Origin: a virus
IMG/VR virus record: IMGVR_UViG_3300038456_000415
Coordinates: 1 to 59,268 of that record
Direction: 5' to 3' (one strand)
Length of the DNA stretch: 59,268 nucleotides
The notes beneath the pieces are model-generated. The model searched no databases, had not been told where the DNA came from, and worked only from the letters and a program-made list of their open reading frames with translations. The position numbers were made by a program, and so were the translations under genes. The first letter of the stretch is position 1. Every line of letters begins with the position of its first letter. Positions 1-59,268 of the stretch are shown here, one piece after another.

Positions 1-218
1 GACCTGCCGGCGTTCAGGGCCGGGGGCAGAGCCGCGGTCACCTTGAACTGGTTGAGGTTACCACCCTCGTCGACGACGGCCGATTCAATCAGGAGGGCCG
101 AGATGGCGCCGGTGGTGAAGCCACCGAGTACGATGAGGCGCTCGTTGAAGGCGAAGACCTCGTGACCGGTGCGCGGGACAAGAAGGGCGGAAGCTGCAAG
201 TCGGAAGCCAAGAGACAT
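1..218 (-). CDS. Kelch/galactose-oxidase-like virion protein, N-terminal part (cut by left edge)
   Basis: The gene starts with ATG at 218 and runs off the left edge, so only about 72 residues are visible. GAGG lies about 10 nt upstream and supports this start. The visible protein has a Kelch-like blade strand (VFAFNERLIVLGGF), similar in style to the Kelch stretch of the large tail protein at 53629-57825. It follows the minor head gene in the same direction, so a virion or fibre role is likely. The function is inferred from one blade only. Confidence 0.5.
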   Translation of the reverse strand, partial: MSLGFRLAASALLVPRTGHEVFAFNERLIVLGGFTTGAISALLIESAVVDEGGNLNQFKVTAALPPALNAGR

Positions 219-257
219 GGTTGTTTACCTCGTATGGGGGCAAGGAGCCGTTGCCCT

Positions 258-265
258 CTAGATTA
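258..265 (-). promoter_or_regulatory. AATCTAA-type motif ahead of the left-edge gene
   Basis: On the minus strand this reads TAATCTAG, 40 nt ahead of the ATG at 218. Near-identical copies lie before other minus-strand virion genes (4363, 6467, 49547, 53178). It could be a late promoter element or a processing site. The assignment rests only on recurrence. Confidence 0.3.
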
Positions 266-270
266 GGGTC

Positions 271-1050
271 TTAGGCTGCCAAGCGCTGGCGCTTGAATTC
301 GTCCCAGTCCGGAGCCTGGTAGGTGACCATCCCGCTGGCCGTGAAGCCGTACCCGGGCATGAGCGTCGCCATGGTGCAACGGCAATGCGGGTGCAGGCCC
401 CCGATGCTCGGCAGGTCCTCGCCACGCGTGTGGTATCCGTGCTTGACCTCGCTCAGCAGCCAGAGGCGCGGGGTGACACCGTCCTCGAGGAGGTGCACAC
501 GCCGGCACTCCTTGCAGAGGAGGTTGTCGTGGACCACGATGAAGTAGACAGCGGGGTCGCCTATGCCCAGGTGTGCGTTGATGCGAGTGATTCCATCCAT
601 GAGGCCCGTGTTCTTGGCGATGCTCGTCTCGGCGTCAATGATGGTGTCCACCTGCGTGTGCACCTTGCCCATGACCTCGGCGAGCTTGCCACCGAGCACG
701 GTGGCGACGTCCGTCTTGACCCCGGATGCCTGAGCCTCGGTCAGGAAAGTGGTGACCTCCCTGAGCACCTGAGCCTTGGTGCGCTCGCGCGTGGCGTCCA
801 AGAAGCCGTTCGCGAGCTTAATGAGCGTCTCTGAGGTGCCTTCGTCGGCGCGGACGCCCTCGAGGGCGGAGGCTGCTGACAGGACCCCGGGAAGCGTCAG
901 CTCGGGCGCGTGCCATGTCTGGATGACGATTTGCTTGTGCCCCTGCCACCTGCCGGGCCCGAAGTACCTGAGTTTAAGTTTGTCGAACCAATCATCTACC
1001 TTGGCGGCGATGAGGTCCTGCGCTGCTTGTCCCAGGGGTTGGCGGGGCAC
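271..1050 (-). CDS. Minor head protein, phage Mu F / SPP1 gp7-like
   Basis: A 259-residue protein starting with GTG at 1050; AAGGAG lies 6 nt upstream and overlaps the portal stop codon, so the two are translationally coupled. The C-terminal domain has the hallmark of MuF-type head morphogenesis proteins: CKEC near residues 179-182 followed by HPHCRC near 220-225, a metal-binding arrangement. Family members are minor capsid proteins found next to the portal and may be ejected with DNA. Position directly downstream of the portal agrees with this. Confidence 0.8.
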   Translation of the reverse strand: MPRQPLGQAAQDLIAAKVDDWFDKLKLRYFGPGRWQGHKQIVIQTWHAPELTLPGVLSAASALEGVRADEGTSETLIKLANGFLDATRERTKAQVLREVTTFLTEAQASGVKTDVATVLGGKLAEVMGKVHTQVDTIIDAETSIAKNTGLMDGITRINAHLGIGDPAVYFIVVHDNLLCKECRRVHLLEDGVTPRLWLLSEVKHGYHTRGEDLPSIGGLHPHCRCTMATLMPGYGFTASGMVTYQAPDWDEFKRQRLAA

Positions 1051-1053
1051 GCG

Positions 1054-3327
1054 CTACTCCTTGGGCTTCGAGTGCGCCTCAGCGAGGTCCAGGACGTCCT
1101 TCAGGAATCGGTTGCCGTCATCCTTGAAACCGTCGAGGGCGGCCTTAACCGTCATGCGCTGCTGAATTAGCAGCTTGCGGTGGGCAGCGCTGAGCTGCTT
1201 CTCGGACTTACCCATGGTGTCCACGAGCTGGTCCACGGCCGTGCTCAGGGGTCCGGTCTTGACCTTCTTGGGGCCCGCGCTGGCTCCGGCCGGAGGGGGA
1301 CTGCCGCTAGCGCTCTCGCTGTCCTCCATGCCCGCCGACTTCTGCTTCTCGGTCTGGGGCTTTTCATTACCGCCGCCGCTATCACCGGGGGGCGGAGCCC
1401 CACCGGGACCTCCCTGGGGCTGGGCATCGCCAGGCTGGGCTTCCCCGCCGCCGGCGCCTTCGCCGCCACCATCCGCACCCTGGGGCTGCTGCGCTTGCTG
1501 GGCCGCCATCTGGGTCTGGATGAGGAGCTGCTGGAACTGGAACCAGAAGGGGTCTCGGAGGTACGAGAGGCTGGGGTTCGAAGCCGCACCCTTGATGCCC
1601 AGGAAGTGCTCCATCTGCACGCCCACGGACAGGAACTTGTCAGCGACTGCCTGCCACTGGGGGTTGAGGGGGTACTCGCCTCCCCAGAACTTGCCCAGGG
1701 GCTTCTTCTCGACCTGGTCCAAAATCCAATCCATCGTTCCATGGATTGGGAGGTCCGTCTGGATGCGGATGCTCTCCTTCTCCTGGGTCTCGGCGTCGAG
1801 ACCCACGAAACGGAGTTTGCAAATCTTGGCGAGGTCCTCGTCGAAGAGGGGGAAGATGCAGGTATTGAAGAAGTTCTCGAACTCCTGCAGCAGGGGCCGG
1901 ATGCCCACGTCGCGCGCGGCCTCGAGCTTGTACTCGTTGTTGCTCTCGGAGAGAGCCTGGTTGTTCGTGCCCCGGCTGAGGTGCGCGTACCCGGGAAGCT
2001 CCTCGGGGCTCATCTGGAACGCGGAGAGGATGCACCTGACGGTGTTGTCGCTCAGGTACTGGAACTCCATGTCGCGGCCACCGTTGTCGATGGGCGCCCA
2101 CGTGATTTCCTCGTCCGTGCCCACCCCGAAGACGGGCATGCGCCAGGCGTTGTTGACGTTGTTGATGCTCGCGTTGAACTGCTGGCGGATGCGTGCGAGC
2201 ACGCCCTCGTCGACGCCACCCTCGGCCTTGATGATGAGCATGCCGCGGCTGGCGCGCCCGCTCTGGAAGTAGAGCTTGTTGTGGGTGGTGATGTTGATGT
2301 GCGTCGTGACCTCGGCGATGACGGTGTCGAGGGGCGTGAGCGGGTACCCCTCCAGCTCCACGTCCGTGGCCGGGTAGAAGCTGTGGACGACACACTCCTC
2401 GGCCGTGAACGCCTGCCGCGGCTGGCCGTCGATGACCTGAATCCAGGTGTACTCGTCCTTCTCAAAACGCTCCGGGGAGAGCTTCTTATTCCTGAGCATC
2501 TCCAGCTGGCGGCGGGCCTGCTGGCGCACCTGCTCGGCGGCCTCCTGCTGGGGGGCGGCGCGGTAGATGGTGCCCGCATCGATGGGGCGGAAGCTGTGGA
2601 ACTTGCGCTTGCCCGTGGTGCCGTCCTCGCAGTACACGATTTCCGTGGCGATGCGGCCCACGGTGAGGGCGTTGCGCACGCTCACGGACAGGTACGTGGA
2701 GAGGCTGAGCTTATCGTGGTCGGACCACCCCTTGGTCTCGCCGCAGGTGATGAGCTTCTCCGTGACCTGGTCGATACGGCGCTGCAGCTGACGCTTCTGT
2801 TCCCCGTCCAAGGTGTCCATGATGCCGGGCTTGGCGTCGATGGAGAACCCCTTGGAGAAGCGGTCCTGCGGGGGCATGCCGAAGCTCTGCAGGTGCTTGC
2901 TGCGCGCGTTCAGCACCGCGGCCACGAGACTGTCCTGGATGGCGATGCGCTTCAGGAGATGGTCGGGGACGAGACGGAGTTTCGCCCGGTACAGGCTCTG
3001 GTACTGGTTGACCTGCTGGGGGTCAATCTCGAAGGCGAGGCGTTCAACGCTGTCGTCACGGCCGCCGTTGAGCACGTTCAGCAGGGACTTCGTGAGGCTC
3101 TTCTCCTTGCTCGCCACTGGGATGGTACCCATGGGGCCGCCGCCGTCCCCCCCGAGGTCCACGGGCATGCTATTAGGGTCCGTGAACTGCAGGCGGATGG
3201 GGGACGCCACGCGCGGCGCGGCAGGTTTGGCGATGCCGGAGGACGTCGACCTCCCTTCGAGGAGGGAATCGATGATGGACCTCGTCATCGAGTTGACGTT
3301 TATCAGCAGGTCTTTTTCGGAAGCCAT
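1054..3327 (-). CDS. Portal protein
   Basis: A 757-residue protein. The ATG at 3327 is chosen because TTAGGAGCC lies directly before it; a TTG 72 nt further upstream has no such site. The core resembles HK97-type portals, with a conserved run ending in GYAHLSRGTNNQALSE, a PLLQEFENFFN helix and a MDWILDQVEKKPLG clip/crown-like region. The last 150 residues are Gln/Gly/Pro-rich low complexity followed by a basic, charged helix. The portal forms the dodecameric DNA gate and docks the terminase. It sits between the minor head gene and an unknown virion gene, a standard head-module order. Confidence 0.8.
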   Translation of the reverse strand: MASEKDLLINVNSMTRSIIDSLLEGRSTSSGIAKPAAPRVASPIRLQFTDPNSMPVDLGGDGGGPMGTIPVASKEKSLTKSLLNVLNGGRDDSVERLAFEIDPQQVNQYQSLYRAKLRLVPDHLLKRIAIQDSLVAAVLNARSKHLQSFGMPPQDRFSKGFSIDAKPGIMDTLDGEQKRQLQRRIDQVTEKLITCGETKGWSDHDKLSLSTYLSVSVRNALTVGRIATEIVYCEDGTTGKRKFHSFRPIDAGTIYRAAPQQEAAEQVRQQARRQLEMLRNKKLSPERFEKDEYTWIQVIDGQPRQAFTAEECVVHSFYPATDVELEGYPLTPLDTVIAEVTTHINITTHNKLYFQSGRASRGMLIIKAEGGVDEGVLARIRQQFNASINNVNNAWRMPVFGVGTDEEITWAPIDNGGRDMEFQYLSDNTVRCILSAFQMSPEELPGYAHLSRGTNNQALSESNNEYKLEAARDVGIRPLLQEFENFFNTCIFPLFDEDLAKICKLRFVGLDAETQEKESIRIQTDLPIHGTMDWILDQVEKKPLGKFWGGEYPLNPQWQAVADKFLSVGVQMEHFLGIKGAASNPSLSYLRDPFWFQFQQLLIQTQMAAQQAQQPQGADGGGEGAGGGEAQPGDAQPQGGPGGAPPPGDSGGGNEKPQTEKQKSAGMEDSESASGSPPPAGASAGPKKVKTGPLSTAVDQLVDTMGKSEKQLSAAHRKLLIQQRMTVKAALDGFKDDGNRFLKDVLDLAEAHSKPKE

Positions 3328-3334
3328 CTGGCTC

Positions 3335-4357
3335 CTAAGCGGAGGCAACGGTGATGAGGGTGACGTGCAGTGTATTGACGCTGAGGTTCGTGACCGCAAG
3401 CTCCCAGGTCGGGCCCGTCTTCAGGTACATGCCAGGCATGGCGTCACCACGACACTGACAGCGGCCGGTGGTCACAAGGGGAGCCACGCGCTGCGTACTG
3501 CCAGTGTCCCCGTTGGTCTGGACCACGCACTCCTGGTTAGCCTCGAGGTACACGAGGTTGAAGGCCTGGCTGTAGACAGTCAGCCCGGCCGCGGTGGGCG
3601 TGAAGCTCGCCAACAGGGGCAGGGGGTTCGTGCTCTGGATGGTGAGACGTTGAGCCGTGACGGCGAGGACGTTGAAGGTGTTGAGGAGGGGCGACGGGAA
3701 GGGAACACCCGCGCTGATGTCCACCTGGTCACCGACCTGGACGCCCGCGGACGAGAAGGCCTGGAACTGGAGATTGTTCGAGAGCACCACACCGGTCTGG
3801 GCAAAGAACCCCAGGGTCGAGTTCGGGGGGCGCGCGAGCACGATGTCCGTGCTGTCGGTGATGCTAATCACGACCCAGAGGCCCTCATTGTTCGGATTGA
3901 AAGGGCCGGGGGCATCACCTGTGGTGACGCCGGGGATGAAGACCTGGTCCCCGACCTGAACGCCCGTGAAGTTGCCCCCACCCGCGGTGATGCTGAAGGT
4001 CACATCCTGGTTGCCCACGGGGCTCACAGCCACCGTGCTCGCCGCGAGGGTCAGGCCGCGGTCGGTGCGGAAACCAGGTGCGGTGCCGCCGGTCCAGGTG
4101 AGGAAGTATTGGGTCGGGCTCAGGGGAGAGAGGGTCAGTGAGTACGTGGTGCTGTTGCTGGCGGTGATGGTTCGCACGCCCTCGAAGAGGGTCGCGGACG
4201 CTCCCGGGGCAATCTCGAACCCGGAGGTAGCGCCTGGCGCATCCACACGCAAGCCACGAAAACTACGCCTCCAATCGACGGAGCGGAGGATGGGTGCGTT
4301 CGTGACCGGCTGGTCGTTGTAAGCGAGGAGACCCAGGTCGAGATTCAGGTGAGCCAT
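3335..4357 (-). CDS. Putative virion structural protein
   Basis: A 340-residue protein beginning MAHLNLDLG at ATG 4357; TAAGG is 4 nt upstream, while the reading frame further upstream is arginine-rich and not protein-like. It is beta-rich with two similar segments (GVQVGDQVFIPGV and GVQVGDQVDISAGV), suggesting duplicated small barrels, and ends 8 nt before the portal start. No named family was recognised. Its place between terminase and portal suggests a head decoration, adaptor or neck role. Confidence 0.55.
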   Translation of the reverse strand: MAHLNLDLGLLAYNDQPVTNAPILRSVDWRRSFRGLRVDAPGATSGFEIAPGASATLFEGVRTITASNSTTYSLTLSPLSPTQYFLTWTGGTAPGFRTDRGLTLAASTVAVSPVGNQDVTFSITAGGGNFTGVQVGDQVFIPGVTTGDAPGPFNPNNEGLWVVISITDSTDIVLARPPNSTLGFFAQTGVVLSNNLQFQAFSSAGVQVGDQVDISAGVPFPSPLLNTFNVLAVTAQRLTIQSTNPLPLLASFTPTAAGLTVYSQAFNLVYLEANQECVVQTNGDTGSTQRVAPLVTTGRCQCRGDAMPGMYLKTGPTWELAVTNLSVNTLHVTLITVASA

Positions 4358-4362
4358 GGGCC

Positions 4363-4370
4363 TTAGATTG
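4363..4370 (-). promoter_or_regulatory. CAATCTAA motif ahead of a virion gene
   Basis: Minus-strand CAATCTAAGG lies 5 nt before the ATG at 4357. The trailing AAGG may double as the ribosome-binding site. Same motif as at 6467, 49547, 53178 and, on the plus strand, 47189. Confidence 0.35.
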
Positions 4371-4373
4371 GGG

Positions 4374-6455
4374 CTAGAGAGACCAGGAGAATGAGCCCTT
4401 GTGGCCCTTCGAGTTATCTCCGGAAAGCGTGCCCGCAACCGACTTCTGCCCCTCGCCGCCCTCAATCGTGGGAATCCCAATCATCCCCGCGATGCGATTC
4501 CAGTTCTCCTGTCGCGCCTGCTCGGGCGTTAGCACCGAGCCCGTGGACTTCGGGGTCGTCTTGCCTGGCATGCCCACGAGCTGGCTGTGCGCGTTCACGG
4601 CCGCCACGGAGTTGACCGCCTCCGCTACCGCATCCGGAGCCACGACCAGACCTGAGTATTTCCCCAGTACATTCATGACCATGTACCTGGTGCAGTCGCA
4701 CTCATCGTCGTTCTCTTCATTGGGCTCGTCCGAGGGACGTCCGGCCGCGTCCAGCTTCCAGTTGTACGCGCTCAGGCGCTGGAAGAAGTACTCGACCATG
4801 GGGTCACCACGCAAGAAGAGGAGCCTCGGGTGACCCACGACCGCGCTCAGGGACACGCGCACGGCCTCGATGCCCGCCAGGAGGGAGCCGGAACCTTTCT
4901 TCCATCGCACGCAGTTCAGGCCCCCGTTCTTGAACACGGCAATCATCTGGCTGTTCTCGGTGTCGGGGTAGATACGCGCCGAGTAGAGGAAGTCGTTCTC
5001 GACCTCGGGGTTGCGCAGGGGCTTCAGGTGCTTCTTGGCGAGGGCGAGTTGCTTGTCAGGCATCAGCTCCGGCTGGCTGGCGGCGCCCACCACGTAGATG
5101 CGGTTCCCATCCGTGAAACCCAGGGCCAGGGAGAAGTTGTGGCTGAACCCGAAGTCCACGCCCGCGACCGGGCGCATGTCCCGGGCGAGCATGAGGTGTA
5201 TGAGCTGCTCCTTCTCGAAGGGCTCGCTGACGTGCTCGCCGGTGATGAGGGTGGCGAGCTGCGCGGCCGTGAGCAGGTGCACGGTCTCGTCCAGCGAGGG
5301 GTAGATGAGGCCCTCGCTCCCGGGACGACGACAGAGCAGTTCCGCGATGGCCATCTCCAGGCCCACGTTCCTGAACTGGGTCGTGATTTCCGAGAGGGGC
5401 TTCAGGGCCCCGGTCCTGTCGGTGTTGATGGTGGCGAGACGCCCCTCGCAGGGCCCGAAGAGCTGGCAGTTGTTCCTGCAGCCCCAGAAGGCGTCCCTGG
5501 CCTCGAAGCTCAGCTGCCGGTTCTCGTCGAGGCTCTTGAACTCCTCCTCGCTGAGGACCTGGAGCGTCTTCTCGTTCCTGTACAGGGTCACGTGTGGCTG
5601 GTCCGGGCGGTGCCGGCTGGTGGGGCACGGCTCGGATACGTCGAGCACGTTCCAATGCCGGAGGATGAGGCCCGTCTTCTGGGCGTTGTTGATTTCGTCC
5701 TGGACCTTCCCGAAGTTGGTCTTGCGGGTGCTGATGAGGAGCGTGATGGGGTGCTTGTAGTTCTCCTTGGGGCCACCATCGGGGATGAGCTTCGCCTGCT
5801 CGTAGGCGCGCACCTGCTGACCCTCGATGACGTCCACCTCGTCGATGACCATGAAGGGGGCGTGTTTGCTGTTCGTGCCCCTCATGGTGCATGACGTGAT
5901 GTCGATGTACCCGCGGTGCTCCTCGTAGTCGAGTTTCTGCGCCTGGGAGAGCTCCTTGTACTCCTTCGGGGGGATGACGTCCCCACTGTGCCGGTGCACG
6001 TAGCGGTAAATCTCGGTGTAGGTACTCGCGTCCCCCACGAGGAAGTCCCGGAGGAAGGGTTTCCCGAAGAAGAGCTTCACGTACTCTTGCGCCTTCTGGG
6101 ACTGCTCCACGATGGACGCCAGGTGCACCACGCTGCGGTCCAGGTGCACCAGGCAGAGCACCTCCATGATGGCGGCGATGAGGGTCTTAAAACTGATGCG
6201 CGACGCGTACGCGAGAATGCGATTGAAGGAGTGGTCGTCGTTGGCGAGCGCCTTGCTGTAGATTTCCCACAGGCACTCCATCGGGGAGCTGTTGCTGAGG
6301 ATGTCCACATGCCCGTCCGGGAGGTCCACCCCCAGGTAGATACGCACCCAGCGCGCGAGTGCGGCCTTGGAGCGGCAGGGCACCCACATGGCGCGGCGAA
6401 GCGTTCTCTCGGCCTCGCTTAGCTCGCGGACCTCTGGCACGTTCTGGGAGGGCAT
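4374..6455 (-). CDS. terL: Terminase large subunit (packaging ATPase and nuclease)
   Basis: A 693-residue DNA-packaging motor. The Walker A position is occupied by SRISFKT (85-91), a degenerate form common in terminases. Walker B is VIDEVD (203-208) and a coupling motif ISTRKT is at 241-246. The C-terminal RNase H-like nuclease has GVDFG (D434) and a late acidic DDECDCTRY patch that can supply further metal ligands. A Cys cluster (C326, C330, C336) between the domains could bind zinc. The protein cuts concatemers and pumps DNA through the portal. It follows the terminase small-subunit candidate. Confidence 0.88.
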   Translation of the reverse strand: MPSQNVPEVRELSEAERTLRRAMWVPCRSKAALARWVRIYLGVDLPDGHVDILSNSSPMECLWEIYSKALANDDHSFNRILAYASRISFKTLIAAIMEVLCLVHLDRSVVHLASIVEQSQKAQEYVKLFFGKPFLRDFLVGDASTYTEIYRYVHRHSGDVIPPKEYKELSQAQKLDYEEHRGYIDITSCTMRGTNSKHAPFMVIDEVDVIEGQQVRAYEQAKLIPDGGPKENYKHPITLLISTRKTNFGKVQDEINNAQKTGLILRHWNVLDVSEPCPTSRHRPDQPHVTLYRNEKTLQVLSEEEFKSLDENRQLSFEARDAFWGCRNNCQLFGPCEGRLATINTDRTGALKPLSEITTQFRNVGLEMAIAELLCRRPGSEGLIYPSLDETVHLLTAAQLATLITGEHVSEPFEKEQLIHLMLARDMRPVAGVDFGFSHNFSLALGFTDGNRIYVVGAASQPELMPDKQLALAKKHLKPLRNPEVENDFLYSARIYPDTENSQMIAVFKNGGLNCVRWKKGSGSLLAGIEAVRVSLSAVVGHPRLLFLRGDPMVEYFFQRLSAYNWKLDAAGRPSDEPNEENDDECDCTRYMVMNVLGKYSGLVVAPDAVAEAVNSVAAVNAHSQLVGMPGKTTPKSTGSVLTPEQARQENWNRIAGMIGIPTIEGGEGQKSVAGTLSGDNSKGHKGSFSWSL

Positions 6456-6466
6456 GGGGATACGCT

Positions 6467-6474
6467 TTAGATTA
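6467..6474 (-). promoter_or_regulatory. TAATCTAA motif ahead of terL
   Basis: Minus-strand TAATCTAA; its first TAA is the stop codon of the upstream gene. It lies 11 nt before the terL ATG at 6455. Part of the recurrent virion-gene motif set. Confidence 0.35.
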
Positions 6475-7140
6475 CGGCTTTTTAGCCCTGGAGGCTTCCT
6501 CGAGGGCGGCGAGGGCCGTATCCGCCTCGTCCGAGGTCATGCCCCCGGGGAGGACGGCCGCCTGGGGCTGCGCCGAACTGAGGGTGAGGTGATGTTCGTG
6601 CGTGACGGTGCCGCTCACGTGCGTGCGCTCCGGGGGCGTCTGGCCGGTGAGCTTCAGGAGCAGCTCTATCTGCTGCTTGTACTGCTTCCAGGACACGCCC
6701 TTCTCGAAATTGGGGAGGTCCTTGGGGTTCCCGGTCTGGAGGAACTTCTTGGCCTTGGCGCCAAAGGCCTTGTGCACGACCGCGATATACGTACGAAGGA
6801 ACTCGAGGGCCTCGAGGTGAATCTGCTCGGCGCTCCCCTTGGCCTTGGAGAAGAGGTCCTCGAGATAGCGCTTGTACCGCCCGTCCCAGTCGTGCTGGAG
6901 CCGGGCCTCGAGAATCTGGCCCACGGAGATGCCGGGGTTCTGCTTGGCGATGGCCTCACAGGCTATGCCCTGCAGGAACAGCTCATAGAGCTGCGCCTCC
7001 AGGTGCGGGGACAGGCCCGGCTGCCCCTTCTTCTGGCGGTGCTGCAGCAGGGCCGCGTGCTCGAACTCCGTGAGCAGGCCCTGGCCCTCGATGTCAGGCG
7101 TCACCACCGCGAGGGCGTCAGTTTTTGTCTCTTCGGACAT
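6472..7140 (-). CDS. Terminase small subunit candidate
   Basis: A 222-residue protein starting at ATG 7140 (GGAGA just upstream). Residues about 45-75 (LFLQGIACEAIAKQNPGISVGQI) look like the helix-turn-helix used by small terminases to bind packaging sites; the middle is helical and the C-terminus is Ala/Glu-rich. Its position immediately upstream of terL is the main support. The start overlaps the preceding gene by 23 nt. It could instead be another DNA-binding morphogenesis factor. Confidence 0.6.
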   Translation of the reverse strand: MSEETKTDALAVVTPDIEGQGLLTEFEHAALLQHRQKKGQPGLSPHLEAQLYELFLQGIACEAIAKQNPGISVGQILEARLQHDWDGRYKRYLEDLFSKAKGSAEQIHLEALEFLRTYIAVVHKAFGAKAKKFLQTGNPKDLPNFEKGVSWKQYKQQIELLLKLTGQTPPERTHVSGTVTHEHHLTLSSAQPQAAVLPGGMTSDEADTALAALEEASRAKKP

Positions 7141-7582
7141 CCGTCTCCATCTCCCCGCGTGCCGGTACCTGGGTTGCCTCCCCCTGAGGCTTGAAGCCCT
7201 GCTTGAGGAGCTTGTCTGCATCCTCGGGGTCGGGACGTACGATGTCCTTGCGCTCGCCCGTGAAGACGACCTTGCCCCCCTCCAGGATGAGGAGGAGCCA
7301 CTCCGGCCCCAGGAGGTCCTTGACGCTGGTGTCGATGGCGTTCAGGTACGCCAGCAGCTCCTCGGCCGTGCGCTCCGGGGGTTCCGGGGGCCCGGGCACG
7401 ACGTCGTACTCGACGACCCTGTCCGCCCCACTCCAGTTGAGGCCGAACTTGGCCGGCGAAAAGGCGATGCGCCCCCACATCTGGAGGTTGTGCGATTGCA
7501 GCTCATCGACGGTGCCCGTCAACTTGGTCACGTCCCTGGCGGAGACGAGCTGGGTGAGCACGCTCTTCTGCTCGCTAGCCAT
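7118..7582 (-). CDS. Conserved-looking phage protein of unknown function
   Basis: A 154-residue protein. ATG 7582 overlaps the last codons of the upstream gene by 8 nt, matching the coupling pattern seen along this operon. The GAGAGG run upstream is within the previous coding end. The N-terminal half is helical, followed by a Pro/Glu linker and the segment GPEWLLLILEGGKVVFTGE. No family recognised. It lies between the phosphoesterase and the terminase genes. Confidence 0.6.
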   Translation of the reverse strand: MASEQKSVLTQLVSARDVTKLTGTVDELQSHNLQMWGRIAFSPAKFGLNWSGADRVVEYDVVPGPPEPPERTAEELLAYLNAIDTSVKDLLGPEWLLLILEGGKVVFTGERKDIVRPDPEDADKLLKQGFKPQGEATQVPARGEMETDVRRDKN

Positions 7583-8594
7583 TGGCAATCCTCTCGGCGG
7601 CGAGTTTCTCGAGGACGGGGATGGGGGTCTTGTGTTTTGGCTGGTAGGCGGTCACAAATTTCCGGAAGGCGGTGCTGACGCCCTCGCTCTCTTTGACGCG
7701 GGGAGCAGCGGAGACACCGGTCTTGACGGTCCTCACCTTGAAGCCCTTATGCTCGTAGAGCGGCACGCTGGCCTTCAGGTACTCGGCACTCCCCTTTAGG
7801 GTCACGGTCACGCTGTCCTTCTTGGTGTCGTACTCGTCATTGAAGAAGGGGAACCCCTTAATGTTGGGGTTCTCCTCTACCTCGATGTCGATGATGCGCC
7901 GACACACGGTCCCGGTATCGAACTCGGCCATGAGCCGGGGCGGCCGCTTGAGGTCATGGCCGAGGAGCACGAGCTTCCGCTCAGTGTTGGTGTCGGCACT
8001 GGTGCGCCAGCGCGGGGCCCCCACGTACCACACCTTCCCGTTGCGTTGCGGCCGATGAATGTGCCCGCTGAGAATCATCTCCTGGGGCACGAGGTCTGGG
8101 TTGATTCCATCCTTGGCGTAGAATCCGTTCTCATACTGGCTCCCCGCGAAGGTCTGGTGGCACACCACCAGGGGCATGTCCTTGTGGGTATGACATGCTT
8201 TCAGGAAATCATCGGTTTTATCCATGTGGGGAATGAGGACCGCACCGGGGATGTCCTGGAATACGGATGGCCGGTCGATGACCTTCACGTTCGGACCCTG
8301 ACCCTCGTGAATCATGAGGGAGTGGATGTCACTCCGGCCATTGCCGGCCTTGTCATGATTCCCCACCATCAGGTACAGGCGCGTGTCCCTGGCGAGCCTC
8401 TTGATGGTCCGCATCCAGAAGTCGATGACCTCGATGTGGAGGATTGCGTGAGTGTGGTACTGGTCCCCGAGGAAGACGATACCGTCCGGGCGCTCCTTCT
8501 CGACCACCCGACCGATGAGCCCAACGAGGGCCTCCATGTCCGGTAGCTCGGCGACGGTTGCGTGGGGGTCGCCCACGTAGAGGATATTAGCCAC
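7575..8594 (-). CDS. Metallophosphoesterase, SbcD/Mre11/T4 gp47-like nuclease subunit
   Basis: A 339-residue calcineurin-like phosphoesterase. The GTG at 8594 is preferred because GGAGG lies 10 nt upstream and it overlaps the previous stop by 8 nt. All metal motifs are present: GDPH (D9, H11), GDQ (D44), GNHD (N79, H80), CHQ (H146) and GHIH (H178, H180). The C-terminal 130 residues resemble the capping region of Mre11-type nucleases. The likely partner is the zinc-hook ATPase at 16118-18022, together forming a gp46/gp47-like end-processing nuclease for recombination-dependent replication. Confidence 0.75.
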   Translation of the reverse strand: MANILYVGDPHATVAELPDMEALVGLIGRVVEKERPDGIVFLGDQYHTHAILHIEVIDFWMRTIKRLARDTRLYLMVGNHDKAGNGRSDIHSLMIHEGQGPNVKVIDRPSVFQDIPGAVLIPHMDKTDDFLKACHTHKDMPLVVCHQTFAGSQYENGFYAKDGINPDLVPQEMILSGHIHRPQRNGKVWYVGAPRWRTSADTNTERKLVLLGHDLKRPPRLMAEFDTGTVCRRIIDIEVEENPNIKGFPFFNDEYDTKKDSVTVTLKGSAEYLKASVPLYEHKGFKVRTVKTGVSAAPRVKESEGVSTAFRKFVTAYQPKHKTPIPVLEKLAAERIANG

Positions 8595-8922
8595 GGATTT
8601 GGGCCTCCGGAGGATACCCCACGGCAGGTGGAGGGGCACCTCGCTCCAGCACGACAATCATGTTCATAGGCCCGAGGATGAACTTCGCGCCGTCGAGGTC
8701 GTAGACCTTCTTCGCCCAGACTGTAGCACACTGTTCGCCCTCGAAGTAGACCACGTCCCCGGGGGCGAACTTGTCGTTCCCGTAGACGACCTTCAGGCCC
8801 GTGAGGTGGTCCCTCTGGTTGGCCTTGGCGACACCCCCCTCGCGACGGATGTCGAGGCTGTTCGTCTTGAAGGGCTCCACGCAGATGACGCCTGAGGTGG
8901 GGTTCGAGCTACGATTGGACAT
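8587..8922 (-). CDS. Small beta-barrel protein, possible GroES-like co-chaperonin
   Basis: A 111-residue protein from ATG 8922 with AGGAG 6 nt upstream, and a strong extended -10 promoter 20 nt before the ATG. The central segment, KVVYGNDKFAPGDVVYFEG followed by DGAKFILGPMNMIVVLER, follows the GroES layout (xGDxVxF, a loop, then a final strand with I/V-rich end). Residues 20-45 could be the mobile loop. A GroEL-like chaperonin is encoded at 13564. The match is structural style only; an unrelated OB/barrel protein is possible. Confidence 0.45.
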   Translation of the reverse strand: MSNRSSNPTSGVICVEPFKTNSLDIRREGGVAKANQRDHLTGLKVVYGNDKFAPGDVVYFEGEQCATVWAKKVYDLDGAKFILGPMNMIVVLERGAPPPAVGYPPEAQIRG

Positions 8923-8941
8923 GGACTTCTCCTGTGAGGGG

Positions 8942-8952
8942 ACTATACCACA
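8942..8952 (-). promoter_or_regulatory. Extended -10 promoter (minus strand)
   Basis: Minus-strand TGTGGTATAGT, 20 nt before the ATG at 8922 and overlapping the stop codon of the sigma-like gene. One of the two minus-strand copies of the dispersed promoter element; no clear -35 box. Confidence 0.65.
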
Positions 8953-10022
8953 GCCGAGGTGGTCGAGACCCCCCACATGCGCAGGAACTTCCGCAGCCGG
9001 GGCTCGAGTTGGTCGATGGCGGTGTGCATGCTCACGAGGGCGTCGTGGGCCTCCACGCGCACGTCAGGCCGGGTGTCATCCGCGGCCGCAAAGCGGTCCA
9101 CGAGCTTGGGGACGTCGACGTCGTTGCCGTCCCCGTGGCCCATGCCCTGCACGGTGCCACTGTCGGCGCTCACGCAGGACGCCGCCGCCATCAGGGACGA
9201 GATTTCGTCCGGGGTGGTCTTGTAGACGTCGTCAGAGACGTCCTCGTTCACCTCCCGGGCGAGACGCTCCTTGTCCACGCCGTTCACGTGCTTGCCCGCG
9301 GACTTGTTCCCGCGGTAAATCTTGCGCTTGTCCACGGGGTAGAAGTGCAGGAGCGTCTCCGAGTAGTTCTCGATGAAGTTCCCGAGCATGCGCCCGATGG
9401 CGACGGCCCGGAAGTTGGAGCTGAAGGGGAGCACGTACTTGTCCACGGCCGACATGAGCCCCTCGCAGCTGATTTGCACGAAGTCCATGTGCGTGAGGTG
9501 GCTGGGAGGCGTCTTCGAGAAGAACATCCTCGCCCGATTCAGGGCCAGGGGCATGTTCGTCTCCACGAGTTCCTGACGGAGGGCCGAAATCTGCTCGAAG
9601 AGGATGGTGATGCGCGAGCGAGGCTTCCAGGCCACGACACGCATCGTGAAGAGGATGAACTGGTAGTTTACATGAAAATGGTAGAGCGAGCGCTCGTTCC
9701 TTTTCTTGAGAGCCTTAGAGATTTCCTTAGTAAAAACATCTTGGCGCTCCCGAAAATATGGGCGAGCTGCGAGAATGTTCCGACGCTCCTCGCAGATGAA
9801 TTTGACGAAGCGTCGGAATACATAATTCCCCCTCGAGTGAGCAATGAGGGTATGACGGAACTCGTTCTCGAGGGCAACAAGCCCCTCTACCTGGCTCTTC
9901 TGTTTGAGATAGCGCGCCTTGGGGTCTTTTATTTCCCCATGACCCTCAATAACCACGCTAAGGTTTTTAAGGAACAGCTGGATGGCTGCTGGGTCTACGC
10001 CTGAGTGGGTGTTGTCACCCAT
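8943..10022 (-). CDS. Sigma-70 family-like RNA polymerase factor
   Basis: A 359-residue protein from ATG 10022 (GAGGTGCATC upstream). Residues about 150-235 follow sigma region 2: NMPLALNRARMFF, then HMDFVQISCEGLMSAVDKY, then FRAVAIGRMLGNFIENYSE, corresponding to the core-binding and -10 recognition helices. Region 4 is not obvious; the C-terminus has a DE-rich linker and a final short helical segment. It could redirect host polymerase to phage promoters. The 5' half of the gene is visibly AT-richer than the rest and borders an endonuclease gene. Confidence 0.6.
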   Translation of the reverse strand: MGDNTHSGVDPAAIQLFLKNLSVVIEGHGEIKDPKARYLKQKSQVEGLVALENEFRHTLIAHSRGNYVFRRFVKFICEERRNILAARPYFRERQDVFTKEISKALKKRNERSLYHFHVNYQFILFTMRVVAWKPRSRITILFEQISALRQELVETNMPLALNRARMFFSKTPPSHLTHMDFVQISCEGLMSAVDKYVLPFSSNFRAVAIGRMLGNFIENYSETLLHFYPVDKRKIYRGNKSAGKHVNGVDKERLAREVNEDVSDDVYKTTPDEISSLMAAASCVSADSGTVQGMGHGDGNDVDVPKLVDRFAAADDTRPDVRVEAHDALVSMHTAIDQLEPRLRKFLRMWGVSTTSAVV

Positions 10023-10509
10023 GATGCACCTCTAAATAGACAGCAAGCACCCGAAGACGGATTGGGTCTTCTTTGGCGTGCCCTATGGTCCGATTACAGG
10101 GCGAGCAAAGAAGGGCTCGGACCCGACCTGTTTTGTGGTTGTGGTCAACGCATGGCTCTCGACTACCAATCATAGGAGCATTGCAGGCGTCACACCGACC
10201 GCTCTGAGCTATGAGCATGCGTTCATAGTCCTCGACACTGAGGCCGTACTTCTGTTTCAGGTGATGTGCTCGACCCTCTTTGGGATTATAGCGAAGAGCA
10301 TCGTATGCTTTTTTGTAAGCTCCTCGTTCTTCTTCAGGTATAAACACCCTCACCCGGGGCGGCGCCATGTTCTTGTACCGCACGGCATCGTATGCGCTCA
10401 CACATGCCCTGCATCGGGTCTGCTTCCCGTCCTTGCTCTCCCTACGAGAGGCAAATTCATCTAACGGCTTGAAGGTATTACATCCAGTGCAGGTCTTGTC
10501 ATCGCCCAT
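10015..10509 (-). CDS. Endonuclease VII-like HNH endonuclease
   Basis: A 164-residue protein starting at ATG 10509, overlapping the helicase stop. An N-terminal zinc module (CTGC...CRAC) is followed by a YGLSVEDYERML helix and the recombination endonuclease VII signature CxxC plus CVDHNHKTGRVRALLCSPCN, with the catalytic His pair and zinc cysteines. T4 endonuclease VII resolves branched DNA, but stand-alone relatives scattered in phages often behave as mobile endonucleases. AT-rich composition compared with neighbours suggests mobility. It overlaps the sigma-like gene by 8 nt. Confidence 0.75.
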   Translation of the reverse strand: MGDDKTCTGCNTFKPLDEFASRRESKDGKQTRCRACVSAYDAVRYKNMAPPRVRVFIPEEERGAYKKAYDALRYNPKEGRAHHLKQKYGLSVEDYERMLIAQSGRCDACNAPMIGSREPCVDHNHKTGRVRALLCSPCNRTIGHAKEDPIRLRVLAVYLEVHHG

Positions 10510-12007
10510 ATTGAATCTCGGTCGTCGCATTCGGGTAGATGTCATCGAAAATTTCCAGGCGGTCCTCGAGGTGACGCTCGACGACACTCTTCTGCCCCTT
10601 GGGCATGCATTCCACGTTGACCCTAAAGTCGGTGAAGTTGAAGGCTACCTTGCCTGTGCCCTGAATTTTGCGCGTGCCGCGGCCGCATGCCTGGCGCACC
10701 TGCACCTCGGACTTGCCACCCCTCAGGAAGATGACGTTCTCCACCGTCTGGATGTCCGTGCCTGTGGAGATGCATGACGTGCCAACGAGGATGGGCAGCC
10801 CTTTGGCGTTAAATCGCGCCACCAGCTCACCATTGTCGGTGTCGTGGTAAACCGAGGGAATGAAATCCCGGTTCTCCTTGGTGATGGCGCCGTGCGCGAA
10901 GCCCACCTGGTGCTTGAGCAGAGGCAGCAAGCGCTGGAATTGCTCGTACTCCTCAATCAGAATCAAAACCTGCTGCCCGAGCACGGACACGCTCTGGTTC
11001 GCGATGTCCGCGGCAGCCTGGAGGACCTCTTGGTTGTAATAGAGATGCACCCGCGTCATGCGGTCTGCGTCCTTGTTGTAATAATTCTTGGAACTGTTCA
11101 CGTTCACGACCCGGAAGTAGGGGCGCGCGAGGTACCCCTGGTCGACGCCCTCCATGACACTCATTCGGAATACGACCGCGCCGGTGATGCCCTCGAGGAG
11201 AAGGTCTGCTCCGTCTCCGCGCATCTGCGTGCCACTGAAGAAGTAGCGGTAGGGGGCGTCGGCCATGAGCCCGAAGCACACCTTCTGCAGGGTCTTGGCC
11301 GGGCAGAGGTGGCTCTCGTCCGCGATGAACACCTTTGCGCTCCTGAGGGAGTGGTATGCGGGCGTGCCGACCTCGACCTTAGTCAGGGAGGCCGCGATGG
11401 CGATGGTAATGAGCTTGCCGTACTCCTTCTTGCCCCCTCCGAAGAAACCCACCTTAGCCTTACCAAAGGCCTGCAGGAAGTCGTCGTAGAGCTGCTCGGC
11501 AATACTCGTGCTCGGAGCCATGATGACGGTCTGCAGGCTATGCTCTTTGACGAGCATCAGGGCCATAAAACTCTTGCCGAGCCCCGTTCCAACCTCGACG
11601 GCCCCGTGTCCAGCCTGTCTGAGGGCGAGGTTCCCCTCCACCTGGTACGGGCGAGGCTCTCGGGTCGGGGCTTTAGCCCAGGGGAGGAACGCGCAAGCCG
11701 GCAGCTCATACCCGCGGGTCACCTGCTCCCCGAAGTGGTCGGCGAGCCGGGGCGCGAACCCCGAGAAGGTCCAGAGCCCATCGTCGTCCTCGTAGAGGAG
11801 CGTCTTCTTCTGGGACGCCTTCAGCTCCTCCAGGCGCTCGACGAACCCCTCGGGGCCAAGCTTCTGCCGGTGCCAGGCCGCGTTCTGCTTGAACTTCCGC
11901 AGCTCGAAGTCCACGGTCAGGTCCCGGTACGTGAGCAGGCGGGCAAGCTCCTCCCTTGAGTGGCCCTCCACTCGCAAAACCGTAGGAGTTGCTAGGTGCA
12001 AGCCCAC
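10499..12007 (-). CDS. SF2 DNA helicase, UvsW-like
   Basis: A 502-residue helicase from GTG 12007. An N-terminal 110-residue accessory part is followed by EPRPYQVEGNLALRQ (Q-motif-like), Walker A VGTGLGKS, a DEAH-type box ADESH, SGTQMR (motif III), STGTDIQ (motif V) and QACGRGTRK (motif VI). T4 UvsW and related enzymes remodel branched DNA and help convert origin-dependent to recombination-dependent replication. Only 3 nt separate it from the upstream gene, so coupling is likely; no strong Shine-Dalgarno is visible. Confidence 0.8.
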   Translation of the reverse strand: MGLHLATPTVLRVEGHSREELARLLTYRDLTVDFELRKFKQNAAWHRQKLGPEGFVERLEELKASQKKTLLYEDDDGLWTFSGFAPRLADHFGEQVTRGYELPACAFLPWAKAPTREPRPYQVEGNLALRQAGHGAVEVGTGLGKSFMALMLVKEHSLQTVIMAPSTSIAEQLYDDFLQAFGKAKVGFFGGGKKEYGKLITIAIAASLTKVEVGTPAYHSLRSAKVFIADESHLCPAKTLQKVCFGLMADAPYRYFFSGTQMRGDGADLLLEGITGAVVFRMSVMEGVDQGYLARPYFRVVNVNSSKNYYNKDADRMTRVHLYYNQEVLQAAADIANQSVSVLGQQVLILIEEYEQFQRLLPLLKHQVGFAHGAITKENRDFIPSVYHDTDNGELVARFNAKGLPILVGTSCISTGTDIQTVENVIFLRGGKSEVQVRQACGRGTRKIQGTGKVAFNFTDFRVNVECMPKGQKSVVERHLEDRLEIFDDIYPNATTEIQYGR

Positions 12008-12010
12008 TTA

Positions 12011-12676
12011 TTAGGCAGCCGCAGCTTTCTTCTCAGCAGCCTCGGCGATGGCGTGGAGACGCGAATTCACTGAAGAAAGTGCCCGGGAAAATCTCGTGCC
12101 GGTGGTGCCTACCAGGGGGATGTGACTGTCGAGGTTGAAGTGTCCGATGAGGTCCAGCACGATTTCGTCAACCTCCTTGCTCTGAGCGTGTGTGTGCACG
12201 CGGTTGGGGTCATCCCCGCCCGCGTAGACGGGCATGTCCACGGGCCGGCTATAGAAAAACAGGAACTGCGTCTTCTGCAGGTGGGCCTTCACCGCGTTCT
12301 TGACGGTGACGTCATCCCAGAGGAATGGCAGGCCAGTGGGGCGTCCTCGGTCATCCCGGGGCCTGCTCATGTACAAGAGCGCGTTCAAGCAGGAGGTGTC
12401 GCTGATAACCATGCCGTTGGTGACACCCGAGAGGCTCTCCTCGAAGAGGTCCTCCATCTCCGCCTGTGCCTTGAAAATGCTCCATTGGTCCTCATCTGTG
12501 AGAGGAGAGAACTCCTTGTTTTCTCTCAGAGATTTCACACGCTTGCGTGCAATGTGAACGCGGGCATACTCGGCTAAGCGCTCTGCAGGGAGACCATCCT
12601 CCTTGAGCTTTGCCTCGAGCATGGCGGCGGTTGTGGTCTTGCCACTGCAGGGACTTCCTAGGAATGAGACGAGCAT
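12011..12676 (-). CDS. P-loop ATPase/kinase, AAA_28 or NadR-kinase-like
   Basis: A 221-residue protein. Of two in-frame ATGs, 12676 is chosen because AGGAGG lies 8 nt upstream. Walker A is GSPCSGKT (7-14), followed by a lid-rich helical region and SDTSCLNALLY (about 90-100), as in nucleoside or nicotinamide-riboside kinase-like ATPases. The substrate is unknown; NAD-related metabolites, nucleosides or a DNA base are all possible. It is the first gene after the divergent promoter region. Confidence 0.6.
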   Translation of the reverse strand: MLVSFLGSPCSGKTTTAAMLEAKLKEDGLPAERLAEYARVHIARKRVKSLRENKEFSPLTDEDQWSIFKAQAEMEDLFEESLSGVTNGMVISDTSCLNALLYMSRPRDDRGRPTGLPFLWDDVTVKNAVKAHLQKTQFLFFYSRPVDMPVYAGGDDPNRVHTHAQSKEVDEIVLDLIGHFNLDSHIPLVGTTGTRFSRALSSVNSRLHAIAEAAEKKAAAA

Positions 12677-12711
12677 GCGTGTGTGCCTCCTGGAGGTGCT
12701 TGACATCCGCT

Positions 12712-12722
12712 ACTGTACCACA
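12712..12722 (-). promoter_or_regulatory. Extended -10 promoter (minus strand)
   Basis: Minus-strand TGTGGTACAGT, 35 nt before the ATG at 12676. It is likely to drive the leftward non-structural genes (kinase-like, helicase, endonuclease, sigma). Confidence 0.65.
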
Positions 12723-12817
12723 GGAACTGGGTCAGGCTCCGGGAGAAACAAAAACCACGGCTCCTGGCCTGTGACCGCGGAAAGCAAATTGCAAAAAATC
12801 CGGTAAGCTCTTATGTG

Positions 12818-12882
12818 TCTACTCTTCTCCTTGGTTCTAGCTCTTCTCTTTTCTCTCATCTCTTTAACTCTCTTCTCTTTCG
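12818..12882 (+). other. Pyrimidine-rich tract in divergent intergenic region
   Basis: Positions 12821-12880 hold 52 pyrimidines in 60 bases, mostly CT/TC repeats. Together with AT-rich sequence just upstream (AAATTGCAAAAAATCC, about 12787-12802) and the adjacent direct repeats, it resembles an unwinding or strand-asymmetric element. A short hydrophobic open frame through this tract is an artefact of the base composition. Confidence 0.55.
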
Positions 12883-12992
12883 GGTGGCAGGATTACCACC
12901 CTTCGAGCGACAATCCTGCCACCCTTGGGCGACAATCCTGTCACCCTTCGGTGACAATCCTGCCACCCTTGGGCGACAATCCTGCCACCCTG
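12883..12992 (+). repeat. Iteron-like array: four 22-bp direct repeats plus an inverted half-copy
   Basis: Four head-to-tail 22-bp units begin at 12909, 12931, 12953 and 12975 (the last is cut short), each starting GACAATCCTGYCACCCTT; units 1 and 3 are identical. An inverted half-copy, GGTGGCAGGATT, lies at 12883-12894, followed by a partial direct unit, and a degenerate GCCACCCTT is near 13001-13009. A 22-bp period is about two helical turns, so bound proteins would line up on one face. The array ends next to the promoter of the winged-helix gene at 13062. Confidence 0.8.
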
Positions 12993-13007
12993 ACAGTTCC
13001 GCCACCC

Positions 13008-13036
13008 TTGCTCGCAGCGCACGTTTGTGGTACAGG
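13008..13036 (+). promoter_or_regulatory. Promoter of the winged-helix gene, abutting the repeats
   Basis: A -35-like TTGCTC (13008-13013), a 17-nt spacer and the extended -10 TGTGGTACAGG (13026-13036). The -35 box touches the last degenerate repeat unit, so a repeat-binding protein could repress it. Confidence 0.55.
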
Positions 13037-13061
13037 TATGGTCGCCCTCCAAGGAGACCTC

Positions 13062-13529
13062 ATGATGAAGAAGAAGCGGTTCCTCTCCTCAGCGCCGACG
13101 CACTGCTTCCGGGCCTATGTGCAGGCCCCCTACCGGCAAATCTGCTACCTGATGCTGAGCATCGGGGCTGAGCGCACGCTCCTCACCCTGATTCGCTACG
13201 CCACCTTCAAGAAAGACGTCGGTGACACGAACTTCATGATTGCCTACCCGAGCGTGGGGACGCTGGCCCTGCAGAGCAACCAGCACGCGAGGACCGTCCA
13301 GAGGGCCTTGAGAGAACTAGAGAAACTGGGTCTAATCCGCATCGAGCACCGTGGGTCCAGCCACCAGGTCAACCGCTACGACCTCAGCGGGCTCCAGGCG
13401 CGCCTGGACGAGTTGGTGCCCCTCTGCGAGGAGCAGGGCCACGGGTGCGTCAAGGCCGTGTGCCCGAAGTGCAAGGACCCGTCCTTCGCCGACGAGGGGC
13501 AGGACGACGACGGCGAGAGCGACCCCTGA
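13062..13529 (+). CDS. Winged-helix DNA-binding protein, replication-initiator or repressor candidate
   Basis: A 155-residue protein. The ATG at 13062 (followed by a second ATG) is chosen because AAGGAG lies 6 nt upstream. Residues 60-105 form a winged helix: YPSVGTLALQSNQHARTVQR then ALRELEKLGLIRIEHRGS, with the recognition helix and a beta wing. The C-terminus has CEEQGHGC...CPKC, a possible zinc site, and an acidic tail. Such domains occur in DnaD/RepA-like initiators and in transcription factors. Position next to the 22-bp repeats suggests it binds them. Confidence 0.65.
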   Translation: MMKKKRFLSSAPTHCFRAYVQAPYRQICYLMLSIGAERTLLTLIRYATFKKDVGDTNFMIAYPSVGTLALQSNQHARTVQRALRELEKLGLIRIEHRGSSHQVNRYDLSGLQARLDELVPLCEEQGHGCVKAVCPKCKDPSFADEGQDDDGESDP

Positions 13530-13534
13530 GCCCC

Positions 13535-13545
13535 TGTGGTATAGT
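13535..13545 (+). promoter_or_regulatory. Extended -10 promoter of the chaperonin gene
   Basis: TGTGGTATAGT, 18 nt before the TTG start at 13564, with AAGGAG between. No -35 box is evident. Confidence 0.7.
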
Positions 13546-13563
13546 ACGCGCAAGGAGACAACC

Positions 13564-15423
13564 TTGGCATTCCAATACCAGAAGGCGAAGTCCGCAGCTA
13601 AGCTCATCGAGGTCAAAGGCGCAGCCCTCGACAAGGTCGTCCTGAAGACCATGGGCACCATCGCCGACATCGTGGGCGCCACCCTGGGCCCGGGCGGCAT
13701 GCCCGTGCTCATCGAGCGCGCCGAGTTCAACCTCCCGGCCCTCATCACCAAGGACGGGGTTTCGGTCATGCGCTCGTTGGGCTTCCAGTCCCCGGTCCAG
13801 CACAGCATCCTCGAGGCCGCCCGGGATGCGGCCGTGCGCACCGCGAGCGAGGCCGGCGACGGCACCACCACCGCGACCGTGCTCGCGTACTCCATCGTCG
13901 CGAACCTGCACAAGTACTGCAAGGCCAACCCGCGGGTGAGCCCCCAGCGCGTGGTCCGCCTCCTCGAGGAAACTTTCCGGAAGCGCATAGAGCCCCTCAT
14001 CAAGGGCCTGTCCTTGGAGGCTAGGCTCGAGGACGAGGTGGGTCGTGCGCTTCTGCAGTCTGTGGCGAGGGTGAGCGCGAACGGGGACCAGGCACTCGCC
14101 GAGGCCGTCATGCAGTGCTTCGACATGGTCGGGGACAACGGCAACGTCACCATCACCGAGGGCTCGGGCGCCAGCCACTACGAGGTGGAGAAAATCTCGG
14201 GCTTCCCCATCCCCCTGGGCCTGGAGGAGTGCTGCCTGCGCTTCGCCCCGGATTTCATCAACGACCCCGGGAGCCAGCGCTGCATCATGGGCAAGCCCGC
14301 GTTCCTCATCTACCACGGGAAGGTGGACAGCATCCAGTCCCTGTACCCCATCATGGAGAAGGTCGCCGCCGCGGGCCTGGACCCGGGCGAGCGCGAGTAC
14401 AAGCACGTGAACCTCGTCATCGTGGCCACGAGCTTCTCCGATTCGGCCATCACGGGCCTGGCCACGAACTTCAAGGACGGCCTGACCATGAACGCGTACC
14501 CGCTCGTGGCGCCCGTGAACTCCGAGCCGGGGTCTCAGCTGCAGTTCCTCCACGACGTCGCCGCCATCACGGGGGCCGTCATCCTCGAGCAGAACAGCAT
14601 CCCCCTGGACCAGGCGCAGCTCCTGCACCTCGGGCGTGGCGTCGAGGCCTTCGAGGCCCACCGGTGGCGCTCGAATATCATCATCGGCGAGCCCAAGGAC
14701 AACGACGACGAGGCCACCATCCAGCGCCGCATCGAGCGCGAGGACCGCATCCTCAATCGCAGCGCCGAGGTCGAGGAGCAGCTCAAGTCCGCGCCCTCGC
14801 AGTGGACGACCGCCATCATCCAGGAGCGCCTCGCCAAGCTCACCGGGGGCATCGCGCGCCTGAAGGTCATCGGCGCCAGCAACGGCGAGCTGAAGGAGAA
14901 GCGTGACCGCGCCGAGGACGCCGTATGCGGGGTCCGAGGGGCCATCAAGCACGGATGCCTGCCCGGGGGCTGCTGGACGCTCCTCAAGGTCATCGACGAG
15001 CTGCGCAAGCTCAAGGACCCCATCCTCGACGCCACCCTCATCCCCGCCCTGAAGGCGCCCTTCGAGCGCCTCCTGCACAACTCCGGCATCGTGGACCCGC
15101 AGGAGGCCGAGGACATCATCGGCCCCATCCTCCGGAGCATGGTCGCCGTCAAAGACGACGAAGGGAACCTCGCGTTCAAGCCCTGCGTGTACGACTGCCT
15201 GGAGGGCAAGCACGTGGACGCCATCGAGGGGGGCATCCTCGACAGCACGCCGGCCGTGCTCGAGGCCATCCGCAACGCGCTCTCCATCGCGAGCCTGCTG
15301 GGTACATTGGGCGGAACCGTGGTGTTTCTGCGCGATGCCGAGCTGGAGCGCTCCGAGGCGCGCGCCAACGCGGACTTCCTGCGTGAGGACGACAGCGGGA
15401 ACGAAGCCGACGAACGGGGTTGA
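13564..15423 (+). CDS. GroEL-like phage chaperonin
   Basis: A 619-residue group I chaperonin-like ATPase. TTG at 13564 follows AAGGAG and gives MAFQYQKAK; no ATG fits better. Nucleotide-binding motifs match GroEL: LGPGG (41-45), ITKDGVSV (61-68), GDGTTTAT (98-105, including the catalytic Asp), AEDAVCGVRGAIKHG (450-464, second key Asp) and PGGC in place of the usual AGGG. The apical domain is divergent and the protein is about 70 residues longer than GroEL, ending in a charged tail without the GGM repeats. It probably folds phage proteins; a GroES-like partner candidate is at 8587-8922. Confidence 0.85.
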   Translation: MAFQYQKAKSAAKLIEVKGAALDKVVLKTMGTIADIVGATLGPGGMPVLIERAEFNLPALITKDGVSVMRSLGFQSPVQHSILEAARDAAVRTASEAGDGTTTATVLAYSIVANLHKYCKANPRVSPQRVVRLLEETFRKRIEPLIKGLSLEARLEDEVGRALLQSVARVSANGDQALAEAVMQCFDMVGDNGNVTITEGSGASHYEVEKISGFPIPLGLEECCLRFAPDFINDPGSQRCIMGKPAFLIYHGKVDSIQSLYPIMEKVAAAGLDPGEREYKHVNLVIVATSFSDSAITGLATNFKDGLTMNAYPLVAPVNSEPGSQLQFLHDVAAITGAVILEQNSIPLDQAQLLHLGRGVEAFEAHRWRSNIIIGEPKDNDDEATIQRRIEREDRILNRSAEVEEQLKSAPSQWTTAIIQERLAKLTGGIARLKVIGASNGELKEKRDRAEDAVCGVRGAIKHGCLPGGCWTLLKVIDELRKLKDPILDATLIPALKAPFERLLHNSGIVDPQEAEDIIGPILRSMVAVKDDEGNLAFKPCVYDCLEGKHVDAIEGGILDSTPAVLEAIRNALSIASLLGTLGGTVVFLRDAELERSEARANADFLREDDSGNEADERG

Positions 15424-15448
15424 CGTCTGTCGCGCCCGCGTGTAGAGT
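15420..15448 (+). promoter_or_regulatory. Sigma-70-type promoter with leaderless start
   Basis: TTGACG (15420-15425), a 17-nt spacer and TAGAGT (15443-15448); the ATG at 15455 is 6 nt later, so the transcript would begin at or next to the start codon. The same arrangement occurs at 45238-45266. Confidence 0.65.
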
Positions 15449-15454
15449 GAGGCG

Positions 15455-15748
15455 ATGCCCATCTTCAACCTCAAGTGCGTGACCTGCGGTCGAGCCCGCA
15501 AGGTCCTCAGGTCCCAGGGCTGGCGTTCGACCCAGGAGCACGTGCTCTGCATCTCCGGGTGCTCGGAGCCGCTCGTGCGCGACCCCGGGGGCACCTTACC
15601 CACGACCATCGTCAAGGAGGTCATCGACACCGGAATTCAAGTGAAGGCCCTGGAGCGCTTCGCCGACGCCGAGCGCATGCACGCCGACAAAACCGAGATT
15701 GAGGACGCCCTCGCAAAAGGCAAAAATACTGGGAGGACCATCCGATGA
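15455..15748 (+). CDS. Small zinc-ribbon-like protein
   Basis: A 97-residue protein. The N-terminus MPIFNLKCVTCGRARKVL resembles the start of FmdB-type zinc ribbons (CxxC), with a second Cys pair in the CISGC region near residue 34. The rest is a charged helix. The transcript is probably leaderless, though GTGAGG before the ATG could also serve ribosomes. The stop overlaps the next start. Function unknown. Confidence 0.6.
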   Translation: MPIFNLKCVTCGRARKVLRSQGWRSTQEHVLCISGCSEPLVRDPGGTLPTTIVKEVIDTGIQVKALERFADAERMHADKTEIEDALAKGKNTGRTIR

Positions 15749-16089
15749 TGAGAGATACACCATGTCACGTGAAAGTGAACTCTAGCGATTGCTGCAACGG
15801 TCATCTAATCGATGACCTCCGCGAGCGGCTCTTATCCTACGAGGCCAATTCCGCATCATCGTTTGCGAACGACATGCTTCGCCAGCTTGAGGTGGCGAGA
15901 GCGCGGGTGCGGGAGTTGGAGCGGCTTAGTGAGGAGTTGGTCTATCGGGGAGAGCTGCTTCTGCCGCCCGTCCCTACATCATTTCACGAAAAGAGCACAC
16001 CCATCCGAAGGGTGAATCCGAGTGGGATAAATCGAAGCCCTGTAAGATTTGTAGGTTTTGTGAATGCCCTGAATTTGTGGGTCAGCTAG
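15745..16089 (+). CDS. Small coiled-coil protein of unknown function
   Basis: A 114-residue protein whose ATG (15745) overlaps the previous stop. The middle (residues 40-70, LRQLEVARARVRELERLSEEL) is a coiled coil; the N-terminus has Cys/His (CCNGH). Codon use is more AT-rich than the neighbours. No family recognised. Confidence 0.5.
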   Translation: MMRDTPCHVKVNSSDCCNGHLIDDLRERLLSYEANSASSFANDMLRQLEVARARVRELERLSEELVYRGELLLPPVPTSFHEKSTPIRRVNPSGINRSPVRFVGFVNALNLWVS

Positions 16090-16117
16090 TGATGGAGTTT
16101 GCCGCCAAGAGGTCTAA

Positions 16118-18022
16118 ATGAAGACCATCGACCTTATCGCTGAGGAGCTGGAGGCCTTCCGCTCCTTCGTGGAGCCCAGCAGCTTCGACTTCCCCCCGAG
16201 GGGCCTCTATGGCATCCGCGGACGCAACGCCGACACGGGTGGCTCGAGCGGGGCTGGCAAGTCCAGCATCAACCTGGGCATCGCGTACGCCCTAGGGTAC
16301 TGCCCCTTCCCAGCGACGGAACTTCAATCCTGGCTGACCGACAAGCCGATGAGCGCCACCCTGAAGCTCACGACCCCCGACGCGGGGCTCGTGGTGACCC
16401 GCGGGGTCTCGGGGCTGCGCCTGGGCATGCGGACCAGCGAGGGCACCACCGAACTCAAGGGCCGGGCCGCCGAGGCCGAGCTGACCAAGCGCCTCGGGCT
16501 GTCGCCGGCCATGCTCTCCGCGCTCACCTACCGGGCCCAGCGGAGCGACGGCACGTTCCTGTCCAAGACCAACGTCGAGATTCAGGAGTTCCTCACCGCG
16601 GTCCTGGGCCTGGAGGTCTACGAGCAGGCCATCCTCCTGTCGGCGAAGAACATCAAGACCTTCGAGGACCGGCTCCAGCAGGTCCAGGGCAAGCTCGAGG
16701 TTCTCACCACCCAGTTACGGGAGGCGCGCAGGCAGGCCGAGGAAGCCGAGGCCGCGTACCGGCCCGTGGACACCTCGGCGCTTGAGCAGGGCGTCGCCGA
16801 CGCCAAGGTGGAGGCCAGCAAGTGGGAGGCTATCTGCGAGGGCATCCGGACACGCAAGGACGAGTACCAGAAGCAGTTCCGGACCGTCTTGAACGAGCGC
16901 GTGAGCGCGATTCGTGACGAGATGGACGTCCTCAAGCCCCGGCAGTTGGCCGCCAACAGGCAAGCGGGCGCGGCGCCCGGCTATGAGCGGGACCTCGTCT
17001 CCGTAGCCGCGGACCGCAGGGAGATGGACAGGACCGTGGGCGAGGGCCGGAGTTGCTCCACGTGCGGGCAGCTCCTGGGGGCCGAGTTCCAGGACGCGTA
17101 CGCGCAGGAACTCCTGAACAAGCGTCAGCGCCTTGACGACAAGGAGCTTGCCGCCAGGGAGGGGCTCTCCAGCGCCACCACCGCCCGGGGCATTGCCGCC
17201 AGTCTCGATGAGGAGGTCCGCCAACTCCAGGCCCGCATCACGGCCGGCGAGGCCGAGGCGAGCAAGGAGTTCGAGGTCAACCTCAAGCAGCTCGAGGCCG
17301 CGGCCGCGAACGCGCGCGCGGGCTCCATCGCCGTCCACGACCAGCTGAACTCGCTCCAGCGTCAGCTCGCGGACGCCCAGGCCAGGAACGCCAGCGCGAA
17401 GTCGAGCCTGGACCTCCGGAGGGCACTCGTGGTCGCAGCCGAGGGAGAACTCGGGGGGCAGGAGCTTGCTCTCGGGAATGTGAGGGTCCAGCTTTCCGAA
17501 GAGCAAGACTTCTCGGCCATGGTGGGGCGCGAGGGCTTCCTCGGGGCCATCTTCGACGAGGTGCTCTCCGAGGTTGCCGAACAGGCGAACGCCATCATGG
17601 CTCAGGTGCCCAACGTAGCCCACGTGACCCTGGCGTTCAAGAGCGAGAGCGTGACGGGCAAGGGCACCACCAGGCGCGCCATCACGCCCGTGGTCACCGT
17701 GGGCGGCCACGAGGCCAACCTCAAGAGCGGCTGCAGCGGGGGTATGCTCGGGGCCGTGTACCTGGCCGCGGACCTTGCCGTCATCGATGTAGTCAGCCGT
17801 CGACTTGGAGTGTCCCCCGGCTGGCTGGTCCTCGACGAAGTTTTTACCGGATTAGGACCAACAGAGACCGAGGCCTGCCTCGAGGTTCTCCAGGAGTATG
17901 CTCAAGGGAAGCTCGTACTGGTTATAGACCACGCAAGTGAAACTAAGGGGTACTTTCAACAGGGCACTGACCTGGTATATGAGGGCGGCAAAACAAAAAT
18001 AGAACAAGGCACGGTCCCTTGA
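16118..18022 (+). CDS. Zinc-hook SMC-like ATPase, SbcC/Rad50/T4 gp46-like
   Basis: A 634-residue ABC-type ATPase. Walker A is GGSSGAGKS (41-49). Coiled-coil arms run over about 180-300 and 320-480 around a Cys hook, CSTC (313-316), where zinc would join two subunits. The signature SGCSGGM (537-543) and Walker B LVLDE (D573, E574) complete the second half of the ATPase. With the phosphoesterase at 7575-8594 it should form an SbcCD/gp46-47-type nuclease that resects DNA ends. The final 200 nt are AT-richer than the rest and abut an HNH endonuclease gene. Confidence 0.85.
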   Translation: MKTIDLIAEELEAFRSFVEPSSFDFPPRGLYGIRGRNADTGGSSGAGKSSINLGIAYALGYCPFPATELQSWLTDKPMSATLKLTTPDAGLVVTRGVSGLRLGMRTSEGTTELKGRAAEAELTKRLGLSPAMLSALTYRAQRSDGTFLSKTNVEIQEFLTAVLGLEVYEQAILLSAKNIKTFEDRLQQVQGKLEVLTTQLREARRQAEEAEAAYRPVDTSALEQGVADAKVEASKWEAICEGIRTRKDEYQKQFRTVLNERVSAIRDEMDVLKPRQLAANRQAGAAPGYERDLVSVAADRREMDRTVGEGRSCSTCGQLLGAEFQDAYAQELLNKRQRLDDKELAAREGLSSATTARGIAASLDEEVRQLQARITAGEAEASKEFEVNLKQLEAAAANARAGSIAVHDQLNSLQRQLADAQARNASAKSSLDLRRALVVAAEGELGGQELALGNVRVQLSEEQDFSAMVGREGFLGAIFDEVLSEVAEQANAIMAQVPNVAHVTLAFKSESVTGKGTTRRAITPVVTVGGHEANLKSGCSGGMLGAVYLAADLAVIDVVSRRLGVSPGWLVLDEVFTGLGPTETEACLEVLQEYAQGKLVLVIDHASETKGYFQQGTDLVYEGGKTKIEQGTVP

Positions 18023-18023
18023 T

Positions 18024-18650
18024 ATGCCATTTAAGGACCCAGAGAGGCGCAAGGAATACAACAGAGCCTACCATCAGGCCCGCAAAGAAGAGGCGAATTC
18101 TCGACGTAGGGCCCGGCACGAGGAACACAGAGATGAAGAGAATGCCAATCATCGTGTCCGTCACCAAGAAGATAAGGAGGAGAACAACGCAAGGAGCCGT
18201 CTTTGGTACGAAGAAAACAAAGAAAAGGCATGTTCAGACAGCAGGGAGTACTACGCAAAACATAGGGAGGAAAAAATAAAGTATCAGGTAAATTACGAAA
18301 GAGAACGGCTTTCTTCCGACCCGATTTTTCGACAAATCCATAGCTTTAGGTCTAGGACAAGGCACCGACTGAAGGGCGTAAAGAAAGCGGCGGGGACTTT
18401 TGATTTACTTGGATGTAACAGCGTGGAACTGTGGGACTATTTGGAATCTAAATTTCATCCAGACCCACGCACTGGAGAGCTTATGACGAGGCAGAATTAC
18501 GGAGCTAAGGGGTGGGTGATGGACCACATTCGTCCCATTTCCGATTTCAAGAACCTGGCCAACCCCGAGCAGCAGCGCCAGTGTTTCCACTACACTAACC
18601 TACAACCTCTGTGGTGGCACGAGAATCTCGAGAAGAGCGACAAGTACTAG
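18024..18650 (+). CDS. HNH endonuclease, probably mobile
   Basis: A 208-residue protein beginning 1 nt after the previous stop codon. The first 90 residues are an Arg/Glu/Lys/Asn-rich helical DNA-binding arm with repeated (R/Y)xEN-type units. The catalytic region has WVMDHIRPISDF, then HYTNLQPLWWHENLEKSDKY, the H-N-H pattern of phage homing endonucleases. AT-rich composition against a GC-rich background marks it as a recent arrival. Confidence 0.8.
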   Translation: MPFKDPERRKEYNRAYHQARKEEANSRRRARHEEHRDEENANHRVRHQEDKEENNARSRLWYEENKEKACSDSREYYAKHREEKIKYQVNYERERLSSDPIFRQIHSFRSRTRHRLKGVKKAAGTFDLLGCNSVELWDYLESKFHPDPRTGELMTRQNYGAKGWVMDHIRPISDFKNLANPEQQRQCFHYTNLQPLWWHENLEKSDKY

Positions 18651-18681
18651 GTCTGAATCTACTGTTCTGGAGGTTACCCAC

Positions 18682-19008
18682 GTGGCCGACGACAGCAGCA
18701 GCAGCAGCCCCCTCGAGCTGACGCATCACGACATCCTACTCCTGCAGGGTCACGCGCGCCGCGAGTACGCGGAGATTCTCGGAGAGCACCGCCTCGAGGG
18801 CATGACGAGGGGCCTTGACGGGGGTGAGCGCCTGGCCCTGTCCTGGCTCCGCGCCGCGACGATGCTCTTGAACCGCAAAGGCGCCTTCCGCGAGGGCTTC
18901 CTGCGGGAGTACGTCGAGCCCCTGGAGACGCCCAACAGCGATTGCGCCTCCGGGGACGACCCCGACTGGGAGGTCTCGGACGACGGGAAGGGCAAGAAGC
19001 GTCGGTGA
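18682..19008 (+). CDS. Hypothetical protein
   Basis: A 108-residue protein from GTG 18682, with TGGAGG 10 nt upstream. It has a Ser-rich N-terminus, a helical middle (HHDILLLQGHARREYAEIL, then GERLALSWLRAATMLL) and an acidic/basic tail ending GKGKKRR. No family recognised. Confidence 0.55.
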   Translation: MADDSSSSSPLELTHHDILLLQGHARREYAEILGEHRLEGMTRGLDGGERLALSWLRAATMLLNRKGAFREGFLREYVEPLETPNSDCASGDDPDWEVSDDGKGKKRR

Positions 19009-19418
19009 ACGTCATCGGCGAGCGGCGGGCCCTGGCATGGATGTCCGCGTCCCAGGGCAGTCTCTACGTGATGGGCTTCGACGTCTCCCTGGAGGAGGGC
19101 TCGACCCTCTATACGGAGAGCCCGGAGGAACAAGCCCTCGCGGATACCGAGAATCAGAACTACCTCGTGCGCGTCTTCACCTCCAAGACGGAGGTGCTCC
19201 GCTACAAGGACGCCATCATCGCCATCTACCCCAAGCTCAGCCTCTTCGTGGAGGAGTTCCCCGACTTCGAACACCTCTGGCCCGTCCTCGTGGACATGAA
19301 CGCCACCTACGTGCGCACCTTCGCCATCCCCATCAGGGCCGTGCTCTCGGAGATGCCCGTGGACAGCTGGCCGAAGAGCATCGACACCGTCTTTGACATC
19401 TACCTATTGCCCAACTGA
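19005..19418 (+). CDS. Hypothetical protein
   Basis: A 137-residue protein. GTG 19005 overlaps the previous stop (GTGA), giving coupled translation; an ATG 12 codons later is an alternative. It is mixed alpha/beta with several aromatic/acidic segments (FVEEFPDFEHLWPVLVDM). No family recognised. Confidence 0.5.
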   Translation: MNVIGERRALAWMSASQGSLYVMGFDVSLEEGSTLYTESPEEQALADTENQNYLVRVFTSKTEVLRYKDAIIAIYPKLSLFVEEFPDFEHLWPVLVDMNATYVRTFAIPIRAVLSEMPVDSWPKSIDTVFDIYLLPN

Positions 19419-19435
19419 CCCATCTGTGGTACAGT
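19407..19435 (+). promoter_or_regulatory. Promoter with -35 and extended -10
   Basis: TTGCCC (19407-19412), 17-nt spacer, TACAGT within TGTGGTACAGT (19425-19435). It drives the gene at 19477 with a leader of roughly 35 nt. Confidence 0.65.
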
Positions 19436-19476
19436 AGACGCGTACCACCAACCTCACACAGAAAGGGTCTCCTCCC

Positions 19477-19917
19477 ATGTCGCTCGCAAACGGCTTTGAC
19501 CACAGTCCCCACACCCCCAAGGAGTACGAGGCTCATGACCGCAAGTTCCACCCCGAGAACGCACCCGCAAACGCGAAGCCGGTGAAGCTCGCCAAGGGCC
19601 CAAACGGGGCGGGTCTCAACGACAAGGGCCCGTTCAAGGACCTCGACAAGGAGTGGCGCGCCAAGATGGACGGCGGCAAGGACGAGGAGCTGCGTGGCGA
19701 GGCGAGCCAGGTGAGCCTCAACGAGGTCGCCAATCAGACGAACAAGGCCTCGGACATGGACCTCGCTGCAGCTAAGGCCGACGCGGTCGAGGCGGGCAAG
19801 CAGTACGCCGACGCCACGAAGGCGAACAAGATGAAGGTCCGGTACATCCGCGGCCTCCTCGAGGCCCGGGGCAAGGAGCCCTCGGCACACGACCTCGGCC
19901 TCGTCAGCAAGTCCTAG
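19477..19917 (+). CDS. Hydrophilic lysine-rich protein of unknown function
   Basis: A 146-residue protein with its own promoter; an AGAAAGG site lies 12 nt before ATG 19477. It is Lys/Asp/Ala-rich and helical, without cysteines or membrane segments. The N-terminal part (SPHTPKEYEAHDRKFHPEN) is Pro/His-rich. The dedicated promoter suggests high expression. No family recognised. Confidence 0.55.
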   Translation: MSLANGFDHSPHTPKEYEAHDRKFHPENAPANAKPVKLAKGPNGAGLNDKGPFKDLDKEWRAKMDGGKDEELRGEASQVSLNEVANQTNKASDMDLAAAKADAVEAGKQYADATKANKMKVRYIRGLLEARGKEPSAHDLGLVSKS

Positions 19918-19931
19918 AGCTGGAGTGCGCG

Positions 19932-20300
19932 TTGCTCCTGGAGCCGAAGCCAGCAACACTGAAGAAGTACGGTCTGTCGCCAGAAGAGTGGCGGGCCATG
20001 GCCGACGCCCAGGGGCACGCGTGCTGGGTCTGCAAGCAGGAACCAACGAAGGGTCGGCTATGCGTGGACCACGAGCACATCAAGGGTTGGAAGAAGATGC
20101 CCCCGGAGCAACGCAAACTCTTCGTCCGGGGGCTCCTCTGTTTCCGCTGCAACACCACGTTCGTGGGACGTGGTGTTACCATGGAGAGGTCCAGAAGGGT
20201 GACCCTGTACCTGGAAGACTACGAGCTTCGCCGTCCAGTCATCCCACCGCCAGCACCAAAGAAGAAGAGGAAATCCAGTGAAGCTTTGCAGCACGTCTGA
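19932..20300 (+). CDS. Endonuclease VII-like HNH protein
   Basis: A 122-residue protein, TTG start at 19932 with GGAG 8 nt upstream. KKYGLSPEEWRAM leads into CWVC, CVDHEHIKGW and RGLLCFRCNTTF, the recombination endonuclease VII arrangement (two zinc CxxC pairs and the D-H-x-H catalytic motif). It overlaps the next, related gene by 23 nt. The role may be junction resolution or homing. Confidence 0.7.
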   Translation: MLLEPKPATLKKYGLSPEEWRAMADAQGHACWVCKQEPTKGRLCVDHEHIKGWKKMPPEQRKLFVRGLLCFRCNTTFVGRGVTMERSRRVTLYLEDYELRRPVIPPPAPKKKRKSSEALQHV

Positions 20301-20829
20301 TTGTGAAGGTAAACACTACGCCAAGGGGCTATGTGAAAAGCACTATCGTGCTAAACAGCACGACGAGCACCGCACGGAAAACAATGCTCGTGACAGAAGA
20401 CGATACGCCGAGCATCGCGAGGAAGAGAAAGCGAAAAGCGCAAAGAGACGTGCCCAAAACCCGGAGGCTGTGAGAGAGTGGTCTGCCAAAAGATACGCCG
20501 AAAAATCAGATACATTGAAGGAGTACGCCATTCAAAAGTACGCCCAAAACCCGGCTCGAGCCATACTGAAGAGCGCCCGCTCTCGTGCTAAGAAGGGGGG
20601 CTACTCACCCCCAGACATCCACGAGGCTGAACTTCGGGCAATGTTGGACGCCCCCTACCGGTGCTGCGCTATCTGCGAGACTACCAGAAATCTATGCCTT
20701 GACCACGACCACAGAACTGGGAGGGTTCGGGGGTTTCTTTGCAGAAAGTGCAATACTGGTGTAGGCTTATTTGATGACAACCATCGGCTTCTCGAGGCCG
20801 CTGCTAATTACGTTCATGTACGTCGATGA
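20278..20829 (+). CDS. Endonuclease VII-like HNH protein with N-terminal zinc finger
   Basis: A 183-residue protein from GTG 20278. The N-terminal CSTSDCEGKHYAKGLCEKHY zinc finger is common on mobile phage endonucleases. A long basic/Glu helix with repeated YAEHREE/YAEKSDT/YAQNPAR units follows. The catalytic end has CCAIC, CLDHDHRTGRVRGFLCRKCN. It is AT-rich and lies directly upstream of the reductase gene, a frequent neighbour for homing endonucleases. Mobility is inferred. Confidence 0.75.
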   Translation: MKLCSTSDCEGKHYAKGLCEKHYRAKQHDEHRTENNARDRRRYAEHREEEKAKSAKRRAQNPEAVREWSAKRYAEKSDTLKEYAIQKYAQNPARAILKSARSRAKKGGYSPPDIHEAELRAMLDAPYRCCAICETTRNLCLDHDHRTGRVRGFLCRKCNTGVGLFDDNHRLLEAAANYVHVRR

Positions 20830-20841
20830 GGAGAAGCGAAA

Positions 20842-22488
20842 ATGAATGAATCGGCTTTTGCAAGGGCTATAATGGACCAAAAATACGCCCACGATACGGA
20901 AGAGGGCAAGGAGACATGGGAGCAGATTGCTCATCGTGTCCCAACCGCGGTACTGAAGGCTGTGGGTGCACCCAAGTCTCAGATTAAGGAGACCGAGGCC
21001 CTCATCTCCGCCAAGAGGTTCCTGCCCGGCGGTCGCTACTTGGCCGCGAGCGCCCGCCCCTTCCATCAGACCCAGAACTGCCTGCTCATGTCCGCCGAGG
21101 ACAGCCGCGAGGGCTGGTCGAACATCATGCACCAGTCCACCATGGGCCTCATGTCCGGGGCAGGCATCGGGGTCTGGTACGGGGACCTCCGGGGCGAGGG
21201 CCGTCCCATCCGCAAGACCGGTGGCTTCAGCTCCGGCCCGCTCGCGCTCATGCAGATGGTCAACGAGGCCGGCCGTTGGATTCGCCAGGGCGGTGACCGG
21301 CGCTCGGCCATCTGGGCGGGGCTCCCCTGGGACCACCCGGACATCATGAAGTTCATCTCCATGAAGAACTGGAGCGACGTGGTCCGGGAGATGAAGGCCA
21401 AGGACTACAACTTCCCCGCGCCCATGGACGGCACCAACATCAGCGTGGGCCTCGACGACAAGTTCTTCAGGGCCTATGCCGACGACAAGCACGAGCATCA
21501 CGCGCTCGCGCAGGGCGTGTACTGGTCGGTCGTCAGGCAGATGCTCAAGACCGCGGAGCCGGGCTTCAGCGTCAACACGGGCGCGAACCGCGGGGAGTGC
21601 CTGCGTAACGCCTGCACGGAAATCACGAGCAGGGACGACAGCGACATCTGCAACCTCGGAAGCATCAACATGGCCAACATCGAGAGCCTGGAGGAGATGC
21701 AGAGGTGCGTCGAGCTGGGCACGGCCTTTCTGCTCGCTGGCACCGTCTACTCGGACGTCCCTTATGGGAAGGTGGACGGCATCCGCACCAAGAACCGGCG
21801 CCTGGGCCTGGGGCTCATGGGCATCCACGAGTGGCTGCTCAAGCATGGCAAGCCCTACGGTCCCGACGAGGAGCTGGCCAAGTACCTCGAGATTTACGCC
21901 AAGAGCACCGAGGTCGCCGCCAAGTACGCCAAGGAGTGGGACCTCACCGCGCCCGTCAAGACGCGTGCCATCGCCCCCACGGGTACGATTGGGATTATTG
22001 CGGAAACTACAACCGGCATGGAACCCATCTTCTGCGTGGCCTACAAAAGAAGGTACCTGAAGGGGAACGTCATCAACTACCAGTACGTAATCGACCCCGC
22101 GGCTGCGCGTCTCATCGAGGGGGGCATTGCCCCGGAAGCCATCGAGGACGCGTACGTGCTCGCCGAGAACGTGGAGCGGCGCGTCGCCTTCCAGGCGTGG
22201 TTGCAGCAGTACGTGGACCACAGCATCAGCTCCACCATCAATCTCCCCGCGTGGGGCTCGGAGCTGAACAATGAGAGCCGGGTGCGTGAGTTCGGGGACA
22301 TGCTCATGAAGTACCTCCCTCAGCTCCGGGGCATCACCTGCTACCCTGACGGGGCCCGCGGGGGGCAACCCCTGACCCCTATCGCGTACAAGACCGCGGT
22401 GAAGCACACGGGCGAGGTCTTCTCCGAGGTCGTGCTCGAGCAGGCCGACGTCTGCGACATTACAAAAGGCGGAAGCTGCGGGGCGTAG
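20842..22488 (+). CDS. nrdJ: Ribonucleotide reductase, adenosylcobalamin-dependent (class II)
   Basis: A 548-residue reductase making deoxynucleotides. The active-site triad is N256-A-C258-T-E260, within CLRNACTE. C80 (QNCLLM) and C270 (ICNLGSIN) form the redox pair; their spacing, 12 residues after the active cysteine, matches class II rather than class I enzymes. The tail CDITKGGSCGA supplies C-terminal cysteines for re-reduction. No small subunit gene is present in the window, consistent with B12 dependence. Catalytic motifs are intact, and it could raise dNTP supply without oxygen. Confidence 0.87.
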   Translation: MNESAFARAIMDQKYAHDTEEGKETWEQIAHRVPTAVLKAVGAPKSQIKETEALISAKRFLPGGRYLAASARPFHQTQNCLLMSAEDSREGWSNIMHQSTMGLMSGAGIGVWYGDLRGEGRPIRKTGGFSSGPLALMQMVNEAGRWIRQGGDRRSAIWAGLPWDHPDIMKFISMKNWSDVVREMKAKDYNFPAPMDGTNISVGLDDKFFRAYADDKHEHHALAQGVYWSVVRQMLKTAEPGFSVNTGANRGECLRNACTEITSRDDSDICNLGSINMANIESLEEMQRCVELGTAFLLAGTVYSDVPYGKVDGIRTKNRRLGLGLMGIHEWLLKHGKPYGPDEELAKYLEIYAKSTEVAAKYAKEWDLTAPVKTRAIAPTGTIGIIAETTTGMEPIFCVAYKRRYLKGNVINYQYVIDPAAARLIEGGIAPEAIEDAYVLAENVERRVAFQAWLQQYVDHSISSTINLPAWGSELNNESRVREFGDMLMKYLPQLRGITCYPDGARGGQPLTPIAYKTAVKHTGEVFSEVVLEQADVCDITKGGSCGA

Positions 22489-22490
22489 GC

Positions 22491-22501
22491 TGTGGTATAG
22501 T
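22491..22501 (+). promoter_or_regulatory. Extended -10 promoter, leaderless start
   Basis: TGTGGTATAGT ends 7 nt before ATG 22509; there is no Shine-Dalgarno, so the mRNA would start at the initiation codon. Confidence 0.7.
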
Positions 22502-22508
22502 ACTTGCC

Positions 22509-23678
22509 ATGGCCGATACCTTCGATTTTGAAAGCGAGTACGAGAGCGAGGCGGACACCCTGGATGGGGCTCCTCCGCGCCAGATTGTTGACGAGGAAGC
22601 TGCCGTAAAGAGGCATCTTTACTCCAGCCACAGGACCGTCACGCGCGCCGACGGCACCCCCATCATCGCCGAGGAATCCGCGCAGGCCAAGTTCGAGCGC
22701 CAGCAGCGCGAGACCGCGCGACGCGCCGCCAGAGCCGCGGCCGCCCAGGCCGTCAAGACCACAATCACCGAGGACTTCTCCGGGGAGGAAGCCGGGGACG
22801 CCGCCGACCCCATGGACGAGGCCCTGAATGACCTCACGGAACAGCGGCGGGCCATCGAGGCCACCCTGACCGAGGCGGAGAAGCGCTTCGATAAGGCCAA
22901 GTATTACAAGCTCATCCTCAGCAACCCCCTCATCAACGACAGCAGCGAGGCCGGCCAGGAGGTCGAGGCCGAAATTCGGACCTTCGCGCAGGAGCGTTTC
23001 GAGGTGTTCCTGGGCATGCGCGCCGAGCGCGAGGAGGCATCCGCGGCAGCACTCCCCTCAGCCTTTCGCGAGTGGGAGCCCGAGGACTTCCAGACCCTGC
23101 AGGCGCTCATCCGCCGCATCCGCCAGAAGCCGGAGCTGTCCCAGGGCCCAGCTGCGCCCCCCCCCCACCCCCCCCACAAACCCCGGAGCAACCACAAGTC
23201 GGGCAAACCCGAGCCTCGCGTCAACCCCATCCAGGCCCAGCCGCGTCCCCAGTCCACCAAGGTCGTCGCCGCAAAGACCGTGACCAAGAAGAAGGGGCCG
23301 CCCCCCAAGCCCGGGAAGCGCATCCTCAAGGCCCTGGTGAACCCCATGGACGGGAAGCCGGTCATGAACTCCTTCACGGGCAAGCAGGCCACCCAGGACA
23401 TCACCCCCCAGGTGGCGCCGACTACGGAGAGCCCCTACCAACCCATCCCCATGCCCCAGGGGCGCGACGCCATCGAGATGATGCACGCCTCCAAGGCGCA
23501 GGAGGGTGCCAACATGGCCGCAGCGGCGCTCGCCAAGGCAGGAAAGTCGGGTATCAAACTCCGTACCGCCATCGCCTATTCCCAGCTCACGGGCTCCGAG
23601 GGCAATGTCGTCTTCGACGGCGCCTCGCACGTGCATGACCCCATGTCCTCGGTCACGGTCCCCGAGGACCTCAAGTAG
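22509..23678 (+). CDS. Large hydrophilic protein of unknown function
   Basis: A 389-residue protein with an acidic N-terminus, an Arg/Ala-rich helix (60-85), a coiled-coil section (105-180), a Pro/His/Lys-rich linker (about 220-285, PAAPPPHPPHKP) and a C-terminal part of mixed character. The linker is encoded by two C-runs of 9 and 8 bases (23158-23175) that are prone to slippage. It has no enzyme motif. It sits between the reductase and the second phosphoesterase. Confidence 0.55.
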   Translation: MADTFDFESEYESEADTLDGAPPRQIVDEEAAVKRHLYSSHRTVTRADGTPIIAEESAQAKFERQQRETARRAARAAAAQAVKTTITEDFSGEEAGDAADPMDEALNDLTEQRRAIEATLTEAEKRFDKAKYYKLILSNPLINDSSEAGQEVEAEIRTFAQERFEVFLGMRAEREEASAAALPSAFREWEPEDFQTLQALIRRIRQKPELSQGPAAPPPHPPHKPRSNHKSGKPEPRVNPIQAQPRPQSTKVVAAKTVTKKKGPPPKPGKRILKALVNPMDGKPVMNSFTGKQATQDITPQVAPTTESPYQPIPMPQGRDAIEMMHASKAQEGANMAAAALAKAGKSGIKLRTAIAYSQLTGSEGNVVFDGASHVHDPMSSVTVPEDLK

Positions 23679-23679
23679 T

Positions 23680-23690
23680 TGTGGTATAGT
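23680..23690 (+). promoter_or_regulatory. Extended -10 promoter
   Basis: TGTGGTATAGT, just after the preceding stop codon and 53 nt before ATG 23744, which has its own AAGGAG site. Confidence 0.7.
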
Positions 23691-23743
23691 AGCGACCGAG
23701 GACCCTCTTCACCCCAACAAACCCTCACCAAGGAGAAATCAAC

Positions 23744-24367
23744 ATGAGCCTGGAAAGTCAGCTGTCAATCAAAAAGCGCGTCAAGTCGGCCACGGAGCGT
23801 ATCGAGGCCATCGAGGCCGAGGTACCGCGCCTCATCGCTGGCGTGAACAACGGGTTCTCGAACCTCGAGACGCGTCTCAACGAAATCACGGAAATCCTCA
23901 ACGCCATCTCCCAGTTGCATGGCGAGACCGAGGTGAGCGCGAAGGTTGCCGAGAATCGCGTCGCCCGGGCCGAACAGGTTGCCAACTCCCATAAGGAGGG
24001 GCTCGAGAAGGCCGTCGCCGATGGACGTGTCGTCACCGCGGCCGTCATTGGCCCGAAGTCGGTTGTGGTCTGCAAAGAGACCGACAAGGACGGCAACGCC
24101 ACCTCCCCAGGTCGGGTGCAGCTGGAGTTCGCGCAGATTCGGCCCAACTTCCAGGAGAAGTTCCTCGGAAGTGCGACCGGCGTGAAGGTTGAGGCCCCGA
24201 ACGGGAACATTCTCGAGGTCGTGGAAATCTACGACCCCGTGGACCCGCCCCCGCAGGCAGCCAACTCCGATGCAGCTCCGGCCGCGGATGCTGCAGCGCC
24301 GGTAGCCCCGGCCGCTGACCCGACGCCAACGGACGCCTCCGCCACCCAGCCCTCGGCGCAAGCGTAA
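23744..24367 (+). CDS. Coiled-coil protein with Ala/Pro-rich tail
   Basis: A 207-residue protein; AAGGAG precedes ATG 23744. Residues 5-100 are coiled coil, followed by a small beta region (VVTAAVIGPKSVVVCKETD to KVEAPNGNILEVVEIYDP) and a disordered tail of Ala/Pro/Asp. It may be a scaffold or DNA-transaction accessory factor. No family recognised. Confidence 0.55.
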   Translation: MSLESQLSIKKRVKSATERIEAIEAEVPRLIAGVNNGFSNLETRLNEITEILNAISQLHGETEVSAKVAENRVARAEQVANSHKEGLEKAVADGRVVTAAVIGPKSVVVCKETDKDGNATSPGRVQLEFAQIRPNFQEKFLGSATGVKVEAPNGNILEVVEIYDPVDPPPQAANSDAAPAADAAAPVAPAADPTPTDASATQPSAQA

Positions 24368-25543
24368 ATGAGCCGCCCACCAGCCATGACCAGGGCCGAG
24401 AAGCAGGAATACGAGGCCGAAGCACGGGAAGGGGTGATGGGCGCCGCTCTCGCCGAGCGGCATAAGGTGGCAGCTGCCACCGAACGTCACAGACAGGATA
24501 CGTCCCGGAACCGTGTGGTGGCCCTGGCCCTCACACGGGACCGGGTGTTCCTGGAACAGTTCGAGGAGGTGTGTAGGGCGTTCATCAAGCCCGCAACCCC
24601 TCGTGGGTACGCGCTCAAGAAGGCCTCAGGCAAGCCGGCCAAGCGGGTGCTCAACCTCCTGCTCTCGGACCTGCACTTCGGGTCAGACCTCGACCCCTCG
24701 GAGGGGCTCCAGCTCTTCGACGCCCACGTCGAGGCCCGTCGGCTGGCCTGGGTCATTCTCCAGGCCGCGGAGTTCAAGCGTGACCACCGCGCCGAGACCG
24801 AGCTTCACGTCCACCTCATCGGTGACATCATCCAGAACCAGCTCTTCGACGCCCGGGACGGGAAGCCTCTGGCCCAGCAGGTGCTCGCGAGCATGCAGTA
24901 CCTCGGCATGGCCATCGAGTTCCTGGCCCAGCACTTCCCCAAGGTCGTGGTTCGCTGCACGCCAGGCAATCACGGGCGCAACAAGGCCCGCCACATGCAG
25001 CGCGCCACGCTGCAGAAGTGGGACGCCATCGAGACCGACGTCTACGCCGGTGCCCGCGCCTGGTGCCGGACCCTCAAGAACGTGGAGTTCCACATCCCCA
25101 AGACGCCCTACTACAAGGTCGACTACTGGGGGAAGAAGGCGTTCTTCACGCACGGGGACACCGTCATCGCCCCCGGAAATCCCGGGAAGAGCCTCAACGT
25201 GGGCTCGATGAACGCCCAGATTGACGCCCTCAACGCGCGCATCGTCAACCTCGGGGAGACACCCGAGCAGTTCAGCCTCGTGGCCGTGGGGCACGTGCAC
25301 ACGGGCTCGGTCACGCACCTTCCCAATGGGGGCGTCTTCCTCAGCAACGCGTGCCTCATCCCCCCGGATAGCTACGCGAACAGCATCGGCATCTTCTCGT
25401 GCACGTGCGGGCAGTGGCTGTGGGAAAGCGTGCCCGGGCACATCATCGGGGACCAACGCTTCATCACCATCGACCCCCAGGTGGACGACGACGCTAGCCT
25501 CGAGAACATCGTCGCTCCGTACCTCCCAGGCGATGAGCTTTAA
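24368..25543 (+). CDS. Second calcineurin-like metallophosphoesterase
   Basis: A 391-residue protein starting directly after the previous stop codon. After a helical N-terminal 90 residues come the metallophosphoesterase motifs: SDLH (D101, H103), IGDII (D153), PGNHG (N201, H202), THGDT and GHVH. It differs from the gp47-like enzyme at 7575 in having a longer N-terminus and an inserted helical lid, and resembles stand-alone phage phosphoesterases. The substrate (nuclease or phosphodiesterase) is unknown. Confidence 0.7.
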   Translation: MSRPPAMTRAEKQEYEAEAREGVMGAALAERHKVAAATERHRQDTSRNRVVALALTRDRVFLEQFEEVCRAFIKPATPRGYALKKASGKPAKRVLNLLLSDLHFGSDLDPSEGLQLFDAHVEARRLAWVILQAAEFKRDHRAETELHVHLIGDIIQNQLFDARDGKPLAQQVLASMQYLGMAIEFLAQHFPKVVVRCTPGNHGRNKARHMQRATLQKWDAIETDVYAGARAWCRTLKNVEFHIPKTPYYKVDYWGKKAFFTHGDTVIAPGNPGKSLNVGSMNAQIDALNARIVNLGETPEQFSLVAVGHVHTGSVTHLPNGGVFLSNACLIPPDSYANSIGIFSCTCGQWLWESVPGHIIGDQRFITIDPQVDDDASLENIVAPYLPGDEL

Positions 25544-26006
25544 GGCCACAGCGGCGCGCATGACCTCTCATGAGGACGACGTGCTCGAGATGACTGCGCT
25601 CCGCTCGCGCATCGAGAAGGAACTCGGGGACGTCCGCGGGGTAGTCACGGGCTCCCTCAGCGAACTCGAAGGGGCGAAGGTGAATCTCCACCGCTCCCGG
25701 GAGCGCCTGGATGCTCTCCTCTCGGCTTTGCGCTTCATGAAGGACGAAGCCGACATCGTCAGCCTCTCTGAGTACCAGAAGGTGAGAACGCTCTTTGAAG
25801 ACAACAAGGGTCTTGTAGCCCAGTACGAGACCATCTCGGATGCGGCCAAGAAGAGGGGCTTCGCCGCCGCCGAATCCGTGAAGAAACTCGTTCAGCAGCT
25901 GACCGACCTCGAGGAGGCACTAGGTACCCATGGCAAAGTCCTCACCCTACCGCAGAGAGAGGTCATCGACGCCGAAGAAGAAAACGCAGACGATGACGAC
26001 GAGTGA
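25533..26006 (+). CDS. Coiled-coil protein of unknown function
   Basis: A 157-residue protein. ATG 25533 overlaps the previous stop; a second ATG at 25560 is an alternative. It is almost entirely helical and charged, with heptads over residues 25-130 and an acidic tail (EEENADDDDE). No family recognised. Confidence 0.5.
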   Translation: MSFKATAARMTSHEDDVLEMTALRSRIEKELGDVRGVVTGSLSELEGAKVNLHRSRERLDALLSALRFMKDEADIVSLSEYQKVRTLFEDNKGLVAQYETISDAAKKRGFAAAESVKKLVQQLTDLEEALGTHGKVLTLPQREVIDAEEENADDDDE

Positions 26007-26220
26007 GGCGCAAAAGAGAATCGCGTCCGACCCAGACTTCGTGAACCTGAAGCGCTACGGGTACAGCCTCGCCACCGTCATGTCCCAGTTCCCCGATGGG
26101 TGCCCGGACAAGGTCATCGCTGCCGCGCTCCTCATCACCGAGGACGATGTCCGCACCATGAAGGATGAAGTTGCCCTCAGGCTCCGGGAACTCATGAAGG
26201 TGGACGTGGACGATGGCTAG
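25993..26220 (+). CDS. Small hypothetical protein
   Basis: A 75-residue protein from ATG 25993, overlapping the previous stop by 14 nt. An upstream in-frame ATG at 25930 has AGGAGG 12 nt before it and would add 21 basic residues, so the start is uncertain. The body SDPDFVNLKRYGYSLATVMS could be a small helix-turn-helix. No family recognised. Confidence 0.45.
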   Translation: MTTSEAQKRIASDPDFVNLKRYGYSLATVMSQFPDGCPDKVIAAALLITEDDVRTMKDEVALRLRELMKVDVDDG

Positions 26221-26434
26221 CCCCAAGCAGGCCACACCTTGCGTTCACGACAGCGTCTCCTTCGACGCCAAGACCGGCACCTACTACATCACGTGCAACG
26301 TCTGCGCCGCGAAGTGGATGGCCGTGGTCGAGGGTGATGCCCCTCGTTACGAGGCCATGTTCCAGGGCTACGGGGTGAACGAAGAGCGGAGGTCGCCTTT
26401 TTACATCAAGCCTTTACCGAATCGTGTGAATTGA
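26213..26434 (+). CDS. Small Cys/His protein
   Basis: A 73-residue protein; ATG 26213 overlaps the previous stop. It has C10/H12 and CNVC (about 29-32), a possible zinc site, with a beta-rich core (TGTYYITCNVCAAKWMAVVEG). Function unknown. Confidence 0.5.
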   Translation: MASPKQATPCVHDSVSFDAKTGTYYITCNVCAAKWMAVVEGDAPRYEAMFQGYGVNEERRSPFYIKPLPNRVN

Positions 26435-26442
26435 GGTATAGT
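26432..26442 (+). promoter_or_regulatory. Extended -10 promoter of the DNA polymerase gene
   Basis: TGAGGTATAGT; the ATG at 26454 is 11 nt after the -10 box and has no Shine-Dalgarno. TTTACC (26413-26418) may be a weak -35 box. The leader would be about 4-5 nt. Confidence 0.65.
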
Positions 26443-26453
26443 AGCACCAAGCC

Positions 26454-29400
26454 ATGCTCAATTTCGTCTCACCCCACGTCCACCAGGCTAGCTTTGACAG
26501 CGGTTCGACGCCCAAGACGTTCCTCGACAGGGAACTCGAGCTGGGCACGGGCGCGCTCGTCACGACCGACCATGGCACCCTCCAGGCGGCGCGCGAGGTC
26601 TTCGACCTAGCCAAGGAGAACGGCCTCAACCCCATCATCGGACTGGAGGCTTTTTTTCGCGATGACGACTGCCCGCTCCTGAAGAAGGGCGGCTACATCA
26701 AGGGCACGCGCTACCGCAGCGTCAAGGACGGCAGCGTCAAGGACGCCGAGAAATGGGAGAAGCTCAGCGACAAGGACAAACTCGGGTACGTGCCCGAGAC
26801 TGGTTTCTTCAATTATTTTAAATATGCACACTTGACGATGCACTTCATGGATGCCGAGGCCTACGAGACGGGTGTGCGCCTGCTCAGCGCCGCTGACGCC
26901 CGGGCCGAGAAGCACGGGAGTGAGCGCAAGCCCCTCTTCGGGTGGAAGGAACTGGAGGAGCTGGGCTCGAAGAACGTCACCTTCGGCAGCGGGTGCCTCA
27001 TCGGCATGGTGCAGCGCCACATGCTGGGGAGCGGCAAGGGCTTCACGGCTGGCAACAACGCCCAGATGGCGCTCTGGTACTACCAGCGCCTGCGGTCCAT
27101 CGTGAAGCCGGGCAACTTCCTCGTGGAGGCGTTCCCACACGTGTGCGACCGCAACTGGGAGAGCAAGGTCGTCATCGACTACCAGGACGGCACCAGCGAG
27201 ACCTTCCCCGACTGGAAGAAGGTCAAGACCAACGAGGGCGAACTCAAGGCCGAGGCCCTCGCCGAGGTCTTCAACACCAAGGGTAGCAAGCACGAGACCC
27301 TCTTCGAGGTCATGGAGAACCGCGCCTGGGTGGTGCGCGAGGGCAAGGTCATGAAGGTCGTGCGTCACGACCAGGGCTACGTCCAGAACGAGTGCCGGCC
27401 CTGGTGCCCGAGCGGGGACGTGCAGAAGGACTGCAACCGCCTGGTCATGGACTTGGCGGCCATGCACGGTGACCCCGTGATGGTGAGCGACGACAGCCAC
27501 TACGCGCGCCCCGACGAGAAGGTCGTCCAGAACGTGCGCCTCAACTCGAACGGGAGCTGGCGCTTCTACGGCAGCCACCACCGGCAGAGCAGCGAGGAGA
27601 GCTTCGCCTACTTCCGGGACGTCATGGGCATCCCCGAGGCCACCTTCCAGAGCTGGGTCGAAAACAGCCACGCCTGGGCGGCACGCTTCAAGGACTTCAG
27701 CTTCAACACGCGCCTGAGCCTGCCCACGAAGTTCTACCCCGGGGACAACTTCGAGAGGGCCATGTCCCTCATCGCCAAGCACGGGCGCATGAACTGGGGG
27801 GACAAGGGGTACGTGGACCGCCTCGGCTCCGAGCTTCAGCTCCTGCACAAGAACGGCACCGTGGACCTGCTGCCGTACTTCTTCGTGGCAGAGGAGGTGT
27901 GCGACTTCTTCACGAAGAAGGGGCTGCTCACCGGCCCGGGCCGAGGCTCCGCCGCGGGCATGCTCTTCTCGTACCTGCTGAGTATCACGCACGTCGACCC
28001 CCTGAAGTACGGCCTCAGCCAGGAGCGCTTCCTGACCTTGGACCGCATCAAGGGCGGCAAGCTCCCGGACATCGACCAGGACCTGCAAAAGCACCAGCGC
28101 CACCTCCTCATCGACCCCGAGAGCGGGTGGCTGAAGTCCCGCTTCCCGGACCACTATTCGCAAATCAGCGTCGACACCAAGTTGTCCCTGCGCAACAGCG
28201 TCAAGGACGTGTCCCGCTTTACCGCCAAGGACGGGCGCGTGCCCGCAGCCGTCGAGGCGCTGACGAAGAAGTTCGCCAAGGCCCCGCAGGGCATCGAGGA
28301 CTACGACTTCGTGTACGGCTACGAGGACGCCGACGGCAAGCGCCAGCCCGGGAGCCTCGAGTGGGACAAGCCGCTCATGGAGTACGCCCGGAAGTACCCC
28401 CACGAGTGGTCCATCGTGGACCGCTGCCTGGGCATGGCCAGGAACAAGGGCCGCCACCCCTGCGCCTTCGTCATCACGAACGAGCCCATCGCGAACTTCA
28501 TCCCCATGATGAGGGTCAGCGACATCCAGGTCACCCAGTACACGGCCAAGAGCGTCGAGGCCGTCGGCGGGCTGAAGATGGACTATCTGGGGGTGAACTC
28601 CCTGGACGACATCGCCAACTGCATCAAGCTCATCCGCGAGAGCGTCTCCGACCCCAAGTGCGAGCACTGCCCCAGCGGCTTCTGCAGTGCCCACATCTTC
28701 AACGGGGAGCTGCATGACTATTACATCGACGGCAAGCCCGTGCCCTGGTTCCGGATAGTGCCCTTCAAGGGCAACTTCTACGACATCTGGGACCTGCCGC
28801 AGGACCAGGCCGTGTTCCGGGACATCTGCGAGGGCAGGACCGAGACCGTGTTCCAGTTCAACACCTCGAGCGCCAAGAAGTGGTTCAAGGAGTTCAACCA
28901 CGTGCGCTTCGTCGACGCCGACGGGGAGGTGCACAAGGCCCTCGACACCGACGAGGCCCTGGCCGCCTTCACGGCCCTGGACCGCCCCGGCCCCCTGGAC
29001 TACTACGTCGGCAGGGACGCGAACGGCGAGGGTGGCCACAACATGCTCGTCGAGTACGCGCGCCGCGCCTCCGGGCTGAAGCCCACGGGGAACATGCCCA
29101 TCCTCGACAAGCTCCTCCCGGAGACCCTGGGCATCATCGTCTACCAGGAGCAGCTCCAGCGCATCTTCCAGACCGTGGGGCAGACAACGCCCGCGCAGGC
29201 GGATGCGTTCCGGGTGCACATCAGCAAGAAGCAGATGGAGAAGGTCTACAAGGACAAGGCCCTCTTCATGCCCGGCGCCATCAAGGCCATGTCTGAGCAA
29301 GATGCGAGCAACCTCTGGGATTCGATGGAGACCTTCGGCAAGTATGGCTTCAACAAGAGCCACGCCGTGTGCTACGCCAGCAAGACGGGCTACGCGTGCG

Positions 29401-30485
29401 CATGGCTGAAGCACCACTACCCCCTGCAGTGGTGGACGGCCGTGCTCAGGAACGCGGACAAGAACGAGGTCAGCGAGGACTTCTGGCCCTACTGTGGGAA
29501 ACTCGTGCTCATGCCCGACGTGGTCAAGAGCGGACCCCACTTCCAGGTCGAGGGCGACCACATCCGCGCCCCCATTAGCCTCCTCGCGGGCATCGGCGAG
29601 AAGGCGCATGAGCAGCTCCTCGCGGGCTTCCCCTATAAGGACATTGACGACCTCTGCCAGAAGATTCAGGAGCGCAAGAAGACGGCGCGCTCGGCCCTGC
29701 ACCGGGGCGTCATCTACACCCTCATCCAGGGCGGGGCCATGGATAGCCTCTTCCCCGAGGGCGAACCCGTCTTCAACCAGCTGACGCTCTTCGAAATCGC
29801 GCTCGCCAAGGCCACGGGCAAGAAGCTCGTGAAGGTGGACATGAAGAAGTTCGCGGACGTGAGCCAGCTCGTGCGCTACCAGATGCGCAAGGCCGTGCTC
29901 CCCATCTACAGCACCGACCTCATCCCCGTCATCGTGGACATGCGCGTCCAGGGGGTGAGCATAGAGCCACACAAGGACGCCTTCGGGGTCGCGACCCCGC
30001 ACGCGTACACGCACATCCGACGCTCGGACGCGCGCGGCCAGGTCTACGACCAGAAGGTGGTGCTCGTCGACGGCCCCACGTACGGGCTCCTCCGGAAGGA
30101 GGATGGCGCCGAGAAGGGGGAGCTGGTGGCCGTCGTCGGGTACGTGAAATCCGCGAGGAAATTCAGCTATGCCGGCGGTGACCAGGGGTCCAAGCAGGCC
30201 CTCGAGGTGGTCATCGACGTCGGGGGCTTCGACTACAAGCTCGTGCGCTGGCCCGGCCGCGACGGCCGTCTCGCGAGCAAGTACACGGAGCAATCCCTAA
30301 TTGGTGGTATAGTCATTGCCGTGGCTACCAAGTACGACGCCAAGAAGGACTTCGTCGTCGAAGACCTCCGCGTCATCCAGGAGCCCTTCAGTCTCAAATC
30401 CGAGGAATCCCCCGCGGACGAAAAGGAGAAGAACAATGGCCAAGAAGCCCTCGCGCACACAAGACTTGCAGCAACTGCCGGTTGA
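26454..30485 (+). CDS. dnaE: C-family replicative DNA polymerase, DnaE-like with PHP domain
   Basis: A 1343-residue polymerase III alpha-type enzyme. The N-terminal PHP domain keeps likely metal ligands (H8, H10, D39, H40, E65, D347, H349), so proofreading by PHP is plausible. The palm has GPGRGSAAG (494-502) and PDIDQD (538-543; D539, D541). The fingers contain ETLGIIVYQEQLQRIFQ and YGFNKSHAVCYA, followed by HhH and OB regions. It is longer than the Escherichia coli enzyme because of extra segments around residues 80-340. It probably replicates the phage genome with the helicase, primase and ssDNA-binding protein encoded nearby. Confidence 0.9.
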   Translation: MLNFVSPHVHQASFDSGSTPKTFLDRELELGTGALVTTDHGTLQAAREVFDLAKENGLNPIIGLEAFFRDDDCPLLKKGGYIKGTRYRSVKDGSVKDAEKWEKLSDKDKLGYVPETGFFNYFKYAHLTMHFMDAEAYETGVRLLSAADARAEKHGSERKPLFGWKELEELGSKNVTFGSGCLIGMVQRHMLGSGKGFTAGNNAQMALWYYQRLRSIVKPGNFLVEAFPHVCDRNWESKVVIDYQDGTSETFPDWKKVKTNEGELKAEALAEVFNTKGSKHETLFEVMENRAWVVREGKVMKVVRHDQGYVQNECRPWCPSGDVQKDCNRLVMDLAAMHGDPVMVSDDSHYARPDEKVVQNVRLNSNGSWRFYGSHHRQSSEESFAYFRDVMGIPEATFQSWVENSHAWAARFKDFSFNTRLSLPTKFYPGDNFERAMSLIAKHGRMNWGDKGYVDRLGSELQLLHKNGTVDLLPYFFVAEEVCDFFTKKGLLTGPGRGSAAGMLFSYLLSITHVDPLKYGLSQERFLTLDRIKGGKLPDIDQDLQKHQRHLLIDPESGWLKSRFPDHYSQISVDTKLSLRNSVKDVSRFTAKDGRVPAAVEALTKKFAKAPQGIEDYDFVYGYEDADGKRQPGSLEWDKPLMEYARKYPHEWSIVDRCLGMARNKGRHPCAFVITNEPIANFIPMMRVSDIQVTQYTAKSVEAVGGLKMDYLGVNSLDDIANCIKLIRESVSDPKCEHCPSGFCSAHIFNGELHDYYIDGKPVPWFRIVPFKGNFYDIWDLPQDQAVFRDICEGRTETVFQFNTSSAKKWFKEFNHVRFVDADGEVHKALDTDEALAAFTALDRPGPLDYYVGRDANGEGGHNMLVEYARRASGLKPTGNMPILDKLLPETLGIIVYQEQLQRIFQTVGQTTPAQADAFRVHISKKQMEKVYKDKALFMPGAIKAMSEQDASNLWDSMETFGKYGFNKSHAVCYASKTGYACAWLKHHYPLQWWTAVLRNADKNEVSEDFWPYCGKLVLMPDVVKSGPHFQVEGDHIRAPISLLAGIGEKAHEQLLAGFPYKDIDDLCQKIQERKKTARSALHRGVIYTLIQGGAMDSLFPEGEPVFNQLTLFEIALAKATGKKLVKVDMKKFADVSQLVRYQMRKAVLPIYSTDLIPVIVDMRVQGVSIEPHKDAFGVATPHAYTHIRRSDARGQVYDQKVVLVDGPTYGLLRKEDGAEKGELVAVVGYVKSARKFSYAGGDQGSKQALEVVIDVGGFDYKLVRWPGRDGRLASKYTEQSLIGGIVIAVATKYDAKKDFVVEDLRVIQEPFSLKSEESPADEKEKNNGQEALAHTRLAATAG
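30303..30313 (+). promoter_or_regulatory. Extended -10 promoter inside the 3' end of dnaE
   Basis: GGTGGTATAGT; it can serve the gene at 30436 with a leader of about 115 nt. An in-frame GTG at 30321 lies 7 nt after the -10 box, in the same context as the leaderless start at 22509, so a 54-residue C-terminal polymerase fragment is possible. Confidence 0.5.
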
Positions 30486-31314
30486 GGATGTCCAGACAGC
30501 CGTAGGACCGGAGGCCGTGGACGAGGTCCTGGCCGCGGGGAACCCCATCGCTGAACTCGTGTACGGCATCAAGGCACGCAAGGCCCTCGTGGCCAAGGAC
30601 CCCGAGGAGTTCCCGCCGCGGACACGCACGGGGCTCGTCTCCGCGCAGGCCGAGGCCCGGGAGGAGCTTCTCGTGGCCGAGCAGAACTACGCCCAGTACG
30701 TCAAGGATGCCGCCGTCGCCGGGGTCATCACCAGCTCCGACCCCAAGCGTGTCCAGGAGTTCCTCGCGCTCGCTCAGGAGGTTTCCGCCCAGCCGCTTGT
30801 GGTCGTGGCCTGCGACGAGATGTACGACCGCCTCGCGACTGCGGGTGAGGTAGGCCTGGGGCCCACGCGCCAGTTCGGGGCCGGGCAGCTCGGCATCATC
30901 CTCGAGGAGTACGCCGCCATCGGCCGGGAGCTGCAGTTCACGAGCCTGGCGTCGCCGCGCTGGAGCTACGACGTCATCGTGCCCACGCACAAGGACTTCG
31001 TGGCCGCCATCCGGACCGCGATACGTGCGGGTGGAGACGGAGATTCCATGAACCGCGCCTTCATCCGCCTGCAGGCGTACCGGAAGGCCCTCGAGGTCGG
31101 CTACTCCACGTCCCTGGTGCCGGTCCTCATCGTGGGCTCCTCGCCCGAGGAGGCCCCCTTCCTGCAGAAGCAGCTCTTCAATGTCTGTGTCACCATCGAC
31201 CTGGAGCCCGGCGAGGCCCCCAGCGCGGAGGTCGTGAAGTCTTTCTTCAAGTCCATGGTCAAGACCGCCAAGCGCTACGACGCCAACCAGGTGCAGGCCT
31301 CGGCTGTGGTATAG
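30436..31314 (+). CDS. Hypothetical protein in the replication operon
   Basis: A 292-residue protein. AAAAGGAG lies 7 nt before ATG 30436, which overlaps the polymerase gene by 50 nt. The N-terminal 60 residues are hydrophilic; the rest is alpha/beta with VEQNYAQYV-like helices and a hydrophobic strand (SLVPVLIVGSSPEEAPFLQK). The position between polymerase and ssDNA-binding protein suggests a replication accessory role, but no domain was recognised. Confidence 0.55.
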   Translation: MAKKPSRTQDLQQLPVEDVQTAVGPEAVDEVLAAGNPIAELVYGIKARKALVAKDPEEFPPRTRTGLVSAQAEAREELLVAEQNYAQYVKDAAVAGVITSSDPKRVQEFLALAQEVSAQPLVVVACDEMYDRLATAGEVGLGPTRQFGAGQLGIILEEYAAIGRELQFTSLASPRWSYDVIVPTHKDFVAAIRTAIRAGGDGDSMNRAFIRLQAYRKALEVGYSTSLVPVLIVGSSPEEAPFLQKQLFNVCVTIDLEPGEAPSAEVVKSFFKSMVKTAKRYDANQVQASAVV

Positions 31315-31315
31315 T
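31305..31315 (+). promoter_or_regulatory. Extended -10 promoter of the ssDNA-binding protein gene
   Basis: TGTGGTATAGT, overlapping the previous stop codon; 59 nt before ATG 31375, which has AGGAG. The leader is C/A-rich and apparently unstructured. Confidence 0.7.
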
Positions 31316-31374
31316 CAACGCATACCCTCACCCCAAACCCACCCCCCAACACACCAACTCAGGAGAACTCCCCC

Positions 31375-32583
31375 ATGGCATTCGTCAAAGCTAACTACAA
31401 CGAGAACACCGGCGGTCGCATCTGGTCCATCAAGGCCGGAGACCGCGGCGAGACCGGACACAACCTCTACCGCGTCCTCCCGCCGTACGGCAAGCAGGCT
31501 GCCAGCCAGAAGTACATCGTCTACGGGGCCCAGCACTTCGGGTACTCCGGGATTGACCCCTTCGAGCCCAATGGCGACCCCAAGGCCCGCCCCTTCAAGT
31601 GCGTCAAGGAGGAGGACTACAAGACGAAGATGGTCACGGTCGAGTGCGCCGAGTGCACGAACCGCGACGCCTACCTCGCCAAGAAGGCGAAGCTCGAGGC
31701 GGAGCTGAAGGTCCAGGGCGCCACCGACGAGCAAATCCGGGCGGACAAGGGCATCGAGCAGCTCAACTCCTGGCTCCGGCAGCACAACATCGACAGCAAG
31801 CACTACATCGCCGTCATGAACGAGAAGCGCGAGTTCGGCGTGCTCAAGGTGCCGACCAAGGCCAAGAAGAAGCTCGTGCAGCTCATCAAGGACCTCAACA
31901 CGAAGGAGAAGCTCGACGCCACCGACGTCGACCAGGGCGTGTGGTTCGACTTCCAGCGCACGGGCGAGGGCTTCACGAACACCGTCTACGACGTCGAACT
32001 GGTCTACGGTGACCAGGTGCTGCCCGACGGCCGGCGCGTGAAGGTGCTCAACACCGTGCCCCTGAGCGTGGAGGAGCAGAACCAGGCCATCAAGGTCCTC
32101 CCCGAGCTTCAGGACATCATCCCCGTCATCAGCGCTGAGCAGATTCAGCAGCTCGTGAACTCCAACGGCGAGCCCGAGGTCGTGGACGCCATCATGAACG
32201 CGGGCCAGAAGAAGGGCACCGCGGAGCGCCTGTCACGCCCCGCCCAGGAGGGTGTCAGCCGACCCACGTTTATCCCTCCGCCTGTGCGGGCGGAGGCTCC
32301 GGCCCCTGTCGCTGTCCAGGCGCCGGCACCGGCACCCGCGGCCGAGACCCAGGAACAGCGGGAGTTCCGCGAGTTCCAGGAGTTCAAGGCCTCGCAGCGC
32401 GCCAAGGCTGTCACCGCTGCCCCGGTCGCGACCGCGGCCGCATCAGCTCCGGCCCCACAGGCAGCTGCTGTCACGCAACCCGTGGGCTTCCGCCCCCCGG
32501 CGGAGACGGGCCCCATGAACGCGGACAGCTTCGCGGCCGCCTGGGGCTTCACAGCCGGCTCCCCAGCCGGGGCAACCAAGTAG
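31375..32583 (+). CDS. Single-stranded DNA-binding protein, T4 gp32-like
   Basis: A 402-residue protein. The core (residues 20-220) follows the gp32 style: NLYRVLPPYG, a conserved His/aromatic strand, C77 plus CAEC (92-95) as a probable zinc site, a helical insert and HYIAVMNEK/FGVLKVP OB-fold strands, then WFDFQRTGEG. The C-terminal 140 residues are Ala/Pro/Gln-rich and disordered, as in protein-recruiting tails, although less acidic. It should coat ssDNA for the polymerase and recombinase. Its own promoter and long leader fit abundant expression. Confidence 0.65.
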   Translation: MAFVKANYNENTGGRIWSIKAGDRGETGHNLYRVLPPYGKQAASQKYIVYGAQHFGYSGIDPFEPNGDPKARPFKCVKEEDYKTKMVTVECAECTNRDAYLAKKAKLEAELKVQGATDEQIRADKGIEQLNSWLRQHNIDSKHYIAVMNEKREFGVLKVPTKAKKKLVQLIKDLNTKEKLDATDVDQGVWFDFQRTGEGFTNTVYDVELVYGDQVLPDGRRVKVLNTVPLSVEEQNQAIKVLPELQDIIPVISAEQIQQLVNSNGEPEVVDAIMNAGQKKGTAERLSRPAQEGVSRPTFIPPPVRAEAPAPVAVQAPAPAPAAETQEQREFREFQEFKASQRAKAVTAAPVATAAASAPAPQAAAVTQPVGFRPPAETGPMNADSFAAAWGFTAGSPAGATK

Positions 32584-32655
32584 TCCGACGGGCGGGACCG
32601 GCGCGCTCGAGGGCGCAAAATCTCAAGGGCACGCCGGCCCCGGCCGACCACAGCC
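32584..32655 (+). other. GC-rich intergenic leader with hairpin potential
   Basis: The 72-nt gap can pair CCGGCG (about 32599) with CGCCGG (about 32634), with an inner GCGC/GCGC stem. The next gene has no Shine-Dalgarno. It could act as an attenuator, a translation control or simply a terminator without a T-run. Confidence 0.3.
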
Positions 32656-33234
32656 ATGGAAAACGAGAGCTTCATCATCGTCCCTCGGGGTAACCCCGGG
32701 CTGAAGGCGCTGCAGCTGAACATGCAGGACGTCACCGTCGCGGAGCAGCGCATCGGTGAAATCGCGTACATGACGTCGCAGAAGGCCCCCGAACTGTTGT
32801 CCGTCTTCAACAGGGCCTTTCTGGAGCTGACGCGCATGCTCGCGTGGCTGGAGATGGAATCCGGCTCGGCCTCCAGGCATGTGAACCTGAGGAGAAGCGA
32901 GTTGCTCCTGGACATCGCCCCCAGAGTGCTCGCCGACAGAGGGCTGGCGACCAGCAAGGACCTCCGGGACGCGGTCGTGGATTCCGATGTCCAGTACCAG
33001 GAGTGCCTCGAGCGTCAGGGTACCATCAAGGCCTATCAGGAGCTGCTCAAGGGCAAGTCCAAAGCCCTGGAGATGGCGTACACGTCCGTGAAGAAGATAC
33101 TCGGGGAGCGCCCCATGGGTGGCGGTGGTGGTTACAACCCCAACGTCCACACCCCGGAACAGAGGGAATCCCTGGACGAACCCGGCCAGAACGAAAGCCG
33201 GCCCACTAGCGGTTTCACCAAGGCCCGGTACTAG
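32656..33234 (+). CDS. Helical protein of unknown function in the recombination operon
   Basis: A 192-residue protein from ATG 32656. It is helical over residues 25-150 (AEQRIGEIAYMTSQKAPELL, QYQECLERQGTIKAYQELLK), with a Gly-rich, disordered C-terminus. It lies between the ssDNA-binding protein and the RecA-like protein, where T4-type phages place mediators or helicase loaders, but no homology was recognised. Confidence 0.55.
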   Translation: MENESFIIVPRGNPGLKALQLNMQDVTVAEQRIGEIAYMTSQKAPELLSVFNRAFLELTRMLAWLEMESGSASRHVNLRRSELLLDIAPRVLADRGLATSKDLRDAVVDSDVQYQECLERQGTIKAYQELLKGKSKALEMAYTSVKKILGERPMGGGGGYNPNVHTPEQRESLDEPGQNESRPTSGFTKARY

Positions 33235-33237
33235 GTC

Positions 33238-33248
33238 TGTGGTATATT
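33238..33248 (+). promoter_or_regulatory. Extended -10 promoter of the recombinase gene
   Basis: TGTGGTATATT, 19 nt before ATG 33268; AAGGAG lies between. No -35 box seen. Confidence 0.65.
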
Positions 33249-33267
33249 TGCCCCAAGGAGAAATACA

Positions 33268-34416
33268 ATGCCCACCGCATCCCCAGCCAAGTCCAAGAAC
33301 CTCTTCGCGAAGCTCCGCGGCCTCGAGGGTGCCGTGAACGAGTACTACAACCCGCATCTGGACGTCATCCGGAGCGCGAGCCCGAGCCTGAACTTCGCCT
33401 TCGGGAACGGGCACGGTCTCCCCGCGGGCTTCTCGCTCCTCCTCTGGGGTCCGCCCAAGGGCGGCAAGTCCCTGGTGACCAACACCATGATTGGCCAGCT
33501 CCAGCAGGACGACCCCGACGCGTACGTGGTGAAGTTCAACACCGAGCGCCGTGAGATTGCGCAGCTGAACCCCCAGCAGATGAAGAGCTGGGGCATTGAC
33601 AAGGACCGGTACCTCGCGTACGAGACGAACACCCCGGACCAGATTTACGACTACATCACCAAGGACATCGCGGCCATGTGCGAGGAGGGTCTCAAGCTCA
33701 AGCTCGTGGTCATCGACAGCATCAACGACATCACCGGCCGGCGCGCCATGAACTCCGACACGGTCATGACCCAGCAGATTGGAGACAAGGCCGCCACCAA
33801 CCAGGACGGCCTGGGCCAGGTTCTCGCGGTGCAGCGCAAGTACCGCTTCGGCCTCATCATCGTCTGCCAGCAGCGTGCCGAGATGGACATGGCCGAGCAG
33901 ATGCGCGGCAACAAGACCAAGGCCGGCGTGGCCTACGCGGTCCACCACCACTGCGAGTACAGCATGCACGTGGAGCGGAACGTCACCAAGGCCGGCCAGA
34001 CCGACCTCGAGGGGAAAACCTTCGAGGACGAGAGCGTGTCGCGCATCATCACCGGCCAGGAGGGCAAGAAGGCCGACGGGGACAAGATTGGTCACAAGAT
34101 TCGCGCCGTCATGAAGGACAGCAGCATGGGTCCCAAGGGGCGTGTCGGCGAGTTCACCATCGAGTACGACAAGGGCATCGTCAATGTCCACGAGGAGGTG
34201 TTCCTCCTGGGCGTGAACCGGAACATCATCGAGCACCCGAATAACGTCATGTACGCCTTCGGGGGCAAGGAGTGGAAGGGGAAGTCGGCAATGCTCGCGG
34301 AGTTGGCCAAGAACATCGAGCTGCAGAACGCCATCCTCAAGGAACTGCGCGCCCGCGACGCCCGCGGGGATTATGCCAGCGAATCCGTGGTGAGCGCCTC
34401 CGAGGAATCTGCGTGA
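33268..34416 (+). CDS. RecA/UvsX-like recombinase
   Basis: A 382-residue RecA-fold ATPase. Walker A is GPPKGGKS (61-68) and Walker B LKLVVID (D150), followed by SINDITGRR and a Q-rich sensor strand (LIIVCQQRAEMD). The N-terminus lacks a long RecA-type helix and is closer to T4 UvsX and to phage RecA-like proteins. The acidic/Ser C-terminus ends SASEESA. It would catalyse strand invasion with the gp46/47-like nuclease and UvsW-like helicase. Confidence 0.75.
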   Translation: MPTASPAKSKNLFAKLRGLEGAVNEYYNPHLDVIRSASPSLNFAFGNGHGLPAGFSLLLWGPPKGGKSLVTNTMIGQLQQDDPDAYVVKFNTERREIAQLNPQQMKSWGIDKDRYLAYETNTPDQIYDYITKDIAAMCEEGLKLKLVVIDSINDITGRRAMNSDTVMTQQIGDKAATNQDGLGQVLAVQRKYRFGLIIVCQQRAEMDMAEQMRGNKTKAGVAYAVHHHCEYSMHVERNVTKAGQTDLEGKTFEDESVSRIITGQEGKKADGDKIGHKIRAVMKDSSMGPKGRVGEFTIEYDKGIVNVHEEVFLLGVNRNIIEHPNNVMYAFGGKEWKGKSAMLAELAKNIELQNAILKELRARDARGDYASESVVSASEESA

Positions 34417-34655
34417 GCGGCTTGGAGGACAGGGAGTATGCCGCCAAGGCGGAGCGCAACATCCTCGGCCACACTACGGAGTGGCTCCAGTCCGATGAAG
34501 GGAACACCCACGTCTGTTTCTTCTGCGACTTCACGGGCCTGAAGAAGTCGGAAGTGAGCGTGGTCTTCGACGAGCAGGACAAGACCATCTACTGGATTGG
34601 GCCGACGTCGGCCCCGCCGCCAAATGCCAAGACCCACACGACCCTTACGCGTTGA
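34413..34655 (+). CDS. Small Cys-containing protein
   Basis: An 80-residue protein from GTG 34413 (GTGA overlap with the previous stop). CFFC at about 35-38 is a likely half zinc site; otherwise it is beta-rich. It overlaps the primase gene by 32 nt in another frame. Function unknown. Confidence 0.5.
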   Translation: MSGLEDREYAAKAERNILGHTTEWLQSDEGNTHVCFFCDFTGLKKSEVSVVFDEQDKTIYWIGPTSAPPPNAKTHTTLTR

Positions 34656-35679
34656 GGCGCTCCAGGACCTGATTTCCAACTCGGGCCTGAGCTTCAACGA
34701 CAGGAACACCAAGTCCTGGGTCTTCGACTGCCCAAAATGTGGCAAGAAGGAGAAGCTCTACATCCGGCGCCGGGACGGGCGCTTCGTGTGCTTCTACTGC
34801 CGCGACAAGGAGGGCTTCAGCGGCGCCCCGGAGTTCGCGCTCGCCCTCCTCCTGGACAGGACCGTCGGCGAGGTCACGGACGCCCTCTACGGGCCCGAGT
34901 TCAAGGCCACCCCCAGGATTGAATCCAAGTTCACGTACTCGGTGCGCCTGAACCTCGAACCAGGCTCGGATGACGACGACTTCGGGGCGTCCGATGCCGG
35001 AGAAACCGCGCAGACCTCGCCCAAGGGCCTCCTCTACCCCCTGGAGTACCAGTCCGTGCTCGCCCCCGGTGGGGCCAAGGGCCTGGCCTACCTGGAGGGC
35101 CGCGGCATCACCGCGGAGGTGGCAGCCCGCTACGAGCTGATGTACGACCCCCTGAAGCGCAGGGTGGTCTTCCCAGTGCGCTCCAGGGGCGTCCTGGTGG
35201 GGTGGCAGGCACGCCTGACGGGCCCCCACGAGTGGGTGGACGCCCAGGGCCAGACCAAGAGCATGCCCAAGATTCTGACCACGATGGAGGAGGGCATGCG
35301 CGACTACGTGCTCGGGTTCGAGCACCGCCTCGTGGGGAGCGAGCACGCCGTCCTCACCGAGGGGCCCGTGGACGCGCTCAAGTGCGACCTCTGCGGGGGC
35401 AACGTCTTCAGCATGGGCAAGAGCGTCTCCGAGGGCCAGGTGGAGCGCCTGCGGGCGCACGGCGTCAAGCGCCTCTACCTGGGGCAGGACCCGGACGCGA
35501 GCAAGGAGACCCAGCTCCTGGTGCGCCGCTACAACGACGAGTTCGAGCTATGGTACATGACCCCCGAGGGGACCGGGTACGAGGACTTCGGGGCGATGCC
35601 GGCGGAGTGCGCGCGCGAGTGCTTCCTCGGGGCCGAGAGGGTGCACCCGCGGCGCATCTTCCTCAGCTTCAACCGGTGA
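34624..35679 (+). CDS. DNA primase, zinc-finger plus TOPRIM (DnaG-like)
   Basis: A 351-residue primase. ATG 34624 is the most likely start although no Shine-Dalgarno is visible; translation may depend on the overlapping upstream gene. The zinc finger CPKC/CFYC (C36, C39, C56, C59) is followed by GLAYLEGRGIT, VVFPVRSRGVLVGWQAR and the TOPRIM motifs VLTEGPVDALK and LGQDPDAS. There is no C-terminal helicase domain; a separate DnaB-like helicase is at 36941. Confidence 0.82.
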   Translation: MPRPTRPLRVEALQDLISNSGLSFNDRNTKSWVFDCPKCGKKEKLYIRRRDGRFVCFYCRDKEGFSGAPEFALALLLDRTVGEVTDALYGPEFKATPRIESKFTYSVRLNLEPGSDDDDFGASDAGETAQTSPKGLLYPLEYQSVLAPGGAKGLAYLEGRGITAEVAARYELMYDPLKRRVVFPVRSRGVLVGWQARLTGPHEWVDAQGQTKSMPKILTTMEEGMRDYVLGFEHRLVGSEHAVLTEGPVDALKCDLCGGNVFSMGKSVSEGQVERLRAHGVKRLYLGQDPDASKETQLLVRRYNDEFELWYMTPEGTGYEDFGAMPAECARECFLGAERVHPRRIFLSFNR

Positions 35680-36838
35680 CCGCGGCCGCCCGCCGGCAGA
35701 TGCGGCATCCCCTCTTGTGCTCCTTGAGGTACCGCGCGGACATCTGGCGCGCGTCCAGCTCCAGGGCGGTCTTGGCCTCCGCGGCGGCCTGCAGACGCGC
35801 GAGGAACTCGTCATGAGGGAGTTCCCCGAGACGCTCCTCGAGCCTGTTCTTGTGCAACCTCCGCTCCAGCTCCCTCTCCGAGTACACGAGAGTGCTGCTC
35901 CCGCGCCCATCCGTCCCCAGGTCGAGGTGGGTGACGATGGTGTCCTCAACCTCGGAATGGTGCAGGAGCGGTCCCGAGCCCCCGAGGGGACCCCTCTTCG
36001 TGCCACGTGTCTTGGACACATCGTTTGTCTCGAGGATGCCTCCATTCCCGATGCCCGATGCGTCGTTGCCGTTGCTTTCCCCACTGACGAGCGAGAACAC
36101 GGCCTGCCTCTCCATGAACTTCTGCCTGAGATTCTTGTCCCACAGCTCCCCGAACTGCTGCTGCAGGAACACGTACATGAGCTTCTGGTTCTGGGTCCCG
36201 TCCCCGCGGTGCGGACGCTCGTAGAGGGCCATGTAGGTGGTGGCCCAGACCCAGGCGTAGTTGAGGGCGTCCGCGTACTCGAGGCCGAGCATCTGCAGGG
36301 CCCGCCGGTTGCGGCGACAGAAGACCTTCGAGGCCATGCCCACCACGTTCTCGTACATGGCAATCTGCTCAGCCCCGGGGTTGGGCGCGCGCCTGAACTT
36401 GTCGTGGCGGAAGGCAATCAGGTCATCCCCGTCCCGGTGGCGACGCACGCGCCCCTGCAGGGGCTTTCTGCGTTCCCCCTCGGGGTGCACGCTCGAGGTC
36501 GTGAAGAAGCCCTCCTTGGGCACGCCCCGGTTGAAGGGCAGCAGGGGCTCGTGCACCCCCACGGCCCGGAGCATGCGCCGGAACTCCCCGGCGGTCTCCT
36601 TGGCGTTCCCGTAGAAGATGACGCACCCGTTCACGTTCACGCCCGGGGGCTCCTGGAGGCGCTCGGCACCGTCATCGACGCCCGTGGTGACGTGCACGCA
36701 CGTGGGCGACGCCCCCACCACCAGGTCCGTGGGTGGGGAGATGCCTTCGGAGAATGGGATGTTGTGGAAACGGAGCCAGGAACGAATGAGTGCGAGGGGT
36801 TGAGCGTTGTCGCTCAAGCGCATCTTCTTATTTCCCAT
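35669..36838 (-). CDS. Isolated minus-strand protein, weakly sigma-like
   Basis: A 389-residue protein on the strand opposite to its neighbours, converging on the primase (11-nt overlap) and diverging from the helicase. Residues 155-235, AMYENVVGMASKVFCRRNRR then LGLEYADALNYAWVWATTY, resemble sigma region 2.1-2.2, but the -10 recognition helix is not clear. The C-terminus has CRICRR and possibly one further zinc ligand. It might be a diverged sigma or a DNA-binding regulator. No Shine-Dalgarno is obvious. Confidence 0.5.
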   Translation of the reverse strand: MGNKKMRLSDNAQPLALIRSWLRFHNIPFSEGISPPTDLVVGASPTCVHVTTGVDDGAERLQEPPGVNVNGCVIFYGNAKETAGEFRRMLRAVGVHEPLLPFNRGVPKEGFFTTSSVHPEGERRKPLQGRVRRHRDGDDLIAFRHDKFRRAPNPGAEQIAMYENVVGMASKVFCRRNRRALQMLGLEYADALNYAWVWATTYMALYERPHRGDGTQNQKLMYVFLQQQFGELWDKNLRQKFMERQAVFSLVSGESNGNDASGIGNGGILETNDVSKTRGTKRGPLGGSGPLLHHSEVEDTIVTHLDLGTDGRGSSTLVYSERELERRLHKNRLEERLGELPHDEFLARLQAAAEAKTALELDARQMSARYLKEHKRGCRICRRAAAVTG

Positions 36839-36865
36839 GTAGTGGACCCGAGGTGTGCCGGAAGT

Positions 36866-36876
36866 TGAGGTATAGT
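36866..36876 (+). promoter_or_regulatory. Extended -10 promoter of the helicase gene
   Basis: TGAGGTATAGT, 64 nt before ATG 36941 and 28 nt from the divergent gene's start; AGGAG lies 10 nt before the ATG. Confidence 0.65.
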
Positions 36877-36940
36877 GCTGGCACAGGCTCTCTCAGGTTA
36901 CGAATACCCCCCTACTCTGTCAACAGGAGACCTCCACGAG

Positions 36941-38599
36941 ATGGCACTTTTAACGGACCGCAAGGGCAAAAAGGGCAAAGGCGACCCCCTCATTTTCAGC
37001 GACACCAAGCAGGAGGCCATCCTTGGGCACGCGCTCACGAATCGCATGTTCTTCCTCCAGATTCACAACCATCTCGAGCCCGAGTGGTTCACGAAACCCA
37101 ACAACCAGAAGCTCTACAGCGCCCTGAAGAAGTTCTACGCTGTCGAAGGCAGGTTCCCCGTGACGCCCGAGGAGCTGATGAGCAGCATGCAGCTGCAGCG
37201 CGAGGACCAGGGTGTTCGCACAGGCATGACGGCGGCCCTCATCCTCTGTCTGGCCTCGATGCCCAATTTCGGGGCCGACCTCCTCATCAGGGACTTCGGG
37301 CTCTGGGCGCGCAGCGTCCTCCTCGAGAAGTACGTGCAGAAGAGCACGGATACCTTCAACGGGCACGACCCCGAGGCTGCCCTAGACGTGTACAAGGAGG
37401 GGTATCGAAAAATCCAGACCGCGGAGCTTCTCGGTGGTGGCCAGGCCACGGACTGGAACCTCGAGGTCTTCGTGGCCCAGCAGAAGTCCGACCTCCAGAA
37501 CGGCATCACCTTCGGCTGCCCCGAGCTGGACGCCAAGCTCAACTCTAGCGCCAAGGCCGGCGCGCTCCTGCGCGGGGACACCACGGTCGTGCTCGCGCCC
37601 TCGGGCATTGGGAAGACGACCACCCTGATTACGGTGGCGACGCATAACATCCTCAGGGGCAAGTCCGTGCTCTTCATCACGCACGAGGGGCGCTCCGAGG
37701 ACATCAAGTTCAAGGTCCTCTGCTGCGTTCTCCAGGTCACCAGGGAGGAGTTCCTCGCGCTCTACCACAGCGACAAGAACTTCCGGAAGAAGGCCAACTA
37801 CTTCAGCAACGTCATCAAGGCCAACCTCACGTACATCGCCTACAATCACTCCTTTCCGAACATCCACGACGTCGAGAAGCTCATTCGCCGCGAGCAGGAC
37901 CTGCGCATCCTCAGCAGCGCGAACGGCACGGGCTACGACCTGCTCATCGACGACTACCCGGCGCTGCTGTACACGGACGGCCTGCGCTCGGGCCAGCTCC
38001 AGAAGCGTATCAGCGACGAGCAGGTCTACGGGTGCTTCGTGAGCATGGCCCTGGACTTCGGCTTCCACTGTCTGGTCGCCATCCAGACGAACCGCGAGGG
38101 CAGCAAGGTCAACCGCGGCCAGGGCGTGAACCGCCTCCTGACCATGGAGGACGTCATGGAGAGCTGGGGCGTGATGACCAAGGCCACGAACGTGCTCACC
38201 ATCAACCGCAGCCCCACGGACATGGCCAAGAATCGCGTCATCTTCTACCTCTGCAAGAGCCGGAGTTCGGAGACGGACTTCGCGTTCTGCTGCAAGAGCG
38301 ACTACGCCCGCGCTACCACGCATGCGCCCGCGGGGTGGCCGTACGTCGCCGAGAACGAGGTCTTCACCGTCAAGGGCTTCAGCCGCCGGCCCGAGGTGGA
38401 CCTCAGCCGCTACGGGTGCACGGCCTGGGCCGGGCATGACGGCAGCACCGAGCGCCTGGACGCCCTCATCGACACCTACCGGGGCCAGACCATCCCCGAG
38501 AACGTCAAACGCGCGCACATGTCGGGCATGACCGCGAAGCCCATGGTGGGCGATGGTTCTGGACAAAAACCCCAAACTGTGGTACAGTCAGTGCCATAG
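36941..38599 (+). CDS. dnaB: Replicative DNA helicase, DnaB-like
   Basis: A 552-residue helicase. The start at 36941 follows CAGGAG; the in-frame extension upstream lacks a ribosome site. The N-terminal helical domain (QEAILGHALTNRMFFLQIHN to about 130) matches DnaB, followed by a linker and a RecA-fold ATPase with Walker A APSGIGKT (219-226), LFITHEG, Walker B DLLIDDYPALL and QTNREG (arginine region). It would unwind the fork for the DnaE-like polymerase. Confidence 0.8.
   Translation: MALLTDRKGKKGKGDPLIFSDTKQEAILGHALTNRMFFLQIHNHLEPEWFTKPNNQKLYSALKKFYAVEGRFPVTPEELMSSMQLQREDQGVRTGMTAALILCLASMPNFGADLLIRDFGLWARSVLLEKYVQKSTDTFNGHDPEAALDVYKEGYRKIQTAELLGGGQATDWNLEVFVAQQKSDLQNGITFGCPELDAKLNSSAKAGALLRGDTTVVLAPSGIGKTTTLITVATHNILRGKSVLFITHEGRSEDIKFKVLCCVLQVTREEFLALYHSDKNFRKKANYFSNVIKANLTYIAYNHSFPNIHDVEKLIRREQDLRILSSANGTGYDLLIDDYPALLYTDGLRSGQLQKRISDEQVYGCFVSMALDFGFHCLVAIQTNREGSKVNRGQGVNRLLTMEDVMESWGVMTKATNVLTINRSPTDMAKNRVIFYLCKSRSSETDFAFCCKSDYARATTHAPAGWPYVAENEVFTVKGFSRRPEVDLSRYGCTAWAGHDGSTERLDALIDTYRGQTIPENVKRAHMSGMTAKPMVGDGSGQKPQTVVQSVP
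38560..38588 (+). promoter_or_regulatory. Promoter of the ClpP-like gene
   Basis: TGGACA (38560-38565), 17-nt spacer, TACAGT within TGTGGTACAGT (38578-38588), lying in the end of the helicase gene. ATG 38602 is 13 nt after the -10 box with no Shine-Dalgarno. Confidence 0.65.
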
Positions 38600-38601
38600 A
38601 T

Positions 38602-39180
38602 ATGGACGCCAAGGACCGGTACGACAGCATTGCCATGGACGGGGTCGACCTCCCCGAGAGGACGCTCTTCCTGACGGGGGACATCGACTACGAGATGGCC
38701 CAGCGTGTGCAGGCCGGTCTGGGTGTCCTTTCCGCTAGTGGGGCCGGCGTCATCAGGGTAGTGCTCTCCAGCAATGGCGGGGATGAGGATGCCGGTTTCC
38801 TGATTTTCGAGGCCATCCGGGGGTGTGCGAACAGAGTTCTCGTCATTGGCTCCGGTTCGGTCATGAGTGTGGCCGCCCTCATCCTCCAGGCCGGGGACTG
38901 GCGCCTCCTAACCCCGGCCTGCCGCGTCATGGTCCATGGGGGCAACGCCAAGCTCAAGAACAACATCCACCAGCAGATGCACGTCGTCGAGGTCGCAAAG
39001 GAGATGGAGGTGCGCACCCGCCAGTACGCGACCCTCATTGCAGAGCGGGCGGGCCTGAAGCCGTCGAGGGTTATGAGCTGGTGCCGCCGCGACAAATTCT
39101 TCAGCGCTGACGAGGCCGTTCGTATGGGTCTCGCCGATGGCGTCGCCCACCCTCCCTTCAAGAAGAAAGGCAAGTCATGA
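38602..39180 (+). CDS. ClpP/SppA-fold serine protease
   Basis: A 192-residue protein with a ClpP-type fold. GSVMS (85-89) provides the nucleophile S89, VMVHGG the histidine (H112), and KFFSADEAVRMGLAD the typical C-terminal helix. Strand LFLTGDIDYEMA matches the ClpP N-terminus. Phages use this fold for head maturation proteases; here it is far from head genes and next to the helicase, so cytoplasmic proteolysis or takeover of host ClpX/A is also possible. Confidence 0.75.
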   Translation: MDAKDRYDSIAMDGVDLPERTLFLTGDIDYEMAQRVQAGLGVLSASGAGVIRVVLSSNGGDEDAGFLIFEAIRGCANRVLVIGSGSVMSVAALILQAGDWRLLTPACRVMVHGGNAKLKNNIHQQMHVVEVAKEMEVRTRQYATLIAERAGLKPSRVMSWCRRDKFFSADEAVRMGLADGVAHPPFKKKGKS

Positions 39181-39854
39181 CCCTCCCGAACACGAACGTG
39201 ACCCTCGATACCCCCAAGAAGAAGGGCATCGCCGCCCTGGTGCTCTTGCTGACCTTCATCGTGGGCTTTGCCTTCGGGAAGTTCAACAACAAGCCCAACA
39301 TCAAGATTGACCAGAAGACGCAGACCGCGACCCAGCAGACCGGCAATGACGTCCAAAAGGACGTCACCAACGTCCAAGACCAGAAGCAGGTTCTCGCCGC
39401 CAAGGACGAGAACAAGAACCTCGACAAGAGCACGGACGTCGTCACGACCACGACCACGGACAAGAAGCCCACTGGCGAGGAAATCACGACCACCAAGACC
39501 GAGACCAAGACGCACGTGAAGACCAGCGACCAGACCAAGCAGGGCCTCAAGGAGGCCGTCAAGGACAACAGCGTCGACAAGAAGAGCGACGTCGACAACA
39601 CCAAGACCGACACCCAGAGCAAGACCTCCTTCCAGGAGACCATCACCCAGAGCCAGCCCAACTGGCGCCTAGCCGCCTTCGTGGGCCTGGACACGTCGGG
39701 GCTGAGCCTCAGTGGTAACGCCCTGGTGACGGGCCCGCTCCTGTACGGGGGCGAGGTCGACCGGCGCATCCTCGGCCCCATCTGGCTGGGCGTGCTCGCC
39801 GAGAAGACCGGCGGCGGCTTCGGCATTGCCGGCGACGTCAGCGTGCAGTTCTGA
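39177..39854 (+). CDS. Membrane-anchored protein with coiled-coil stalk
   Basis: A 225-residue protein; ATG 39177 overlaps the previous stop. KKKGIAALVLLLTFIVGFAFG (about 14-34) is one membrane segment, followed by a Thr/Lys/Asp-rich helical stalk (40-150) and a C-terminal beta-rich part (LAAFVGLDTSG to GIAGDVSVQF). The layout resembles spanins or superinfection-exclusion proteins, but no lysis genes are adjacent. Function unproven. Confidence 0.6.
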   Translation: MTLPNTNVTLDTPKKKGIAALVLLLTFIVGFAFGKFNNKPNIKIDQKTQTATQQTGNDVQKDVTNVQDQKQVLAAKDENKNLDKSTDVVTTTTTDKKPTGEEITTTKTETKTHVKTSDQTKQGLKEAVKDNSVDKKSDVDNTKTDTQSKTSFQETITQSQPNWRLAAFVGLDTSGLSLSGNALVTGPLLYGGEVDRRILGPIWLGVLAEKTGGGFGIAGDVSVQF

Positions 39855-39864
39855 GGAGATTATC

Positions 39865-40104
39865 ATGACCATCAAGTTCAAGAAGTGGGCCAAAGGTGCC
39901 GTGCACATCTCCCGGGAGGAGCGAGACCGCATGGCCGAGGATGCCGTGCGGAAGCTGCGAAGGTTCCCATTTACCAACTACATCTGCTACGTCACAGGGG
40001 ACACCCTGGTGCTGGCCCAGAGAATCAACGACGGTGACATCGACCTCATTTCTGTCAGCGACTGCAAGCTTCGGCGGCGCGCCGAGTTTCCCGAAAAGGA
40101 GTAA
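39865..40104 (+). CDS. Small hypothetical protein
   Basis: A 79-residue basic protein; GAGGAG precedes ATG 39865. Helical N-terminal half, then a small beta pair (TNYICYVTGDTLVLAQRI). No family recognised. Confidence 0.55.
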   Translation: MTIKFKKWAKGAVHISREERDRMAEDAVRKLRRFPFTNYICYVTGDTLVLAQRINDGDIDLISVSDCKLRRRAEFPEKE

Positions 40105-40108
40105 CCCC

Positions 40109-40471
40109 ATGGCCCTGAGTTTCTCTGAAGTCTACATCCCCTTCGCGCAGCCCACGCAGGCGCAAGTGCCTGAGGCACAGCCCAAGCCTCTGGGTCTCGA
40201 TTACAGCACCCTCAAGCGCCTGGACCCCCCGTTTGTGGTCACTCCCGGGGGGTACAAGCTCACCCAGAGGGTTCAGGACGCCCTTACAAATTGCGTCCTC
40301 ATGTATCTGTCCATCAAGGGCAAGGACAAGTGCTTTCGGTGCTGCAACACGGGCATCGTCAAGTGGGTGGCCAACGGGGCCACCGCCAAGGTCTGCCAGT
40401 GCGTGCGTGAGGGGGCTGCGGTCCTGCTTGCTTCTGAAGCCACCGCCGACACCTTCGAGGAACACGCGTGA
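40109..40471 (+). CDS. Small zinc-binding protein
   Basis: A 120-residue protein with AAAAGGAG before ATG 40109. The C-terminal half has CFRCC (about 72-76) and CQC (about 92-94), a treble-clef-like or zinc-ribbon arrangement with GIVKWV between. The N-terminus is Pro/Gln-rich. Function unknown. Confidence 0.55.
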   Translation: MALSFSEVYIPFAQPTQAQVPEAQPKPLGLDYSTLKRLDPPFVVTPGGYKLTQRVQDALTNCVLMYLSIKGKDKCFRCCNTGIVKWVANGATAKVCQCVREGAAVLLASEATADTFEEHA

Positions 40472-40887
40472 GCGTCAAGACCTTCGAGCGGGTCGCGGCC
40501 AAGGTCCCCTACCGGGTCGAGGGGGAGATGCTCCCCAGCGGGGCTGCCGTCTTCACCTTCACGCCCTCGTTGCCGGGGCGCTCGCCCGTCATCTCCGTCG
40601 ATGAGGACACGGTCGCGGACATCGTGCGCTTCGCCGACGTGGGCGTCAAGTACGACCACGAGGCCGAGGAGATGATACTGACCCTCGACTACCTCGACGA
40701 GATGCGCGAGAACGAGGATGCCCCCGAGTTCCTGGTGGGCTCCCAGGCCGTGCCTGCGGAATTCGTGCTCGAACTCGTCCTGGACCAGGTGGTGCTCCCA
40801 TGTGACCATTGCGAGGGCTTCCACTTCGGCGAGGACGTCACTCCCGACGACGTTGCCAAACTCAAGAAGCCCGTGTACCTTAACTAG
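40468..40887 (+). CDS. Hypothetical acidic protein
   Basis: A 139-residue acidic protein, GTG start overlapping the previous stop (GTGA). It has a CDHCEGFHFGED segment near residue 113 that could bind metal. No family recognised. It is co-transcribed with the next gene, which begins 7 nt later. Confidence 0.5.
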   Translation: MSVKTFERVAAKVPYRVEGEMLPSGAAVFTFTPSLPGRSPVISVDEDTVADIVRFADVGVKYDHEAEEMILTLDYLDEMRENEDAPEFLVGSQAVPAEFVLELVLDQVVLPCDHCEGFHFGEDVTPDDVAKLKKPVYLN

Positions 40888-40893
40888 ACCCCC

Positions 40894-41898
40894 ATGGAAA
40901 ACGCGGACATGCTGCTGGTGCGGGACCATTCCTCACCCCACGCCTTCAACCTGGCCATCGGGGAGCCGTTTTTCTTGCACGAGCACCTGCACTTCCTCGA
41001 GGCCACGGCGACCGGGGGGCCCTACCTGTACCCGCAGAGCCGCGGCGAGCCGGAGCTGCTCAAGGAGCTGGAGCGCCGCCATCACGGCATGCACGTGGTC
41101 GTGACCGTTGGCGCCAAGCAGGGCATCTCCGCTGCCCTGGCGGCCTATGCGGAGGTCTATGGCACTGAGGCAGCCATCCACACGGCTCCTTATTGGCCTA
41201 GTTATCCTATCCTGGCCAAACGGGAGTTCCCTATCTATGGCCTCGGGTCTATGGCGAGCTACATGGGGGGTCCGAACAAGGTCGTGCGCGTCGCCACGAG
41301 CCCCAACAACCCAGATGGCACCGAGAGCACCGAGGACTGCGACATCTGGGACGCCGCGTACGCCTCGTCGGTGTACGGCTTCACAACCCCACCCGCACAC
41401 TGGACCGTGGCCGTGTACAGCGCCGCCAAGCTCCTAGGCCTATCGGGGCTCCGCATCGGCTGGGTCGTGACCGCGGACGCTCGCCTGGCCAAGGCCATCG
41501 CGGTCTACGTGGAGCGCTTCACCTCGGGCGTGTGCGTGACCTCGCAGCGGCACCTCGCCTACGCTCTGAAGCATCTGCGCGTCAATGACGACCACGCCTT
41601 CTTCGACGCGGCCCGGAAAACGCTCCTGAAGAACGGCGAGACCTTCATGAAGCTCCTCGGGGACCGCCTGAGCCGCGTCGATGGCGTGCCCACCAGTGGT
41701 AAGGGCATGTTCGCGTGGTTCCACGTACCCGGCGACAGCCTCCAGAGCTTCAAAGATGCCCTGACGACCTCCAAGGTCCTGCTCATGCCCGGGGAAGCCT
41801 TTGGGATGGTCGAGCCCGGGTGGTATCGTATGTCCATGGGTCACCACGACGGCTACACCTACCGGGCCCTGAAGGCCCTCGCGGAGGCCTGGGTATGA
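40894..41898 (+). CDS. PLP-dependent aminotransferase (class I/II fold, alliinase-like motif)
   Basis: A 334-residue PLP enzyme with all fold-type I landmarks: VTVGAKQG (71-78), APYWPSYP (98-105), TSPNNPDG (135-142, N139), DAAY (D153, Y156), the Schiff-base lysine in YSAAKLLGLSGLRIGW (K179, R187) and a C-terminal RMSMG arginine. It is about 50 residues shorter than typical aminotransferases, mostly at the N-terminus. The SPNNPDG box recalls alliinase/TAA1-like enzymes. Substrates are unknown; amino-acid salvage, nucleobase modification or quorum-signal chemistry are possible. It overlaps the CYTH gene by 4 nt. Confidence 0.8.
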   Translation: MENADMLLVRDHSSPHAFNLAIGEPFFLHEHLHFLEATATGGPYLYPQSRGEPELLKELERRHHGMHVVVTVGAKQGISAALAAYAEVYGTEAAIHTAPYWPSYPILAKREFPIYGLGSMASYMGGPNKVVRVATSPNNPDGTESTEDCDIWDAAYASSVYGFTTPPAHWTVAVYSAAKLLGLSGLRIGWVVTADARLAKAIAVYVERFTSGVCVTSQRHLAYALKHLRVNDDHAFFDAARKTLLKNGETFMKLLGDRLSRVDGVPTSGKGMFAWFHVPGDSLQSFKDALTTSKVLLMPGEAFGMVEPGWYRMSMGHHDGYTYRALKALAEAWV

Positions 41899-42566
41899 GG
41901 AAGAATTCCTTTGCGAAGGCCAGTCACCATGAACTCGAATTGAAATTCGACCTCACCACTGACGACATGGATGTGAAACTCCTGCGCCGCCGGTTCCTGT
42001 CCACGCTGTCCAAGGACTTCACCCTGGACAAGGTCTACACCATCACGAGCCCGGACGTGTACTACCGACAGGGCAAAAACGTACTTCGTTTCCGTGCCGA
42101 CCCCAAGAAGGTCGCCGGGGAACTGACGGTGAAGCTCCGCACGAGCAAGCAGAGCATCGCCAATCGCGTGGAGGTGGACCTACACCTCTCCAAGAAGACC
42201 ACCGATGACGACGTCCGCGCCTTCCTGGCCGCGACGGGATGGGGGGTCGAGCTGGCCATCGACAAGACCTCGACCATCGTACACATCGGGTCCACGCGCC
42301 TCTTCCCGGGGCAGAAACGCAGTCCGCCGACCATCCTGGCCTTCTATGTGGTCAACCTCGTCTCCGAGCCGGGGGTGGTACGCGCCTTCCTCGAGGTCGA
42401 ACTAGACAAGGACCACCTGACGGACCTCCGGGGCGCCGAGAAGCACCTCCGGAACTGGCACCGGTACTTCCTCAACGCGTTCCCGAACTTCCCACGGGAA
42501 CCCGTCGGCAAGAGCCTGTACGAGTTGTACACGGGGAAGACGTACCAGATGGCGAGGGAGAAATAA
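41895..42566 (+). CDS. CYTH-domain triphosphate tunnel metalloenzyme
   Basis: A 223-residue protein; ATG 41895 overlaps the aminotransferase stop (ATGA). The diagnostic ExExK is HELELK (E13, E15, K17). Further tunnel strands are VLRFRAD, ELTVKLRTS, RVEVDLHL and AFLEVELDK, providing alternating Arg/Lys/Glu side chains. CYTH enzymes hydrolyse triphosphates (RNA ends, thiamine triphosphate, inorganic triphosphate) or make cAMP. Coupling to an aminotransferase is unusual; an RNA 5'-end role would fit the nearby RNA ligase. Confidence 0.72.
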   Translation: MRKNSFAKASHHELELKFDLTTDDMDVKLLRRRFLSTLSKDFTLDKVYTITSPDVYYRQGKNVLRFRADPKKVAGELTVKLRTSKQSIANRVEVDLHLSKKTTDDDVRAFLAATGWGVELAIDKTSTIVHIGSTRLFPGQKRSPPTILAFYVVNLVSEPGVVRAFLEVELDKDHLTDLRGAEKHLRNWHRYFLNAFPNFPREPVGKSLYELYTGKTYQMAREK

Positions 42567-42567
42567 C

Positions 42568-42801
42568 ATGACGCGGAAAGATTTCAAGGAATCAGTGGAC
42601 GCAGTCCTGGTGGAGAACCTCGAGGAAACGCTCACGCCGGCTGAGCTGTCCAAAATCAGCAAGGAAATCGTGGCACGCGTGGACATCGACTGGGACCCAT
42701 TCGAATCAGAAGACCCACTCGGTGTCGGCCTGGAGGGCGACTTCGATGGCCCCGAAGAGAGCGACGGCCCCAGCCACAGCTTCGACGAGGACGAAGACTG
42801 A
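42568..42801 (+). CDS. Small acidic protein
   Basis: A 77-residue protein starting 1 nt after the CYTH stop. Helical first half, then a strongly Asp/Glu-rich tail, which could be a DNA mimic or a flexible partner. No family recognised. Confidence 0.5.
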   Translation: MTRKDFKESVDAVLVENLEETLTPAELSKISKEIVARVDIDWDPFESEDPLGVGLEGDFDGPEESDGPSHSFDEDED

Positions 42802-42808
42802 CGTCATT

Positions 42809-43453
42809 GTGGCCGCAAATCTACACATCGAGGCCATGGCCTGGTTGAGGTACACCAAGCAGCTCCCCCTTGTCTGCACCGAGGTGGGCCGATGGAATGC
42901 GGACGTGCTTGGCATCGGCCCCAAGTACAGCATCGAGGTCGAAATCAAGAAGAGCATCAGCGACCTTCGCAACGACTTCAAGAACAAGCGCAACAAACAC
43001 CATTTCTATGCCCAGGGCGGGGGCTTTCAGCGTACGTGCGCGGTTCCGAACTACCTCTACTTCCTGGTCCCGGAGGTCCTAAGGGAAAAGGCCGAGGTCG
43101 TGCTCCAGGACCAGAACCCCAAGTACGGCCTCCTCTGGGTACCCACCTTCAGCTTCGACCGGGAGACGCAGAGCCTCGGGTACGCCGCAGGCAAGAACCT
43201 CCAGTCGGCCAAGAGGGCCACGCGCTTGCACGACAACCCCCCGGCGGGGAGCGTTATCCAGAACGCCATGCGCAGGCTCAGCAGCGAGCTTGTGGGCCTC
43301 TACCAGAGCCATGAGCGTCTCGAGTTGGACATCATACATTACCTCGAGGAGATTCGCGCGAACGTGAGAGCGAGTGCCGCCGTGGTGGCGGGCTTCACCC
43401 CAGAACCGCCTGAGCCCGACTACACCCAGGAGGACAGCGACCATGAAGCGTAA
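42809..43453 (+). CDS. PD-(D/E)XK nuclease, MmcB-like
   Basis: A 214-residue protein from GTG 42809 (weak ribosome site). WNADVLGIGPKYSIEVEIKK carries the catalytic D-x(n)-ExK core, followed by SISDLRNDFKNKRNKH, the arrangement seen in MmcB-type putative DNA repair endonucleases. The C-terminus is helical and acidic. It could cut host DNA or process phage DNA. Confidence 0.6.
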   Translation: MAANLHIEAMAWLRYTKQLPLVCTEVGRWNADVLGIGPKYSIEVEIKKSISDLRNDFKNKRNKHHFYAQGGGFQRTCAVPNYLYFLVPEVLREKAEVVLQDQNPKYGLLWVPTFSFDRETQSLGYAAGKNLQSAKRATRLHDNPPAGSVIQNAMRRLSSELVGLYQSHERLELDIIHYLEEIRANVRASAAVVAGFTPEPPEPDYTQEDSDHEA

Positions 43454-43691
43454 TCCCCTCATCCGAATCCCCATCAACGACCACCAGACCCGGTACAAGC
43501 TCACGTACGAGAGCCTGCCCTGTGAGCCCACGTCCGTCTCGGGACGCGTGGAGCAGATGTACATGCTCCAGACCCTCACGGACCAACCGCAATTATGTTA
43601 CTGTGGAAACGTGCCCTTCGACACCCTAAAGGTCTACCACAATTCCGTCTGTTGGATAATCGAGATGGAAGCCGTGGAGACCCATGTCTAG
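43443..43691 (+). CDS. Small hypothetical protein
   Basis: An 82-residue protein, ATG 43443 overlapping the nuclease end. It has CYCGN near residue 52 and CWII near 71. Beta-rich. No family recognised. Confidence 0.5.
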   Translation: MKRNPLIRIPINDHQTRYKLTYESLPCEPTSVSGRVEQMYMLQTLTDQPQLCYCGNVPFDTLKVYHNSVCWIIEMEAVETHV

Positions 43692-43965
43692 GCCCTCGCG
43701 TAAGTCCGAGATGGAGGCCGAAACGCTCGAGCTGCGCCAGGAGAACGAGAACCTGCGACGCACCGTGTCGCGCCTGCGGAAGCGCTTGCAGAAGCTTGAG
43801 GCGGCCGTGCCCGTCGTCGAGGAGGAATCCCCGGCGCCTAAGCCCGTGAGCCCCGACGCGGCGAAGTGCGCGAAGTGCGCGGGCACCGAGTTCAAGTTCT
43901 TCCAGACCCCGAAGTTCCTGGTCCGCATCTGCGTGAAGTGCAAGGACCGCGTGCGTGTGGTATAA
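43684..43965 (+). CDS. Coiled coil plus zinc-ribbon protein
   Basis: A 93-residue protein. Residues 8-43 form a leucine-zipper-like coiled coil (LELRQENENLRRTVSRLRKR), then a Pro-rich linker and a zinc ribbon, CAKCAGTEF with CVKCKDR at the end. Possibly a dimeric DNA or RNA polymerase-binding protein. The promoter for the next gene lies inside its last codons. Confidence 0.55.
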   Translation: MSRPSRKSEMEAETLELRQENENLRRTVSRLRKRLQKLEAAVPVVEEESPAPKPVSPDAAKCAKCAGTEFKFFQTPKFLVRICVKCKDRVRVV

Positions 43966-43966
43966 T
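43956..43966 (+). promoter_or_regulatory. Extended -10 promoter, leaderless start
   Basis: TGTGGTATAAT, the only copy with a perfect TATAAT; 6 nt before ATG 43973, which has no Shine-Dalgarno. Confidence 0.7.
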
Positions 43967-43972
43967 ACGCCC

Positions 43973-44191
43973 ATGGACACTTTAACCCCAGAAGACATCG
44001 CCGAAGGAATAGTGAGACCCGTCACCAGGGCTGTCATGACGCTGTTGTTCTACGCGGGCGGAGCGTATATCATGGGCCAACTGCCAGTTTTTCGCTGGCT
44101 GGACCTTCTGGCAGTGCATCGGGGTCCAGTTCCTGGCCAAGAACATCCTCAGGTCCGCCAAGGCCGAGGTCACCGTGGTTTCACCAAGTAG
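43973..44191 (+). CDS. Small membrane protein, probably frameshifted
   Basis: As read, a 72-residue protein whose first 40 residues contain a membrane helix (VMTLLFYAGGAYIMGQL) but whose last 33 are Arg/Gly/His/Pro-rich and implausible. In the +1 frame after the T-run at 44088-44092 the sequence continues as FFAGWTFWQCIGVQFLAKNI then LRSAKAEVTVV and ends at 44204, overlapping the next ATG as is usual in this operon. A single-base indel or a programmed frameshift would join them. Confidence 0.5.
   Translation: MDTLTPEDIAEGIVRPVTRAVMTLLFYAGGAYIMGQLPVFRWLDLLAVHRGPVPGQEHPQVRQGRGHRGFTK
44088..44092 (+). other. T5 run, suspected frameshift site
   Basis: The coding quality moves from one frame to the +1 frame across CAGTTTTTCGC. 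It is either an assembly or real indel, or recoding. Confidence 0.4.
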
Positions 44192-44200
44192 GAGAGCGCC

Positions 44201-45241
44201 ATGAGTGAGTTCGCCTGCCCCGTCGTCCGCGTCGGAGCCATCACCAAACACCCCCAGGCTGACCTCCTGAGCATCACCGAAATCGATGGCTGTCCCGTCA
44301 TCTTCAAGACCGAGGACTTCAAGGAGGGCGACCTGGCCATCTACGTGCCCATCGAATCCGTGGTCAAGCAGGACAGCGAGGGCGGTAGACTGATGCCCTG
44401 GTTGGAGTGGAAGTACAACGGCACGTCCCGCATCAAGGCCAAGAAACTCCGCGGCGTCTTCTCCATGGGGGTGCTCATCCCCGCGGGCGTGACCTTCGGG
44501 TACACGGAGGGCGCTGACTACGCGGCCGCCTTGGGCATCGAGAAATACGTGGAGCCCGAGCACCTCGACACCCGCGGCCAGGACGAGCAGGCCCCCCAGG
44601 GCTTCCAAATCCCCGTTTACGATATGGACAGTTTCCGCAAGTACAAGGGCCTGTTCCAGCCCGGGGAGTACGTGGCCATCACGGAGAAGATTCACGGCTG
44701 CAATGCTCGCTTCGCGTTCCTGAACGGAGCCCTGCAGGTGGGCAGTCACAACCGCTGGAAGCGCCGGCCGCCCGAGGGTGTCGTGCCCGGCAAGAGCGAT
44801 GTCTGGTGGAAGCTCGCCCTCCAGGAGAACCTCGAGACGCGCCTGAACCACCCAGAGGTCGTGGACCGGTACTGCTTCTACGGAGAGGTCTACGGCCAGG
44901 TGCAGGACCTCAAGTACGGCGTCCCCAGTGGGGTGAAGTGTGTCATGTTCGACATCCTTGACCTCAAGACCTTGAAGTGGCTGGACTATCCGGAGTTCCT
45001 GGCCGTGTGTGGGGCCCTGAACCTTGAGACGGCCCCGTGCCTCTACACGGGCGTCCTGGACGAGGCCAAGGCCTTCGAGCTGGCCGAGGGGCTCTCCGAG
45101 CTAGGTGAGGGCAAGTGCATCCGCGAGGGTGTCGTCATCAGACCCCTCCTGGAGCGCCAGGACTTGCGCCATGGGCGTGTATGCCTTAAACTGCATGGGC
45201 AGGGCTATCTACTGCGCAAGGGAGGGACAGAGGCCCATTGA
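44201..45241 (+). CDS. RNA ligase, Deinococcus Rnl (Rnl5)-like
   Basis: A 346-residue ligase; AGGAG is 6 nt before ATG 44201. An N-terminal OB-like module (residues 6-100, CPVVRVGAITKHPQADLL) precedes the nucleotidyltransferase: EKIHGCN with the adenylated lysine K163 (motif I), GSHNRWK (181-187), FYGEVYG (226-232), REGVVIRP (motif IV) and LKLHGQGYLLRK (motif V). The N-terminal module is the hallmark of the DraRnl group, which seals 3'-OH/5'-phosphate nicks, also in DNA/RNA hybrids. It probably repairs host or phage RNA cut by defence nucleases. Confidence 0.82.
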   Translation: MSEFACPVVRVGAITKHPQADLLSITEIDGCPVIFKTEDFKEGDLAIYVPIESVVKQDSEGGRLMPWLEWKYNGTSRIKAKKLRGVFSMGVLIPAGVTFGYTEGADYAAALGIEKYVEPEHLDTRGQDEQAPQGFQIPVYDMDSFRKYKGLFQPGEYVAITEKIHGCNARFAFLNGALQVGSHNRWKRRPPEGVVPGKSDVWWKLALQENLETRLNHPEVVDRYCFYGEVYGQVQDLKYGVPSGVKCVMFDILDLKTLKWLDYPEFLAVCGALNLETAPCLYTGVLDEAKAFELAEGLSELGEGKCIREGVVIRPLLERQDLRHGRVCLKLHGQGYLLRKGGTEAH

Positions 45242-45266
45242 CAACCGGCGGGCAAACCTGTAGAGT
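45238..45266 (+). promoter_or_regulatory. Sigma-70-type promoter with leaderless start
   Basis: Perfect TTGACA (45238-45243, overlapping the ligase stop), 17-nt spacer, TAGAGT (45261-45266); ATG 45273 is 6 nt later. Twin of the promoter at 15420. Confidence 0.72.
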
Positions 45267-45272
45267 GAGGCC

Positions 45273-45548
45273 ATGACCATGACAATCGAAGTCACCGAAC
45301 AGGACATCCTCGATGGCTGCAGCAGGAGCACTCAGAACTGTCCCATTGCCCGCGCGAGCAAGCGCGCTGGACTGGGGCCGCTTGTTTTCGTCAATGGGTT
45401 CTCCATCAAGACCTATGGGGCCAGGGGTGTCAAGCCTATCGCACGCTATGCATTGCCCCAAGAGGCCTGCGACTTCGTGGTGGACTATGATGCGGGCGAA
45501 CCCGTGTTGCCCTTCAGCTTCGAGATTGACCTCAAGGCTGGCTACTAG
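45273..45548 (+). CDS. Small protein, first of a tandem paralogous pair
   Basis: A 91-residue protein. VTEQDILDG, RSTQNCPIARASKRAG and a C-terminal PFSFEIDL are shared with the next gene, showing tandem duplication. The CPIA(R)A-type motif occurs in small phage/plasmid proteins of unknown function. A leaderless promoter drives the pair. Confidence 0.6.
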   Translation: MTMTIEVTEQDILDGCSRSTQNCPIARASKRAGLGPLVFVNGFSIKTYGARGVKPIARYALPQEACDFVVDYDAGEPVLPFSFEIDLKAGY

Positions 45549-45550
45549 CC

Positions 45551-45817
45551 ATGAAAGTCGAAGTCACACAGAACGACATCGATATTGGGCTGCCAAGGAG
45601 TGCTACTTCATGCCCGGTAGCACGAGCCTGCAATCGAGCAGGCTTTTATGGCGCAACAGTGGGCGTGACCCGGTTGCTGTATTTTGACGGACACCAGACG
45701 GTGGGCATCGATATGCCCTCTCAAGTTACGAATTTTATCAAGGCTTTCGACGATGGCCGACGCCGCGTCGAGCCCTTTGTTTTCGAGCTGGACGACATCG
45801 TCAGGGAGGGGCTCTGA
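45551..45817 (+). CDS. Small protein, second of the tandem paralogous pair
   Basis: An 88-residue protein 2 nt after its paralogue's stop. VTQNDIDIG, RSATSCPVARACNRAG and PFVFELDD align with the first copy; the central strand differs. Divergence implies an old duplication. Function unknown. Confidence 0.6.
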   Translation: MKVEVTQNDIDIGLPRSATSCPVARACNRAGFYGATVGVTRLLYFDGHQTVGIDMPSQVTNFIKAFDDGRRRVEPFVFELDDIVREGL

Positions 45818-45819
45818 CC

Positions 45820-46281
45820 ATGCTAGGTGACTGCGTCGGCTGCTGGAAGGCCCCTGACGAGTGCTCGTGCATCCGCGATGTCCGAGTGGAGGTCGTCAAC
45901 AAAGAAGTGAGCCTCGAGCAGCTGGTCACTGAGGTCAAGGTACTGCGCCTGCAGCCCGGGGACGTGCTCGTGCTCAAGAGCGACAAGCTCCTCTCCAGCC
46001 ATGACACCAAGGACCTCCTCCAGAACGCGGCCGGCCTTATCACCAAGTTCGTGGGTTTCCGGGTGCCCGTGGTGGTCATCCCCGAGGACGCCGAGGTAGA
46101 GGTGCTCCGGAGCGGCGACGGCACCACCCTCCTGCCCCACCAGAAGGCCCTCGACGACGCGCTCGTGCCCGTGCCCACGAGCATGGGCACGACGGGCATC
46201 AACATCATCAAGAGCAAGACCCCCGGGCCCCTCTCGGGCCTCATAGCGGCCGCAGCTACCGAGGACAAGGGTGACGGGTAG
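45820..46281 (+). CDS. Hypothetical protein with N-terminal Cys cluster
   Basis: A 153-residue protein starting CVGCWKAPDECSC, a compact zinc-binding head, followed by a beta/alpha body (LRLQPGDVLVLKSDKLLS) and a disordered C-terminus. The LRLQPGDVLVL strand resembles a small barrel. No family recognised. Confidence 0.55.
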   Translation: MLGDCVGCWKAPDECSCIRDVRVEVVNKEVSLEQLVTEVKVLRLQPGDVLVLKSDKLLSSHDTKDLLQNAAGLITKFVGFRVPVVVIPEDAEVEVLRSGDGTTLLPHQKALDDALVPVPTSMGTTGINIIKSKTPGPLSGLIAAAATEDKGDG

Positions 46282-46283
46282 CG

Positions 46284-47186
46284 ATGGCCAAGAACCTTAT
46301 CTACGGCTACATTGACCCCCGGAACGGACATCTCAGGTATGTCGGGAAATCTACGCTAGGGATGCACCGGCCCAAGGCCTTCGGTGGGCATTCTCACGGC
46401 CATGTGGGCAGATGGATTGAATCCCTAGCTCGGCTAGATTTGGAGCCTGGAATACTCATTATCGAAGAGCTTCCAGACGACGCCGACGATGCCTGCCTCG
46501 ATGAGGCGGAGCGCCACCACATAGCCTATTGGAGATTTGTTGAGTGTAACCTGACGAATCTCCTACGTGGCGGCGGAACGGGCACCAGGGGGTACAGATT
46601 ATCCCCCGAATCCATCGAGATGGGCGCCGCTAAAAAAAGGGGCCGAAAACGAGACCCGAAATCCATCGCTAAGACAGCCTCAGCCAACAGAGGGAGGAAG
46701 CGGAGCCTGGAGGCGAGGGCGAAGATGTCCGCCGCCTCGCTGGGGCGCAAGAAAAGCCCCGAGGCGGTCCTGAAGACCGCAGCTGCTAATAGGGGCCGGA
46801 AGCAAACTCCCGAGGAAATTGAAAGAAGAGTATCCTCTATTCGGGGACGGAAGCAGAGCCCTGAGACTATCGAAAAAAGAGCCTCAAAGTTGAGAGGGCG
46901 TAAGCAACGCGCCGAGGTGGTTGCAAAAAGAGCCGAAGCGCAAAGGGGTTACAAACAAAGTCCCGAACACATTAAGAACAGGTTCGAAGCTCGGAAGAGG
47001 TCCATTCAAGACCAATACGGAGAGGTATATCCGAGCATCAAAGAAGCCGCCGAACGGTTGGGGCTTCGGGCAAATTGTATCAGCACCGTACTGGGGGGCA
47101 AATACAAGCATACCGGTGGCTATGTCTTCACATACGTCACTCCCTCGACGCCGGCACAAACAGCGGCTACACTGGAGGCCAAGTGA
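46284..47186 (+). CDS. GIY-YIG homing endonuclease with NUMOD repeats
   Basis: A 300-residue protein. The catalytic module IYGYIDPRNGHLRYVGKS (6-23) is GIY-YIG-like, with a downstream E/H-rich helix. Residues 115-235 hold about seven copies of a 17-18-residue RGRKxSPE-type NUMOD3 DNA-binding repeat, and the C-terminus (IKEAAERLGLRANCISTVLGG) is a NUMOD1-like helix-turn-helix. AT-rich composition marks it as mobile. It sits between two unrelated small genes. Confidence 0.85.
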   Translation: MAKNLIYGYIDPRNGHLRYVGKSTLGMHRPKAFGGHSHGHVGRWIESLARLDLEPGILIIEELPDDADDACLDEAERHHIAYWRFVECNLTNLLRGGGTGTRGYRLSPESIEMGAAKKRGRKRDPKSIAKTASANRGRKRSLEARAKMSAASLGRKKSPEAVLKTAAANRGRKQTPEEIERRVSSIRGRKQSPETIEKRASKLRGRKQRAEVVAKRAEAQRGYKQSPEHIKNRFEARKRSIQDQYGEVYPSIKEAAERLGLRANCISTVLGGKYKHTGGYVFTYVTPSTPAQTAATLEAK

Positions 47187-47188
47187 GG

Positions 47189-47198
47189 CAATCTAAGG
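47189..47198 (+). promoter_or_regulatory. CAATCTAAGG motif (plus strand copy)
   Basis: CAATCTAAGG lies 6 nt before ATG 47205, right after the GIY-YIG stop; identical to the minus-strand copies at 4361-4370 and 53176-53185. AAGGGA may also act as the ribosome site. Confidence 0.35.
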
Positions 47199-47204
47199 GA
47201 CATC

Positions 47205-47594
47205 ATGAGCAATCTCTGGCTGGACGACGTGAGGCCTGCCCCCCCAAATTGGCTGTGGGTCAAGACCGTAAGGGACGCCCAGAAGCTCCTCTCCGAGGGC
47301 AAGGTCGAAAAGGCAAGCCTGGACCACGACCTCGGACCCCAGCCCCCGTGTCTGGAGTGCGAGGGCGAGACGCAGGACTGCGGGCAGTGCCACTGCCACC
47401 AGCGCCCAAGCAACGGTTGCGACCTAGTGGGGTGGATGGTGGGGTCCGGCAAGTGGCCGCTCCACAAGCCCGAGGTGCACAGCGCAAACCCGCCGGGCGC
47501 CCAGCACATGCGCGCGATGATAGACCAGCACTTCCCTGGCAACCCGGGACCAGCCCAGGCCCCCTCGGGCAACGGTGGGTCCTCCAAGACGTAG
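47205..47594 (+). CDS. Cyclic-phosphate-processing receiver-like (cREC) protein
   Basis: A 129-residue receiver-fold protein. LWLDDVRPAP (D7, D8), the second acidic strand KASLDHDLG (about 36-44) and the late HSANPPGAQHM motif match the cREC group, predicted from genome context to process cyclic phosphates on RNA ends. A Cys/His-rich insert (CLECEGETQDCGQCHCH, about 49-65) may bind zinc. Presence within 3.5 kb of the RNA ligase supports an RNA-repair role; the activity itself is not demonstrated. Confidence 0.68.
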   Translation: MSNLWLDDVRPAPPNWLWVKTVRDAQKLLSEGKVEKASLDHDLGPQPPCLECEGETQDCGQCHCHQRPSNGCDLVGWMVGSGKWPLHKPEVHSANPPGAQHMRAMIDQHFPGNPGPAQAPSGNGGSSKT

Positions 47595-47650
47595 GTACGG
47601 GCAAGGCCATCGCCTCGGTCCCGGTCATCGACACCCTCGAGCGTAGGTGC

Positions 47651-47791
47651 GTGGCCCTCAAGCGTGACCAGTGGCTGCGTCTCCGCCAGCTCGCCCTGGA
47701 AGTGGGTATCCGCGACGGTGGCCGCACCGACGGCGTGGGCGCCATCGTCAGGGCCTGCGTGGACCGCTACCTGGGAGAACCCAAGCTATGA
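47651..47791 (+). CDS. Ribbon-helix-helix-like small protein (start uncertain)
   Basis: A 46-residue reading from GTG 47651. VALKRDQWLRLRQLALEVG then VGAIVRACVDRYL looks like the strand and two helices of a CopG/Arc-type repressor. The open frame continues upstream into the cREC gene in another frame without a convincing start codon, so the real start could differ or a frameshift may exist. Confidence 0.35.
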   Translation: MALKRDQWLRLRQLALEVGIRDGGRTDGVGAIVRACVDRYLGEPKL

Positions 47792-47973
47792 CCGAGGAAG
47801 AGCTGAAGGAGCTGGTGGAGACCATCACGGACACGGAAATCAAGTTCGACGAGCGCCTGACCGCACTCGAGAACTTCAACGACGAGGTCAAGGCAACCCT
47901 GGAAGAGGTGGGGAAGAGCCTGCAGATTCTCGACAGCCGCCTCAAGGACGTCGAGAAGTGGAGGCGCTCGTGA
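47788..47973 (+). CDS. Short coiled-coil protein
   Basis: A 61-residue protein; ATG 47788 overlaps the previous stop. It is a single amphipathic helix with heptads (LKELVETITDTEIKFDERLT). The gene overlaps the deformylase start. Function unknown. Confidence 0.5.
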   Translation: MTEEELKELVETITDTEIKFDERLTALENFNDEVKATLEEVGKSLQILDSRLKDVEKWRRS

Positions 47974-48440
47974 TTCGCAGCGTGCTCCTCTACCCGGACG
48001 CTAGGCTCAGGGGGGTCTCTAAGCCGCTCGAGGAGGAGGAGGACTTCAATGATGACCTGGTCGACCTCATCGCCGACCTCCGGGAGACCATGCAGCACTA
48101 CCGCGGCGTGGGCCTGTCAGCGCCCCAGATTGGGGTCATGAAGAGGGTCGTCGTCATCACCGGAGACCCCCGCGCCGCCGAGCCCTTAGTTCTCGTGAAC
48201 CCCGTCATCACACACCTCAGCGGGAACAGGAAGCTTATGCGCGAGGGGTGCCTGAGCTTCCCCGGGGTCTTCGAGATGGTGATGCGCAGTTTCAAAGTGA
48301 GGGTTTCGTTTTTATTCCCGGACAAGCTCGACCAGCGCTATAGTATGAAACTAGCCGGCCTCCAGGCTCACGTGGTGCAGCACGAGCTTGAACATCTCGA
48401 CGGAATTCTTTTGAGCGACCACAAGAAGATTGTGGTATAG
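47970..48440 (+). CDS. def: Peptide deformylase
   Basis: A 156-residue metalloprotease-fold enzyme that removes the formyl group from nascent proteins. GTG 47970 has GGAGG 5 nt upstream. Motifs are GVGLSAPQ (46-53, usually GxGLAAxQ), EGCLSFPG with metal ligand C94, and QHELEHLDG with H138, E139 and H142. All catalytic residues are kept and the C-terminal extension of bacterial enzymes is absent, as in other phage versions. It may speed phage protein maturation or alter host membrane-protein turnover. Confidence 0.88.
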   Translation: MIRSVLLYPDARLRGVSKPLEEEEDFNDDLVDLIADLRETMQHYRGVGLSAPQIGVMKRVVVITGDPRAAEPLVLVNPVITHLSGNRKLMREGCLSFPGVFEMVMRSFKVRVSFLFPDKLDQRYSMKLAGLQAHVVQHELEHLDGILLSDHKKIVV

Positions 48441-48441
48441 T
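48431..48441 (+). promoter_or_regulatory. Extended -10 promoter
   Basis: TGTGGTATAGT at the end of the deformylase gene, 45 nt before ATG 48487; TTGAGC (48411-48416) could be a -35 with a 19-nt spacer. Confidence 0.65.
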
Positions 48442-48486
48442 CTCTCTCGAACCCCAATTACGGGGAAACACGAGGAGAAGACCCAA

Positions 48487-48660
48487 ATGGCAAGTTTCAA
48501 GAAGGCGAAGCTCAACCCCAGTGGCACGCTGTCCCTGCTCACCGTCGGCAAGCCCAGCAGCACCACGAACGTCGTCGCCATCACGCGGGACGGCTACAAG
48601 TCTCTCAAGGCCGGCAAGCGCGTCAAGTACGCGGATGTGGCCTTCCAGGGCAACGCGTAG
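48487..48660 (+). CDS. Small basic protein
   Basis: A 57-residue, Lys-rich beta protein (SFKKAKLNPSGTLSLLTVGK); GAGGAG lies before ATG 48487. Its own promoter suggests strong expression. No family recognised. Confidence 0.55.
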   Translation: MASFKKAKLNPSGTLSLLTVGKPSSTTNVVAITRDGYKSLKAGKRVKYADVAFQGNA

Positions 48661-48679
48661 TCTGAGGAGAATAACGGCC

Positions 48680-49117
48680 ATGAAAACCAATCCAAAGAGT
48701 GTCTTCATGGCCGCGGCCCTGCTGGTGGCCCCCCTCGTGGGGGCCACCAGTGTGGCTCGAGCCGTGGTCTCCACGACTGTCGGCACGAGCGCGCCGGCAG
48801 CTCCCATTCCCAGCACCCCCCAGTCCCCGACGACCGGCACCAAGCGTTCCGGCGCTGAGATTCTCACGGCCCTGCAGAAGGAAATCGACGCCATGGTCGC
48901 GAGGATGACCGAGAAGCTCGGCTCCCCCGTCGTGGTCTTGGATGTCAAGATTTCGCCCCTGAGCGCAAGGGTCCTGGTGCTCTTCGACACCCCAGCCAAG
49001 CCATCCCCGACGGTCGTCATCTTCGGCTACGACCAGGAGGCTAATGTCTGGGCGCCGACGGACGTTTTTGAGCCCTTCGACCTGAAGTCGGCCCTCGAGA
49101 AGGTCCGCGGCAAGTAA
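48680..49117 (+). CDS. Secreted or periplasmic protein with signal peptide
   Basis: A 145-residue protein; GAGGAG before ATG 48680. The N-terminus MKTNPKSVFMAAALLVAPLV is followed by GATSVARA, a signal peptide with an ARA-type cleavage site near residue 28, then a Pro/Thr linker and a folded alpha/beta domain (VVVLDVKISPLSARVLVLFD). It may act in the envelope (exclusion or lysis control). It converges on the tail module with a 12-nt gap and no clear terminator. Confidence 0.6.
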   Translation: MKTNPKSVFMAAALLVAPLVGATSVARAVVSTTVGTSAPAAPIPSTPQSPTTGTKRSGAEILTALQKEIDAMVARMTEKLGSPVVVLDVKISPLSARVLVLFDTPAKPSPTVVIFGYDQEANVWAPTDVFEPFDLKSALEKVRGK

Positions 49118-49129
49118 GATGCGGTGTTT

Positions 49130-49528
49130 TTACAGCAGGGGTGCCGCTTGGGCGGCGGGCTCGACGCGCACTGACTGTGCGTTCTGGCAGATTCTGGCCC
49201 CGTTGGCGGTCAGGAACGCCGACATGTTCGAATTCCCGTAGTTCGGGGGCAGGTTCTCGGTGAGGGTCTGGGCTGGCGCCGAGGCTGTGTTCGCCGCCTG
49301 AGGTCCACCGGCCGCGGGTCCTGAGGCGGGCCTCGCGCAGACGCGCACGAACAAGGTAGTGCTGTTGGGGATGACCGTGATTCTCACCGTGGCCGAATTC
49401 CCAATGGTGTCATAGACCTGGCAGACCGCGCCCGGAAGAAACCCCGATGTGGACAAGACGGTGAGTTGCCCCTGGACGGTTCCGTTGGCGTTGAGGGTGA
49501 CATCAACCTGGCTGACTTCGACGTTCAT
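49130..49528 (-). CDS. Small virion-module protein
   Basis: A 132-residue protein; AAGGAG precedes a CATG pair, with ATG 49528 chosen. The first 65 residues are beta-rich (QVDVTLNANGTVQGQLTVLS), the remainder Ala/Pro-rich. It lies at the end of the minus-strand tail operon, so a fibre or tail accessory role is likely. Confidence 0.5.
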   Translation of the reverse strand: MNVEVSQVDVTLNANGTVQGQLTVLSTSGFLPGAVCQVYDTIGNSATVRITVIPNSTTLFVRVCARPASGPAAGGPQAANTASAPAQTLTENLPPNYGNSNMSAFLTANGARICQNAQSVRVEPAAQAAPLL

Positions 49529-49546
49529 GACATGCTCCTTGTGAGA

Positions 49547-49554
49547 TTAGATTG
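49547..49554 (-). promoter_or_regulatory. CAATCTAA motif ahead of the virion-module gene
   Basis: Minus-strand CAATCTAATC, 18 nt before ATG 49528, with a separate AAGGAG downstream; here the motif is clearly not the ribosome site. Confidence 0.4.
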
Positions 49555-49559
49555 GGGCT

Positions 49560-52466
49560 TTAAATGGCGGTGATGGTAGCCGTGGCCCACAGATTGTAAC
49601 CGACCATCAATCCTGTGAAATCGACGGAAACGCTCATCGCCTTTCCCACGCCCGTAATAGCGTGAACCACAACGCTGAAGGTGTAAATCTGGTTCACCCC
49701 CGCCGGACCGATTTGCGTCATATTCTGTGGTGGGGTGGTGATAGAGGCTCCAATGTTAGGAGCCCAGAACTGAACCTGGGTTGTCGCCGAACCGATACCG
49801 CCAGTGACGCCTGTGACCTCGACGACGACGTCGACACGGTAGAGCCCCTCTCTTGTCGGGGCCGGGGCCGACGAGAAGGCATTAAGGATGACGTTTGCTG
49901 AGGCCGAGCCCCCTACGATTGAAAGAGGGCGGTCCAATACCTGGACGAGAGTGGCGTTCACACCGTAACTGCCGGCCGTGGCAATCCCGTCGATGGCGGA
50001 TACGTTCTCCGTCACGACTACGCCAGACGTGACACCCCCTGGCGCAGCACCCCCCAATTCGATAAGGGAGTTGCTATTTCCGATGGCGATGGTGTTGGCG
50101 CTCGAGCCACCTGTGCCGATGTCGACAGTCCAGCCAGCCCCCGAAGTGACGCTCCCGAGGGTGAGCGTGCTGCCGTTGCCAGCGCCCGCGACGACCCCAA
50201 TCCCGATGGGACCTCCGTTACCGGTCCCGCTGTTGAGGCCGATGTTGATGAGGCCGTTATTGCCCGTGGAGACGTTTCCGACCCCTAGGAACGCCCCGTT
50301 TATCGACACGTTCGTGGGGGTTAGCCCGGTCCCGATGATGATGTCCGAGGTGTTGGTGGCCCCGATGGAAATGGTCGCACCCGTGATGCCCACGGTGCCC
50401 GTGCTGGCATTGCCTTGGATGAGAATGCTAGAGGACGCCGCGGTGCTCGCGAGCGTGATACCCGTGTTGAGGAGATTGATTGAGCTTGCCCCGGCGATGA
50501 GGTCCACGTCAGTCCCCGTGGCGATGACCGTCGAGGTGAGACTGCCGATGAGGACTGTGGTCGCGGTGCTTCCGCCGATGGAGACAGTCGAGGCCGCGTC
50601 GAGGGAAGCCGTGGTGCCCCCGATGAGGTCCAAGGCGGTCCCACTGAAAATGGTCAGGGGGGTGCCGCTACTGATGTTCACCGAGGTCGTCGCGGTCAGG
50701 GACAGTGTCGAACTGCCGACAATCTGGACCACGCCGCCCGTGAGGGTGGTGAGACTGCTGGAATTGCCAAGAAGGAAGGAGCCGGTGGTGGCGTTCCCGA
50801 CGATGATGTTCCCGGAAGTGCTATCCAGGGTCAGGGAGCCCGTGGTGGTGGTGATGCTCGTGGCACCTGTGGTCACGGACGTGAGGCTGGCCACGGCGAT
50901 ACTGATGGAGGCCGCGGTGCTGTTCGTGCCGATGTGAATGGCGTTGCCGTCGATGTCGGTCGTGTGCGAGAGACCCGTTTGGCCGTACCCGAGGCGGATG
51001 AGTTGCGTGGTCAGGGTACCCGCGGAGTTCCCGATGGCGATGGTGGTGTCGCTGAGGCCCGGTCCGATGGCGAGGGGCCCCGCTCCAAAATCGGCTACCC
51101 CGATGGTCCCCGTGTTGCCCCTGCTGATGGCGGGCGTGATGGTCGCGAGCGTGACGGTGTCGAAGAGCGTCACCACGGGATTGGCCGGCGAGGCCGAGGC
51201 GATGTTCAGCTCCACGACGCCGTTGCCACCGCTCGTGTACGGGCCCGCGGGCGCGAGGATGGAACCCACGCTCCACTGCGAATCGAGGGTGTAGTAGTTG
51301 TTCGGGGACCCGTTCGTTCCCGCCACGCACCAGGCGATGACCCAGCGCGTGAACGGCGGCGAGGGCACACCCAGCGTGGCCATGGTCCCCTTCTGGGGCT
51401 GCAGGGCCGTCACGCCCGAGGGGTTCGCGAGGGGAATCTGCTCCAGCTCGTCGATGTCCACGTAGATGCACTCGCCGGGCGCGAGGTCCGTGAGACCCGG
51501 GAGGGCCGCGGTCTGGTCGGCGATGGCGTTCTCGTACGTGCCGGCGATGCCACTGTTGCAGAACACGAAGACCAGCCCCTGCCAGAGGAGGTCCGTGGGT
51601 GAGGTCGTGTTCGGGTAGAGCGTGAGGTTGTCCCCGTTGGGGAAGCGCGCGTTCAGGTTACGTCCGAACTTCGTCTGCCGGTCGGCCGTGGCCGAGTACC
51701 AGAAGGGGCCTCCCCCGACTTCGCGCAGCCGGGATTCGATGCCCTGGATGGTGTCGTACACGCACGTGAAGGCCTTGTCACCACCCTGGAAGGGGTTCTC
51801 GCCTGGGGCCAGCTCGTTGCGCCCCTGGGGCCAGCTGTAGGCGTTGAAGGGGTTCGGGGTGGTACCACCCGTGCCCAGGCGCCCGAGCAGGTTGCGCGCG
51901 TCCTGGATGGTGAGGACGTTGTTGTTCGCGTCCGTGGTGACGAGGGCGATGGGGAGCACGTTCGGCGAAGCCGTGAAGTCCGAGGTCGAGATGACGATGA
52001 CGAAGTTGAGCGTGCGCGCGAGCGGGACCGTCTCGGGTTCCTCGAGGAGGGTGTCGGCGTCGAGGAACTCCACGAGGTCCGAGGTCGTCGGGTCTGTGGC
52101 ACGTCGCAGGTCCAGGCCCACGTAGTTCAGCTGCGAGGCGGTGAAACTCCCGAGCACCTGGGGGTTCGTGCTCGAGAGCACCTGCGGGGCCGTGCCAGGC
52201 TGGGTCCGGAAGATGGTCCCGTTCTCGCTGGCGTTGTAGTGGAGGATGACCCCGGGGTCGACCTGGAGTTGGAGGCTGGTCGCGGGCTGCCCGATGGCGC
52301 CAGGGTTGGCGAGCACGAAGCCGTTGACGACGAGGGGGTTCTTGCCCGCGATGGCCACACCGGCAAGCACATCGAAGTCGTTGGCGTTTGACGAATCAAT
52401 CGTACGAAGATGTGGGACGTCAACTCTGGCTTGTCCAAGCCAATTCATTTGTCTTTCTACAGACAT
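49560..52466 (-). CDS. Long beta-repeat tail fibre protein
   Basis: A 968-residue protein. The first 400 residues form an attachment-like domain (LQLQVDPGVILHYNASENGT, GGDKAFTCVYDTIQGIESR). Residues 410-830 consist of many short strands of the type TTxIxIGxxA and SLTLDSTSGNIIVGNATTG, as in triple-helical beta fibres. The last 130 residues are a compact beta domain, likely the receptor-binding tip. The 5' end is AT-richer and borders the GIY-YIG gene. Confidence 0.68.
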   Translation of the reverse strand: MSVERQMNWLGQARVDVPHLRTIDSSNANDFDVLAGVAIAGKNPLVVNGFVLANPGAIGQPATSLQLQVDPGVILHYNASENGTIFRTQPGTAPQVLSSTNPQVLGSFTASQLNYVGLDLRRATDPTTSDLVEFLDADTLLEEPETVPLARTLNFVIVISTSDFTASPNVLPIALVTTDANNNVLTIQDARNLLGRLGTGGTTPNPFNAYSWPQGRNELAPGENPFQGGDKAFTCVYDTIQGIESRLREVGGGPFWYSATADRQTKFGRNLNARFPNGDNLTLYPNTTSPTDLLWQGLVFVFCNSGIAGTYENAIADQTAALPGLTDLAPGECIYVDIDELEQIPLANPSGVTALQPQKGTMATLGVPSPPFTRWVIAWCVAGTNGSPNNYYTLDSQWSVGSILAPAGPYTSGGNGVVELNIASASPANPVVTLFDTVTLATITPAISRGNTGTIGVADFGAGPLAIGPGLSDTTIAIGNSAGTLTTQLIRLGYGQTGLSHTTDIDGNAIHIGTNSTAASISIAVASLTSVTTGATSITTTTGSLTLDSTSGNIIVGNATTGSFLLGNSSSLTTLTGGVVQIVGSSTLSLTATTSVNISSGTPLTIFSGTALDLIGGTTASLDAASTVSIGGSTATTVLIGSLTSTVIATGTDVDLIAGASSINLLNTGITLASTAASSSILIQGNASTGTVGITGATISIGATNTSDIIIGTGLTPTNVSINGAFLGVGNVSTGNNGLINIGLNSGTGNGGPIGIGVVAGAGNGSTLTLGSVTSGAGWTVDIGTGGSSANTIAIGNSNSLIELGGAAPGGVTSGVVVTENVSAIDGIATAGSYGVNATLVQVLDRPLSIVGGSASANVILNAFSSAPAPTREGLYRVDVVVEVTGVTGGIGSATTQVQFWAPNIGASITTPPQNMTQIGPAGVNQIYTFSVVVHAITGVGKAMSVSVDFTGLMVGYNLWATATITAI

Positions 52467-52469
52467 AGC

Positions 52470-53165
52470 TTACTCCACATACTTGAAAGTGTAGCCCTTA
52501 GCGGCAGATACTTTGCCCTTTAGGACTAGACAGATGTGAGAACGATGAACGCCAAGCTCACGCGAAGCCGCAACGGCAGATTTGTAGACTTTACCGTTTG
52601 AAGCCCAAATAGATTTAGAGACAGCGGCCGAAATCTTGGCTCGTCTTTCTGCAGAATGGGGTCCATTCTTCCTTCCAGAAAGCGTGGCTGAGATTTTGGC
52701 TCGAATGGTCGGGTCAGCAGACCTTGCTCGGGCCCTATCTACAAGAGCTGTCCTCTGTTCTTGGGTGAGGTCCTGTTTCTTGCCCAACGCGTGCTTGTTC
52801 CCGAGATTAGCCTCACGAAGTTTTCGCTTGGTTTCTGGGCTCATCTTACGCCCAACACACCCCTCACCGCCAAGAGTGTGGTTGTACAGTCCGGCCCCCA
52901 ACGACTTCCAATAGGCGATGTTCCAAATCTCTGCCTCTGGGAGGTCATCTCGATTCTCGTAGACTTCAAGAAGGATGGCTTCGGGTCTCATTCCCTGGGC
53001 TTTGAGTGACCGTATCCAGTTCCCAGTATGACTGTGGTCGCGTTTCAGGTATCCTGGATAAGCATGAGACCTAGCCCGCTTCAGTCCATACGTGGACTTG
53101 CCCACGTACCGGAGTTGTCCGGTCCGGGGGTCTGCCAATCCGTAGATGATGAACTTCGAGGCCAT
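52470..53165 (-). CDS. GIY-YIG homing endonuclease with NUMOD motifs
   Basis: A 231-residue protein; AAGGAG before ATG 53165. IIYGLADPRTGQLRYVGKS is the GIY-YIG core. NUMOD3-like units (GRKMSPETKRKLREANLG, SGRKNGPHSAERRAKIS) and a NUMOD1-like C-terminus (VAASRELGVHRSHICLVLKG) bind DNA. It resembles the endonuclease at 46284 but has fewer repeats. It is inserted between tail genes and is AT-rich. Confidence 0.85.
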   Translation of the reverse strand: MASKFIIYGLADPRTGQLRYVGKSTYGLKRARSHAYPGYLKRDHSHTGNWIRSLKAQGMRPEAILLEVYENRDDLPEAEIWNIAYWKSLGAGLYNHTLGGEGCVGRKMSPETKRKLREANLGNKHALGKKQDLTQEQRTALVDRARARSADPTIRAKISATLSGRKNGPHSAERRAKISAAVSKSIWASNGKVYKSAVAASRELGVHRSHICLVLKGKVSAAKGYTFKYVE

Positions 53166-53177
53166 GGGGGATACTCC

Positions 53178-53185
53178 TTAGATTG
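53178..53185 (-). promoter_or_regulatory. CAATCTAA motif ahead of the GIY-YIG gene
   Basis: Minus-strand CAATCTAAGGAG, 12 nt before ATG 53165; AAGGAG overlaps the end of the motif. Confidence 0.35.
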
Positions 53186-53192
53186 CCGTTGC

Positions 53193-53624
53193 TTATGTTG
53201 GTGCCTGGGGCACGGAATTGTCCCATTCGAGGCACTCGAAGACGAGTGCTCCCGTGACGAAGTTCCTCACGGGCACGTTCCAGCTCTCGTTCAGGAGCGA
53301 GCAGCGGTTCGCCTCGAAGAGGACCTCGCCGGTGACGCGGTCGACGAGGGCGACCGTGAAGTAGCGCTGCCTCACGAGGTCCTTGAATTGGGTGGTCAGC
53401 TGCGCCCCCTGGGCGCCCCCGTCGTTGCTGGTCCGGTACACGTTGACGGTACCGCCGGCCTTGGCCTGCGTGGGCACGGCCTCGTAGGGGCCGCTGCTAT
53501 CGAGCCCGTAGACCATGCGCTGGCCCGTGGCGGAGTACCACTGGAACCCGAAGACGCGTCCGAAGGCGACGCCGTTGATGTAGAGGAGTACGCGTGCGCC
53601 AACGAGGATGAGAGGAGCGCCCAT
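53193..53624 (-). CDS. Virion protein, tail-tube-like candidate
   Basis: A 143-residue beta-rich protein (LLYINGVAFGRVFGFQWYSA, then RYFTVALVDRVTGEVLFEAN), with the two-sheet feel of tail tube or tube-initiator proteins. It begins 4 nt after the large Kelch/LamG gene. The assignment is by composition and position only. Confidence 0.45.
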   Translation of the reverse strand: MGAPLILVGARVLLYINGVAFGRVFGFQWYSATGQRMVYGLDSSGPYEAVPTQAKAGGTVNVYRTSNDGGAQGAQLTTQFKDLVRQRYFTVALVDRVTGEVLFEANRCSLLNESWNVPVRNFVTGALVFECLEWDNSVPQAPT

Positions 53625-53628
53625 GGGC

Positions 53629-56600
53629 TTAGAGACCCTCGCCTTCGACCTGGAGGTTGATGCCGAGGCGCGCGTCCTGCTCGTCGAGGTTGAGGTTGTT
53701 GGAGCCCCAGACGAGAACCTTGTCGCTGAACTTCGTGCCCGTGACGGGGAGACCCTCGCCCCCGAGCCCGCGGTCCCCGGGGTAGGTGATGGCGATGTCC
53801 ACGTTCAAGCCCCCGGCGCTGATGTTCTCGACGGTGCCCTCGGCGACGATGCGCCCGGAGTTGCTGTCCGTAAGGTAGAAGCTCCCCACGGCCTCGGGCA
53901 CGGGCGGCACCCAGGGGCCCTTCCCGGCCAGCAGAGTGACCGTGGAGCCCGCGGGCACGTCGAAGGGCATCTTGTACGTGTAGTCGAGGCCGAGCACGTC
54001 GGTGCCGTACACGCCCAGGTAGGGGACCGCGAAGGCCGCCTCCGAGGACCCGAAATTCAGCACCAGATAACCCGGGGCGTTCGGGAACGCGGACGCGGAG
54101 CTGGAGAGCGTGAGCGTGGCGTATTGCTGGCCCGCGTACAGGGGCACCATGGTATGGCTCTGCACGCTCGTGATGCCCATGGGCGTCTCCCCGCTCGTGT
54201 CGTACACGTAGGGCCCGGGGATGGTGCCGCAGGGTGGCGCCGCGAAGGGGGTGATGACCGTGTCCAGACCCGCGTTGACGGTGTAGAAGGGGTATGCCGG
54301 GGTCTCGTAGTAGAAGTAGTCCCCGCTGACGGCCGTGACGGTCTGCCAGCCCTCGAGACCGCCACCTTGGACGGTGTCGCTGGCGCCGATGAAGACAAGC
54401 CCGGTTGTGATGCCGGGGGAGAGGCTATTCCCGGGGAACACGAAGGGGAACGTGAAAGGGAAGCCGCCGCTCGAACCGTAGATTGTCTCCAGCGCCCCGC
54501 CGGCCACCCACACGAAATCTTGGTCGTTCATGAGCACGGCAGTGCCCGCGGTCTCGTACACGTAGGTCGCATCGGGCATGGGCACGAGCCCGCGGGTCCA
54601 CAGCCCCGTAGCCGGGTTCCAGTACTCGAAGACCTGGGGGGCCGGGTCCCCGGCGGCGTCCGCGACGCCCCCGAAGACCAACACTTGGTTGCTCGCGGGT
54701 AGATACACGGCCTGGTGGCCCGCGCGCGGGAAGTTCATGTTCCCCGCGGGGGACCAGCTACCCGTACGCGGGTCCCAGATTTCGGCACTGGCTGTAGGCG
54801 GGGCCACGCCCAGTGCCGTGGCGGGTAGGAATGGTTGACCGAGTTTGTACGCGTACCCGCCGGTGACGAGGATGCGACCATCGGGGAGGAGCGTGGCCTG
54901 GTGACTGCTGCGAGCCCACGTCATGGCACCCGTGGACACCCAGGAAGAGGCGCCCTGCTGTAGCGCCTCGGTGGTGGCAAGCAACTGGCCACTGCCCTCC
55001 GTCAGGAGGTTCCCTCGGCCCCGAAGCCACGTGAGGTAAATATCGGTGGAGGAGCGCGTGGACGTCGGCGGATTGGGGCTCTGGAAGGGCGCCGGCAGGG
55101 CTCCGCTGACGCGCACGTCGTCGATGCTTCCGTAGAACTGCTCCCCGAGCTGGGGGCTCTCGCCGATGTGCCACTCGGAGCTGCCGCCACCGGTGGCGTT
55201 CGTGAGGCCCGAGACGAGCGTGCCCAGGGGCTGCCCATCGAGGTAGAATTGGACGTCGTAGGTCGTCGTCGAGCCAGGGGTCTGAGCCTTCGTGACGGCG
55301 ACGTGGTGCCACTTGATGGTGGGGTCGAGGGTTCCGGTCGCCGACGCGGTCGCGGCCGTGGCGTTCGTGCCATCCTGCCAGGTGAGGGCGAGCGTGAACA
55401 CGGACGTGCTGCCATTCCAGGCTGCGCTCAGGTTCGCGAGGATGTTCGTGGCTGAGCTACCCGCGGGACCCTCGTAGCTGAGGATGGTCTGGAGCGCACC
55501 CGAGGGGCCGGCTTGGATGTTGCCTATCCACGCCTCGATGGTACACGGCCCCAGGAGCGTGCTCACGGCGAGGGCGTTACCCGCCCCAGCCAGCACGATG
55601 CCGGCCCCGAATGCTCTTGCGTTGCCGATTTCCCCGGCGGTGTCCACGGTGGTGCCCGTGGGGGTGAGGTTGTACGCGTTGACGCCGCTGTCGATAGCGG
55701 TCGTGGGGGTGCTCTCGTCGAGGTGCCAGAGTGCGAGAACGAGGTTGTCGTTGACGGCGGCCTGTGCCAGCGTGCGCCCCCCGATTGCCATTACCCAGGA
55801 GTTGCCCTCGGCGTCCACGTAGGACACGCCCTGGTGCTCGGCTCGGCCCTGGAGAAGTGAGGGGCCTGACGTGACCGTGAGCTGGTTCCCGTCCGTGATG
55901 TCCACGTTGGCCACGGCGGCGGTGTTAACGGACGTCGCGCCCCCGGCGAAGACGACGTCACCGTTGCCGGCGAAGACGGACGCGCTCAGGCTAGAGCGAG
56001 CCACGGAGAGGGTGCCAGTCACGGTACTCCATGTCCCCGGTCCGCTCATGCCCGGCAGGTAGATATTGAGGTCGTTGTAGAAAGTGGGGGGGCCGCCAGT
56101 CAGGGTCAGGCCGCCACCTACGATGGCCCCACCGAGATTGTCACCCTGGGTGATGACCGCCATGGCGTGTCTCTCCACCGTGTGAGGGTAGCTCGCCGTG
56201 ACGACGTAATTGTAGGTCCACGAGTACCCACCGTTGGCCTCGAGGACGGGCGGAGGGAGAAGCTCAAACCGCTCGCACAGAGCCGTGGTGACACCATCGA
56301 TGTCTCCCCCGACCTGGAGCGCGAACGCCGGGGGGTCTATGACAATAGCGCTCGAGTTCGGGAGCAGTGCCGCCGTCCCAAATTCCACGGGTTCCGGAAC
56401 CTGGTCCGCGACCCGGATTTCCGAAAACTGGGACAGTGGAGACGCATCCGTGGTGCCATTACCGCCCGACGTACCCATCGTGCCCGAGATAACCGCGGGC
56501 AGCTCCAGGCTGGGAACGATGTTGTCGACGAAAATCTGCGACCCCGCGGTGAGCGTGTTGCCCGGCGCGTACACGGTCACGAGCCCGGTGTCGTCCCTGC

Positions 56601-57825
56601 TGATGGGCCATGCCCCGCCGGGAGCATTGGGGTTCACGAGCGGGGGCGCCACGTGCAGGTACGCGGCCGTGTCCACGCCCCTCTTGATGATGGCCGAGGT
56701 GGCGGGGATGATGACCTGGCAGGCGTCGGGCACGCTCTGGTCCACGACGACCGTGCGGCTCCCCAGGGCCTGCGTGGTCGCCTTCAGGGGGCGGTAGAAG
56801 CGCACATCGTCAAGGGTCACCTCGGCGACGCTGCTCTGGGGCGTGGACACGAAGTTCTCGACGTCCACGTACTGGACGAGGGTGGCGCCGCTGTAGGCCA
56901 CGTACACGTCCAGGATGGGGAAGCTCCCGCGGTTCTGGGGCTGGAAGGCGGCCCCGAAGACGTTCACGTAGTCCCCGGGGTGCACGCTCAGGAGGCTCAG
57001 CGCGCCCGAGACCAGGGCGAGGCGCATGATATTCGTCGGTGGATTGGTGGCGCTCGGCGGCGCCAAGGGGCTGTGCGTGTACACGTTCCAGACGAGGGTC
57101 GAGGGGACCGTGGCCGGCAGCGGCAGGGGCAACTGCTCCTCGAAGAGGAGCGCATTCTGGGCGCGGCCGCCGGTGACCTGCACGCTCGAGCGGAGCCCGA
57201 TGGTGCCGCTGTAGACGCGCACCGTCGAGAGGCTAGAGAGAGGGTCCGTCCACGCGATGGCGAAGCCATTGTTCCCGAGGACCTGAATGGCCCTGGTGAT
57301 GGCGACGGCGACCTCGATGGCCGTGGCCGCGCTGATGTTCGTGAAGTCCGCGGCCGAGAACGTGACGGGCACGGCGTTGACACCGTCGAAGAGGAGTTGG
57401 AGGTCCCAGCCGTCCTGGAGCGCGAAGGGCGCACCCGCGGCGGTCTCCTCGTAGGCGCAGACCGCATCCGTGCCGTAGAAGACCTGAAGCACCTTCAGGA
57501 TGGCGGGCTGCGTGAGCTGGTTGCTCTTGATGTCGATGCCGAGCTGGCGGAAGTCGGGGTCGCTGAGACCTATCCCCTCGGGCCGGTTGATACCGTTGTC
57601 GGCAAGTTGCCTATCGAGGAACTGCTCGCTGGCGCTGCTGATGAAGAGTTGGTCGAACGCGTACTCGGCATTGTCCCAGTTGGTGGCGTCACCCGAGCCG
57701 AGTGCGGCCACGATGGCCGTCCAGGCATCACCCTGCAACGCCGGATTGAGGAACTGGCGTATGAAGCCCTCGGGGGCCTGATTCTGGACCCCGGGGTTCG
57801 GGGTTGGGGGGATGGGGAGGAGCAT
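53629..57825 (-). CDS. Large tail protein with LamG-like and Kelch modules
   Basis: A 1398-residue protein. The N-terminal 300 residues (GFIRQFLNPALQGDAWTAIV, then KVLQVFYGTDAVCAYEE) look like a baseplate-type attachment domain. About residues 680-930 form a concanavalin/LamG-like domain (LALWHLDEST, KWHHVAVTKAQT, WHIGESPQLGEQFYGSIDDV). Residues 960-1090 contain Kelch blades (ARSSHQATLLPDGRILVTGG, RAGHQAVYLPASNQVLVFGG). The rest is beta-rich. Such modules bind sugars, so it is a likely host-surface-binding or depolymerising tail component. Confidence 0.7.
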   Translation of the reverse strand: MLLPIPPTPNPGVQNQAPEGFIRQFLNPALQGDAWTAIVAALGSGDATNWDNAEYAFDQLFISSASEQFLDRQLADNGINRPEGIGLSDPDFRQLGIDIKSNQLTQPAILKVLQVFYGTDAVCAYEETAAGAPFALQDGWDLQLLFDGVNAVPVTFSAADFTNISAATAIEVAVAITRAIQVLGNNGFAIAWTDPLSSLSTVRVYSGTIGLRSSVQVTGGRAQNALLFEEQLPLPLPATVPSTLVWNVYTHSPLAPPSATNPPTNIMRLALVSGALSLLSVHPGDYVNVFGAAFQPQNRGSFPILDVYVAYSGATLVQYVDVENFVSTPQSSVAEVTLDDVRFYRPLKATTQALGSRTVVVDQSVPDACQVIIPATSAIIKRGVDTAAYLHVAPPLVNPNAPGGAWPISRDDTGLVTVYAPGNTLTAGSQIFVDNIVPSLELPAVISGTMGTSGGNGTTDASPLSQFSEIRVADQVPEPVEFGTAALLPNSSAIVIDPPAFALQVGGDIDGVTTALCERFELLPPPVLEANGGYSWTYNYVVTASYPHTVERHAMAVITQGDNLGGAIVGGGLTLTGGPPTFYNDLNIYLPGMSGPGTWSTVTGTLSVARSSLSASVFAGNGDVVFAGGATSVNTAAVANVDITDGNQLTVTSGPSLLQGRAEHQGVSYVDAEGNSWVMAIGGRTLAQAAVNDNLVLALWHLDESTPTTAIDSGVNAYNLTPTGTTVDTAGEIGNARAFGAGIVLAGAGNALAVSTLLGPCTIEAWIGNIQAGPSGALQTILSYEGPAGSSATNILANLSAAWNGSTSVFTLALTWQDGTNATAATASATGTLDPTIKWHHVAVTKAQTPGSTTTYDVQFYLDGQPLGTLVSGLTNATGGGSSEWHIGESPQLGEQFYGSIDDVRVSGALPAPFQSPNPPTSTRSSTDIYLTWLRGRGNLLTEGSGQLLATTEALQQGASSWVSTGAMTWARSSHQATLLPDGRILVTGGYAYKLGQPFLPATALGVAPPTASAEIWDPRTGSWSPAGNMNFPRAGHQAVYLPASNQVLVFGGVADAAGDPAPQVFEYWNPATGLWTRGLVPMPDATYVYETAGTAVLMNDQDFVWVAGGALETIYGSSGGFPFTFPFVFPGNSLSPGITTGLVFIGASDTVQGGGLEGWQTVTAVSGDYFYYETPAYPFYTVNAGLDTVITPFAAPPCGTIPGPYVYDTSGETPMGITSVQSHTMVPLYAGQQYATLTLSSSASAFPNAPGYLVLNFGSSEAAFAVPYLGVYGTDVLGLDYTYKMPFDVPAGSTVTLLAGKGPWVPPVPEAVGSFYLTDSNSGRIVAEGTVENISAGGLNVDIAITYPGDRGLGGEGLPVTGTKFSDKVLVWGSNNLNLDEQDARLGINLQVEGEGL

Positions 57826-57828
57826 CGG

Positions 57829-59268
57829 TTACGCACCCACACAAATCCAGTTCCAGGAAAAGGGTTCCGCATCTGTGTTTCCAGTCCCGTAGACGCTGAA
57901 AGAAATCGCCTTGGCCCCAACAGGACCGGAGAAATTGACCTGTGTGTACAGACTTCCACCAAAGACCGTTGCTGTAGCCCCAGAGGCATTCTGCACGATG
58001 ACGTAGGCGTAGTTGGGGAAGGGTTTGGTGAAAGTGACGGTGAATAGAAGACCCCCGGAGTACCCATTCGTAGAACCCGTGAATGAGACGTTTCCGCACA
58101 TGTCATTCGATGTTGCGTTGACGGCAGGTGAAGACAGTCCGGCCGACCCAGTGACGTTGGTCGCTGTGATGAGCTTCTGGCCGTTGCTGCGCAGTTGAGT
58201 GACCGCCAGCGCACCCTGGTAGTCCAGAGAGGCTATCTCGGTTCCATTGTTTCTGAGGCTTATGGCCTCACCACTGGTGATATTTCCCCCAGTATCGAGA
58301 ATCACTCCGGGACCAGCCCCGGCCGACATATTCCCGCTAAGAGTTAATGCTGAAATTTGTTCAGGAGCGATAAGAGGTGGTGTAGAAAGCTCTGTAGTCA
58401 ACAACTGCATGATACCTGTGCCACCGATGAGCCACTGGTGGGAGTAGCTGGAGGGTGCCTCGAACCTCAGGGAGGTGCTGCCTGTCAACAGCTGAATTGA
58501 AGCGTTTTCCGACGAGGCACCATTGAAGAATATGCTTGGGGACGCGTTCGTGCTACCTGAGGAGGGCCCGATGTTCAGGTTGCCTAGGTAATCAAAGTTG
58601 GCTTTTTCGGTTCCGTTGCTCTGGAAGCTGGCGATTTCGCCACCCGAGGTCAGGGTCGTCGGACCAGAATTGATGATGACGCCAATGCCGGTGGCAGCGG
58701 CATTCCCCTGGACCGTCAGGGCCGTCGAGGCCGTATTCTGGTAGATGCCCAGAACACCACCTTCAACGAGCAGCTGCGTCGTGGTCAGTGCCCCACGAAT
58801 CGTGCCCGCAATGGAGAAACTATGGCTTGCCGCGGCAGCGCTGTAGAGTAGAGGTCCTGTGCTGGAACCAACGATGGTGCTCTGCTCAGCCGTGCCGCTT
58901 GAGGCCGCGTTGAAGTAGATGGTGGGTGACAGCGTAGCCGTGCCCCCGTTGACACCGAGGTTCAGGTTGCCTTCCCAGTCGAAACTGTCGACGATGGTGC
59001 CGTCGTTCTCAATCTCGAGGACCTGGCCGGAGGTCATGGTCGTGGTACCACTGTTGATGATGACCCCGGGACCGTTCGCACCGGCATTACCGGTGAGAGT
59101 GAGCGCGAACTCGGCGGTGACGACCGCGACCCCGACCTTACCGGTGCTGGACGTGAAGGCGAGAGAATCGTTCCGGGCCGATACGACTTCGATGCTGCCC
59201 GGGACGGTGCCGCTGAGGTCCCCACTGACGATGCCACCACCACCGCCACCAGCTGCGGCGGGTACCCA
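57829..59268 (-). CDS. Repetitive tail fibre protein (5' end beyond right edge)
   Basis: At least 479 residues; the frame stays open to the right edge, so the start is outside. An in-frame ATG at 59037 is internal: the sequence upstream (GSIEVVSARNDSLAFTS, ALTLTGNAGANGPGVIINSG) repeats units seen downstream (ALTVQGNAAATGIGVIINSG; ALTLSGNMSAGAGPGVILD). A Gly-run and beta repeats of about 80-110 residues suggest a trimeric fibre, ending in a compact globular domain (about the last 110 residues). Confidence 0.68.
   Translation of the reverse strand, partial: WVPAAAGGGGGGIVSGDLSGTVPGSIEVVSARNDSLAFTSSTGKVGVAVVTAEFALTLTGNAGANGPGVIINSGTTTMTSGQVLEIENDGTIVDSFDWEGNLNLGVNGGTATLSPTIYFNAASSGTAEQSTIVGSSTGPLLYSAAAASHSFSIAGTIRGALTTTQLLVEGGVLGIYQNTASTALTVQGNAAATGIGVIINSGPTTLTSGGEIASFQSNGTEKANFDYLGNLNIGPSSGSTNASPSIFFNGASSENASIQLLTGSTSLRFEAPSSYSHQWLIGGTGIMQLLTTELSTPPLIAPEQISALTLSGNMSAGAGPGVILDTGGNITSGEAISLRNNGTEIASLDYQGALAVTQLRSNGQKLITATNVTGSAGLSSPAVNATSNDMCGNVSFTGSTNGYSGGLLFTVTFTKPFPNYAYVIVQNASGATATVFGGSLYTQVNFSGPVGAKAISFSVYGTGNTDAEPFSWNWICVGA

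What the first reader, a model, noticed from the sequence alone, without database searches (positions are those of the whole stretch)
40894..42566. Complete aminotransferase translationally coupled to a CYTH triphosphate enzyme
A full set of fold-type I PLP residues in a phage gene is unusual, and the ATGA overlap ties it to a CYTH (ExExK) enzyme. The pair could form an undescribed pathway: amino transfer onto a nucleobase or nucleotide followed by triphosphate handling, small-molecule signalling, or anti-defence nucleotide metabolism.
Basis: partly seen in the sequence, partly recalled or inferred. Interest (0 to 1): 0.7.

Follow-up and report, generated by a model that had tools for sequence, protein, structure and literature searches.

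The report
Phage aminotransferase–triphosphatase gene pair
A large uncultivated bacterial virus carries an intact amino-group-transferring enzyme, related to the plant enzymes that make auxin and garlic flavour, overlapping a gene for a triphosphate-cutting enzyme; the pair recurs in related viruses, but each gene often occurs without the other, so they look like two co-expressed enzymes and not one new pathway.

Summary
40894-41898 encodes a complete fold-type I PLP aminotransferase. 41895-42566 encodes a CYTH/TTM (triphosphate tunnel) protein, overlapping it by ATGA. Pfam misses the second protein; a profile, an AlphaFold model (pLDDT 91) and Foldseek (Sulfolobus TTM, 1.7e-7) show it.

About 40 related phage contigs were compared. 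The pair overlaps in 8 genomes at a fixed slot between DnaB/ClpP genes and a conserved small gene. Yet 9 genomes have only the aminotransferase, 7 only the CYTH, and co-occurrence is no better than chance (p=0.51). The one-pathway reading is therefore not supported. CYTH motifs predict a triphosphatase, not an adenylyl cyclase or thiamine triphosphatase. Pair-carrying genomes of 165-172 kb lack thymidylate-synthase-family enzymes, arguing against pyrimidine hypermodification. The aminotransferase keeps the carboxylate-binding Arg in 22/22, so it most likely acts on alpha-amino/2-oxo acids.

Two unexpected leads: (1) all 22 phage aminotransferases belong to the Alliinase_C/TAA branch; plant TAA1 and garlic alliinase nest inside the sampled phage family (100/99; phage-only monophyly rejected, AU p=0.003). 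(2) The RNA-end/cyclic-phosphate domain cREC occurs only with the CYTH (11/19 versus 0/19); a tree-aware test lacked power.

Substrates and roles remain unknown.

The parts
40894..41898 (+). PLP-dependent fold-type I aminotransferase, Alliinase_C/TAA branch (334 aa, stop included)
   Evidence: Pfam; PDB profile hit L-Trp aminotransferase 3bwn 6.7e-51; AlphaFold pLDDT 90.8; Foldseek top hit 3bwo 1.7e-18; active-site residues invariant in 22 of 22
41895..42566 (+). CYTH / triphosphate tunnel metalloenzyme (223 aa, stop included), predicted two-metal triphosphatase
   Evidence: start ATG 41895 inferred from overlap and homologue starts
41895..41898 (+). ATGA stop/start overlap (likely translational coupling)
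   Evidence: Sequence; overlaps of 1-32 bases in all 8 abutting pairs, a 4-base start/stop overlap in 4 of them
36875..38599 (+). DnaB-like replicative helicase (upstream border of the conserved block)
   Evidence: phrog_19 2.3e-37; syntenic in relatives
38602..39180 (+). ClpP-like protease
   Evidence: Pfam CLP_protease 2.3e-26; syntenic
39177..39854 (+). conserved protein with N-terminal hydrophobic segment, immediately upstream of the AT/CYTH slot in many relatives
   Evidence: Sequence; cluster 'memb' in 16 loci
43443..43691 (+). small conserved protein that closes the AT/CYTH slot ('sm105' cluster, 18 loci)
   Evidence: the start at 43443 is my choice
44201..45241 (+). RNA ligase (PF09414 with PHA02142 OB fold)
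   Evidence: Pfam 6.2e-24; phrog_968 1.4e-34
47205..47594 (+). cREC (cyclic-phosphate-processing receiver domain, PF20274); co-occurs with the CYTH
   Evidence: Pfam 1e-22; survey

Best explanation
The locus encodes two co-expressed but separable enzymes in an accessory slot of the replication block of a large, uncultivated tailed-phage lineage. (i) A dimeric PLP aminotransferase of the Alliinase_C/TAA branch: Lys179 carries PLP, Asp153, Tyr156 and Asn139 hold the pyridine ring, Arg312 binds the alpha-carboxylate of an L-amino acid, and the amino group is passed to a 2-oxo acid by ping-pong chemistry. This would change the amino-acid/keto-acid pool of the infected cell, probably an aromatic or other bulky amino acid given the kinship to TAA1. 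(ii) A TTM-type, two-metal triphosphatase that removes the gamma phosphate of inorganic triphosphate, (d)NTPs or 5'-triphosphorylated RNA; from its co-occurrence with cREC and its nearness to RNA ligase, nucleic-acid-end or nucleotide clean-up is the likeliest setting. The ATGA overlap co-translates them; it does not make them steps of one pathway. Shown: both folds, catalytic residues, recurrence, and independence of the two genes. Inferred: activities, substrates, roles and expression.
For: AT: invariant PLP and substrate residues in 22 of 22; TAA1 and alliinase are the best matches by profile and fold; Alliinase_C in 22 of 22, up to 4.1e-62, versus at most 33 bits for ordinary bacterial ATs. 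CYTH; motif rules give a TTM triphosphatase. Selection: dN/dS 0.07-0.10. Recurrence: overlap in 8 genomes. Independence. cREC nested in CYTH carriers.
Against: AT and CYTH keep the same order wherever they abut, and their divergence is correlated (Mantel r=0.60, p=0.005); shared ancestry explains this (each also tracks RecA), but a loose functional link is not excluded. The CYTH-cREC link rests on few evolutionary events: only 4 supported independent pairs, and the tree-aware test cannot reach significance; among 16 genomes of at least 120 kb p=0.09. No substrate is shown for either enzyme.
Confidence: 0.62

Rival explanations
1. The pair is a dedicated two-step pathway: the AT aminates a nucleotide or base (or a nucleotide-linked sugar) and the CYTH handles the triphosphate, giving modified DNA or RNA or an anti-defence nucleotide.
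For: Fixed gene order and overlap in 8 genomes; correlated divergence.
Against: Each gene often occurs alone, also in near-complete genomes. The substrate-carboxylate Arg is invariant. No thymidylate-synthase-family enzyme in G001, G007, G008 or G023. No PHROG or PADLOC link to modification or defence.
Confidence: 0.07
2. The CYTH is the RNA-repair or RNA-end arm (5'-triphosphatase or phosphoanhydride clean-up) working with RNA ligase and cREC, and the AT is an unrelated metabolic passenger in the same operon.
For: cREC in 11 of 19 CYTH carriers and 0 of 19 others; RNA ligase 1.6 kb and cREC 4.6 kb downstream of the CYTH gene in the window; in G001 the order is CYTH ... cREC - RNA ligase - Thg1; fold similarity to Cet1/Pct1 RNA triphosphatases, though weaker.
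Against: RNA ligase itself is not significantly linked to CYTH (p=0.19). Clade-2 phages carry CYTH without cREC or RNA ligase. Phylogenetic power is low.
Confidence: 0.22
3. The CYTH is a class IV adenylyl cyclase (small-molecule signalling).
For: CYTH fold; class IV cyclases are among the weak profile hits (0.03).
Against: HFxxxxExExK in 0 of 19; first Arg of RxR and second Glu of ExE kept in 19 of 19, whereas cyclases lose them by the published rules.
Confidence: 0.02
4. The AT acts as an alliinase-type C-S or beta-lyase rather than an aminotransferase.
For: Alliinase_C family; garlic alliinase is the second-best match.
Against: The alliinase EGF-like N-terminal domain is absent (334 aa, starts at the PLP domain arm). 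Nearest solved relative by score is an aminotransferase.
Confidence: 0.08

Closest known systems
Plant L-tryptophan aminotransferase TAA1 (PDB 3BWN/3BWO; Pfam PF04864 Alliinase_C)
   Same: Fold, PLP residues, carboxylate Arg; top hit by profile (6.7e-51) and structure (1.7e-18); nests with phage members in the tree
   Different: About 22% identical by structure alignment; shorter (334 aa); the window protein is in a sister branch of the phage clade next to TAA1; tryptophan activity untested
Garlic alliinase (PDB 1LK9/2HOR)
   Same: Same Pfam family and tree branch
   Different: Lacks the EGF-like domain; alliinase is a lyase, not an aminotransferase
Triphosphate tunnel metalloenzyme SaTTM (Saci_0718, PDB 7NS8-7NSF)
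   Same: Tunnel fold, ExExK, RxR, DxY and ExE motifs
   Different: About 16% identical; extra C-terminal conserved 'SLYEIYSGK' segment in the phage family
CYTH triphosphatases of jumbo phages (PMC7824862; e.g. A0A6J7WT37, Ralstonia phage RP12 protein)
   Same: CYTH fold in phages, proposed NTP-degrading triphosphatases
   Different: No detectable sequence similarity in 50,697 phage records; different genomic setting

Membership tests
Class I/II aminotransferases (PF00155), fold type I | Schiff-base Lys, ring Asp/Tyr, Asn, phosphate Arg, substrate-carboxylate Arg | tested here: met
   K179, D153, Y156, N139, R187, R312 invariant in 22 of 22; PF00155 6.4e-23, above cut-off
Class I/II aminotransferases (PF00155), fold type I | Amino transfer from an L-amino acid to a 2-oxo acid | not testable with these tools
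   Needs an enzyme assay
Alliinase_C / TAA branch (PF04864) | Score above Pfam cut-off and beyond ordinary ATs | tested here: met
   22 of 22, best 4.1e-62, window 58.9 bits (cut-off 22); ordinary Bacteroidota ATs at most 33 bits
Alliinase_C / TAA branch (PF04864) | Groups with TAA1 and alliinase apart from AspAT, HisC and other ATs | tested here: met
   100/100 in the full and the reduced data set; grouping also kept under a second model
Alliinase proper | EGF-like N-terminal domain | tested here: not met
   Protein starts at the PLP-domain arm; no such domain in Pfam scan
TAA1 orthologue (Trp aminotransferase) | L-tryptophan:pyruvate activity | not testable with these tools
   Needs an assay
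CYTH / TTM superfamily | ExExK motif and tunnel residues | tested here: met
   Invariant in 19 of 19
CYTH / TTM superfamily | TTM fold | tested here: met
   Model pLDDT 91, Foldseek 1.7e-7 to SaTTM, probability 1.00
CYTH / TTM superfamily | Pfam PF01928 match | tested here: inconclusive
   Window protein none; 7 of 19 homologues match at E up to 1, best 7.6e-8
Class IV adenylyl cyclase (CyaB) | HFxxxxExExK and loss of Arg in RxR and of second Glu in ExE (PMC8233210) | tested here: not met
   0 of 19 HF; Arg and Glu kept in 19 of 19
Thiamine triphosphatase | W/YxRxR | tested here: not met
   0 of 19
Hydroxymethyl-pyrimidine-based DNA hypermodification pathway | Thymidylate-synthase-family enzyme in the genome | tested here: not met
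   None in G001, G007, G008, G023 (165-172 kb) nor in the window; present only in G010, G025, G026
Cet1-type RNA triphosphatase | Closest fold or RNA 5'-triphosphatase activity | tested here: inconclusive
   Cet1/Pct1 found at 1e-4 or weaker, behind archaeal TTMs; activity not testable

The most novel reading that the evidence does not exclude
An uncultivated lineage of 140-172 kb tailed phages carries an old phage-borne branch of the TAA/alliinase aminotransferase family, and plant auxin-making TAA1 and alliinase arose from within this branch by transfer from phages or from hosts not sampled here. In the phages the enzyme reroutes an aromatic or bulky amino acid, while the overlapping TTM triphosphatase is a new companion of cREC in RNA-end or cyclic-phosphate processing.
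Probability: 0.15. Interest if true: 0.8.

Novelty: new member of a known kind. Interest (0 to 1): 0.5.

Why it matters
The origin of plant TAA genes is disputed (PMC5611494, PMC4754409). A diverse phage family that brackets plant TAA1 and alliinase gives that debate data it lacked, and a substrate test on one phage enzyme is easy. For phage biology, it documents an intact aminotransferase kept under purifying selection in the replication block of phages whose sequences range from about 55 to 68% G+C in the loci measured (and A+T-richer in G001), and a TTM triphosphatase whose presence tracks the cREC domain, which makes a specific RNA-end or nucleotide-processing hypothesis testable.

Tried and rejected
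Single-protein searches for the CYTH found nothing in viral contigs, INPHARED phages or the PDB; only profiles, and a RecA bait for related genomes, worked. The deep AT alignment had no stretch conserved enough for a collection scan. Listeria and Enterococcus 'phage' hits to the AT (24% identity) come from unannotated records and were not followed; they may be host aminotransferases. DNA hypermodification was tested through thymidylate synthase and not supported. Cyclase and ThTPase readings failed the motif rules. The CYTH-RNA ligase link did not hold statistically (p=0.19) and the peptide-deformylase control reached p=0.05 on all records, so only the CYTH-cREC link stands out. Tree-aware pair tests were underpowered. 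Thg1 is too rare (3 genomes) to test. NCBIfam gave no equivalog above cut-off for the AT. PADLOC found nothing. More TAA-like relatives of the clade-2 AT were not found in viral contigs, plasmids or phage records.

Full report
WHAT IS THERE. The window is a 59,268-base virus record of a tailed phage (portal protein, PolIII alpha, RecA-like, DnaB, ClpP). ORF 40894-41898 encodes a 334-aa aminotransferase (Aminotran_1_2 6.4e-23, Alliinase_C 5.5e-16). Its stop overlaps the ATG of ORF 41895-42566 by ATGA. The 223-aa product of the second ORF has no Pfam hit of its own, but it is a CYTH/TTM protein. Seven of 19 homologues hit PF01928. The family profile finds archaeal TTMs in the PDB. The AlphaFold model (pLDDT 91) matches the Sulfolobus TTM first, and the closest viral structure is an annotated phage CYTH protein.

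RELATIVES. The AT finds three other phage contigs, one of 171.7 kb (G001); the window is collinear with about 57 kb of G001. A RecA bait brought about 38 contigs of the same lineage. Profile searches of the whole records found the AT in 18 of 36 and the CYTH in 16 of 36 further records. A 165-kb contig binned with an Elusimicrobia MAG also carries the pair.

THE SLOT. In the main clade the two genes occupy a fixed place between DnaB-ClpP-membrane protein and a conserved small protein: both, AT alone, CYTH alone or neither. Where they abut (8 genomes) they always overlap by 1-32 bases, always AT first. In G020 a 160-aa ORF lies between them; in G036 the order is reversed; in G004, G026 and G031 they lie far apart.

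ONE PATHWAY OR TWO ENZYMES? Over 38 genomes: 12 both, 7 CYTH only, 9 AT only, 10 neither (p=0.51). In 23 main-clade genomes with the slot and downstream region visible: 8, 4, 5 and 6 (p=0.41). On the RecA tree the AT changes state 11 times and the CYTH 7 times. Near-complete genomes have one without the other (G027, G009). So the genes are recurrent neighbours, not obligate partners. Their sequences diverge together (r=0.60), but each also tracks RecA, as inheritance in a shared locus predicts.

THE AMINOTRANSFERASE. G23, N139-P140, D153, Y156, K179, R187 and R312 are invariant in 22 of 22. R312 corresponds to the alpha-carboxylate Arg of class I aminotransferases (established family knowledge), which points to an alpha-amino acid/2-oxo acid substrate rather than a nucleobase. 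The nearest solved structures are plant TAA1 and garlic alliinase by profile and by fold. All 22 match Alliinase_C, the best at 4.1e-62. In 118 Bacteroidota genomes ordinary ATs reach at most 33 bits, and the one strong match (65 bits) is in G042, the genome of the phage-like locus L121. In a tree with AspAT, HisC and other bacterial ATs, phage ATs plus TAA1 and alliinase form one side of a branch (100/100); TAA1 and alliinase join the phage ATs of G021, G026 and G031 (100/99); and a phage-only clade is rejected (AU p=0.0026). This holds after dropping long branches and under a second model (p=0.003 and 0.002). Caveat: few non-phage bacterial sequences were available, so an unsampled bacterial TAA-like clade could lie between. 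dN/dS is 0.08 in the one close pair.

THE CYTH PROTEIN. ExExK, RxR, K80, R91-E93, K124 and ExE are invariant in 19 of 19. By the rules of Vogt et al. 2021 (PMC8233210) there is no HF motif and no W/YxRxR, while the first Arg and the second Glu are kept. It is therefore predicted to be a TTM triphosphatase, not a class IV cyclase or ThTPase. CYTH triphosphatases were noted as scattered among jumbo phages and proposed to degrade NTPs (PMC7824862).

CONTEXT LEAD. Downstream lie an RNA ligase (44201-45241) and a cREC domain (47205-47594), the latter proposed to process cyclic phosphates and linked to RNA ligases (PMC7824862). cREC occurs in 11 of 19 CYTH carriers and in 0 of 19 others (p=1e-4). 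In the 23-genome set it is 11 of 12 versus 0 of 11 (p=1e-5), while AT shows no such link (p=0.28 and 0.21). In G004 the link holds although CYTH and cREC lie about 25 kb apart. Shared ancestry accounts for part of this: only 4 supported independent pairs exist, none contradictory, and none of the tree-aware tests can reach significance. Among 16 genomes of at least 120 kb p=0.09. I treat it as a lead.

HYPERMODIFICATION. No thymidylate-synthase-family protein was found in the pair carriers of 165-172 kb; the three genomes that have one lack the adjacent pair. Modification routes that do not need this enzyme were not tested.

VERDICT. Observation confirmed; joint-pathway interpretation not supported; two individually plausible enzymes of known kinds in a new phage setting. 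The TAA/alliinase kinship is the most interesting point and was not part of the original finding.

Noticed in passing
L107, L111, L108, L106 (AT genes of G035, G031, G026, G021): Plant TAA1 and alliinase nest next to these phage aminotransferases in the tree; shared motifs such as DxxYxWPxY and SKxTGHA.
   Followed up: partly
window 47205-47594 and relatives: cREC domain occurs only in genomes that also carry the CYTH (11 of 19 versus 0 of 19).
   Followed up: partly
L001 9608-10978: In G001 the aminotransferase is fused in frame behind an HNH-type (endonuclease VII-like) ORF, apparently an inserted mobile gene at the upstream junction; an internal start may be used.
   Followed up: no
window 20842-22488: Ribonucleotide reductase 67% identical to that of G003 but only 21-23% to G001/G002, unlike the rest of the genome (about 45-50%): likely replacement or transfer.
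   Followed up: no
window 13351-15423: Phage-encoded Cpn60/GroEL-type chaperonin (PF00118 1.9e-30), conserved in relatives; in clade 2 a c39 (Cpn60-like) gene lies next or next but one to the AT.
   Followed up: no
G001:C1:138886-141365 (L017): cREC, RNA ligase and a Thg1-type 3'-5' polymerase (PF04446 1.2e-29) in a row, about 1 kb after the CYTH: an RNA-repair-like cassette; NAMPT and Nudix genes lie elsewhere in G001.
   Followed up: partly
window 46284-47186: ORF with a GIY-YIG-like start and about eight degenerate 'xxRGRKxSPE' repeats, resembling a homing endonuclease; paralogue in G001 47735-48397 and another ORF at window 52470-53165.
   Followed up: no
window 35669-36838: A conserved gene lies on the minus strand between primase and DnaB here and in G002 but on the plus strand in G001: local inversion in an otherwise collinear block.
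   Followed up: no
window 39177-39854: Conserved protein with N-terminal hydrophobic segment, Lys/Thr-rich middle and aromatic C-terminus directly upstream of the slot in 16 loci; function unknown.
   Followed up: no
window 45273-45817: Two adjacent small paralogous genes (91 and 88 aa), each with a homologue in a distant part of G001.
   Followed up: no
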